Positions 1 to 42,548 of a stretch of DNA of 42,548 bases are shown here, one piece after another. The DNA is taken from the IMG/VR virus record IMGVR_UViG_3300035698_025894, positions 1-42,548 of that record; one strand, given 5' to 3'. This stretch comes from a virus. Below the pieces are notes generated by a model. That model was not told the origin of the DNA and did no database searches. It saw only the letters and a list, made by a program, of their open reading frames with translations. Within the stretch, counting starts at the first letter, position 1. Each line of letters starts with the position of its first letter. The position numbers and the translations under genes were made by a program.

Positions 1-274
1 AATATCCTTTAGTATTGATTTTTTTACCTACCGTAGATGGGCAATCAACAGAAAATCCATTTCCACTTGCTGGGTCTGTTAAGTAAACATAATATTTATG
101 AATTTTTGATTGTGCTGGATCTACCTGATTTGGAAGAAACCTAATTAAAGATGAATAAACTCCATCTTTTCCATTTTCTGGATATGGTTTATAAAAACCT
201 GAATCTTTACCACTTTCTGGTATTTTGTCGACGAACATTTCTCCGTCGAGGTTAAAAATATCTAAATCACTCAT
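1..274 (-). CDS. 32: gp32-like single-stranded DNA-binding protein (3' part cut by window edge)
   Basis: The frame opens at an ATG ending at 274 and stays open to base 1, giving about 91 N-terminal residues; the C-terminus lies outside the window. The protein starts MSDLDIFNLDGEMF. It contains a YSSLIRFLPN segment that resembles the IRFLP strand of T4 gp32, then KYYVYLTDP and a VDCPSTVGKK stretch of the kind found in the gp32 OB/zinc region of T4-type phages. gp32 coats ssDNA during replication, recombination and repair. The leader carries an A/C-rich tract and AAAGGAAATT just before the ATG, a usable ribosome site, and a sigma70-like promoter lies upstream, so this gene is probably expressed separately from the structural operon. 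The family call rests on a short region and would be firmer with the C-terminal half. Confidence 0.6.
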   Translation of the reverse strand, partial: MSDLDIFNLDGEMFVDKIPESGKDSGFYKPYPENGKDGVYSSLIRFLPNQVDPAQSKIHKYYVYLTDPASGNGFSVDCPSTVGKKINTKGY

Positions 275-338
275 AATTTCCTTTTGTTTTTTGTTTTGTT
301 TTGTTATTTTGTTTCCTTTAATTTTTCTTAAAGTCCTT

Positions 339-369
339 ATTATACCGGAAAATTTAAAATAGGTTTCAA
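339..369 (-). promoter_or_regulatory. Sigma70-like promoter for the gp32-like gene
   Basis: Read on the minus strand, TTGAAA (364-369) is followed after 19 bases by a perfect TATAAT (339-344). About 65 bases of A-rich leader with repeated CAAAA units separate it from the ATG at 274. It sits exactly in the gap between the RuvC-like gene and the ssDNA-binding gene. The 19-base spacer is longer than the 17-base optimum. A Bacteroidota-type promoter would look different, so use by the host polymerase is inferred. Confidence 0.45.
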
Positions 370-371
370 AT

Positions 372-848
372 TTATTTTAATTTATTTTCTACTTCGGATA
401 GTAAGTAGAGTGCAATCCAAGAAGCATCTACCAAATCATCTATTGGTTTATTTACCGCTTTTTTTGGAGTTATCCATTCCTCTTCATTTTCTTTCAATAA
501 TTTGGAAAATTTAGAAAGGGTTTTACCCAGGAAGCCAGATTCATATAGTGCCCTATAAAGCTGGTCTTTTTTTGCATTGCCCTTGATAGCAAACTTTTTT
601 ATAGATGCAGGTGAATATACAAAGAATTTGTTAGATCCAATTTTTCCTACAATTCGTTCCCTAAGAAGAGCTGTTGCCATTGATATATCAATTAAAGAAT
701 TACCATTAGAGGCAAAACTTAAACCTTCCATCGCTACCATAAATTCCATATCACCAACCTCGTTTAGGATAGAATCCCAAAGGTTGTTAACAATTAATAG
801 AAAATAATCAATTTTTACACGCTCTCTGTTACTATATTCTTTAGGCAT
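372..848 (-). CDS. RuvC-like Holliday junction nuclease, C-terminal part (downstream of frameshift)
   Basis: This 158-residue frame holds most of an RNase H-fold RuvC-type nuclease. It has the second acidic residue in MVAMEGLSFASNGN (E41), the basic SIKKFAIKGNAKKDQL segment typical of RuvC near the DNA (residues about 82-97), and the C-terminal acidic cluster PIDDLVDASWIALYLL (D137, D138, D141). It lacks the first catalytic aspartate and strand, which lie in the overlapping frame 815-1045. The ATG at 848 could be an internal restart (a weak AAGG precedes it), or the frame may be reached by a -1 shift at the A5 run (856-860). Joined there, the product would be about 224 residues with all catalytic acids in RuvC-like order. 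RuvC-type enzymes resolve branched DNA before packaging; T4 uses the unrelated gp49 for this. Confidence 0.7.
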   Translation of the reverse strand: MPKEYSNRERVKIDYFLLIVNNLWDSILNEVGDMEFMVAMEGLSFASNGNSLIDISMATALLRERIVGKIGSNKFFVYSPASIKKFAIKGNAKKDQLYRALYESGFLGKTLSKFSKLLKENEEEWITPKKAVNKPIDDLVDASWIALYLLSEVENKLK

Positions 849-1045
849 TTCTGCCTTTTTATAAATAAAAGGTTGTATAAATCAGGACTCTTATCTAATA
901 AGTGATAAGGTTTAACTGGATTTTTTTTGTGGGATTCGGAAGATCTATCTGATCTAGTTAAAGAACCCCATTTAATAAAGTCATTTTCGTCCATAATTGC
1001 ATAAGCTGGAGACGAAATTGAAAAGTCTATACCGACATAAAGCAT
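815..1045 (-). CDS. RuvC-like Holliday junction nuclease, N-terminal part (upstream of frameshift)
   Basis: This 76-residue frame begins MLYVGIDFSISSPAYAIMDE, the first beta strand and catalytic Asp (D7) of an RNase H/RuvC fold, followed by KWGSLTRS. After about residue 62 it runs into FIKRQKCLKNIVTESV and stops, which does not look like a natural domain end. The neighbouring -1 frame continues with KKAEMPKEYSNRERV and the rest of the nuclease (372-848). The two frames overlap by 34 bases. Alone, this fragment cannot form a nuclease active site. It is either half of a frameshifted gene or the 5' part of a programmed or coupled pair. The frame ends only 6 bases after the stop of the upstream gene at 1052. 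Confidence 0.7.
   Translation of the reverse strand: MLYVGIDFSISSPAYAIMDENDFIKWGSLTRSDRSSESHKKNPVKPYHLLDKSPDLYNLLFIKRQKCLKNIVTESV
856..860 (-). other. A5 run where the RuvC-like frame shifts by -1
   Basis: On the minus strand the sequence reads ATA AAA AGG in the N-terminal frame. Slipping back one base gives AAA AAG GCA GAA ATG, which joins directly onto the C-terminal frame. One extra A at this homopolymer would also restore a single 224-codon gene. It is not a perfect X XXY YYZ heptamer, so a homopolymer error or a real mutation is as plausible as programmed slippage. Confidence 0.5.
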
Positions 1046-1051
1046 ATTTTA

Positions 1052-1333
1052 TTACTTAGGTTTTTTATCAGATCCCTTCACATTAGTTTGTAATTTACCG
1101 GTAGTCATATCTACATTTTGTCCAGATTTACCAGTAAAATTATACTCCTTAACCAATTTAGAAAAACACTCTTTCATTTGTTTTTCTGTTAAGCAACAAA
1201 CTAAATCATTTAATACCCTTTGGTCGTTGCCAGCTGCTGCAACTAATTGATTTTTCATATGCTCATTTTCACTCATTAGCGGTTGACCATATTTCATTTC
1301 ATTTACTATTTTTAGATCTGAAAATTTTTTCAT
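1052..1333 (-). CDS. Small conserved-looking protein of unknown function
   Basis: About 93 residues starting MKKFSDLKIVNEMKYGQ. The frame is open further upstream to an ATG at 1402, but that would overlap the end of the tube-fold gene by 35 bases, and the added residues (MWIWNLIETINKV...) are its out-of-frame shadow, so the internal ATG at 1333 is preferred. The protein is mostly helical in character, has a Cys-Cys pair in DLVCCLTEKQMKECF and ends in a polar, basic tail. It follows the tube-fold protein by 34 bases, so a role in tail assembly is possible by position only. No family is recognised. Confidence 0.6.
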   Translation of the reverse strand: MKKFSDLKIVNEMKYGQPLMSENEHMKNQLVAAAGNDQRVLNDLVCCLTEKQMKECFSKLVKEYNFTGKSGQNVDMTTGKLQTNVKGSDKKPK

Positions 1334-1367
1334 TGTTAATAATTTTATTTGATCTATATATCTAACT

Positions 1368-1934
1368 TTATTTATGGTCTCTATCAAATTCCAGATCCAC
1401 ATCTAAATAATTAGAGGTAAAACTTATAGTAAATGATACATCTTGAGGGTCATATTGAGTAGAATTCATTTCCAATTCACTAAACCCAACAATTAAAACC
1501 TCGCTAAACTTTAATGAAACCATTATATTTCCTTCGTTATCTAAAAGTCTAAGTGGAAGATCCTGTATAAATAATTGGTCATTTTTAAAATTCTGGAAAT
1601 ATAGTACTGTTTCCATAAATATCCAATAATTTATAAATCCGTCGACAACTCTAAAAGAAATTGAAAAATCTTTATTAAATAAATCCTGTACTGGAATAGA
1701 ATTTTTATATTTAATTATTTTTCCAAATTTTCTAACCTGCTGTACAGTATCCATAGAAAGGGATGGCATAGAAACCGACTGTATGGTAGAATTTAAAAAA
1801 TCCGGTATATTGTCATAAGGGACTGGTTGCTTTTTAATATATGCTTCGTATTTATCTTTTATTCTTTCTGGAAAAAATCCTCTCGGAAATATAAAATAAT
1901 AAGAACTTGGACGGGAGTTTAATATATTAGACAT
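1368..1934 (-). CDS. Tail-tube-fold protein (gp19/gp54-type)
   Basis: 188 residues. The central and C-terminal parts resemble the T4 gp19 tube fold: a SVSMPSLSM entry strand, FSISFRVVDGFINYWIFMETV (compare the FDDWTVTVMNDE region of gp19), a strand containing LPLRLLDNEGN, and a final strand pair FTISFTSNYLDVDLEF matching the gp19-type FEVTLALDYWE end. Such proteins stack as hexamers to form the inner tail tube or its initiator on the baseplate. The N-terminal stretch of about 50 residues (PSSYYFIFPRGFFPERIKDKYEAY) is longer than in gp19, so a tube initiator or adaptor (gp48/gp54-like) is as likely as the main tube. Its ATG overlaps the stop of the upstream gene as TAATG, implying coupled translation. 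Confidence 0.55.
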   Translation of the reverse strand: MSNILNSRPSSYYFIFPRGFFPERIKDKYEAYIKKQPVPYDNIPDFLNSTIQSVSMPSLSMDTVQQVRKFGKIIKYKNSIPVQDLFNKDFSISFRVVDGFINYWIFMETVLYFQNFKNDQLFIQDLPLRLLDNEGNIMVSLKFSEVLIVGFSELEMNSTQYDPQDVSFTISFTSNYLDVDLEFDRDHK

Positions 1935-2701
1935 TATAGTATTTTAAAGCATATTTTACCATTAGCTTCTGTGTTTTTAATATTTCTGTCCTTTCCTTTT
2001 ATTAATAATTTTTCTAAATTAGGTACAGTTAATATCCCATCAGCAGCTTTTTCAAAATCTTCCAAAGTTAAATTTGGGTATGTAATATATCCAACATTAC
2101 CAGGAACCATAAAATAATTATATATTTGTTGAGAAGACCATTCGGCACAATTAAATGCATATATTAAAGCAGCAACTGCATTAACTAAAGAAGCTCCAGT
2201 AAAAAGTCCTTTGGGATTAATGTTTATTATACTTTGCTTATTAATAGGGGAAAAATCTTCAGAATCTAGTTTAGACGAAGGATTAATTGATAAAACCGAA
2301 GAAGTTTTAGTAACTGTTGATTGACTTAATCCCGGGATTACTCCTCTAAATTGAGAATCTGAACCTGAATTAGAAATTCTAGGAATGCTACTAAAGCTAT
2401 CTAAATTTTCAGAAGTTTCTTTTATTAAATTTTCTTTTTGATTTTCGTTATTGTCCTCTTTCCAAATGCCCCTATATAAAACTGAAGATGATCCGAACCC
2501 AATTATTTGTTTTTTAGTATTTTTAGGTAAAGGACTTTCGTTACGCAAGGTTTCTGAATTTAATGCAATTTCTCTTTCTTTACTTATTGATATACTTTGA
2601 CTAGAATTTAAGCTTTTTGATTTAGAACTTGGTTCATAGCCTATTTCTTTAGAAGAATTAAGAGCCAAGGCGGGATTTTCCTTGGTTGAATTATTAATCA
2701 T
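1934..2701 (-). CDS. Ser-rich protein of unknown function with a conserved-looking C-terminal domain
   Basis: 255 residues from the ATG at 2701, which has AGGA about 7 bases upstream. The first 160 residues are Ser/Asn/Lys-rich and probably disordered. The last 90 residues look folded (GASLVNAVAALIYAFNCAEWSSQQIYNYF ... LEDFEKAADGILTVPNLEKLL, written here in parts). No family is recognised. The reading frame is open for a further 156 bases upstream without an ATG, with similar Lys/Glu/Ser composition, so the true start may be earlier. The gene is coupled by a 1-base overlap to the tube-fold gene, suggesting a tail or virion assembly role. Confidence 0.55.
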   Translation of the reverse strand: MINNSTKENPALALNSSKEIGYEPSSKSKSLNSSQSISISKEREIALNSETLRNESPLPKNTKKQIIGFGSSSVLYRGIWKEDNNENQKENLIKETSENLDSFSSIPRISNSGSDSQFRGVIPGLSQSTVTKTSSVLSINPSSKLDSEDFSPINKQSIININPKGLFTGASLVNAVAALIYAFNCAEWSSQQIYNYFMVPGNVGYITYPNLTLEDFEKAADGILTVPNLEKLLIKGKDRNIKNTEANGKICFKIL

Positions 2702-2819
2702 AGCTGTTCCTATTTCGCTTCTTTCATAAATTTTACTTTTAGCATCTTTTTCTTTTTGTAAAGTAGTTTTTTCTGTTTCGTTTTTAACTAAAGGAATATT
2801 AGAAATATAATAATTAATG

Positions 2820-4496
2820 TTAGTAAAATTTAAAAATTTTTTCCGACAGAGTTTCTTCTACAAGAAATGCTATTTCCCCTTTGACTGGATTTGCTACGTT
2901 TTTATTAACTAAACTAGGAATGGTTAATTTGCTACCTTTATTGTCTATAAAAACTAACTTATAATCACCAGATGAAGCTAAATCTATATTATTTGGTATA
3001 CCGTCCTTTCCTTCAGCAAAAAAAGTAAACTTAAAATAATTGTCAAATGGAGATAATTTTATTATTGCCTTTCCTTTACCAAAAATTTTGTTTGAATCCT
3101 CATTTCTATCCACTTCCAATGAGGATATACTAGAAAGAGGGCTATTTATAGTTGTTGGCCGTAAATTCGAAAGTGACGTAGTTACGTCAAGTTGCTGAAT
3201 GAAAACGTTTGCGTATTTAATTATTTCAGTGGTTACGTTTTCTTCTATAGTTTGGTTTAATTGAATAGATGGCTGGTCATATACTTTATTGTAAATTTTA
3301 TGTGTTATCGGGCTTTCAGAAATTTGTAAAGGAGTTATTCGAGTTCCATATTTACCAGGAGAATTAGACGTATAGCTACTTATTCTTATAACACTTGTAT
3401 TATCTTTGTTATTAACTAAAGACATGGTATATCTTAAAATAAAGCTAATAGCAACAGATGAATTTTTTACAATAGGTCTAAATAAATTAGGTTCATCATA
3501 AGCAGTTTTTTGATTGTTACTAAAATTTGATGTTTCTATAAAAGCAGTTCCTATTTGCTCTATAACTTCTATTTGATGGTATATAAAATAACTATTACCT
3601 ATAGAATTTTGGAATAATATAAAATCTTCTATAAATCCGCTATCGTCAGTAGCAAAATACTCAAAAAATTCACCACTTTCAGAAGGTTGAATAACAGCTC
3701 CTATATTTTTAAATGGATTTTCTTGTTCTAAAGAAAATGTAGCTTTGTTTGAAGTTCCGTATTTAGTATATCCGTTATAGTCTGAAGTTAAATTTATTTC
3801 GTCTACAAAAATTCTAATTGGAGAGAATGAATTAAATCCTGTTCCGCTTTTACTTATTAAACCAGCTAAAGTTAATGGTTTATTAGAATCAGTAGCGGAA
3901 TTATATTGGTTTTGCATATCCAATAAATTAGGAATTTTGATTTCTATGTATTTATCGTAGATATCAGACCCAATAGTAACTGGAGATGTATTAAGTGTAT
4001 AGATTTGCTGGTTTCCCTTTTTAACTAAAATAGAAGAAATAGTAACATATGATCCGTCTTGATCCTCGTATTTAATAGAATTTATAATACCATCAAGGTT
4101 ATTTAAATTATAACCTGCTCTAATATGGAATCTAACGGTATCATATACTACGCTTATGTTAGAAGGAAATGTTACGGGTAAATTTACAGTAGATGTTAAA
4201 TTATCGTCAAAATCATTAAATGGTACAATTAAATTAGAATCTAAGGTTACAAAATTACTTCCGTCTATTTTAATAACGCTATTTTCGTTAGTATTATTAG
4301 TAATTAATGTATCTGCAGTTGGATTTAAAACCTGTATATCATTTTCTATATAACCATTTACAATTATATTATAGCCAACTGTATTTGTCCCGGTATTAAC
4401 AGGATATATTTCAGGAGTTGGTGAGGTTGCATATTTAAATTCCATAAGCATATATGGGGTTAAAGCTGCGTATTTAGATGATGTAGTAAATGTCAT
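2820..4496 (-). CDS. Putative virion structural protein, unknown function
   Basis: 558 residues starting MTFTTSSKYAALTPYMLMEF, with AAATTAA directly before the ATG. The composition is beta-strand rich and high in Asn, Ser, Thr and Ile with almost no Cys. There is no signal peptide, membrane segment or enzymatic motif. Segments such as VAISFILRYTMSLVNNKD and YGTRITPLQISE suggest beta-sandwich domains. It lies between the spanin-like pair and the tube-fold gene inside the structural operon, which is the only basis for calling it a virion protein. It could be a tail, neck or decoration protein. Confidence 0.5.
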   Translation of the reverse strand: MTFTTSSKYAALTPYMLMEFKYATSPTPEIYPVNTGTNTVGYNIIVNGYIENDIQVLNPTADTLITNNTNENSVIKIDGSNFVTLDSNLIVPFNDFDDNLTSTVNLPVTFPSNISVVYDTVRFHIRAGYNLNNLDGIINSIKYEDQDGSYVTISSILVKKGNQQIYTLNTSPVTIGSDIYDKYIEIKIPNLLDMQNQYNSATDSNKPLTLAGLISKSGTGFNSFSPIRIFVDEINLTSDYNGYTKYGTSNKATFSLEQENPFKNIGAVIQPSESGEFFEYFATDDSGFIEDFILFQNSIGNSYFIYHQIEVIEQIGTAFIETSNFSNNQKTAYDEPNLFRPIVKNSSVAISFILRYTMSLVNNKDNTSVIRISSYTSNSPGKYGTRITPLQISESPITHKIYNKVYDQPSIQLNQTIEENVTTEIIKYANVFIQQLDVTTSLSNLRPTTINSPLSSISSLEVDRNEDSNKIFGKGKAIIKLSPFDNYFKFTFFAEGKDGIPNNIDLASSGDYKLVFIDNKGSKLTIPSLVNKNVANPVKGEIAFLVEETLSEKIFKFY

Positions 4497-4510
4497 TTAA
4501 TTTATAGTAT

Positions 4511-5311
4511 TTATTTTCCAAATTGTAAAAATTTAGGACTGTAATTTAATCCTATTCCTATATAAGGTCCTGTTGAATATCCATTTTTTGAAAATGCCAT
4601 ACCTAAACCAGCATGAAACCCTATACCAAATTCTTTTCTATTAGCTTTTAAAGCCGCTTTTGAATCAGAATCTGTTATGCTTATAGCTTGTACGTCTTCA
4701 AAAACAAGGTTTGGGTATTCGGTAAATAATCTAATATAAGTTCTTTTGTCTTTTGGGTCTATATATAAACCCGTGCTAATATCTATTTTTTGAGATATTT
4801 TTAGCTCATATTCACCAAAAGAAACTGGATTCAAAGAATCTGAGCAATTTAAAAAATATGGAACACCACCAACTAATCTAAACGAATTAATTCCTGGTAG
4901 ATCTGGGTTATAATCAAATATTAATTTTCCGGTAGAATCGTTGAAATTAAAATTATTATCGGGTGCTACTATTATTGTATCCCTATATTTAATTACTGTT
5001 CTTATAACAACCTTAGGTGGTTTATTTTTTTCAAATCTAAGTTGATTATAAAGTTTTTTATTTTCACTTCTTAGCTCTTTTTGTGTTTTTTTAAACACTG
5101 ATTTTTCTACTAATAATATATTTTTTTCGTTTATTATTATTCTAACGCTATCTTTTAGTGCTAAATAGTTATTTAACCTTCTATCAGATTCTATTTTTTC
5201 ATTAGCTATATTATTACATCCTTTTAAATAAAGCATTAAAAAAAGACCAACCAAAATATATGAAAATATTTTAGAGTTTAGGATTTTCCATATATAAGAT
5301 ATTATAATCAT
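4511..5311 (-). CDS. Membrane-anchored coiled-coil protein, spanin/Rz-like candidate
   Basis: 266 residues. A single hydrophobic segment at about residues 15-31 (FSYILVGLFLMLYLKGC) ends in a Gly-Cys, which could be a transmembrane anchor or a poor lipobox. It is followed by a Lys/Glu-rich coiled coil (about 55-98, KKTQKELRSENKKLYNQL) and a KYRDTII segment. The C-terminal third ends in alternating Gly/hydrophobic strands (GIGFHAGLGMAF, GPYIGIGLNYSP) like outer-membrane beta strands. Anchor plus coiled coil plus envelope-type C-terminus fits a lysis protein bridging inner and outer membranes, but this is inference. The start overlaps the stop of the upstream coiled-coil gene as ATGA. No endolysin or holin is visible next to it. 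Confidence 0.5.
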   Translation of the reverse strand: MIIISYIWKILNSKIFSYILVGLFLMLYLKGCNNIANEKIESDRRLNNYLALKDSVRIIINEKNILLVEKSVFKKTQKELRSENKKLYNQLRFEKNKPPKVVIRTVIKYRDTIIVAPDNNFNFNDSTGKLIFDYNPDLPGINSFRLVGGVPYFLNCSDSLNPVSFGEYELKISQKIDISTGLYIDPKDKRTYIRLFTEYPNLVFEDVQAISITDSDSKAALKANRKEFGIGFHAGLGMAFSKNGYSTGPYIGIGLNYSPKFLQFGK

Positions 5312-5631
5312 TTTTCTATTTTTCCCTCTTCAAAAACTGTTAATTTATTTTTTTTTAATTTAACAGGATCGGATAATTTTTCCTTTTCAAAAACTATCCA
5401 TTTATTTTTAAGATAGTCAAATTTTCCAGGTCCGTATATTTTTTCTAAATTTAAAAAAAACGTAAGTTCTTCGTTTCTCATTTTAAATAAAGAATCAGAA
5501 AGCCCGGTGGTTTTAGTTTTCATTTTTTTTATTGTTTCCTGGCATTCGTTCATTTCTTCCCGAATTTTTGTATATCCATGAATCATTTCCTTTATAGTTT
5601 CAAAGTGTTCTTTTTTAATTTTACGTTCCAT
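5308..5631 (-). CDS. Small coiled-coil protein, unknown function
   Basis: 107 residues, highly charged and helical (HFETIKEMIHGYTKIREEMNEC), with Lys-rich ends and no membrane segment. The ATG at 5631 is preceded by an AT-rich leader containing GATATATAATA. It overlaps the next gene, the membrane-anchored spanin-like protein, by 4 bases (ATGA), so the two are translationally coupled and probably act together. No family is recognised. Confidence 0.55.
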   Translation of the reverse strand: MERKIKKEHFETIKEMIHGYTKIREEMNECQETIKKMKTKTTGLSDSLFKMRNEELTFFLNLEKIYGPGKFDYLKNKWIVFEKEKLSDPVKLKKNKLTVFEEGKIEK

Positions 5632-5652
5632 GTTATTATATATCTATTAAAT

Positions 5653-7332
5653 TTAAATTTGTAAAAATGTACTTTCGGTTCCGGGTACAGAAACTGACAA
5701 CGGGGACATTTCAATTATTCCAGAATCACTAGAAGTTTTAAAAAATGCTTGGTTTTTATTTCCGAAGTAAACAACTTCAAACGTATGTACAGGAAAATTA
5801 AAAGAAATTAATGTATCCGTGGTTGCTCCGGGCCTTCTGTATATAATTCCCCCGAATGTATAGGGAAATAAAGTAGACCCTGTAGTTGTCCTATTTCCCC
5901 TATAGTAAAACCTATATGGTACAACAACATCTGAACCCCAAACTCCATTAAGTGTTTTTTCTTCCCCTATTTTTACTTTAACCCAGACCGAATTTGGGCT
6001 CGATCCTAAAGGAGATTCTATATTATTAGTAATTACTGAAATTCCTCCCCCTTTATAAAGAATGCTATTGGTTAAATCAACAAAAGAATATGGACTTTTA
6101 GAAATATATTGAGTGCTAAATTGTGTATCTATATTCTCTATTCCCCGGGTTTGATAAGAGCCAGTAGAACCAGGGTATCCGGCTTTAAAATACGGAAGGT
6201 TTAAATTAACATTATTTGGGTTAATTCTTACTAATTCGGTTCTAAATGAACCCTTACCCCTTTCCTGTTCTTTTAATTTAAAATCTTCCAGCGTAACAAA
6301 TTCTGTACCTCCAGAAAGCCCACTTAACGAATATGAAGAGGTGTCTAATACAGAGCTAGTTGGAATAGAGCTAATTAGGGAAATTCTAGGCTCGTGTATT
6401 ATATTTAAAAGAGAATCTGTAATTTCTTCATTAAAACTATTAATTTCTAATCCCCTTTTAAATTCACTAAATGAAGAATTAATACTGAAATTATTAGAAA
6501 TACTTTTAAAGCCTCCTGAAAATTTAATATTTGCTGTTTCATTACCAGATTTAAAATACACGTCTCCGAAGGTGTTTATATCCATTTTAAATGGGGTTGT
6601 TAATTTAAAATCCCCGTTTTCAGAAGCTAATATATTTTTAGAACCAGCTAATAGACTTAAATCGTTTCCTGCTTCTAATTTTAAACTTCCTGATCCTTTA
6701 TAATGTAAGCTTTTATCTGAAATTGTTGAATTTTTCCAATAAAAAGAAGGTGGCTGTACATCTCCGTAATTTAATTTGGATAATAACAAAAGAGGAAGAT
6801 CCGGGTTTCCGTCAGTAACTATTCTTAATTTAGAATAATTTGGGTTTATGTTAGTATAATCTAGTAAGGTATTACTAAATACGAAGGTTTCTTTCCACGG
6901 GTCTATATAATTGGAAGAAATTATTGCATTTTTATTATTTATTCCACCAGCACCTACAATTTCTTGGAAATTGCTAAATATAGAACTTTTTGAAAAGGTT
7001 TCCGTAGTAAATACCCAGCTAACCCCGTTATAAACGTAAATAAAATTAGAACCCGTTAGACCAGGAGAAGTATTTATCCAATAGTCATATTCTTTTAATT
7101 CTTCTCCTAAAGGTTCCTCGTTTTGTTTAAACCATTTACTTCCACTTTCCCCAGTAATCCCCATATTTCCTTTAGATCCTATGGGTCCAGTAAATCCAAC
7201 TTCTCCTAAAGGTCCTTTGTCCCCTTCGTAACCTATTCCATGAAATAAAATCTGGTCCAGATTAAAGTTTACCTTATCTATGATTTTTTCTTGGTCGTCA
7301 TCATAGTTAATATATTTAAAATTAGTCTTCAT
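5653..7332 (-). CDS. Collagen-like tail fibre protein 3 of 3
   Basis: 559 residues from the ATG at 7332 (MKTNFKYINYDDDQ). A longer open frame to 7392 only adds the out-of-frame shadow of the preceding fibre gene. The N-terminal motif DQ-x4-DKVN (residues 13-22) is followed by exactly 11 Gly-X-Y triplets (34-66), then WF (67-68) and YDYWIN. The remaining 450 residues are Asn/Ser/Gly-rich, likely beta-structured shaft and a C-terminal head (DTLISFNFPVHTFEVVYFG). This layout is a trimeric phage fibre: adaptor, collagen-like stalk, shaft, receptor-binding tip. It is the last of three tandem paralogues and its ATG overlaps the upstream fibre stop by 11 bases. Confidence 0.75.
   Translation of the reverse strand: MKTNFKYINYDDDQEKIIDKVNFNLDQILFHGIGYEGDKGPLGEVGFTGPIGSKGNMGITGESGSKWFKQNEEPLGEELKEYDYWINTSPGLTGSNFIYVYNGVSWVFTTETFSKSSIFSNFQEIVGAGGINNKNAIISSNYIDPWKETFVFSNTLLDYTNINPNYSKLRIVTDGNPDLPLLLLSKLNYGDVQPPSFYWKNSTISDKSLHYKGSGSLKLEAGNDLSLLAGSKNILASENGDFKLTTPFKMDINTFGDVYFKSGNETANIKFSGGFKSISNNFSINSSFSEFKRGLEINSFNEEITDSLLNIIHEPRISLISSIPTSSVLDTSSYSLSGLSGGTEFVTLEDFKLKEQERGKGSFRTELVRINPNNVNLNLPYFKAGYPGSTGSYQTRGIENIDTQFSTQYISKSPYSFVDLTNSILYKGGGISVITNNIESPLGSSPNSVWVKVKIGEEKTLNGVWGSDVVVPYRFYYRGNRTTTGSTLFPYTFGGIIYRRPGATTDTLISFNFPVHTFEVVYFGNKNQAFFKTSSDSGIIEMSPLSVSVPGTESTFLQI
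7135..7233 (-). repeat. Collagen-like Gly-X-Y block, 11 triplets (fibre 3)
   Basis: Eleven uninterrupted Gly-X-Y triplets, rich in Lys/Glu/Thr/Ile at X and Y, directly before Trp-Phe. The copy number is identical in the other two fibre genes. Confidence 0.8.
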
Positions 7333-8941
7333 ATGTAAGTATTCCTGTTTGTAATCCCCCATTTTGGCCAAATGCTTCGTAATATAAACCATAAGCTATT
7401 GATTTTTCTGGATCCTCTCCTTCAACTACTTTACCTGGGTCCTGTAAATAATTTACTAAGTGAAAATCTATAATAAATGCTGCACTAGGTAAATTATCCC
7501 ATTCATTAAAATTATTTGATCTGGGATAATAATTAGATCCTCCTGTTCCTCCTCCGATACCAACGCAAAAAAACCCTTGTAGTATTCCCTCCGTTTTTAT
7601 ACTAAAAGATAGGGATTTATTTATTCCCATATAATATTTAGAAATTTCTTTAACGTTAATGTATAATCCCCTATTAACAATAGAGCTAGCGGGGGTAATA
7701 ATTAAATTTTCCTCTCCGTTCCATTCTATTTTACCAAAAGAAGATTCGCTAGTAGAAGTCGAAGGGAATATTCCGTGCCAATTGTAGGTAATTCCCGAAT
7801 ATTGTCCGTGTGTTTCTGTGCTTGGCCCAATTTCATTTTTTCTTATCCCGGTTTTTCTTGAAATTTTCATTTCTCCACTTTCTTTTAGGCTAAGTATATT
7901 AACGCTATTTAATTTAGAATTCCAAAGATCCCCGCTTCCTGAACCACTTTCTACACTTAATAAAATTCCATCTCCCCTAGTATTTAAATAATTTTTAACA
8001 GAAAGCGTCGGTTTGTTATACCCGCTAATTGTAGTAGAAATTTCAATAGGTGAATTTATATTAGATGTATCATTTCCGTCTCCTATACCCGTACTAAAAT
8101 TTGGAGTATCTATTTTTATGTTATTAACACCTCCAGAAAGGTCAGTCATTATTAAATCACCAGAGGTATTTATATCCATACCTCCTATGTAAAGTTCAGC
8201 TTTTCCTGATTGGGATTCTATAATTACCTTTCCTAGATTTGAGTTTAATTTTAAATCACTTATATCAAACTGGATCCCACCTCTTCTAATATCAAAAGTT
8301 AAATCGTAATTATTTTCTAAAACTGCATCTTCTCCCCACCTAAAAATTGGGCTTTTTTCATAATCTCCTGTAGAACCATTATTATTTTTTGAAAATTCTA
8401 TTAAAGGTTGTTTAGATTGATCAAAGGAGGTAGATGATCCTGGTGATGTTTCTAATACTATCCTAGAATATTGGGGGTTTAATTTATCTAAGCTTGGAAT
8501 AGAGCTATTTAAAACAAACGTATTTAATTCCGGATTAGAACTACTTTGAATTAAGGAGTCCTTAAAATCCGGGCCTTCTACATTAAATATTCTTTTAAAT
8601 TGCTCGTTTGATTTTAAATTAATATTTATATAAACCCACGAAAAATCTACAAGTACATAAATTTTATTTAAATCAGCTATATTTACCCAATAATCACCAT
8701 TAATAATTCCTATAGAAGGTTTAAGAGAACTTAAAAACCAAAAGGAACCCCTTTCTCCTCTTAGACCCTTAGATCCTATAGATCCTTTATTTCCTATAGA
8801 TCCTGGATATCCTATCATTCCACTTTTACCATTAGGTCCACCAAAAAATTCAGCAACCTTGGAAAAATTTTGGTTTAGTTTATCAGAAAAGGTTTCTTGT
8901 GATTCCCCTTTATTTATTCTATTTAATTTCAGATCGTCCAT
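7322..8941 (-). CDS. Collagen-like tail fibre protein 2 of 3
   Basis: 539 residues starting MDDLKLNRINKGESQETFSDK. It has the same module order as its two neighbours: Q-x4-DKLN at residues 15-23, 11 Gly-X-Y triplets at 35-67, WF at 68-69, then NGDYWVN and IYVLVDFSWVYI. The long middle and end are beta-rich, with short repeats typical of trimeric fibre shafts (GKVIIESQSGKAELYIGG, DLIMTDLSGG) and a C-terminal domain with GFFCVGIGGG and SAAFIIDFHLVNY. It probably forms a trimeric fibre or spike for receptor binding. The C-terminal domain is unlike that of fibres 1 and 3, as expected when tips diverge for host range. Confidence 0.75.
   Translation of the reverse strand: MDDLKLNRINKGESQETFSDKLNQNFSKVAEFFGGPNGKSGMIGYPGSIGNKGSIGSKGLRGERGSFWFLSSLKPSIGIINGDYWVNIADLNKIYVLVDFSWVYININLKSNEQFKRIFNVEGPDFKDSLIQSSSNPELNTFVLNSSIPSLDKLNPQYSRIVLETSPGSSTSFDQSKQPLIEFSKNNNGSTGDYEKSPIFRWGEDAVLENNYDLTFDIRRGGIQFDISDLKLNSNLGKVIIESQSGKAELYIGGMDINTSGDLIMTDLSGGVNNIKIDTPNFSTGIGDGNDTSNINSPIEISTTISGYNKPTLSVKNYLNTRGDGILLSVESGSGSGDLWNSKLNSVNILSLKESGEMKISRKTGIRKNEIGPSTETHGQYSGITYNWHGIFPSTSTSESSFGKIEWNGEENLIITPASSIVNRGLYINVKEISKYYMGINKSLSFSIKTEGILQGFFCVGIGGGTGGSNYYPRSNNFNEWDNLPSAAFIIDFHLVNYLQDPGKVVEGEDPEKSIAYGLYYEAFGQNGGLQTGILTYED
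8741..8839 (-). repeat. Collagen-like Gly-X-Y block, 11 triplets (fibre 2)
   Basis: Eleven uninterrupted Gly-X-Y triplets (GPN, GKS ... GER, GSF) directly before Trp-Phe, in the same position as in fibres 1 and 3. Confidence 0.8.
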
Positions 8942-8958
8942 TTACCTTATATATTCTA

Positions 8959-10632
8959 TTAATTTGATGTAGTAAAAAATCCATTTCCGTCAGAACTTTT
9001 AAAATAAACTAAATCCCCTCCAGTAATTCCAATAACCTGTTTTATTAAAGTTATTTCTACGAAATTAGACCCTTTTGGGAAATCATAAACTTTAGTAAAT
9101 GGTGCTATAAAGTTAGCTGTTGAAAATGAATTAAATGGAATAACAGAAGTGATCCCTACTCCGTCTATTCTTCTATTACTATCAGAACTTCTAATGGTAA
9201 TTTTTAGAGTTTCTCCCACGTTTTTTAAATTATTTAAATAGGATACACCATCAGTGGTATTTAATTGTAAGCCAACAAAAAATTTATCTCCTTCTGGAAT
9301 ACCAACGGGATTTATTATTATTTCATTTTTATCATTAGCAAAAGACATTTTAGAATTTGATTGAGGGCCTAATGTATCTATATTACCAAAAAGATACCAA
9401 GTCCTAAGAACACTAAAAACATTAGTCCTATTATCAGATGCCTGATTTATGTAGGTAAAACTATTTGATTCTTTAGGAAAATATACCGAGCCTGCAGCTG
9501 AAATTGTAAATTTATCTGTTCCTACATTGGAATCTAAAGTTTCTATTTTTATTAAATGGTTATCCGGCTTATAACCGTTTATATTTTCATTAAATCCTCC
9601 TCCTTCTAGTGAAACGTCTAATGTACCTGATCCTTCAGGTACTGTATCAACTTTTGAAATTAGTTTAATAGAAGAAATATTTGGATTAGCTAAAGAATTT
9701 AACAAAAGCCTGGAATTTAATTTTATTCTATTATAAGACCCAGAAGAATAACCTATGTTTTTATAACTTGGTTTATAAAAACCACTTTCTGTTAAAATTG
9801 AAATTAAACCATTAGAATCTATATTAATCCCACTTGAGCTATTTGAACTTGTTCCAAAAGTAAATCCGGTTGAAGATCTTATACTAAAATTTTCTTTTAA
9901 ATTAAAAATAAGATCGTGGTTAACTAAATCCGTAGTATCTAGTGTTTGTATATTTAATTTATCCTTAGGAACAAGTAAGGTAAGTGAAGAATTATTTTCT
10001 TCATTATCTGAAAAATATATTCGGGGGTGGTTTAAATAAGTTGAAGGAGTACCATCTATTAAATCACCCCTTGAAAATTCTAAAAGAGAATTGGAACTAG
10101 ATACTTTAGAATCTATAGATATAGTAAACATAGAATGCAAAGGATTTGCATTTGTTTCATTTAAAGTAGAATCTGAAAAATTAAATGTACTGCTTTCGGA
10201 ACGGTTTTTATAGTATATAGCATTAGCTCCAGTAAGACCAGAATAGCTTTCTATATTTTCTGTCCTTTTAAATTCGGAACTTGAAGAAAGATTAAATAAA
10301 GTTTCTACCCACCCAGAACTAGTAAATTTACTTACAGTATTTAAAGGAACTGATGAATTTATCCAATAGTCTCCATTTACTATAGTATCTCCTATTCCTC
10401 CTTGTGGCTGAGTATTTTCTATAAACCATCTATTTCCTCTTATTCCTTTATTTCCTGTAATTCCTTTGTCACCGGGTAACCCTAAAGGACCGGTAGCTCC
10501 TGTAGCTCCTCTAGCTCCTAAATTACCACCTTCTAGCAAACGTAATCCTAAAAACGTAGAATTTATTTTATCTACTGTTACTTTTTGAGTATCGGTAGAT
10601 AATATTTTTTGTATTTTTGGATCCCTTTTCAT
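8959..10632 (-). CDS. Collagen-like tail fibre protein 1 of 3
   Basis: 557 residues starting MKRDPKIQKILSTDTQK. Q16-x4-DKIN is followed by 11 Gly-X-Y triplets (36-68, including GATGATGPLG), WF (69-70) and NGDYWIN. Behind this lie a beta-rich shaft and a C-terminal region ending in GGDLVYFKSSDGNGFFTTSN. The region after the collagen block still aligns loosely by eye with fibres 2 and 3 (for example NANPLHSMFTI against LNPQYSRIVL), supporting duplication from one ancestor. It is the first of three tandem fibre genes and follows the 1797-aa structural gene by 2 bases. Confidence 0.75.
   Translation of the reverse strand: MKRDPKIQKILSTDTQKVTVDKINSTFLGLRLLEGGNLGARGATGATGPLGLPGDKGITGNKGIRGNRWFIENTQPQGGIGDTIVNGDYWINSSVPLNTVSKFTSSGWVETLFNLSSSSEFKRTENIESYSGLTGANAIYYKNRSESSTFNFSDSTLNETNANPLHSMFTISIDSKVSSSNSLLEFSRGDLIDGTPSTYLNHPRIYFSDNEENNSSLTLLVPKDKLNIQTLDTTDLVNHDLIFNLKENFSIRSSTGFTFGTSSNSSSGINIDSNGLISILTESGFYKPSYKNIGYSSGSYNRIKLNSRLLLNSLANPNISSIKLISKVDTVPEGSGTLDVSLEGGGFNENINGYKPDNHLIKIETLDSNVGTDKFTISAAGSVYFPKESNSFTYINQASDNRTNVFSVLRTWYLFGNIDTLGPQSNSKMSFANDKNEIIINPVGIPEGDKFFVGLQLNTTDGVSYLNNLKNVGETLKITIRSSDSNRRIDGVGITSVIPFNSFSTANFIAPFTKVYDFPKGSNFVEITLIKQVIGITGGDLVYFKSSDGNGFFTTSN
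10429..10527 (-). repeat. Collagen-like Gly-X-Y block, 11 triplets (fibre 1)
   Basis: Eleven Gly-X-Y triplets with the classic GATGATGPLG core, ending directly before Trp-Phe. Confidence 0.8.
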
Positions 10633-10634
10633 TA

Positions 10635-13600
10635 TTAGATTTTATTTATATCAAAACTAAAATTAATAGAATTAAAATTAGAAGAATTTAATCTGTGATT
10701 AAACTCAAAAATTAATTCGCTTCTTTTAGTTAAAGAAAAATTCTTATTATTAATAAACCCAGTTCTGGGTCTATAAGATGGTAAAATATCACCTCTAATA
10801 CTATATTCGCTTTCTTTAAATTCACTACCTAAGGATTTTATATAAACGTCTATTCCTGTAGATTCAAAAATAGGTATAACATTTACGTCTATATATTTCA
10901 TAATATCATCTTCTATACTTTCTGGATCTCCGATTCCATATTCAGATACTATATGTTCAACAAAATCTTTTTCTACTCCGGAATTCATAAAATATCTTTT
11001 AAGCATTCTATCAATTCTAATAACACCAGAAACGTATAAAATTTCATCCTCTTTAAGAGGATTAGTTATATTTTCCCAAAATACTTCTACTTCAGGAAAT
11101 ATATCTTCGTCTATTTTATCAATATTAACTCCAACGAAAACTTTGGGTATTTGTCCAGTACCGTCAGAATTTTGCGATTGAGAAAGGTTTTGAATATCTT
11201 TAGAGCTTTTTCTAGCAATAGCATTAACCTGGTTAATGTCGCTATTTCCTTCGGTTTTAGAAATTTCCATCCCTATAAAATTATTTATTCTTATATTATC
11301 CGGCGTTTTCATCATTTTAGATCCAAAGAAACTTTTTAACTCTTTCATGGATCTAGTACCTGCAACAGAAGTTTTACTATTAGATGACTCGTAAAGATCA
11401 TAATAACCGGGGTCCCATGACGAATAAAACAAGGAAAAATCTTTTTTATCTATTGGGGTTTCATAAACTAAAGGATACACCGCACCTTCCGGTAATTCTT
11501 TAGTTCCTAATAATATATTTTCGTTAAAAGAAACCTTGGTATAATTTAAATTTTTTAATTTACCGAACCCCTTTTTATTTGGTCCAAATGTAGCATTTCT
11601 AAAAGATAAATCTTGACTAGGATCTCCGGATACAAAATCTTTTTTGTCGTTATCAAACATGATTACTTTTTTAGCTATAGGTTCATAAAATCCCCCAAAC
11701 CTTAAAAGATCAGTTTTTAATGCAGTAGATTGCTCTATATCATAAGAAGTAATTTGATTGTTCCCTACAATCTTTGGTCCCTTTGAACTTGGTTTTGAAA
11801 TAGGACCTGAAGTTTTTTTATAATATGTTGGGGATTCGATTTTTAAAGAAAACTGATTTTCGGTAACTATGGTTTTTAAATTTTCAGAATCCCAAGAATG
11901 TGTTAAATATTTTATATATGGGTCTGAAGAATTAACTCTTTTAGCAATTTGTCCCATAGAAACCCTAGAAGTAATAGGAGAAAAATATCCACCCCCTCCA
12001 CCAATTTGATATACAGGTTTATTTTTATAAAGGGCTTCAGAACCTGTTGGTACTGTTATTCCGCCGGTTAGCCCAAGAAATGGAATATCAAAAGAATATT
12101 CACTGTTTAATTTTCCAAATTCAACAAAGGTCTTAGAAATTCCTATAGGCCAGGGATAAGTAGAAGAATTTAAAGGAACACTAAAACTTCCTTCAGAAAT
12201 AGGGTTTTTTGTAGATCCTTCTGAATAAGTTAATTTTATTTCTTCTCTAAGATCTGTGTCATATTCAGTATTTTCTATAGAATAAATTCTTCCCGGGGAT
12301 ACAAAGGAATCTACAAAACTATTAGAAGAATAACTAAGATCTAATCCAACGCTTAATTTTATGGAATCTATAGAAGTTAAACTAAGTCCATTTGTTTGTA
12401 TATTTAATTTTTTCTTATTGCTTAAAGAATATAATAGAGTATAATCAATTATTGGAAGAGATACAGAATTACTTTCAAGATCATTTACTTTATAGTCACT
12501 AATAACAATAGTAATTAAAAAAACTATAGACCTTTGTGATGTATTTTCTATTATTTCATATGTTACAGGAGATTGTATAGTATTATTTTCTGGGACTACT
12601 TTTAATATGGAAGTAAACCGATAACCATTAAATCCTCTATAATTTTCGACAAAGCTTCTAGGGTCTTTATTATTTAATTTTATATTTGATTTTTTCTTTA
12701 TAATATATTTAACCCCTCTAAACACAACTTCATAAAATCCACTTGCTTCGTTGTATGAAAATAACCCAAAAAATTCTTTGGTTAAACCAGAATTATTTGA
12801 ATAATCTCCTGGATAATCAGAAGAAGAAACAGTAAAAGTGCTATTAAAGTAAGAAGAATTATCGGGATCTGCATTAAATAATAAAGAATAGTCAGGAGCT
12901 TCTGGTAAGTAGCTTTTTTGAGAATTTACAGAATCTATAGGATATTCTCTAGGTAAAGATTCTAGTATGTATCCTTCGTGAGTTAAATAAGCAGGATCCG
13001 GTATTTCTTTATCTATTGATGGGGAAAAATTAGTTGGTGAAAATGCAGGGGAAGAATTAAGTCTATATGGATTTCCCCTTCCGTCGGTTCCTTTAGATAA
13101 AGCCCATTTATTAATATATGGAACTATTCTAGAAACATTAGAAGTTTTTATGTTATAGTTTTCTTGAAGATATTCGTACTCGGTATTAAGTTTTGTTCCT
13201 TTAAATAACGTAGATTTGTCTTCGTTTATAAAAGTTTTTAATTCGTTAATTGCTTCTATACCATAAAATCCCGGAAAAGATTCTAAATCCTCTTCGTATT
13301 TAACTAAATCTCCATAAAATCCGGGACCTGAGTATTCTAATTGGGTAAAAGGACCTGCTACTACAATAGAATTCTGGATTTCCTCATTAAAAAAAGTAAA
13401 TCCAAAAACACCAACGAAAACTTCACCGGTGGAATAAACAACAGAATTATATAATACACTTCCTGATTTTACATAATATGGTATATTTTCTTTAATTGTA
13501 TTAATTTGTCCAGTACTTACATAATAATACCTATTAGTTTCAGCTATTGGGGTATTAGAATAATCAGAAGACCAGAAATCAAAATCGAAATCTTTAACGT

Positions 13601-16028
13601 CAAAAAAGGTAAAAACCCCAGAATATAATACACTAGAAGAAAATACGCTAATTTTTAAATCTTTTCCTATTTTTGGGGTTGCATTAGGATTTTCTAAATT
13701 AGCAACTAATAAAAGTTCATAATTTTTAAATCCTGTAATATCTCCAAGATTATTTTTTATTTCGTTATCAACTAATTTATTTATACTAGAAATTTTTACG
13801 TACCCTTTATCAGTATCTATATAATTTCCAGCTTTTATTATATTTGAGTCGGTTTTAGAAAATGCTATTCTGTTGTTAGCACAATCACTACCGCCTAAAA
13901 ATGAAATATTAGAAGATATTTCAGAAAAATCCAATCCATTTATGGAACCATAGCCAGTAAAATCACCAAAAGTATTATAAGTTTTCCATTCCCCTAGTAC
14001 ATATTCAAAATAATTATCAGACGAATCTATAATAATATCACCTTCAGAGTATATTAAATCAGGATTTAATAAACCTAGGTATTTATTATTAAATTTTTCA
14101 TAGTCATAAAATACAGATATACTAAAATCGGAAACTATATTTTTTCCGGGTACGTTAGTTCTTAAAATAGACGAGCTCAAAACATTTGCTGAATCTATTC
14201 TATATCCTGCAAAATCTTTTATTAGACTAGAAAAAGAATTAGCTATATCTGTTCCACTTTCAGTGTATGGATTAAATACTCGGGATTCTCCAAAATTATA
14301 GAAGGATCCTTTACTCCATTTCATTACCCCTGAGTAATTTCCAGAATGTATTAAATCAAAATTTCTATATCCATCAGAATGAATACCACCAGACCAAAAT
14401 AATTTAAAAACTATTGCTTTAGGTAAGTCGTACATTTTATTAAAAACTACTTCTGTGTAATCATAACCTTTAGATTCTAATTTTACGCAATTTAAAGAAC
14501 CTAAGAAGTTATCAATTCCGGTAAAATCTAAAAGGTTTGAAGAAACATCGGAAATTATTAAATTACCGGAAGAAGATTCTAGGTCACCAGTTATTTTAAA
14601 TTCATTATTTGAATATGCTCCGTATTTATAATCTGGATTTAAGGAAGAATAATTTTCAACTCTTTTTAAACTATGAAATTTTTCATTTTTATCAGTAATA
14701 TAATAAAGTTTATTAGGATCGTTTATATTTGTATCATCAGAACCCGGAATCCAGCCATTAGAATTTTCGTAATATAGCCTTATTCCAGTTGGACTCTCTA
14801 CTTTATATGGGGTATTGTTATAATAGTAACCTGTATTATTCCTTTTAGGTTTAGGTAAGTTATTATTGCCGTCCTCTTCCTTATTTTTATAATAAGAATT
14901 TCCATCCATTTTAAAATTACCTAAATCATTTCTAGAAACATACATACCAAAATATCTATTAATAGAATATAACGAAGAATCTTTATCGTCAAAAGCAAAT
15001 TCTAAATTTATTAAATTACTAGAAACTATTCCATTCCTTGAAAACCCACTTGTAATATAAGACTCGAAGTCTATCATAGAAGTAGAATCCGGGGATTTTA
15101 GGTAATCGTTTAACAATTCACCCGATTTACTATAAACCCCGTTTTTATAATCGATTCCATGATAATATGAATATGCATTTTCTCCAAAATTTAAATCTAT
15201 AGGACTTTTTGGGAATGCTTTATTATTTATAATTGAATTTATATAATTACCTATTAAAGTTCCTTTTCTTAAATCAAAAGTTTCTATTACAGAAGAGTTT
15301 TTTAATATTTTTTCATTAAAGTAATTACCTACACTATCTACTTTATTTTGGAATTGTAATTCGTCCATTAAAACAACCTTACCAGCACCAGAAGAAACGC
15401 TATATTTATTCCCTGATAGATTATTACCTATAAAAAATTCACCTGGCTTATATTTAATAGGAACATTTAAAGAATCATTTCCATAGAAAATAGAAAATTC
15501 TTCTTTATTAACTTCCTGGATTACTTTATATTTTTTACCTTCTTTTATTCCGTTTAGGTCTACGTTAGTAGCATATGAATAAGAAACTGGACTTGGGGTT
15601 TTAAATATTACAAAAAATTCAGGTAATTCATTTTTTAACCAAAGAGGAGCAAAATAAGAAAAAGGCTCTTTATAACTTCTATCAATTAAAGTATTGGCTC
15701 CAGTTCCATAGAAAAAATCATACTGTAAAGAAAAATCATCAGAACTTTTAATATCTCCGTTGGTTTTTTTAGAAACATCGAATAGGATTTCAGAACTAAG
15801 TTTTCCTTTATCTAAAAATTTATACAGATCCGAAGCATATGTATTATTTCCATTTATTTTATAATTTTTAAATCTATCATTAGATAAAACCTCGTTAGCA
15901 TTTATTGTATTTAAATAAGCTCCTCCTGAGGAATCTACAGTTATTTTTATATTACCCGTTAATAAAGGATTTGTACGGGTAATTAAAAAAGATGTATTAT
16001 AATCAAAAAGTTTGGATTTTCCTGCCAT
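10635..16028 (-). CDS. Very large virion structural protein (1797 aa), unknown function
   Basis: 1797 residues starting MAGKSKLFDYNTSFLITRTN, with GATAAATAAAGTAAA before the ATG. It is soluble and beta-rich, dominated by Ser, Asn, Tyr, Phe and Lys, with many Tyr-rich strands (GYYYNNTPYKV, TNRYYYVSTGQI). No signal peptide, transmembrane helix or catalytic motif is recognised. The N-terminus (NPLLTGNIKITVDSSGGAYLNTINANE would be one domain) and the C-terminus (FEFNHRLNSSNFNSINFSFDIN) look like separate folded units. Its place between baseplate/adsorption genes and the fibre genes suggests a large peripheral baseplate or long-fibre component. T4 has no protein of this size in its baseplate, so this is a lineage-specific part. 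Confidence 0.6.
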   Translation of the reverse strand: MAGKSKLFDYNTSFLITRTNPLLTGNIKITVDSSGGAYLNTINANEVLSNDRFKNYKINGNNTYASDLYKFLDKGKLSSEILFDVSKKTNGDIKSSDDFSLQYDFFYGTGANTLIDRSYKEPFSYFAPLWLKNELPEFFVIFKTPSPVSYSYATNVDLNGIKEGKKYKVIQEVNKEEFSIFYGNDSLNVPIKYKPGEFFIGNNLSGNKYSVSSGAGKVVLMDELQFQNKVDSVGNYFNEKILKNSSVIETFDLRKGTLIGNYINSIINNKAFPKSPIDLNFGENAYSYYHGIDYKNGVYSKSGELLNDYLKSPDSTSMIDFESYITSGFSRNGIVSSNLINLEFAFDDKDSSLYSINRYFGMYVSRNDLGNFKMDGNSYYKNKEEDGNNNLPKPKRNNTGYYYNNTPYKVESPTGIRLYYENSNGWIPGSDDTNINDPNKLYYITDKNEKFHSLKRVENYSSLNPDYKYGAYSNNEFKITGDLESSSGNLIISDVSSNLLDFTGIDNFLGSLNCVKLESKGYDYTEVVFNKMYDLPKAIVFKLFWSGGIHSDGYRNFDLIHSGNYSGVMKWSKGSFYNFGESRVFNPYTESGTDIANSFSSLIKDFAGYRIDSANVLSSSILRTNVPGKNIVSDFSISVFYDYEKFNNKYLGLLNPDLIYSEGDIIIDSSDNYFEYVLGEWKTYNTFGDFTGYGSINGLDFSEISSNISFLGGSDCANNRIAFSKTDSNIIKAGNYIDTDKGYVKISSINKLVDNEIKNNLGDITGFKNYELLLVANLENPNATPKIGKDLKISVFSSSVLYSGVFTFFDVKDFDFDFWSSDYSNTPIAETNRYYYVSTGQINTIKENIPYYVKSGSVLYNSVVYSTGEVFVGVFGFTFFNEEIQNSIVVAGPFTQLEYSGPGFYGDLVKYEEDLESFPGFYGIEAINELKTFINEDKSTLFKGTKLNTEYEYLQENYNIKTSNVSRIVPYINKWALSKGTDGRGNPYRLNSSPAFSPTNFSPSIDKEIPDPAYLTHEGYILESLPREYPIDSVNSQKSYLPEAPDYSLLFNADPDNSSYFNSTFTVSSSDYPGDYSNNSGLTKEFFGLFSYNEASGFYEVVFRGVKYIIKKKSNIKLNNKDPRSFVENYRGFNGYRFTSILKVVPENNTIQSPVTYEIIENTSQRSIVFLITIVISDYKVNDLESNSVSLPIIDYTLLYSLSNKKKLNIQTNGLSLTSIDSIKLSVGLDLSYSSNSFVDSFVSPGRIYSIENTEYDTDLREEIKLTYSEGSTKNPISEGSFSVPLNSSTYPWPIGISKTFVEFGKLNSEYSFDIPFLGLTGGITVPTGSEALYKNKPVYQIGGGGGYFSPITSRVSMGQIAKRVNSSDPYIKYLTHSWDSENLKTIVTENQFSLKIESPTYYKKTSGPISKPSSKGPKIVGNNQITSYDIEQSTALKTDLLRFGGFYEPIAKKVIMFDNDKKDFVSGDPSQDLSFRNATFGPNKKGFGKLKNLNYTKVSFNENILLGTKELPEGAVYPLVYETPIDKKDFSLFYSSWDPGYYDLYESSNSKTSVAGTRSMKELKSFFGSKMMKTPDNIRINNFIGMEISKTEGNSDINQVNAIARKSSKDIQNLSQSQNSDGTGQIPKVFVGVNIDKIDEDIFPEVEVFWENITNPLKEDEILYVSGVIRIDRMLKRYFMNSGVEKDFVEHIVSEYGIGDPESIEDDIMKYIDVNVIPIFESTGIDVYIKSLGSEFKESEYSIRGDILPSYRPRTGFINNKNFSLTKRSELIFEFNHRLNSSNFNSINFSFDINKI

Positions 16029-16049
16029 TTTACTTTATTTATCTTTTAG

Positions 16050-19000
16050 TTAAATTGAGGGGCTACTTTTTATATTAAAAAAGTTTGGGGAAACTAAGGT
16101 GTCATTTTTATACTTTCCCGTAACCTCTACATCAAAAGAAAAAGTATTTTCGTTTCTAACCTTTATATCCAATCCTATTCTTTTAGTATATGTAATATTA
16201 CTTAATGCTCCATCAGCTCTAAATCCTCCAATATTTCCTAATTTATCTGTAGCTCTAAATTGGTAAATTAACGGAATATTTATAGAATTTTCTGTACCAA
16301 ACTGAAGTTTCTTTTTAGCAAGAGATGTACTTCCTTCTACTTGAATATTTTCAGAAGATTTCGGGGCTAAAAATAAATAAGATCCGCAAGAATATTTACC
16401 GATTAAATATTCATCGTTTTGATGGAAGCCTAATTTGTTTGGGTACATAGAATCACTTCTACTAGCCGCAGTTCCACCGGTAAAAAACGGGGTATTTACT
16501 TTTTGGAATTCAAGTTGCTTATAGTAACCACTAGTTGAAGTATCTAATTGAAAATAATTAGAATGTCTAAATTCTGGATATACTATAGTAGAATTATTAA
16601 AATCAGGTTTTACTAGATCTATAAAAGATGTTCCATCACCTGTATTTAATGCTGGATGATCTTTATGAATACAAAATTCAGAAAGAGCCCCGTTTCCGTT
16701 TGGAGTTTCGCTTCCGGTAGATCCAGTATACCCTCCTATCCAAACTGATCCGTTTATTCCTCCATTTACAGAAGGCGTAATAGTAGGATCAAAAGGTATT
16801 AAAGATTCTCCGTTTATAGGTAATGTACTAGAACCAATTAAGGATCCAGAATAAGAATAAGACCCGCTATATATATTAGCTTGGGGTTCATAAAGGTCTA
16901 AATTATACCCAACCGACTTAAACCTAGGGTATATAAATTGACTGAAAGAATTTCCTGATGCGAAAGGAGAAGCTTGTTGATAAGAAACATTTTTAGGAAC
17001 TCCATTTTCGTCTACAATATCAGAATTACTAAGAGATGTAATAGAAATTGGAACTTTACTATATTTTAAATTTCCGTTATAGTCGGGTAAACTATTTATA
17101 GAATCAGAAATTAATAGGTTTTGCCCGCCAGAAGTTAAGCTAGCTAACTCTAATTCGGAGGCTGCTGCATTAACTAATTGAATATTATAAACTTTAGCTG
17201 CTATTTTACCAGAATCTGTAGTGGTTGGATCTGTAAAAATTTGGTTATAAAACCCAGCTGTTAATTTTATAGTATTTCCGTGAGAAACTTTAATTGGTTC
17301 GCTTTCTCCGTCAGTAATATAAACTTCTAAAATACCCTTTGCTTTATCGATTAAAGCTTTTAATTTATCTATTTCGTTGGTAATTTCCTGAATTTTTTCA
17401 AATAAGCTTGTTGGATTTCCAGAAGGTCCGTAAAAACCGCTAGCTATATTATCAGACTTATGAGCATATACGGTACTACCTACACTAAATTGGCCATTTA
17501 AATGTTCGTTTAAACCAAGAGAAGCTAAATCTTCTTTTATTTTAATAACTGCTTTATCTTCTGCGTTTGAAAGCATCGAAAATTCCATAGCATTAGAAGA
17601 AATCTCATCAGGAAAAGTTACTATTATAGAGGAAGACCATAAAGATTTTAAAGGATTTTCTGGCCACCCTGCTTCTGATATTGACATAACCTGAATTTCA
17701 ACCTGCTCACCTTTAGTTATAGGAATATCTATTTGGTTTATATTTATATTTTCCGAATTCGCGGTATCCTCTTTTTCCCATACGTAAGTTCCTTTAGAAG
17801 AGTCATAAGATTTTTGTCTAATTTCGCTTTTTTCTATTAACCAATTACTATAGGAACCTTCTTTAGTTTGTCCATCTATTCCTTTATATTTTAATAACGA
17901 AGAAGATTGTGATGTTCCGCTATCACTTAGGTATCTATATCTTTTAACAAATTGAATTATTTCTTGATCCCCAGTTTTATCACTAATTTTTGGATTTGGT
18001 ATATCAAAAAACCCTCTTATTTTATATTTAGGTTTTTCTAATATTTGGGGGGTATCTAAACTTCTAATAGCAATTTCATTAACTGTTGAATTATAAAGAT
18101 CTTGCTTTTGAACCTTTTCATTAATAAGTGTATTTAATTTAGATTCTATAGCTTTAGGATTTATACTTTCTGAAGACTGTGACTGTGGGCTAATAGACGA
18201 AGCACTTGAAAATCCCTTATTTAATTGACCTTTTGTTTTTTCTATAGCTTTATCTAAAGTTAATATTTCGTTTTTTAGAACAGATTTAGCTGAAACTTTT
18301 TCTAATATGGTTTTAGAACTTACTGAATCTGTTAATTGTTTATTTATTTGTATTACCTGAAAGCTATCCGGATCTAATTCAGGAGATTCTGGGACAAGAC
18401 CGAATATTGAAGGGATTCTTTTTTCTTTGGCCATACCTAAGAAAATTTGACCCATATCAGAAACCTGTGATTTATAAAAAGTTGAAAGGGTTTCTATAGT
18501 ACCTTGATTATTTATTGTTAATTCGCTACTAAAAAAAGCTATTCCAGTAGAAAATAAAGATCCAACTATATTAAAGTTTTCGTCGATTGCTTTAAAAAAT
18601 ACTCCTTGTCTTTCATCAAAACCAACATTTACTTGAATTTCTCTTTGACTAAATTCGGAAGAAGATATTTCTAATGCTTCTGAACCTATTTTAATCGGTT
18701 GATATCCGGACAATCTTTTAAGCTGAACTGAACTTTCCTTTCTATTAACTGATGTTATTTCATACTTGGAAGAGTTTTCGGTTACTAAATGATCACCAAC
18801 ATCCAAAGATTTTCCGTCAGTTATTTCCGTTAATACGTCGGTGTAATTAAGACTATTTAACCTATAATTTCTTCTAGTTTCTACTATAGAATTTCCGCTA
18901 ATATCATTAGTTCTTACCTCATCATCATAAAAAGCTAAAACTCCAAAAGAACCTACATTCCTTAATACCTTTAATGGTAAATCTACTATATCTTCATCTA

Positions 19001-19586
19001 TATAGTAAGAAATTCCCTGGCCTTCAAGTTCCTTAATGAAATCATCGTGTGTTATGTCATTTTTCCCACTTATGTTATTATCAAAATAACTTTTTTGACC
19101 TTCGGTTTCCGTATTTGCGATAATTCTTTTAACTACTACTCTATCTGAATTTTGACTTATTTGGTCATCTACGTTTATATTTACAAATAATAAAGGGTTT
19201 AAAAAGCTTTCAAAAAACCAATTATCCTTTATTGAAAACGTAGAGGGTACTGGCAAATTAGTAAGCCTAATAGGTTCTCTTATTGCTTGGACTTTATATA
19301 TTTGAGCGTATGTTCCGTCAGGGTTTCTAACGGTTGCAAAATTATCATTTAATCCAGATAAAGACTGAATATTCGAATCTAGCCTTTTTATTTGATTTCT
19401 TAGATAACCGTATGCTGGAAGAGAAGCGCTAATCGGTAGCCCGTTTTCATCAAGCATTTCAATTTCAACTGTATCGTTGGTAGAAGTTGCAACTTCATTA
19501 AGGCCATTTATGATTTCCAAAGCATTTTTTTGAAGTCTCATAAATTGAGCTACTAATGAGCTTATAGAGTTTTTTGTTCCTGACAT
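16050..19586 (-). CDS. Large virion structural protein (1178 aa) with FN3-like and coiled-coil segments
   Basis: 1178 residues starting MSGTKNSISSLVAQFMRLQK. The N-terminal 50 residues look helical and could dock on the baseplate. A segment at about 630-665 (KGEQVEIQVMSISEAGW ... SSSIIVTFP) has the look of a fibronectin type III repeat as found in tail-tip proteins. It is followed by a short coiled coil at about 729-752 (SLFEKIQEITNEIDKLKAL). The C-terminal third is Gly/Ser-rich with a GYTGSTGSETP loop and beta strands. No enzymatic motif is seen. The position, 18 bases after the 729-aa gene and 21 bases before the 1797-aa gene, places it in the peripheral baseplate/fibre assembly set. The exact role is unknown. 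Confidence 0.6.
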   Translation of the reverse strand: MSGTKNSISSLVAQFMRLQKNALEIINGLNEVATSTNDTVEIEMLDENGLPISASLPAYGYLRNQIKRLDSNIQSLSGLNDNFATVRNPDGTYAQIYKVQAIREPIRLTNLPVPSTFSIKDNWFFESFLNPLLFVNINVDDQISQNSDRVVVKRIIANTETEGQKSYFDNNISGKNDITHDDFIKELEGQGISYYIDEDIVDLPLKVLRNVGSFGVLAFYDDEVRTNDISGNSIVETRRNYRLNSLNYTDVLTEITDGKSLDVGDHLVTENSSKYEITSVNRKESSVQLKRLSGYQPIKIGSEALEISSSEFSQREIQVNVGFDERQGVFFKAIDENFNIVGSLFSTGIAFFSSELTINNQGTIETLSTFYKSQVSDMGQIFLGMAKEKRIPSIFGLVPESPELDPDSFQVIQINKQLTDSVSSKTILEKVSAKSVLKNEILTLDKAIEKTKGQLNKGFSSASSISPQSQSSESINPKAIESKLNTLINEKVQKQDLYNSTVNEIAIRSLDTPQILEKPKYKIRGFFDIPNPKISDKTGDQEIIQFVKRYRYLSDSGTSQSSSLLKYKGIDGQTKEGSYSNWLIEKSEIRQKSYDSSKGTYVWEKEDTANSENININQIDIPITKGEQVEIQVMSISEAGWPENPLKSLWSSSIIVTFPDEISSNAMEFSMLSNAEDKAVIKIKEDLASLGLNEHLNGQFSVGSTVYAHKSDNIASGFYGPSGNPTSLFEKIQEITNEIDKLKALIDKAKGILEVYITDGESEPIKVSHGNTIKLTAGFYNQIFTDPTTTDSGKIAAKVYNIQLVNAAASELELASLTSGGQNLLISDSINSLPDYNGNLKYSKVPISITSLSNSDIVDENGVPKNVSYQQASPFASGNSFSQFIYPRFKSVGYNLDLYEPQANIYSGSYSYSGSLIGSSTLPINGESLIPFDPTITPSVNGGINGSVWIGGYTGSTGSETPNGNGALSEFCIHKDHPALNTGDGTSFIDLVKPDFNNSTIVYPEFRHSNYFQLDTSTSGYYKQLEFQKVNTPFFTGGTAASRSDSMYPNKLGFHQNDEYLIGKYSCGSYLFLAPKSSENIQVEGSTSLAKKKLQFGTENSINIPLIYQFRATDKLGNIGGFRADGALSNITYTKRIGLDIKVRNENTFSFDVEVTGKYKNDTLVSPNFFNIKSSPSI

Positions 19587-19604
19587 TTTTTTATTTACTT
19601 TTTC

Positions 19605-21794
19605 TTATGTATTATTAGTTAAACTTTGTCCTATTATATCAACCTGGAATTTATATTCATTTTCGTCTATGCAAACTATTTCAATTACCGGCTTATATCC
19701 AAAATTTATAAATACCTCCTCGTCTAAGCTAATAATAAATTTAGAATATTGAGTTCCAATTGGACTAGATTTCGGATATTTTCCAGTAGAGTCTGTATAA
19801 AAATTAATAAAATATTGACCCGGGTAAATGTCATCTCCAATAGAAAACCTGTATTTTTGTCCGGTTTTCCATTTCTGAAATGTGTCATCGATTCTTATTA
19901 ATATATCTGATGTTAAGCTAATCGGGGTTCCACCATTTATATGTTTAAAATAATTACTAAACTCATTTAAAGAAATAACATTTATATCTTCTGTACTGAG
20001 AGTTCCATAACCTTTATTATTACCTATATTAAATTCCTGGTTTGTGTTTTTAATAGTTACCTGATTTTCTACACTCCTATCTATCTGAGTTCCTGTTCCC
20101 TGTTTAATCGAGTCAAGGTCATAAGATATTTTAGCTGAAGTTTCGTTATTTATAATAGCTTTTATTAGGTCGTAATTTTGATTGATTAAACCCATAATCG
20201 ATTTAGTATTAGAAAAAAGAGCCTGATTAGCTGATAGATTTTTCTCTATTTCCTCTATTCTTCTATTAAAATTAACGGAGGTAGAGGTAGAGAGTATAAT
20301 ATTTTCAATGTTTGTTAATCTTTCTTCAATTTTAATAATACCTGTTGACGAATTATTTAATGTTTCACTTGCATCTTGTAAAACGTTCATTGAATCCATA
20401 AACATAGTTAATGAAAAAGTAGAATAATCATTAATTGCTTGTTCTACCCCTGCTTGATCTATATCAGTTTCAAATTTAATATTTAATTTAAGCCCCCAGC
20501 TGTTACCATTAAGCTTAGTAACTAAATTTGGTTTATATTTTTTTAACCTCGGAATGTAAGTATCGCCATCAGTTATTACATCATCTAAAAATAAAACTCC
20601 GTAAAGATTTGTAGCATAATCACTAGGGTTAGCAGGATCGTATACGTCATAATAGATTAAAACTGCATTAAATTCAAAATCCTTAGCAACAGCTACTGAA
20701 TTAAATTCCTCTATTGTAGTAATCCCGGGATTATCTAAAATTTCTTTATATGAATCTGGATCAAAATCAATTCCAATAGAATCTATTTGTGTACGAGCAT
20801 AAACTAATTCGTTTCCATTATTAGATTTTGTTATAATTAAAGAAGCGGGTTCAGTAAATTGCTCGTCTGAATAGTAAGTATTTGGAGTATCTCTCGGAGT
20901 ATACCAGTTACCTTCTCCTGTTGCTCCGTCTATTGTATCATAAAAAGTAACAGCGGGAGAACCTAATACATCGCTATCAAAAATTGATAAAGTAGTTAAT
21001 CCGCTTGGGTTAACTTCGCTAAAAGATCTTCCGTTAATATATTCTCTATTTAAAGGATCTATTGGAAGGTTTTGCCAAGAAAAATCCGGAAAGTAATTAG
21101 AATCTGAAATGTTTTTAAATAAAATAGTTGGAGTGCTACCATCCTTAGTTGGAACGTGGACATAAACTTCTGAGTAAGTATTATTTGTATTTTTAACGGA
21201 ATTTACTATATCTAAATTACCAATATATTTAATAACATTTGAATAATTAGCTCCTGTAAGCCCTAAGGATCCCGTTCCCCCTGTAGGGTCACCTTCAGTA
21301 TACCTTTTTTCTGTTTGTGGAAGATCGTTTATTAATAAAACAGTTTCTTGATCTAGGTTAGGAGAAACTAAATCTTCTGAAGCTGGCTGGAACCTTATGG
21401 CTCCGGTTTCCTTTAACCACTTAAAGAAAAGTCTTTCGGAAACGTTTTGCTTTATGTCTTGGTCATATTCATCGCTTCCAATAATAGTGCTTTCTATATT
21501 TAAACAATAACTTTGAAAACTTTGAGAAAAATCAATATTTCCATCCCCCGTTATTATTTTTCCAGCAGAAGTAGACCAATCTAAAAAAGCTCCGTCGGGA
21601 CCATTAAGTTTAACTTTATTATCTAAAGAACTTGAGTTGTCTATATCTGGAATATTAAGTAACGCAAATTTAGAAAACTTAAATTTATTAGTAGAATTAT
21701 TAAAAGTCGTTGTTATATCCTCAGAAGAAGAAGAAAAACTATAAAAAGTTCCACCTTGTACTTGTAAAGGTCTTATAAATGGTGTTTTTGCCAT
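19605..21794 (-). CDS. Structural protein (729 aa) with central coiled coil
   Basis: 729 residues starting MAKTPFIRPLQVQGGTFYSF; the ATG is directly preceded by TATAAATA. The first 470 residues are beta-rich, with a small Gly-Thr loop (DPTGGTGSLGLTG). Residues about 485-550 form a helical coiled-coil stretch (IKIEERLTNIENIIL, NRRIEEIEKNLSANQ), followed by a C-terminal beta domain (GYKPVIEIVCIDENEYKFQV). The coiled coil suggests a trimeric or dimeric elongated protein such as a fibre connector. No family is recognised; position gives it a virion role. Confidence 0.55.
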   Translation of the reverse strand: MAKTPFIRPLQVQGGTFYSFSSSSEDITTTFNNSTNKFKFSKFALLNIPDIDNSSSLDNKVKLNGPDGAFLDWSTSAGKIITGDGNIDFSQSFQSYCLNIESTIIGSDEYDQDIKQNVSERLFFKWLKETGAIRFQPASEDLVSPNLDQETVLLINDLPQTEKRYTEGDPTGGTGSLGLTGANYSNVIKYIGNLDIVNSVKNTNNTYSEVYVHVPTKDGSTPTILFKNISDSNYFPDFSWQNLPIDPLNREYINGRSFSEVNPSGLTTLSIFDSDVLGSPAVTFYDTIDGATGEGNWYTPRDTPNTYYSDEQFTEPASLIITKSNNGNELVYARTQIDSIGIDFDPDSYKEILDNPGITTIEEFNSVAVAKDFEFNAVLIYYDVYDPANPSDYATNLYGVLFLDDVITDGDTYIPRLKKYKPNLVTKLNGNSWGLKLNIKFETDIDQAGVEQAINDYSTFSLTMFMDSMNVLQDASETLNNSSTGIIKIEERLTNIENIILSTSTSVNFNRRIEEIEKNLSANQALFSNTKSIMGLINQNYDLIKAIINNETSAKISYDLDSIKQGTGTQIDRSVENQVTIKNTNQEFNIGNNKGYGTLSTEDINVISLNEFSNYFKHINGGTPISLTSDILIRIDDTFQKWKTGQKYRFSIGDDIYPGQYFINFYTDSTGKYPKSSPIGTQYSKFIISLDEEVFINFGYKPVIEIVCIDENEYKFQVDIIGQSLTNNT

Positions 21795-21810
21795 TATTTA
21801 TATTTTAATT

Positions 21811-22689
21811 TTAAATTGTCATATTTGTAGATGATAAAATCACCCAAGATCCTTTTTGAGAAACAGAATCCTGATCTATTCTTGGCTCCCAAATTAGATT
21901 AATTGATGCTCTATAAGATAATCCTGCTGCTACTGTAACAGAAGATCCCCAGCCACCCTGTAAAGAATTAGTATTAAATCCGGTATAAAATGCTCCCTGA
22001 ATTCCGGTTTCTATACTTCCAGTGGCTCCGTTGGTACTAATAACAGTCAATTCAAAACCTGCTGGTAAAGAAGATACAGTTGATCCATCACCAACGCTTA
22101 GCATAAATCCACCAACACTGGATAAATCAGCATAAATAATATTTTCAAGTCCGGTTATTTCGTAAGGAGCTGCCGCAGTTGTAGATATTCCTCCCCCTGT
22201 GCTATCGGGAAAATTTGAGCCTGCGGTTAAACCAGAATTTATTATAGTATTTGTATTAACCAAGCTTGCGGCAGGACCTATTTTTAATCTTCCGTTTATT
22301 TCGGTTTTTCCGTTAAACGAAGCAGTAGAACCAGCAGAAAAATCTATATTATTTTTTACATTTACTTGCCCCTCTAGATTAGCAGTTCCGCTAGAAAGAA
22401 AATTCTTAGTTATTAACGATTCGAAATTTCCTACTCCAGAGGAATTAATAGAGGCTAAGCTTGTGCCTGATGCTGGAAAAACTAGACTATTAAAAGCCCC
22501 AGATTTTGCTGATATTTTTCCAGTTGTTGTACCTGTTAAATTTAGTACCCCGTTATTAGTATCTATACCAAAAACGTCACTATATTCATTAATCCAATTA
22601 TTTATAATTCTAAAATTTGAATTAACTCTATTTCTAGAACTTGATATTCCGTCGCTTCCTTTTAATTCAGTTATATTTACTGTAGCCAT
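21811..22689 (-). CDS. Small tail fibre or tip protein with repetitive beta shaft
   Basis: 292 residues starting MATVNITELKGSDGISSSRN. The N-terminus (SSRNRVNSNFRIINNWI) resembles the adaptor helix of the collagen-like fibres, where DK(I/L/V)N-x2-F occurs. Residues about 45-150 are short repeated strands with Gly/Ser turns (GVLNLTGTTTGKISAKSGAF, NIDFSAGSTASFNGKTEING), typical of triple-stranded fibre shafts. A C-terminal domain follows with GFMLSVGDGSTV and YRASINLIWEPRID. There are no collagen triplets. It begins the minus-strand run downstream of the divergent phoH gene, so its promoter must lie in the 75-90 bases between the two starts or upstream through phoH. Confidence 0.6.
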   Translation of the reverse strand: MATVNITELKGSDGISSSRNRVNSNFRIINNWINEYSDVFGIDTNNGVLNLTGTTTGKISAKSGAFNSLVFPASGTSLASINSSGVGNFESLITKNFLSSGTANLEGQVNVKNNIDFSAGSTASFNGKTEINGRLKIGPAASLVNTNTIINSGLTAGSNFPDSTGGGISTTAAAPYEITGLENIIYADLSSVGGFMLSVGDGSTVSSLPAGFELTVISTNGATGSIETGIQGAFYTGFNTNSLQGGWGSSVTVAAGLSYRASINLIWEPRIDQDSVSQKGSWVILSSTNMTI

Positions 22690-22776
22690 TTTTTAATATT
22701 TTTTCTTTATTCTAAGTTGAAATATATATCCTACCACGACAAACAGTAAAAATTCTAAAAATTAGTGGTAAAAAAC

Positions 22777-23544
22777 ATGGGAAGGAAAAAGCGTTCAGAT
22801 AACGAAGAGATTGATTTCATATTAAGGGATATGGAAGAATCAAGAAAAGAAGATTCAGTAGGAAATAAGGAAATTAGATATTTGGACTCTAGTCTAAAAA
22901 AAATTACACTAAAACCTGCTCAATCTATAATGGTAAATAAATTTAGGGAAAATCAAATATTATTTGTTTTTGGACCAGCAGGAACTGCAAAAACTTTTAC
23001 TTCTTGCTATTGTGCCTTAGATGCTCTTTCAAACAGCGAGAGTATATCAAAAATTTTATTAATTAAGCCAACTATAGAAGCTAGCAAATCATTGGGTTAT
23101 TTACCTGGTGACGAAAAGGAAAAAACTGATCCTTTTATGCAATCTTATTATGATAATTTAAGTAAAATAATAGGACCTGCTAAACTTAGTACTATGCTAA
23201 CACAAACTAACACAATAAAAGTTGAGAATCTTCAATATATGAGAGGAAGGACATTTGATAATTCAATAGTTTTACTAGACGAAGCACAAAACTGTAATTA
23301 TAAAGAAATTATGCTAGCTATTACTAGACTAGGTAAAAATTCAAAAATGATTATATTTGGAGATATTTCTCAATATGACATCAGGGAAAAAGACGTAGCA
23401 CTAAAAGAATTTTTCCAGCTTTTCCAAAAAGTTGATAAGGTAGGGCTTTTTGAATTTGAAAATAAAGATATAGTTAGGTCCGAAATTTTAATAGAAATTA
23501 CAAGGGTTTACGAAAAATGGAGAAAGGAAAAAAACCTAGATTAA
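22777..23544 (+). CDS. phoH: PhoH-like P-loop ATPase
   Basis: 255 residues if translation begins at the ATG at 22777 (MGRKKRSDNEE). The frame also opens at a GTG 12 bases earlier, but ATG with its A-rich leader is preferred. Motifs from this start are Walker A GPAGTAKT (66-73), LPGD (109-112), the PhoH-type ENLQYMRGRTF (150-160), Walker B VLLDEAQN (165-172) and FGDISQYD (194-201). These are all diagnostic of PhoH, a predicted RNA-associated ATPase common in T4-type and marine phages; its role in infection is not settled. It is the only plus-strand gene here, set inside the baseplate operons. Its stop codon overlaps the stop of the convergent propeller gene within ATTAAT, and no terminator hairpin separates them. 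Confidence 0.92.
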   Translation: MGRKKRSDNEEIDFILRDMEESRKEDSVGNKEIRYLDSSLKKITLKPAQSIMVNKFRENQILFVFGPAGTAKTFTSCYCALDALSNSESISKILLIKPTIEASKSLGYLPGDEKEKTDPFMQSYYDNLSKIIGPAKLSTMLTQTNTIKVENLQYMRGRTFDNSIVLLDEAQNCNYKEIMLAITRLGKNSKMIIFGDISQYDIREKDVALKEFFQLFQKVDKVGLFEFENKDIVRSEILIEITRVYEKWRKEKNLD

Positions 23545-26500
23545 TCTAAATCATTAAACGTAGCATCAGGATTATTACTAATAATAATTCCAGACCCAAA
23601 ATCGGGTTTGGAATTATTATTTATTTTTTCGGTTTTTTCTTTTAAATCTTCGATAAGCCTATAAAAATCACTATTTTTAGTTGTAGATTTTTTTGGAAAT
23701 CCATAGTCTTCTGAATTAATAATACTTGGATCCATATCAGAGATTTTTATTTCTAAGTGATTTATTACTTCAATAAAAGAAGTTTTTGATACTTCATAAA
23801 CGTTTCCGTTAGAATCTTCTACAGAATTACATATAGTATATAAACCGGCTTCGTTAAAAGTATAAATAAAATACGGGGAATTTTTAATATCTAAAAGTTC
23901 TTCTCCAGTTTTTTGGTTAATTAGTATCCAACGATATTCAGATTTTCCAAATATACTAGAATCATAATTACTGAAAAATACGGTAGACATAATTGGAACT
24001 TTCATATTTTTTTCATCCCTATGTAAATTTGCCCATTTCCAAGCACTAGTACCAGAATTAGATAATATAGAACCCATAGATTTTCCAGTTTTTATAACAG
24101 GAGCTACAGAAAGGCCAGTTAATATTTCCCTTCCTTCTCCTGTGTTATTTCCTGCATAAAATAAATCTCCAGAGTCTGAATCAGTATAAACGAAATTAGT
24201 TTTAATAAATCCGGTAGAACCTAATAAATCCAAGTCGTAATAATCTATTTTTTCTCCTTCTAGGGTAGTTTTTAATATCGACCTATATTCGGTTCCCCCG
24301 CTTAATCCTTTATATAAAGAATGCGTATAATTAGAAGAAACTGAAGATTGTTCCAATGAAATAGGAATTTCTCCATTATAAAGATTAATTTCATAAGAAT
24401 TTAAAACCTCTGAATATCCTCTAGGTTCTACTGTAATAATTACACTTCCGTATTCACTTTCTATTGATTCTATATTATTTCCAAATATAGGTAGAGATGA
24501 ACCAGTTATAGAATGAAATATATAATGTTTATTTAAACCCGATGAACTAGCCATAGATTTATCGTTTATAACATTCATATTTATTTTACTGTCTATAAGT
24601 TTACCTGTAGAATCTACTAAAATATAAAATCCGTAATTTCCCGCGGTAATACCAGTACCTATCTGGGTACCACTAAATGAAAATGAAGTTGAATTAGCAT
24701 ATCCAGTTATTAATGAGGTACCGTTACTTTTTTCTGTACTTACATTTAAAACTTTTACTAATTCTCCCGGTCCCTCTCCGGAGTTTATACTATTAACGGA
24801 TTTTAAATTTAAATCCTTATCCATTATTAAACGTATATTGTTACTATTTAGTGTTCCCTTATTAGTTCCAATAATTTTTGGTAAACCAATAAAATCAAAT
24901 CTTTTTTTATCTTCCTCTGCATAAGTATATAAAAGAGCTTCACTTCCCTCTATGTTAGCAGAAATACTTATTCTATTTTTTATTATTTCTATTTTTGCAT
25001 TACTTATAAATGATGAACTGTTAACATTAGTAGGGAAATTTCTAAAAGATTTAAGGAAATATTTTTTCCTTATTTCGAAAGGAAGGTTTAGGTCCATTCC
25101 ACCAAAAGAAGTTTCCGAACCTATATTATGATCTATTTCCATAATGAATAAACCCATATTTCCCGTTGCTCCGCTGTCGTACCACGAAGGAAAGTAAGGA
25201 GATCCAGTTCCCCCTGAATATTCAGAAAGGATCCATGGATAATCCCCAGTTGATCCTTGAATATTAGGTGAATTAATATTAGATATACCTACAGCAGAAC
25301 CTGTTGGCCCTCCACCAGATGCTCCACCTGGATAGTTTCCATAAATAAATTCCCCGGCTTCTATATTATTTTTATATCCTCCTAATACATATAAGGATTG
25401 GTTATCCTCAGAATTTTTTATATCATAGATATAAGTTGAATTTCCTCTAATTGTATTATATCCCTTTAATTGTCCAGATTTATTATAATAAACGACTAAA
25501 CCCAGATCTGAAGGTGCCGGGGATCCACTTGTTGAATTCGGGTTATTAACAATTACTGTAGTACCGTCTTCCTTTTTACCAAGATTTATAGAATCAGTAG
25601 AGTTTATACTTAAACCTATAACATAGGTATCACCTAATATATTTACACTCAAATTTGGAGTTGCAGTAGAAATATCACTAGATCCTGTCATTCCAGAAAA
25701 CCATAAATTATTAGGAATTTTACTAGCCTCTTTTAATTCAAAATAATCGGCTATTTCTCCTTTGTTCCAATATTCTTCCTTTCCTGCACTTCCGTCAGAA
25801 ATATCAGATAAAGAGGTACTTAGAAATAAGTTACGTTTATCTAAACCTGGATGTTTACCTACAAGATATAAATCTTGGTAAGTTCTCCAAGAAGGATATT
25901 GCCAAGAATATTTATCAACTCTGGGTATTTTTAATTCGTCTGAAGGTGTATGGTTAACGAAATTCCATCCAGTGGCTCCTATATTTTTTGAAGAAGCGTA
26001 GATATGAGGGGTAACATAATCAAATACCGAAATTGTATCTAAACAGGTTAATAAAATATTTTCCGGATAATATAAGCTTTTTTCATTTTTTGATTTGCTT
26101 AAAAAAGATCCTATTTCAGTAACCTGGTTATTAGGAATGTCTGAATTACTAGAGGTATAGTTTATTATATTATTTCCATTAAAGTAAAATAAACCATTTC
26201 CTTCCCCATTATGTCCGTTACCAACAGCAAAAAATACTTGGCCGTTATTTGCAGATTTTACTATTCTTATTTCAGAAGGACTTGGTATATCAGAATTTAA
26301 AGAATTCCAAACTTTGTATTCATTTTCAGAGCTTAAAAATACTAACCCGTTTTTTGTTCCTATCCATAAATTATTATCGTCGTCAAAATCCAAGCTATAA
26401 CTTACAGAAGAAGGCAATCCTGAATTTTCTGAATTTAATATTCTAACTGAATTTAGCATATTTCCTGAATCAAGAAGGGGTAAATTAATTCTATTACTTC

Positions 26501-27092
26501 CTCCGGCAAATATTATTATTCCTATTTCTGTTGCTACCCAATATTCATAAGTTTTACCGTTAATTCCTTTAGCCTTTATGTCATAGGTATGAGTCCAGTT
26601 ATAGTCAGTTAGTAATTCTTTCCATTTATTTATGGCTTCTTCATACCTAAATAAATATCCACCAGTAACTCCTATAGGGCCAGTAGATCCTGTAACTCCC
26701 ATTCCACCATTAAGTTCCGTTACAAAAGCTAAAGTTTCTCCACCAAACGGGCTTGAATAAATTTTACTTGTTTCGTAAGAATCTCCGGTTAAACCAAGAT
26801 CCTGATGTGTCCAGGTTTTAGCATTTTGTGCATATTCTCCTATTAGTTTAAATATACCAACATTAGAAACATAAGGAGCTGTTGCACAGCCTATCCATTT
26901 ATTATTATATTCATCTATGGAAATAGATCGGGTATCTAAATAATATGGAAGATTACTGGGGACTGAAGAATTTTCAGAATTATATACAGTAAAATTAGAA
27001 CCGTCATATTTTACTATATCTGCTCCAGTAATCCAAATATCATTAGAAGAATCTATACTAATATCTGTTATTGTATTTTCTAAACTTGCCAT
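23541..27092 (-). CDS. Large virion protein with Reg_prop-like beta-propeller repeats and PKD-like C-terminus
   Basis: 1183 residues starting MASLENTITDISIDSSNDIW. The N-terminal 370 residues repeat the pattern (N)DLWIG/T-x-GL-x(F/Y)-(D)G-x-WxxYNSxNSxxPS: NDIWITGADIVKYDG at 17, NNKWIGCATAP at 64, NNLWIGTKNGLVFL near 250 and NGLFYFNGNNIINY near 305. This is the Reg_prop blade pattern known from Bacteroidota hybrid two-component sensors. A GVTGSTGPIGVTGG loop is inserted in it. The middle is beta-rich and unassigned. Near residue 1087 a PKD-like strand set occurs (FNEAGLYTICNSVEDSNGN), and the C-terminus is polar. It is probably a sugar- or receptor-binding baseplate appendage. The start overlaps the previous stop as TAATG. 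Confidence 0.65.
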   Translation of the reverse strand: MASLENTITDISIDSSNDIWITGADIVKYDGSNFTVYNSENSSVPSNLPYYLDTRSISIDEYNNKWIGCATAPYVSNVGIFKLIGEYAQNAKTWTHQDLGLTGDSYETSKIYSSPFGGETLAFVTELNGGMGVTGSTGPIGVTGGYLFRYEEAINKWKELLTDYNWTHTYDIKAKGINGKTYEYWVATEIGIIIFAGGSNRINLPLLDSGNMLNSVRILNSENSGLPSSVSYSLDFDDDNNLWIGTKNGLVFLSSENEYKVWNSLNSDIPSPSEIRIVKSANNGQVFFAVGNGHNGEGNGLFYFNGNNIINYTSSNSDIPNNQVTEIGSFLSKSKNEKSLYYPENILLTCLDTISVFDYVTPHIYASSKNIGATGWNFVNHTPSDELKIPRVDKYSWQYPSWRTYQDLYLVGKHPGLDKRNLFLSTSLSDISDGSAGKEEYWNKGEIADYFELKEASKIPNNLWFSGMTGSSDISTATPNLSVNILGDTYVIGLSINSTDSINLGKKEDGTTVIVNNPNSTSGSPAPSDLGLVVYYNKSGQLKGYNTIRGNSTYIYDIKNSEDNQSLYVLGGYKNNIEAGEFIYGNYPGGASGGGPTGSAVGISNINSPNIQGSTGDYPWILSEYSGGTGSPYFPSWYDSGATGNMGLFIMEIDHNIGSETSFGGMDLNLPFEIRKKYFLKSFRNFPTNVNSSSFISNAKIEIIKNRISISANIEGSEALLYTYAEEDKKRFDFIGLPKIIGTNKGTLNSNNIRLIMDKDLNLKSVNSINSGEGPGELVKVLNVSTEKSNGTSLITGYANSTSFSFSGTQIGTGITAGNYGFYILVDSTGKLIDSKINMNVINDKSMASSSGLNKHYIFHSITGSSLPIFGNNIESIESEYGSVIITVEPRGYSEVLNSYEINLYNGEIPISLEQSSVSSNYTHSLYKGLSGGTEYRSILKTTLEGEKIDYYDLDLLGSTGFIKTNFVYTDSDSGDLFYAGNNTGEGREILTGLSVAPVIKTGKSMGSILSNSGTSAWKWANLHRDEKNMKVPIMSTVFFSNYDSSIFGKSEYRWILINQKTGEELLDIKNSPYFIYTFNEAGLYTICNSVEDSNGNVYEVSKTSFIEVINHLEIKISDMDPSIINSEDYGFPKKSTTKNSDFYRLIEDLKEKTEKINNNSKPDFGSGIIISNNPDATFNDLD

Positions 27093-30000
27093 TATAAACT
27101 TCCTCCTATTTTAATTCCTGCTTTTTTATTAATGCCTTCTTCGTTGTGTTTTTCCGACAGAGCTCCATAACTAAATGGTTTCATACGGGAGCTTATACCT
27201 AAATACGTGCTTTTACTTTCTAACCAAGAATCTACATCTATATATGGAGGATATTCAGAAGTTCCGTTAAAATTAAATCTACCAAAATCCCAGGTTATCG
27301 GAATGTTAAGCATTTTTTTATCAACAGAAGAATAAAAAGATGTACCTGATAAATTACCAAGTCTAAGCTTTCCGTACGATTCAACTATAGTAACGTTGCT
27401 AATTAAAGGATTTCTTATTTCTAAAGAAATACCAGCTCTGTTCGTTCCTCCGGTAACCCCACTAATTATAGTCCCTGGATTGTTATCAGAATATGGTGTT
27501 GGTAATGTCCAATAATCATCTGCTACAGCAATAAGATCTAATAATCCACCGGCTAATCCTAAATTCTGATCAGAAATATATGAATTTATGTATGTAGCAA
27601 TCCCAATGCCGTATTGTGTATCTTCTGCAAGTATCCACGAACCCTCACTGGAATCGTTTCCATATGCCTGAGCATATCCTGTTGATCCAGTTGCTCCTGG
27701 TGTTATAGAGGGGTCTATGGATTCTGGAATAATAATGGGACCATCTAATCTAGACTGGGGATCTGGTAATCCAAAATAGACTGGAATGGTTACTATATTT
27801 CCGTCCCAATATTCAATTTTTATGTCTATACCTAACGGTGGAACAGTAGAAGTTTTGGTTTCACTAGTTCCTACATTAGATAAATAAATAGATTCTGGTT
27901 TACTTGGTAGAATATATTGGGATGGTATGCAAGGATATTTTCCGACAATAGTTCCAGCTGGTCCAGTTATACTTTTTTTACCTTCTATAATTTCTAAAGT
28001 ATCAGTATAAAATCTAGCCCATTGATTTTTGTTTAGTCTAACATCAGAACTTAAATGTAAATCAGCAGAAGTAACCAAACCGATAGTTGGTGGTAATCCT
28101 ACATATCCGGTTTCTCCTGGATCGGGTAAACCTATTGGATTTTTTAGTAAATTATCTATAGTATTTTTATGTATATTTACAGTTCCGCTAGAATTTTTAC
28201 CATTTACGGTAACACTTTTACTATATAAAGATAAATAGGATCTTTGGAATGGGTTTATATCATTATTATAATAAGTATCTTTAATTAAAGCGAATTCAGG
28301 ATTCACTACTTCATTAGAAGAAGGAGAAGGGTATTTTATATCGGAAGTATAATCACCCTCTGTTATATTATCACCAAGAATTTTACCTGAAGCTGTTCCC
28401 CCTAGTGCATTATAGGTATCTAAAGTATTTACTTTATATTTACCCTTATATTCTATATTAAATGGAGAAAATGCTCTCCCCCTTATATAAGACAACTCGT
28501 TATTTACGTGGGGGTAATATAATCCAGTTGGTCCAGTAGAACCACCCCAATATGTATTAGAAAAACCAGATTTAAAGTTTATTTTATTTAATACTGATCC
28601 GTCTGACACAATATATGGTTCTTCGTATCCACCAACGATTTCTCCTCCAACCTTAACTGAATAGCTATATTCTATTCCGCTATTTTTATTTTCTGATGAT
28701 ATTTCATTAATTAATTTTCCGTATGGAGTAGATTCTATAAATCCTGCCTGTTCAAAAGTAGAAGAATACGGAAAGGGAATATAATCATAGCTTTCGTTTA
28801 TTTCTTCTATTGGTCCTAATTTTACTATATTAAGTTTTTTATTTTTATTTCCTATATTAAAACTAGAAGAAGAATACAATGAAACATTACCTAAATGTAT
28901 CGAAGCTGGATTTGAAATATGTGAACCTGTTAAGGTTTCCCAATTCATATATCTTAATTGACCTACTGAATTTTTTGAATTATTACCATTAAAAGTTACA
29001 CCTGTTGCTAAAATTCCATCAGTAGGGAAATCCCACTCAGAATATGTAGGAGACCCTGGATTTGTATTGCTTAAAAGTAACGGAGTTCCCATAAACAATG
29101 GCGTAGGCTCACTAAATTCAAAATTAACATCCCAGGGAGAAATATCAACCTTTATTATTTTGTTTTTGGTATTAGTTCTATAAACAGAATACGAATCTTT
29201 AGTTGTTAAAGAAACGTCAAATTCTCCAATATTATTATATATAACAGAAGGATTATTTCCAGTAGATCCTGTTGGACTTCCCCCAGGAAATTCCCATAAA
29301 TATTCTATTTCATTAGCAGTACTAGTTTCAATAAAGGTTACAGTTTCTCCCTGAATAATGGGAATGGGATAAGCTGTTATTTTTTTATACCATTCATTAT
29401 AAAACTTTCCAAATGGTGTTATTCCTATAGGTGAGTATAGGGCAAATGGATGATGGTCAAATCCCCATATATTTAAATTTTCTTCTATAGATAACCCATT
29501 ATAATAAACATGAAATCCGAACCTTTCAAACGAGTTTATTTTTTTAAAAACTGAAGAAAAAAGTTCTTCTGTTTCTAAAGCTCTAGCTCCAAAATAGCTT
29601 CCCATTTCGGTTATACTAGGCGTTGAAATGTCATTTAAAAAAGAAAAATCCAAATTACTAAATGATAATTCTTCTCCTTGATTTTCCTGGTCAGTAGGGG
29701 AAATGTATATATGATAAGCTGTTATAACCCACTCTGGAATAGCATTAGAAAAAAAAGTATCTAAAGCTTGTTTTACCTGAACATTCCAATCTTTTCTATA
29801 TTCCATTGCATATGTATCAGCTTCACTATAGGAAGCTCCACAAACTATTAACTTTAAATTTGGGAAATTGTTTTTAAATGATGCAATAAAAGTATTTAGA
29901 TCAGAAATATAATCAGAAATAGTATATACACCAGCAACACCGGTTTTATTTGTTTGGCCTAAAAGAAATTTTAAAAGGTAAAGCTCGTTACCTAATTCTA

Positions 30001-30313
30001 TAGCAGTTAATCTATTTGTATGCGACATAATATAATCGACAATAAATTTTTGATTTACTACAGTATCGTTAGTGTTCCATACCCAGATTAAATTTAAATC
30101 GAACTTTTCGCAATAAGCAATGGTTTCATCTAACTTATTTTGACTTATTAAAAAAAAGTTTCCAGAATCTATTTGACCTTGAGGTACTTGATCTAAAAGA
30201 AAATATGTTTTCATTGCCTGGCTTCCCCCAGGAATTCGCAATGTAGTAATACCGTCTAATAAAGGTAAACATTTAGAAAAATCTGTTTGGTTAAATTGTA
30301 CATTTACTATCAT
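27092..30313 (-). CDS. Virion-associated glycoside-hydrolase-like protein (TIM barrel) with PKD domain
   Basis: 1073 residues. The N-terminal 300 residues read as a clan GH-A type (beta/alpha)8 barrel: TTLRIPGG (23-30), LNLIWVWN (73-80), AIELGNEL (104-111) with N109-E110 as the candidate acid/base pair, LKLIVCGASY (153-162), AYHIY (199-203) and ITEMGSY (234-240) with E236 as the candidate nucleophile. Residues about 322-390 form a PKD domain (GETVTFIETST ... EFDVSLTTKDS). The remaining 680 residues are beta-rich and unassigned, with Gly-Ser-Thr-Gly loops. The likely role is cleavage or binding of a host surface polysaccharide during adsorption. No signal peptide is present, which fits a virion component. 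The specific GH family and substrate cannot be told from sequence alone. Confidence 0.65.
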   Translation of the reverse strand: MIVNVQFNQTDFSKCLPLLDGITTLRIPGGSQAMKTYFLLDQVPQGQIDSGNFFLISQNKLDETIAYCEKFDLNLIWVWNTNDTVVNQKFIVDYIMSHTNRLTAIELGNELYLLKFLLGQTNKTGVAGVYTISDYISDLNTFIASFKNNFPNLKLIVCGASYSEADTYAMEYRKDWNVQVKQALDTFFSNAIPEWVITAYHIYISPTDQENQGEELSFSNLDFSFLNDISTPSITEMGSYFGARALETEELFSSVFKKINSFERFGFHVYYNGLSIEENLNIWGFDHHPFALYSPIGITPFGKFYNEWYKKITAYPIPIIQGETVTFIETSTANEIEYLWEFPGGSPTGSTGNNPSVIYNNIGEFDVSLTTKDSYSVYRTNTKNKIIKVDISPWDVNFEFSEPTPLFMGTPLLLSNTNPGSPTYSEWDFPTDGILATGVTFNGNNSKNSVGQLRYMNWETLTGSHISNPASIHLGNVSLYSSSSFNIGNKNKKLNIVKLGPIEEINESYDYIPFPYSSTFEQAGFIESTPYGKLINEISSENKNSGIEYSYSVKVGGEIVGGYEEPYIVSDGSVLNKINFKSGFSNTYWGGSTGPTGLYYPHVNNELSYIRGRAFSPFNIEYKGKYKVNTLDTYNALGGTASGKILGDNITEGDYTSDIKYPSPSSNEVVNPEFALIKDTYYNNDINPFQRSYLSLYSKSVTVNGKNSSGTVNIHKNTIDNLLKNPIGLPDPGETGYVGLPPTIGLVTSADLHLSSDVRLNKNQWARFYTDTLEIIEGKKSITGPAGTIVGKYPCIPSQYILPSKPESIYLSNVGTSETKTSTVPPLGIDIKIEYWDGNIVTIPVYFGLPDPQSRLDGPIIIPESIDPSITPGATGSTGYAQAYGNDSSEGSWILAEDTQYGIGIATYINSYISDQNLGLAGGLLDLIAVADDYWTLPTPYSDNNPGTIISGVTGGTNRAGISLEIRNPLISNVTIVESYGKLRLGNLSGTSFYSSVDKKMLNIPITWDFGRFNFNGTSEYPPYIDVDSWLESKSTYLGISSRMKPFSYGALSEKHNEEGINKKAGIKIGGSL

Positions 30314-30331
30314 ATAGGGTTTACTATTTTA

Positions 30332-33300
30332 TTATATACTTTTTCTAAAATTAGATTTGTTTACCTCATTAGATCCGGGTACTGTTCTAGGAGCAGGATA
30401 ACCAGAGGTTATTCCTACTACAGAATTAAAAGTATACCCGGTAGGTCCGTTAATAGTTAAAAAATTTTGATATAATTCGGAAGGGTATACAAGATAATTA
30501 AAATTAGTTATATTTTCATCAGAAGATAAATTAAGCTGCTCCGCTGCTTCGCCTAAGGTTAAATTAGAACCTGAAAGAGTAATACCTACCGGAAATGGAC
30601 TTATTTTTTCAGAAGGTGAAACTTTTATATAATCTCCAGATTTTATTCCATAAAGACTAAATCCGCCTAACCAATCGTTATTATATTCGAAACTATCCCA
30701 TGTATGTGAATATAGATCGTCCCAGGTAACCTTGTCACCAAAATTATCCCACGACATTTTTTTTGTTCCCCACCACTTTAAATTAGGGTTTGGTAAACAA
30801 ATATTATTTTCTTCCCATTTTGTATATTCTGACTCTGGTTTAACCCCGCCAGAAAATTCTTTAGACGAAGATGATATAGTAACCGAGCCATCGGTTACTA
30901 TATTAAATTTAATTCCGTTACCGCTTTCAAAAATATTGTCATTAGCAAATACAAAAATCTTGCCGCTAGAAGGATTGTATGGGTCCGTAGAAGCTACATA
31001 ATCTGGGGTTGTATATGTTTCATTAATTTCAGATATTAATCCGCTTACAGTTGCCTCTATTTCATAATCTATGATCAAGTCTGATATTTTTCTATCCCCA
31101 GCATAAACTTTTATTGATCCACCTCCAGTAACGGATTGGGTCGGATAAAAAGCCGGATCAACTAAAAGATAATTAATATTAAATTCTATCCCACCTTTTT
31201 GCTCTAATACCTTGGGTATAGTAAACGTAAATTCATCTGCACCTAAGGGAATAGTAACCGGCCAATCTCCATTTACTTCAGAAATTGAGCCTTTTATATA
31301 AATAGTAGAACCGTCTATAAAGTTGTGGGGGGTTGAAGTTTTTATTTCAGCTATTGAATATTGTGAAAGTGTCCCGACTCTATAAGAAGTAATAGATTCT
31401 ATTTCTATATAATTTTGGGTAAATGTAAATTCTGCAGAAGGGTGTGTACCTTCCGTTCTAGTTTTAACCAATGCGTCCTGTCCTCCATATGAAGAATTTC
31501 CGTAATTTATAAAATTTAAAGCATCAAAAGATAGGGTTTTCCTAGCATCATCATAAGTTTTTCCTTCTCCTGGATATTCCCATATTCCTTTGTAGTCATC
31601 CCAGGGACGAATCATTTGATCCCACGAATATTCTTCGTTTTCTTGATACCTTGTCCAGGCATCTATATTTATGGTTTTTGGAGAAACCTCGACCGCTTTG
31701 TCTATAATTTTAGTACTTTTAAAATTATAAGAATCATAAACATTACACGATAATTTATAAATTCCTGTATATGGGAGAAAATGGGGAAGTTTATAAAATT
31801 CCATAATGGGTCCTCTAAACCTAAATTCATAAGGGGTCCCAGGTTGGTTCGGATCTTTCGTAATTATCCATTCTATTTCAACATAATTAGAAAAATTTAT
31901 ATTATCCCAGGTAAATAAACTTAAATTTTGTTTATTAGAAAAAATAGATGATTCTCCAAAAGTACTTGTTCCTAGACCCGTACTTATTGTATACAATCCC
32001 GTGGTATAGTCTATATTTATTATTTCTCCAACTTCCTCTAGATAAGAAAAGCTACCTAAAGAATCGTCACCCTTAATAGTAACAAAATCCCCTGTTTCCA
32101 TTACGGGAAGCTGTAAAGAATCCCAGGTAACATTTAAATCGTCCCATGAAAAATCATCTAGCTCTAAACTGAATATAATAGGCATTCCTACTGGTACTGG
32201 TACACGGTTTCCAGTTTTAGGATCTACAAAATAGCTTGGATCATATCTATTATCTCCCAATTCTACTATTTTTCCCTCCTGTTTCTCCCTGTAAAATTTT
32301 GATATAGCTTCAATAAAAAATTTGGCTTCTTGTCCTGAATATTTTTGATTGTTTGCTAATGGGTTTGAAATATTACCAAAATCTGATATTGAAGGAATTT
32401 CTATAGTTATTATTCCATTCATAGAAGGATTAGAAGTTCCTGAATAATAGTACAGTTCTTCATTTTCTTCAGGTAATACGTTAAATATTATTTCTGTTCC
32501 AAAAACTGCACCGTTATTTATTATTCCGTTAGGCGGATCTAAAATTAATCCGGGATTTTTTGTTATAAATAAAGGGAATTCAGAAGAGCTGTTTTTTATG
32601 ATATATTTTTTACCCTTTTGAAATAATAATTTAGGATTATTTCCTAAATAATCACTGACTCTAAATGAATCTCCGTACCCACCAGGAGTAAAAGTTAAAT
32701 TTATAACATTATTATAGTTACTAGGGGTTTGTATAGATTTAGAATTTGGTCTAATATTAAATGCGCTAAGGTTTTCTATAAAACCATAATCTGGATTAAC
32801 AGAAACATTTGGATTAAACCCGGAGTCTATTTCTAATCTATTTACTTTATCGCTCCATACTCTAGTGTTATAGATATTATAATAAACTCCTTCCCCAGTA
32901 ATGTCAATAATTCTAGCATTTAGGGGTAGGTACGTTTCCTTTAATCTTTCCTTAAGAGCAAATAATTTAAGAATTATTTCCTCTTGAGAAAACATATAAA
33001 CATTTTCAGTTACCGGATATCCATAAGGATCGGTTTCGCCTGTTGGTTTTTGTATATCATAATAAAGGCCAAAAAATGAAGTTTTTTTGTATGTATTACT
33101 AGGAACTAAAGTACTTCCAGAAGAAACGTCTAATTTATAATCTCCGTTTTTATTTGGTCCATATGTTTGGGTTAATTTATATTTTCCGCTATTTTCATTG
33201 TTTAATATATCCTTTATTAAAACATTTTGTGTATATCTTCCTTCAGAAAGACTTAATTGATCTATAGCTCCAGACATAGATTGGAGTGGACTTATAATAG

Positions 33301-34492
33301 CTTCTGAATATTTAACATTTAACCAATATTCTTTAATCCGAAGGTCTTGGTATCCAAAAAACCGAATAGCATTAACTAGCCCTTTATAACTTCCGATATA
33401 AGGAAAAATATCTTCCCCGGAAACCATAAGCTCCTTTCTTTTTTCGTTAATTTCTATATAATCAGGAAATGGTTCATCGGGGTCATGATTTCTAAGAATT
33501 GTAGAATCCTTTGGAATAAAAGATCTTCCTAAATTTTTTGTTAATACATCTAGCCTTTCATCATCTCCTATTACTTCCCCATAAAAATCTAATTCAAGAA
33601 CTTTTAAAGACCCTTCATCGGTAAGTTCTTCAACTATCATTTTTCTTTCATATACATCCGCTCCTATATTAATAGTGTTCATAGCTACGTTAATAGATAA
33701 ATGGGATTCTACGTTATTAGAGGTTATAATATATCCATTTTCATAAGAATCTCCAGTATTTTCTACCGTTTCATAAGCAACATTGGGATAATTATAAATG
33801 GATGGTTCTCCCGTTTCAGGATCATTTTCGGAAACTTTATAACTAAATATTATATTAGTAACATCAGTGTTACCATAACTGTCATTAGCCCATTTTGTTC
33901 TCCATTTATTTTTTACGCTATCAGATAAATCTGAATGTGGATACCCAAGAACTATTGGGCCATTTGAGATTTTTTTAAATTCCTGTAATATGTATATTTG
34001 GGAATTTTCAAAAAGACCCGCCGAAGTTTCGTCAAAATATACAGAGCCTTTGAAATATCCGCCTGGCCTATTTTTATATGAAGTTTCAAAATATAGCTTT
34101 TTTCCGTTTCCTATAAAAGAATTTCCAGTAAAAGATTTAAATATAATATCTATTTCGGTCCCTCCTATAGTAATTTGGTCAACTTTTCCTTTTATTTTAT
34201 TAGAGCTAGATAATACTGAAATATTTAAAGTTACCTCTGCACCCTTTAAAATATAATCAGAAATATCTAATGCCCATAAAGTTATGTCAAAATTATTAGA
34301 ATCCTTTAAATTAAAAGTTATTTTATTTTCCGAGTCTAATAAAGACGTATTAACATTTCCTTTTAATGAAGTATCTGAATCCTCTGTATACAAAAATTCA
34401 GAATCTAGTTTACTTGGACCAGTAGGCCCAACATATTCAAAGTTTAAAGGTTCTCCGACTTTATTAAAAAATAATAATTTTATATTAGCCAT
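30332..34492 (-). CDS. Large baseplate wedge protein, gp7-like candidate
   Basis: 1386 residues starting MANIKLLFFNKVGEPLNFEY. Near residues 360-390 the segment IFPYIGSYKGLVNAIRFFGY resembles the helix in gp7-type wedge proteins and P2 gpI-like proteins. Its place directly after gp6-like and gp25-like genes fits the T4 wedge gene 7 (1032 aa in T4). A PKD-like stretch lies near 890-920 (FLPYTGIYKLSCNVYDS). Between about 770 and 1270 the motif (S/T)-W-D-(D/N/S) recurs eight times (FSWDDL, VTWDSL, FTWDNI, YSWDQM, RPWDDY, MSWDNF, VTWDDL, HTWDSF). The wedge assignment is moderately supported; the extra length and the W-D motifs are not seen in T4 gp7 and suggest added peripheral domains. Confidence 0.55.
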   Translation of the reverse strand: MANIKLLFFNKVGEPLNFEYVGPTGPSKLDSEFLYTEDSDTSLKGNVNTSLLDSENKITFNLKDSNNFDITLWALDISDYILKGAEVTLNISVLSSSNKIKGKVDQITIGGTEIDIIFKSFTGNSFIGNGKKLYFETSYKNRPGGYFKGSVYFDETSAGLFENSQIYILQEFKKISNGPIVLGYPHSDLSDSVKNKWRTKWANDSYGNTDVTNIIFSYKVSENDPETGEPSIYNYPNVAYETVENTGDSYENGYIITSNNVESHLSINVAMNTINIGADVYERKMIVEELTDEGSLKVLELDFYGEVIGDDERLDVLTKNLGRSFIPKDSTILRNHDPDEPFPDYIEINEKRKELMVSGEDIFPYIGSYKGLVNAIRFFGYQDLRIKEYWLNVKYSEAIISPLQSMSGAIDQLSLSEGRYTQNVLIKDILNNENSGKYKLTQTYGPNKNGDYKLDVSSGSTLVPSNTYKKTSFFGLYYDIQKPTGETDPYGYPVTENVYMFSQEEIILKLFALKERLKETYLPLNARIIDITGEGVYYNIYNTRVWSDKVNRLEIDSGFNPNVSVNPDYGFIENLSAFNIRPNSKSIQTPSNYNNVINLTFTPGGYGDSFRVSDYLGNNPKLLFQKGKKYIIKNSSSEFPLFITKNPGLILDPPNGIINNGAVFGTEIIFNVLPEENEELYYYSGTSNPSMNGIITIEIPSISDFGNISNPLANNQKYSGQEAKFFIEAISKFYREKQEGKIVELGDNRYDPSYFVDPKTGNRVPVPVGMPIIFSLELDDFSWDDLNVTWDSLQLPVMETGDFVTIKGDDSLGSFSYLEEVGEIINIDYTTGLYTISTGLGTSTFGESSIFSNKQNLSLFTWDNINFSNYVEIEWIITKDPNQPGTPYEFRFRGPIMEFYKLPHFLPYTGIYKLSCNVYDSYNFKSTKIIDKAVEVSPKTINIDAWTRYQENEEYSWDQMIRPWDDYKGIWEYPGEGKTYDDARKTLSFDALNFINYGNSSYGGQDALVKTRTEGTHPSAEFTFTQNYIEIESITSYRVGTLSQYSIAEIKTSTPHNFIDGSTIYIKGSISEVNGDWPVTIPLGADEFTFTIPKVLEQKGGIEFNINYLLVDPAFYPTQSVTGGGSIKVYAGDRKISDLIIDYEIEATVSGLISEINETYTTPDYVASTDPYNPSSGKIFVFANDNIFESGNGIKFNIVTDGSVTISSSSKEFSGGVKPESEYTKWEENNICLPNPNLKWWGTKKMSWDNFGDKVTWDDLYSHTWDSFEYNNDWLGGFSLYGIKSGDYIKVSPSEKISPFPVGITLSGSNLTLGEAAEQLNLSSDENITNFNYLVYPSELYQNFLTINGPTGYTFNSVVGITSGYPAPRTVPGSNEVNKSNFRKSI

Positions 34493-35023
34493 TTAAAAAA
34501 CTCTTTTGTTGTTTTTAGGTACAGTATAATTAAAAAAGTTTCTTATTTGTTTAACGCTTTCAATTAAAGCAAAAATTATTTTTTGAAATTCTTTTAATAT
34601 TTCTTTTTTAGTAGGATCTCTAAAAATAACATTAGATAAGGTTTTTTCTAAAATAACTTCCTTATAGTCAAACCCTTCTCTTACGTTATCATTTATACTA
34701 TTTCTAACATCTAATAAATTATTAGTTGGATCGAAGGAATAGTATTTTCTTTCCATTTTGCTTGGAATAAGCTCTTTTAATATTGTATTATATTCATCAG
34801 AATTTGTACACGGGGAATATTTATATTTTCCATTAGAGCTTATTAAAGTTCTTCTATAGCCAGAACATCCTATATTATGGGATCTTTCCTCAGCAAGTTC
34901 CACAGAGCTATAAAGATCTTTTTTGTTATATTCCGTACTAACACTAGTTCTTAATTTTAATCCTAGAGGACTATAAGAAAAATCATCATTATCTTCAAAA
35001 TGTGGAGTATAGTCTCTTTTCAT
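34493..35023 (-). CDS. Small baseplate-region protein with a conserved Cys pair
   Basis: 176 residues starting MKRDYTPHFEDNDDF. The segment AEERSHNIGCSGYRRT ... KYKYSPC (44-72) has the form A-E-x-R-x-x-x-I-G-C-x-G, then 17 residues, then P-C, with cysteines at 53 and 72. I recall similar strings in other T4-type phage structural genes but cannot attach a function. The C-terminal third is helical (FQKIIFALIESVKQIRNFF). It lies between the gp6-like and gp7-like wedge genes and abuts the latter without a gap, so a small wedge or adaptor part (a gp53-like place) is possible by position only. Confidence 0.5.
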   Translation of the reverse strand: MKRDYTPHFEDNDDFSYSPLGLKLRTSVSTEYNKKDLYSSVELAEERSHNIGCSGYRRTLISSNGKYKYSPCTNSDEYNTILKELIPSKMERKYYSFDPTNNLLDVRNSINDNVREGFDYKEVILEKTLSNVIFRDPTKKEILKEFQKIIFALIESVKQIRNFFNYTVPKNNKRVF

Positions 35024-35024
35024 T

Positions 35025-36749
35025 TTATTGGTTTTTATTAATTAGTAATTTTTTTTGCTGAGAAGATCTTTGAGCGCTGTATCCTTTAGGAACTATTTCA
35101 GTAACAGTAATATTTAAGCTACCCGGTTTATTTTTAATTATTCCTTCATTAAAATAAGAACCGTTTCTATCCTCGAATCCTCCTCTAAGTAAAACTAATT
35201 CATCTTTAGCCATTATAATATCTCCGTATTCATTAAGTCCTAATAATTTAGATTTTTCTTTAACTGAAATGTTATTTAACTCCGATATTGTTAATTTATT
35301 GGCTTCGTTTTTTTGTCCTATAAAATAAAAAGAAACTGAATCTATTCCGGATATTCCTTCTATTATAGCAATAATATCTGATTTTGGTACTCTGTCTCTT
35401 CTTTTAAGGTTTATAAAATATTCTGATATTTGTTCCCTAATATTATCTTTTATTATATCTATGTCATATCCTTCAAATACAGTTAAAATTACATTACCCA
35501 CATATCTAGTAATACTAGGTTCTAAAAGTTTAACAACAGTAGTAGCAATCATTGAACCAGAATCTTCTATTAAATTAAGTACCTGGGTTCTTTGTGAAGT
35601 AGTTAATAGGAAATCTTGAATATCTAGATCAAAATAATCTTCGTTTGATTGTAAATTCAAAGTTACATTAGGAACTAAATAAATATAAATGATGTTGTCA
35701 TCATTTAAATTACCATCATTAAAAGTAGAAAATGCACTAACTTGAGAAAATACACCAAGCTTTTCTAAAAATATCTCATAATTTGTAGCATTAGCAAAAA
35801 CATAAGCTCGGCTAGTTTTTGGGGCAACAAGTTTTATTAAAGCAATAGATTCTGGGTCTGTACCAAAAGAGGGATCGATTTCATTATTTATAGTTAAATA
35901 ATTATTTAAATTTACTTCTTTACCAAATAAATCTTCTCCGGATTCAGTAAAAACAAAGGTTAATGGGTTAATTTTAGTAGAAACTAAATTACCTCCAAAT
36001 CCTAAAGATTCTAAATATTCTATTCTTATTATTGATCCCCTTTCTGGAACTTTACCAAAGTTGGTATTACCAAAGTAAATATCAACACCTATTGATATTC
36101 CAAGCTTAGATAAAAATCCCTTTCCATCAAAAGGAATGTCGTAAAGGGAATCGTATCTTTCCCATTTTTCTTCATTTACAAAGGTTTCTATATACTGTTG
36201 ATCTACATAGGATCCAGAAATACTATTAACATTAAAACTTTGCAAGCTTTTTTTATTTCCAGTAAATCCTGCACTTTTAAATGTTCCCTGTACAGTTTTA
36301 AATTTTTTCAATGTGTCCGCGGTTAACAAAAACTTAGTTTTATTTCCGTTCATTACCAAAGTATAGGTTAATCCGTTTTGTTCACATCGGATTTTCGTGT
36401 TATTTTTTATTATTATAGCACCTCCATCTACATCAGCTTCCCTAGTATTCCATTTTATTGAAACCTCTCCTTGAGCAGCGCTTGCTCTTCCCGGATCATA
36501 TCCGGAAATTCTAGCTAAACTTTTAACAGAATAATCACGGGTAGCTTGCATAATATTCAACTCAGTAATAGAATCCTCTATAAAATAAAGAATAAACTGT
36601 GAAATATTTTGGATAACAAAAAGAATTTGACCCCATGCAGAAGCTACTGTAAATACATTTCTTGATTGATCGTAAGCTCTTTGTAAATAATCAAAGGAAT
36701 CTGCTACCAGGCCTTTGATTAAAATATTATTTTTTTTAAATATATTCAT
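35025..36749 (-). CDS. 6: Baseplate wedge protein gp6-like (baseplate J family)
   Basis: 574 residues. The N-terminus is helical (DYLQRAYDQSRNVFTVASAW, FILYFIEDSITELNIMQATR). It is followed by the baseplate-J pattern: a Ser/Ala-rich GYDPGRASAAQGEVSIKW, and a strand with NNTKIRCEQNGLTYTL. Later come a DIYFGNTNFGKVPERGSIIR domain and a C-terminal IREQISEYFINLKRRDRVPKSDI region, as in gp6/gp47/mu gp47 proteins that form the inner ring of the wedge around the hub. Length is close to T4 gp6 (660 aa). It follows gp25 by 5 bases, the same 25-6 order seen in many contractile tails. The assignment is strong. Confidence 0.85.
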   Translation of the reverse strand: MNIFKKNNILIKGLVADSFDYLQRAYDQSRNVFTVASAWGQILFVIQNISQFILYFIEDSITELNIMQATRDYSVKSLARISGYDPGRASAAQGEVSIKWNTREADVDGGAIIIKNNTKIRCEQNGLTYTLVMNGNKTKFLLTADTLKKFKTVQGTFKSAGFTGNKKSLQSFNVNSISGSYVDQQYIETFVNEEKWERYDSLYDIPFDGKGFLSKLGISIGVDIYFGNTNFGKVPERGSIIRIEYLESLGFGGNLVSTKINPLTFVFTESGEDLFGKEVNLNNYLTINNEIDPSFGTDPESIALIKLVAPKTSRAYVFANATNYEIFLEKLGVFSQVSAFSTFNDGNLNDDNIIYIYLVPNVTLNLQSNEDYFDLDIQDFLLTTSQRTQVLNLIEDSGSMIATTVVKLLEPSITRYVGNVILTVFEGYDIDIIKDNIREQISEYFINLKRRDRVPKSDIIAIIEGISGIDSVSFYFIGQKNEANKLTISELNNISVKEKSKLLGLNEYGDIIMAKDELVLLRGGFEDRNGSYFNEGIIKNKPGSLNITVTEIVPKGYSAQRSSQQKKLLINKNQ

Positions 36750-36754
36750 TTTTA

Positions 36755-37129
36755 TTAAAATACTTTTAAACTTATTACTGGAATGTTACTATTTCCATCC
36801 ACTGGAATATAGAAATCAAATAATCCAATATCTCTCTGAGTTCCTAAATTAAATTTTATATCAAAAAATCCACCAACACCATTAAATACCGGCGCATAGG
36901 TAAATATGTGTTTTTTTATTTGATCCCTTACTGCTTCTTCAGAAAGATTCATTTCAAATAAAAGAGCATCCAAACCTATACCAAACATCGGATCTCCCAA
37001 AACCTCTCCTTTATTAGTTAAAAGAAGCATTTTTATTTGGCCAATAGCAATTTCTACAGAATCAGTAACCTCTAATTGTTCTTTTTTATATCCTGGATCA
37101 GACGGGTCTCTGTTATAAATTTCTTTCAT
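36755..37129 (-). CDS. 25: Baseplate wedge protein gp25-like
   Basis: 124 residues, close to T4 gp25 (132 aa). The signature is IGQIKMLLLTNKGEVLGDPM (29-48) running into FGIGLDALLFE: ten residues of a helix, then the (G)E...P-x-FG turn that defines gp25/GPW proteins of T4, P2, Mu and type VI secretion systems. A C-terminal strand pair follows (DIGLFDFYIPV, IPVISLKVF). gp25 joins the wedge to the sheath initiator. The start has a rare clear Shine-Dalgarno (TAAGGA, 6 bases before ATG), which lies in the loop of a small hairpin. Confidence 0.92.
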   Translation of the reverse strand: MKEIYNRDPSDPGYKKEQLEVTDSVEIAIGQIKMLLLTNKGEVLGDPMFGIGLDALLFEMNLSEEAVRDQIKKHIFTYAPVFNGVGGFFDIKFNLGTQRDIGLFDFYIPVDGNSNIPVISLKVF

Positions 37130-37184
37130 AGGAAATCCTTAATTTCCTATTATATATCACAGTAGTAAGGATTAGGAAATTTTT
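37130..37184 (-). promoter_or_regulatory. Structured leader of the gp25-like gene (hairpin with SD in the loop)
   Basis: On the minus strand AGGAAAT-TAAGG-ATTTCCT directly precedes the ATG: a 7-bp perfect stem with a 5-base loop that holds the Shine-Dalgarno core. The same gap also contains upstream copies AATTTCCTA (37173-37181) and AATCCTTA (37166-37173), which can pair with TAGGAAATT (37141-37149) and TAAGGATT (37134-37141), giving alternative or pseudoknotted folds. GTGATATATAAT lies between them and includes a TATAAT. The gap also lacks any coding frame. This could be a translational control element, a promoter, or both. Confidence 0.45.
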
Positions 37185-37979
37185 TTAATTCCACTGAAGG
37201 AAAAAATGAGGTGTGTTTTCTCCGTCTATCATATCTTTAACCTCTTGGAGCTCGCTTTCTCCATCAGCTTTTAAATCTGCTGGGTTTATCTGAACATTTC
37301 CAGGTAAACTATAGTTAAATGCGCCAAGCATTCTGGCTAAGTTTATTTTGGCTTTTGCTATACAATATCTAACGAATAATTCGTCGTCATACAATTCATC
37401 TTCATCTAAAGCAACAAAGCACCTTATAGCTACATCTACTCCTCCTGGATCAACGCCACCTTTATTACTTTGTGGAGCAGACCCTCCTCCAGCTCCGCTT
37501 CTGTAAGGGTCTCTACCCAAAATGGTTAATTTTTTAGAATTTTTGTTCCATTTATAAGCAAATGTTTCTAGCATATATGCTTTAGCTAAATCAAAATAAG
37601 AATACATTACTGTTCTATACACAAGATTATCTCCTACAAAGGGAGACATTAATAACTCGGATCCTAATAATTTAGAATCTCCGAAATCTTTATCTGGATT
37701 TCCACTAATTCCAGTTCCATTAACTTCTCTAACATCATGAACAGTTATAATTTTAGCTGGTAAAGTTATTTGTCTGGTTCTTCTAAATTCTTTATGATTG
37801 AAAACCTCGCTGGCTACTATCATGACTCTTTCCTCTACTGCATACTGGTAATTATCATACATCCATTCTCTTGATCTTTTAATAATCCTTTTAATTTCAG
37901 GTTCTTTAAGATTATATGGAAGTGAACAACTGTGAGAAAGGTCGTCTTGTATTTCTTGTATTAATTCAGATTCTGTCAT
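37185..37979 (-). CDS. Putative virion structural/connector protein, unknown
   Basis: 264 residues starting MTESELIQEIQDDLSHSCSL. The first 60 residues are helical (EIKRIIKRSREWMYDNYQYA), followed by a strand-rich part (RQITLPAKIITVHDVREV), a Gly-rich loop (RSGAGGGSAPQSNKGG, about 160-175) and a C-terminal helical part (RYCIAKAKINLARMLGAFNY) ending DMIDGENTPHFFLQWN. The overall type resembles small proteins of phage necks and baseplates, but I cannot name the family. It sits between the amidoligase-like gene and gp25, 5 bases after the former, and is probably a virion part. Confidence 0.5.
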   Translation of the reverse strand: MTESELIQEIQDDLSHSCSLPYNLKEPEIKRIIKRSREWMYDNYQYAVEERVMIVASEVFNHKEFRRTRQITLPAKIITVHDVREVNGTGISGNPDKDFGDSKLLGSELLMSPFVGDNLVYRTVMYSYFDLAKAYMLETFAYKWNKNSKKLTILGRDPYRSGAGGGSAPQSNKGGVDPGGVDVAIRCFVALDEDELYDDELFVRYCIAKAKINLARMLGAFNYSLPGNVQINPADLKADGESELQEVKDMIDGENTPHFFLQWN

Positions 37980-37983
37980 TTAA

Positions 37984-39384
37984 TTAATTATCATTTTTAA
38001 AAAAGAAATCCTGGTTTTTATTATTTTTATCCTTAAGTCTAGAATCTGTAACAAATCTAGCATTTCTCTTTTCTGACCATCCTTTAACAGTCTCTGTAGT
38101 TTTGCTTATTTTAGAATTTTTAGCGGTATTTCCAGCTCTTAGTACCCCACCATCTATGTCGCAGTCTATTTTTTTACCAGGAGAATCTATAAAACAGTCT
38201 ATAAGCTGATTAGTAAATTCAGCAGAAGAATTTTTTATTTTACTTTTTTTAACAACTGTTTCTCCTACTATATTTGAATTAATAACCTCACTTCCGCTTA
38301 CTTTACACCCATAAAAAGAACAATCTTTAATAACAGAATTTTTAATATTACAATTTATTAAATCAAAACCCGAAATGTTAAATGCACCTCTTATTTTAGC
38401 ATCTTTTACTTGGAATCTTCCTATACTTGTGTCATAATTTAAAAACCCGCTTTTTAAATTACCATCTACGATTAGATCAAATATTTTATCTCTTATCGTG
38501 GTATAATAGGTTTTTATATTTTCGTCCCACCCCTTAAGGTCTACCAAAATATGAAAATCTGGATAATAAGTAAAAAACCTTTTTGGATCAGAAAAACTTT
38601 TAACGACATTTTTATATTCTTTCATCATCGTTTCAAGTTTGGCTACGTCATCTTTACTATAACCTTTTATTCTACCACTAAGCATATCATAAATATAAAG
38701 ACAAACATAATCTATTATTTCTCTAATATCCTTAGTTTTTTTTTGATAGTCGGTTCCTCCTATATAGCGTATTTCTAAATAACCTTTAGAAAGTTTAGAA
38801 AAATTAACCCCGTAGTACTTATCATCCGGAATTTTAAACAATTTAGGATCTATAGAGCTTATGTTTTCAACAAAGGAAAATCTATTTCTTGGTACAACTC
38901 TTTTTATAGACTTAGCATACACATTATTAGTACGATTTCCAAATTTATTATAAATCATACCCTCGTCAAAACCTAAAAGAAACTTGAGTCTATCTATATG
39001 CTCAATTCTAGTAATTAATTCGGTATTAAACTTATCAAAGCTTATTGAAAATTGGAAAGAGCAAGAATCCGTAGTATACGCATTCTTGTCTATCCATCTT
39101 AACATTTTATAAAATATAGGTATTGCTTCATTATAAGGTAACGGACCAGTAATTAATTCATACATTTTAGATCCTCCTGAATAATCAGGTTCTAATTTAA
39201 AAGTATTTTTATCTACTTTCATTTTTGAATGGTACTTATCACACAGCTCTACATTTTTCCCCAGTGTTTCGGAAATCGATTTTTTCATAGAGCCTTTTAG
39301 CATACTAGAAAAGTATTCAAATTCGAACCCAATTACAGCAGAATTTAGTGCAGTTACTTTATCAAAATGGTTTCTTTTATTCAT
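37984..39384 (-). CDS. Putative amidoligase (COOH-NH2 ligase) fused to a C-terminal beta-helix
   Basis: 466 residues. Residues about 15-215 have the pattern of phage amidoligase-like proteins of the glutamine-synthetase/COOH-NH2 ligase superfamily: VIGFEFEYF (17-25), LEPDYSGGSKMYELITGPLP (64-83), CSFQFSISF (108-116) and GYLEIRYIGGTDY (201-213), with paired Glu residues that could bind Mg-ATP. A helical region follows. Residues about 330-400 form a right-handed beta-helix of pentapeptide-like repeats (FDLINCNIKNSVIKDCSFYG, then CKVSGSEVINSNIVGE). The C-terminus is basic and polar. Such ligases are predicted to form amide bonds on proteins or peptidoglycan; the substrate here is unknown. It lies between structural genes and its start overlaps the S1-like gene by 8 bases. 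Confidence 0.6.
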   Translation of the reverse strand: MNKRNHFDKVTALNSAVIGFEFEYFSSMLKGSMKKSISETLGKNVELCDKYHSKMKVDKNTFKLEPDYSGGSKMYELITGPLPYNEAIPIFYKMLRWIDKNAYTTDSCSFQFSISFDKFNTELITRIEHIDRLKFLLGFDEGMIYNKFGNRTNNVYAKSIKRVVPRNRFSFVENISSIDPKLFKIPDDKYYGVNFSKLSKGYLEIRYIGGTDYQKKTKDIREIIDYVCLYIYDMLSGRIKGYSKDDVAKLETMMKEYKNVVKSFSDPKRFFTYYPDFHILVDLKGWDENIKTYYTTIRDKIFDLIVDGNLKSGFLNYDTSIGRFQVKDAKIRGAFNISGFDLINCNIKNSVIKDCSFYGCKVSGSEVINSNIVGETVVKKSKIKNSSAEFTNQLIDCFIDSPGKKIDCDIDGGVLRAGNTAKNSKISKTTETVKGWSEKRNARFVTDSRLKDKNNKNQDFFFKNDN

Positions 39385-40552
39385 CAGATATCATAGCAAA
39401 TATTTTTCCTGCTATTGGATCTACTTCATATATTATTACTGAAGTTTCGTCTCCCGTCACAAGTTTACTAGAACTCGTACTTAAATTATCAATTGGAACT
39501 AAAGCCAAAGAACACAATTCTAAAATTTCTACTAATATCCCGTTCTTTTTTTTATGTTTTACTACTGCGCTAAATTTAGGATTTTTTCCCGAATTTATTT
39601 GAGATTCTAGTTCATATAGCTTAAGTGTTTTTTCCAAGGGTTCTGAAAAAGTTAAGGTTAGTCTGTTATTATCTCTAACCTCTTTTATATAAAATTCTAT
39701 TTCGTCACCAGGATTAAAGTTACTTAATTCGCTAAATCCTCCAAGCTCAGTTTTATGTAAAAGACCTGTATAAATATCCTCCCATTCAACAAATATCCCA
39801 AAGCTTGATGTACCGGTTACTGATCCATAATATTTTTTAGTAAGATCTAATTCCTGTATTTTATGCTCCATTATTTTTTCTAGATATTTTTTATATGAAA
39901 TTATAAAAATATCTTTTTCTGGAATATAACTATCTATCATAACAGGTATTTCCTTTCCTATATAAGCTTCAAAATTAGTTATTTTATTAGCAGCTGCTAA
40001 AGATCCAGGAAGAAAGCATTTAATTCCAGAAATATTAGCAATATATCCACCTTTATTAATAGATTCAACTATTGCAGTATAAGCTACTTTTTCTTTTTTA
40101 ATTTCCATAAATAACTCAACTTTTAAGCTATCTAAATAATGATCTACTGCAGATCCGTAATAGTTATTGTTAACCTTTCTAACAACCAATTCAACACCTA
40201 CGCCTATAGAAAAATTAAGACCTATTATATTTAATTTTTTTGCAGCCTTTAGCTCTTTATTCAAATCAATATAAACAGTTTGTCCGCTTTTAGTAGAGGC
40301 AAAAGCTTCTCCCTCGTAAAGGTGATCTATAATACATACATAGGCCTTTCCTTCAGTAAGATCTTTATTTTCATAGATTACACCTTCTGGATAGTAAGCA
40401 TCATAAATTTCCTGTTCATCGATAGTTGAATTTGGTGAATTTTTACCTTTTGCTGACTTTATTCTTTTAAGGTGGGTTTTAGCATCGGTTGCTGTTGCTT
40501 CATAAGCATCCCAATCAAATTCTTGGATTTCTTCTAAATTTTTCTCGTTCAT
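39377..40552 (-). CDS. S1-domain RNA-binding protein (ribosomal protein S1-like)
   Basis: 391 residues from the ATG at 40552 (MNEKNLEEIQEFDWDAYE); a longer frame to 40588 has no better context. Ribosomal S1-type OB repeats follow each other. A degenerate one (KAYVCIIDHLYEGEAF) is followed by VAYTAIVESINKGGYIANIS, a clear one (KKYYGSVTGTSSFGIFVEWE running into DIYTGLLHKTELGG and GDEIEFYIKEV), and a last one (PKFSAVVKHKKKNGILVEIL). Four OB domains in a row is the layout of bacterial bS1, which brings mRNA to the 30S subunit; bS1 has six repeats in E. coli. A phage copy could bind its own mRNAs or replace host S1. It is followed directly by the amidoligase-like gene. Confidence 0.8.
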   Translation of the reverse strand: MNEKNLEEIQEFDWDAYEATATDAKTHLKRIKSAKGKNSPNSTIDEQEIYDAYYPEGVIYENKDLTEGKAYVCIIDHLYEGEAFASTKSGQTVYIDLNKELKAAKKLNIIGLNFSIGVGVELVVRKVNNNYYGSAVDHYLDSLKVELFMEIKKEKVAYTAIVESINKGGYIANISGIKCFLPGSLAAANKITNFEAYIGKEIPVMIDSYIPEKDIFIISYKKYLEKIMEHKIQELDLTKKYYGSVTGTSSFGIFVEWEDIYTGLLHKTELGGFSELSNFNPGDEIEFYIKEVRDNNRLTLTFSEPLEKTLKLYELESQINSGKNPKFSAVVKHKKKNGILVEILELCSLALVPIDNLSTSSSKLVTGDETSVIIYEVDPIAGKIFAMISDE

Positions 40553-40612
40553 CTTTTTTGTTTTAAGAGTGATTATCTTATATATCACACACAGATTAAA
40601 TTAAAAAAATTA

Positions 40613-41200
40613 TTATACAGGAACAGAATTTATTAATTCATATATAGTTCCTATTGAATCAAATAAAGCTAATAAAGAAGCGGGAAGTATATAAAGGATT
40701 TTATTTGCAGCTTTAAGCAATTCAGTAAAACCAATAATAATACTGTTTAATAAACCAGATAGAAAATTTTTTGATGTTTTCGCCAAAGCTGCAGCGTATA
40801 CTACGTTTGGTGCAGCGGGAGGAACAGTAATAGCTGGAGGTAGAAGAATATTAGCTATAATAATTACTACGTCTTGTGGAATTTTTTCTAATCCCTCTTT
40901 TAAACTTTTATACTGCTGTTTAATAGTAGATATTTCCTCAATTATAGGTTGTTTTATACGACTTTCTAAAAGGCCTTTAATAGCTTCTTTTTTTTCTTCA
41001 GCTTCTTTTTCCGCATCTTCCTTAGACATACCTCTGTCTTTATTTTCTTCAATTTCTTCTTTAATAATATTAACATGAGCTTTTAATCCTTCATCGACTC
41101 CTAAAAGCTTTTCCATTATTGGCTCCAGTTTTAAACCTGGTAAATTCTCACCCAAATTACCGAGTTTTTCTATAAGTTCTTTTTGTTTATTTATTGACAT
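40613..41200 (-). CDS. Coiled-coil protein with hydrophobic C-terminus, unknown
   Basis: 195 residues. The first 100 are Lys/Glu-rich helix (KEDAEKEAEEKKEAIKGLLE). The last 90 are hydrophobic and Pro/Ala-rich (IIIANILLPPAITVPPAAPN, SGLLNSIIIGFTELLKAANK, ILYILPASLLALFDSIG) without charged breaks, like amphipathic or membrane-inserting helices. It follows the hub gene by 2 bases, so it could be a hub accessory, a tail-tip membrane-active protein or an assembly factor. No family is recognised. The 60 bases after it, before the S1-like gene, contain GTGATATATAAG and the S1 leader. Confidence 0.5.
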   Translation of the reverse strand: MSINKQKELIEKLGNLGENLPGLKLEPIMEKLLGVDEGLKAHVNIIKEEIEENKDRGMSKEDAEKEAEEKKEAIKGLLESRIKQPIIEEISTIKQQYKSLKEGLEKIPQDVVIIIANILLPPAITVPPAAPNVVYAAALAKTSKNFLSGLLNSIIIGFTELLKAANKILYILPASLLALFDSIGTIYELINSVPV

Positions 41201-41202
41201 CT

Positions 41203-41862
41203 TTATTTTGTTTTAGTATTTTTACTTAATACACCACTAGGTAATGGAATGGTCGGAGGTGTTCCATTACCCGCGTGGACGTGGGTATCATATATTAATT
41301 TAAAAGAATCTCCCTTTATTACAGATTCTACAGCTTTTTCTCCTAACTCAACATTTTTAGAATTTATAATTACCTTATTATTTTCCATTCGGATTTCATC
41401 TTCTCCCATTTTAAGTACGATTCTAAGCTGTCCTTCGTTTTGAGTATCTAGTTGAATTTTTGCATTATCAAGTTCAAAAAGAAATCCGTCCCTTTTTGTA
41501 TAAAGTAAGTGTAATGGCCCAGGTTGAGCATCCTCGTCATATAATAAAACGTGAGCTCCCTCGTAAGATTCTTTTATTTTTTCAAGCATTTCTTTAGAAT
41601 GCGAATGGATGAAATAATAAAACAAATTATAATAATTTTCTCCGTCCATATCAATACCAACTATTGTACCCTCTTTAGGTGTTGAGATACTTCCTCCTGA
41701 ATTAGAGCCAGCAAAAATCATTCCTCCACTTTGTTCTGCCCACGGAATGTCCTCGACTTCCAAGTCGTCAAATAAACCAAAAATTCGAACCCTAGCTCTT
41801 CCTTGGTAAAGAGGATCCTTATTGTCTACTATTTTTCCGTATCTAACTTTTTGTTTTGGCAT
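41203..41862 (-). CDS. 5: Baseplate hub / central spike protein, gp5-like without lysozyme domain
   Basis: 219 residues. The N-terminal OB fold is diagnostic: VRYGKIVDNKDPLYQGRARV (6-25), RIFGLFDDLEVEDIPWAEQS (26-45), and a GTIVGIDMDGENYYNLFYY strand. This is the VgrG/gpV/gp5 OB pattern. A beta-structured part follows (GFLFELDNAKIQLDTQ, IRMENNKVIINSKNVELG) that should form the trimeric spike helix. The C-terminal YDTHVHAGNGTPPTIPLP resembles the tip or PAAR-binding end. T4 gp5 has a lysozyme domain between these parts; it is missing here, so cell-wall cutting must be done by another protein. It follows the repeat protein by 2 bases. Confidence 0.8.
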   Translation of the reverse strand: MPKQKVRYGKIVDNKDPLYQGRARVRIFGLFDDLEVEDIPWAEQSGGMIFAGSNSGGSISTPKEGTIVGIDMDGENYYNLFYYFIHSHSKEMLEKIKESYEGAHVLLYDEDAQPGPLHLLYTKRDGFLFELDNAKIQLDTQNEGQLRIVLKMGEDEIRMENNKVIINSKNVELGEKAVESVIKGDSFKLIYDTHVHAGNGTPPTIPLPSGVLSKNTKTK

Positions 41863-41864
41863 AT

Positions 41865-42548
41865 TTATTCGTTAAATTTTTCATCTTTTGGGTGATTGTC
41901 ACCCAAACTTAGGTCGTATTTCGTAGATGGCTTAGAGTTAGGAACTTTTTTTAGTTCTTCGTTGCTAAAATTTCCGCTAGTTTCGGGATATACCTTACCT
42001 AAAGAATTTTTAGAATCTTTTACTTTATAAGTTTCGTAGGTATTTATAGTATTTGAAATAGTATTTTTATCTATTTCGGGAATTTCTTTTTTTGAACCTA
42101 AATTAGAATCAGAAGGAACTTTTTCGTTGTTCGGATAAACACTATCCGTTAAATAGGAAGCAGAAAAGTTTTCTTCGTTGTTCGGATAAACACTATCCGT
42201 TAAAGGGGAAGCAGAAAAGTTTTCTTCGTTGTTCGGATAAACACTATCCGATAAAGAAGAATCAGAAGGAACTTTTTCGTTGTTCGGATAAACACTATCC
42301 GATAAAGAAGAATCAGAAGGAACTTTTTCGTTGTTCGTATAAACACTATCCGATAAAGAGGAATTATTTGTTGGTGAATCAGGATAAACATCACCTTTTA
42401 CATTTGGATAAACCCTATCAGGTAGTCCCAAATCAGATCCAGGCGAATCGGAATAAACATCACCTTTTACATTTGGATAAACCCTATCAGGTAGACCTAA
42501 ATTAGATCCAGGTGAATCAGGATATACATCTCCTTTTACATTTGGATA
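41865..42548 (-). CDS. Tandem-repeat protein, N-terminus beyond window edge
   Basis: The frame is open from the stop at 41865-41867 to the window edge (about 227 residues). The TTG near 42431 is inside a repeat and is not a believable start, so the gene begins upstream of this window. Two in-frame repeat families are seen: a 23-residue unit (VYPNVKGDVYPDSPGSNLGL plus PDR) and a 17-residue unit with two variants (VYPNNEKVPSDSSLSDS and VYPNNEENFSASPLTDS). Both share a VYPN core. After the repeats comes a Lys/Ser-rich tail (KVYPETSGNFSNEELKKV). It is acidic, Ser/Pro/Asn-rich and probably extended. A fibrous, adhesive or linker role next to the hub is possible; no family is recognised. Confidence 0.6.
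   Translation of the reverse strand, partial: YPNVKGDVYPDSPGSNLGLPDRVYPNVKGDVYSDSPGSDLGLPDRVYPNVKGDVYPDSPTNNSSLSDSVYTNNEKVPSDSSLSDSVYPNNEKVPSDSSLSDSVYPNNEENFSASPLTDSVYPNNEENFSASYLTDSVYPNNEKVPSDSNLGSKKEIPEIDKNTISNTINTYETYKVKDSKNSLGKVYPETSGNFSNEELKKVPNSKPSTKYDLSLGDNHPKDEKFNE
41887..41907 (-). promoter_or_regulatory. Perfect 9-bp stem-loop just upstream of the hub gene
   Basis: TTTGGGTGA and TCACCCAAA form a perfect 9-bp stem around a 3-base loop, inside the last codons of the repeat protein and about 25 bases before the hub ATG. No U-run follows on either strand, so it is not a standard terminator. It could affect mRNA processing or translation of the hub gene, or be a coding coincidence. Confidence 0.35.
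42104..42360 (-). repeat. 51-bp tandem repeat inside a coding gene, about five copies
   Basis: The core TTCGGATAAACACTATCCG (plus strand) starts at 42130, 42181, 42232, 42283 and 42334 (last copy TTCGT), exactly 51 bases apart, so each copy adds 17 codons in frame. Two sequence variants occur, KVPSDSS-type and NFSASPL-type. The period and coding frame exclude a CRISPR array. Confidence 0.9.
42403..42548 (-). repeat. 69-bp tandem repeat inside the same gene, at least two copies
   Basis: TTTGGATAAACCCTATCAGG occurs at 42403 and 42472, and the same core starts again at 42541 at the window edge, 69 bases apart each time (23 codons). The array continues outside the window, so the copy number is unknown. 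Confidence 0.85.

Follow-up and report, generated by a model that had tools for sequence, protein, structure and literature searches.

The window analysed here is a 42.5 kb virus record (42,548 nt). A single uninterrupted open reading frame with an ATG start occupies positions 27092-30313 and encodes a protein of 1073 aa. A frame of these limits and this length had been reported from the letters of the window and proved to be real; its orientation, on the minus strand, had been left unstated in the original prediction. The features of the locus are as follows.

23541..27092, minus strand: downstream 1183-aa protein, a conserved neighbour with a weak propeller-repeat match (Pfam, relatives).
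27092..29368, minus strand: conserved baseplate-region part of the 1073-aa protein, comprising a PKD domain (residues 316-382) and a long beta-rich region to residue 1073 (Pfam, comparison with L005, the nearest phage).
29375..30313, minus strand: N-terminal GH-A-like (beta/alpha)8 barrel, residues 1-313 (profile of cellular relatives, masked control, AlphaFold model, PDB fold matches).
29594..29614, minus strand: ITEMGSY (residues 234-240), strand 7, with E236 as proposed nucleophile (alignment A2, model strand 232-239).
29981..29998, minus strand: ELGNEL (residues 106-111), end of strand 4, with E110 as proposed acid/base (invariance in A2, alignment with GH51 structure 3s2c).
30221..30241, minus strand: LRIPGGS (residues 25-31), strand 2 (R26 aligned with R67 of Clostridium thermocellum Araf51).
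30332..34492, minus strand: large baseplate-region protein encoded upstream, with related proteins in Lak and Tenacibaculum phages (tblastn; phrog_28177).
35025..36749, minus strand: gp6/J-like baseplate wedge protein (phrog_219, E 7e-29).
36755..37129, minus strand: gp25-like baseplate wedge protein (Pfam, PHROGs).
41203..41862, minus strand: baseplate hub/tail-lysozyme-like protein (phrog_430, E 1e-14).

The baseplate setting that had been proposed for the gene was supported by its gp25-like, wedge-like and hub/lysozyme-like neighbours, together with a tail-tube gene also present in the window. By tblastn, two of the neighbours were matched best by an uncultured 462 kb phage and by the Lak phages that infect Prevotella (about 540 kb); Tenacibaculum phages were matched as well. 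As these baseplate proteins resemble those of large Bacteroidota phages, the window probably represents part of a jumbo phage genome. The 1183-aa downstream neighbour, possibly a receptor-binding protein, matched Reg_prop weakly (below the cut-off) towards its N-terminus and PKD weakly towards its C-terminus.

Elsewhere in the window, a PhoH-like gene (22765-23544, plus strand; phrog_170, E 6e-67) runs opposite to the tail genes, and a similar-looking gene has the same place and orientation in L005. Three consecutive proteins encoded at 5653-10632 (minus strand) carry collagen-like G-x-y stretches near their N-termini and are probably tail fibres. Inside the baseplate cluster, positions 37984-39384 (minus strand) encode an amidoligase-like protein (PF12224, below the cut-off) with a repeat-rich C-terminal part and 86% identity to its L005 counterpart. 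The protein encoded at 41865-42548 (minus strand) contains repeated DSVYPNNE-type units and runs off the end of the window.

The 1073-aa protein had been described as a barrel followed by a PKD domain and long beta-rich regions, and Pfam located the PKD domain in agreement with this order (PF00801, E 1.4e-9, 38.2 bits versus a cut-off of 23.5). The L005 orthologue, which begins with the PKD domain and is without the barrel, shares 66% identity with residues 319-1073; the upstream proteins of the two phages are 73% identical. Orthologues of the PKD protein in L003, L004, L005, L007, L008 and L009, which represent two lineages, are found between the same neighbours and all start at the PKD domain. 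The barrel was detected in none of eight related records (0/8), a set that held no positive control. The junction between the barrel and the PKD part falls at residues 313-319, and no shift in composition was observed across it (GC3 of 0.18 in the barrel and 0.17 in its surroundings). Between the end of the upstream gene and the start codon lie 18 bases, compared with 25 in L005. In a tree, the barrel stood on an extremely long branch of 3.74 changes per site and could not be placed.

Single-sequence searches with residues 1-313 returned no match in the PDB, Pfam, PHROGs, phages, plasmids, or viral and genome contigs. Bacterial genomes were scanned with a DNA pattern for ELGNE[LF]YL, and in 38 of the 95 stretches recovered the encoded protein has RxPxG at the appropriate distance upstream. 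Most of these 38 cellular proteins also contain WN, HxY and [IVL]TE[YWF] in the same order, and the sequences of several show a signal- or lipoprotein-like N-terminus. When a profile was built from the 38 members without the phage protein, it picked only this ORF among the 83 open frames of the window (58 bits, E 3.6e-18). The pattern that fetched the family had been derived from the query's own ELGNE, and this circularity was controlled by masking the octamer ELGNELYL; the phage domain still scored 32.6 bits, versus 7.5 for the best of 200 shuffles. These scores match residues 1-313 to a bacterial family of putative secreted or lipoprotein GH-A-like barrels.

Compared with solved structures, the family profile matched GH51 (E 8.9e-24, with a similar result from a trimmed alignment) and GH79 beta-glucuronidases (E 4e-6), and gave weak matches to heparanase and GH44. 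Among the 36 rows of alignment A1, eight match NCBIfam ArfA and seven match Pfam Glyco_hydro_cc (PF11790) at E <= 0.1. The phage domain alone passes no curated GH model in Pfam or NCBIfam: neither the GH51 model PF22848 (at E <= 10) nor PF11790 matched it, and GH79 gave no Pfam or PDB sequence match, the link to that family running through the family profile and the fold only. The beta-sandwich model Alpha-L-AF_C had no match in the phage protein, and the PKD domain, which begins directly after the barrel, leaves no room for the C-terminal beta-sandwich of GH51 and GH79. Because it passes no curated model and has no room for the sandwich, the barrel is, as judged from profiles and model, GH-A-like and related to GH51 and GH79, and filed in neither.

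A contig search found no close bacterial match to the barrel. Scans for other barrel-bearing phages found none; one of these scans missed L005 too, and its own empty result is hence weak. Several candidates were rejected. A viral match to the barrel (L010) was a different protein sharing an octamer, the five matches from a gapped motif scan of viral contigs were all out-of-frame chance matches, and Hydrolase_4 and PDDEXK matches were weak, far below the cut-off, and dropped.

The claim of an N-terminal GH-A-like barrel was upheld by fold comparison as well as by profile homology. Folded as a single sequence, the barrel was modelled poorly (pLDDT 35). An AlphaFold model made with an alignment of 19 relatives reached a pLDDT of 69.3 and a pTM of 0.74; the rows of that alignment had been picked so that E236 lines up, and the model is thus not independent on this residue. 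A PDB fold search with the model returned 45 matches at E <= 1e-3 (best E 2e-6), every one of them GH79 or GH51. In a search of viral models the best match was an unnamed protein (E 1.4e-4), and several weaker matches were to phage proteins annotated as GH5. We consider the predicted fold class secure and its details not, since TM-scores (TMq) of the PDB matches were only 0.34-0.52 and strand 8 was poorly formed in the model.

The motifs and residue numbers given in the original prediction were all found in place: LRIPGG from residue 25, ELGNEL from 106 (N109, E110), AYHIY from 199 and ITEMGSY from 234 (E236). The two halves of the proposed GH-A active site fared differently. E106-L-G-N-E110 is invariant in A2, with ELGNE being also the bait that fetched the family. 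The phage N109-E110 aligned with the GNE of 3s2c, and E110 follows the model strand 102-107. Assignment of E110 as the acid/base is well supported by this alignment and by the model. On strand 2, the R67A entry of Araf51 (5o7z) shows an A opposite the phage R26. The R.PGG...E.GNE pair arose in 0 of 50,000 shuffles of the domain.

Support for E236 is of another kind. Residues 205-313, which carry it, obtained no profile score alone, and profiles of the short subfamily also failed to rescue the C-terminal third. The first full alignment and the C-terminal alignment were rejected as off register at E236, and half-by-half alignment was unsuccessful; the rows of A2 were therefore chosen for register, and the invariance of T235 and E236 in A2 is that of members selected for aligning at E236. 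Within the C-terminal third, no acidic residue other than E236 lies in a TE motif on a predicted strand, and the 35 residues from H201 to E236 equal the spacing read in L058, a short cellular relative. Shuffling the last 109 residues produced the motif [ILVFC]TE[YWFM] at any position in 3.5% of cases and within the expected interval in 1.4%; taken alone the motif would be evidence of modest weight. By motif, order and model, rather than by profile score, E236 is the likely nucleophile and the only credible candidate.

Relatives of L058 that consist of one short barrel stand in tandem beside four sulfatase genes and esterase-like genes. Such tandem arrays, at L157:6631-8740 and L158:6481-8627, adjoin several sulfatase genes (Pfam-confirmed in L157), which suggests a sulfated-polysaccharide locus. 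Among the neighbours of L058 in its own genome, inspection by eye found no sulfatase-type cluster. The neighbourhoods hint at sulfated polysaccharide for some relatives and say little about the phage.

We favor, with a probability of roughly 0.6, the reading that a complete clan GH-A-like barrel is joined N-terminally to a conserved PKD protein of the baseplate region and would bind and cut a host glycan. Gene order would place the protein in the virion, and homology points to catalysis and to the class of substrate. The part common to other phages, from the PKD domain onward, would presumably hold the protein on the tail, with the barrel carried outside at the free N-terminus. The target of the barrel would be a glycan in the envelope or matrix of the host, which it would bind and then cleave through a retaining mechanism (double displacement), with E110 as acid/base and E236 as nucleophile, and cleavage would clear the way for the tail during attachment. 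More tentatively, the barrel might found a phage-borne clan GH-A family apart from GH51 and GH79, an exchangeable enzymatic head acquired at the outer end of a baseplate protein and directed against a polysaccharide of Bacteroidota hosts; this target is called possibly sulfated on account of the genes that adjoin some of the short cellular relatives.

It seems unlikely that the barrel is a former enzyme which now serves as a non-catalytic glycan-binding domain, only aiding adhesion to the host surface. The very long branch, which could mean relaxed constraint, the poorly conserved C-terminal third and the missing sandwich domain would fit such a role, and binding suffices for adsorption; however, R26, N109, E110, W176, H201, Y203, T235 and E236 are all kept at about 20% overall identity. 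Some tail glycosidases act on the wall, and the baseplate location would suit a barrel acting like a tail lysozyme, on peptidoglycan or a different layer beneath the outer membrane, instead of on a surface glycan. We regard this as distinctly improbable: the PDB relatives act on arabinan, glucuronides and similar polysaccharides and not on peptidoglycan, the phage has a separate hub/lysozyme-like gene, and some related short proteins adjoin sulfatases.

The remaining alternatives concern the origin of the fusion. Since the nearest phage has a PKD protein in the same place without the barrel, either the barrel was fused to a virion-type protein or it was lost in relatives. An ancestral barrel with the same function, lost in the sampled relatives, would accord with the near-identical GC3 values, which give no sign of very recent import, but all six sampled orthologous loci from two lineages start at the PKD domain. 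Even with sampling this thin, gain of an N-terminal head on the window's lineage is the simplest reading of the sequences, and loss is a rather improbable alternative. A metagenomic fragment known from one copy might raise the suspicion that misassembly or a frame error has brought a bacterial gene and a phage gene together. The uninterrupted frame, the uniform base composition, an upstream spacing comparable to that in L005 and the failure to find a close bacterial match to the barrel make such an artefact very improbable.

Under the favored reading, gain of a glycan-cutting head, an enzyme domain sits on a baseplate-region protein whose orthologues are without one. The close barrel-less relative is a natural control, and the step from structural protein to enzyme is thereby directly testable. 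The case points to a glycan-cutting activity, directed at Bacteroidota, that has yet to be described. Because the domain escapes profile libraries altogether, other large phages may carry heads of this sort that go unnoticed.

Among known systems, GH51 alpha-L-arabinofuranosidases (C. thermocellum Araf51 and T. petrophila 3s2c) share with the phage domain the RxPGG strand, the GNE acid/base strand, the order of motifs and the barrel fold. In contrast to them, the phage domain matches no GH51 model, is without a beta-sandwich, comprises 313 aa and is borne on a phage structural protein. The GH79 beta-glucuronidase of Acidobacterium capsulatum (3vny) and heparanases were the best fold matches by E-value, but the phage domain differs in having neither a direct sequence match to GH79 nor a sandwich domain. 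Short Bacteroidota lipoprotein-like barrels such as L058 (with PF11790 Glyco_hydro_cc and PF07745 GH53 matches) consist of the barrel alone, at a length similar to that of the phage domain, and share with it the order ELGNELY, WN, YHIYI, ITEYG and the same H-to-E spacing; unlike the phage domain, with which they have about 23% identity, these proteins are cellular, some beside sulfatase genes. TIM-barrel (transglycosidase) domains have been reported in tail fibre/spike proteins of Acinetobacter phages with depolymerase activity (PMC11823257), which have other hosts and another architecture and are likened here by description, not sequence. RcGTA-type phages have a GTA TIM-barrel-like tail protein (PMC8601537); likened by description too, it has the domain inside a tail protein, as here, under a different family name. 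The architecture, which had been called unusual, is therefore less isolated than implied: a TIM barrel on a phage tail protein is already known, and what is new is the family and the host group, together with the position of the barrel at the N-terminus of a PKD protein from the baseplate region.
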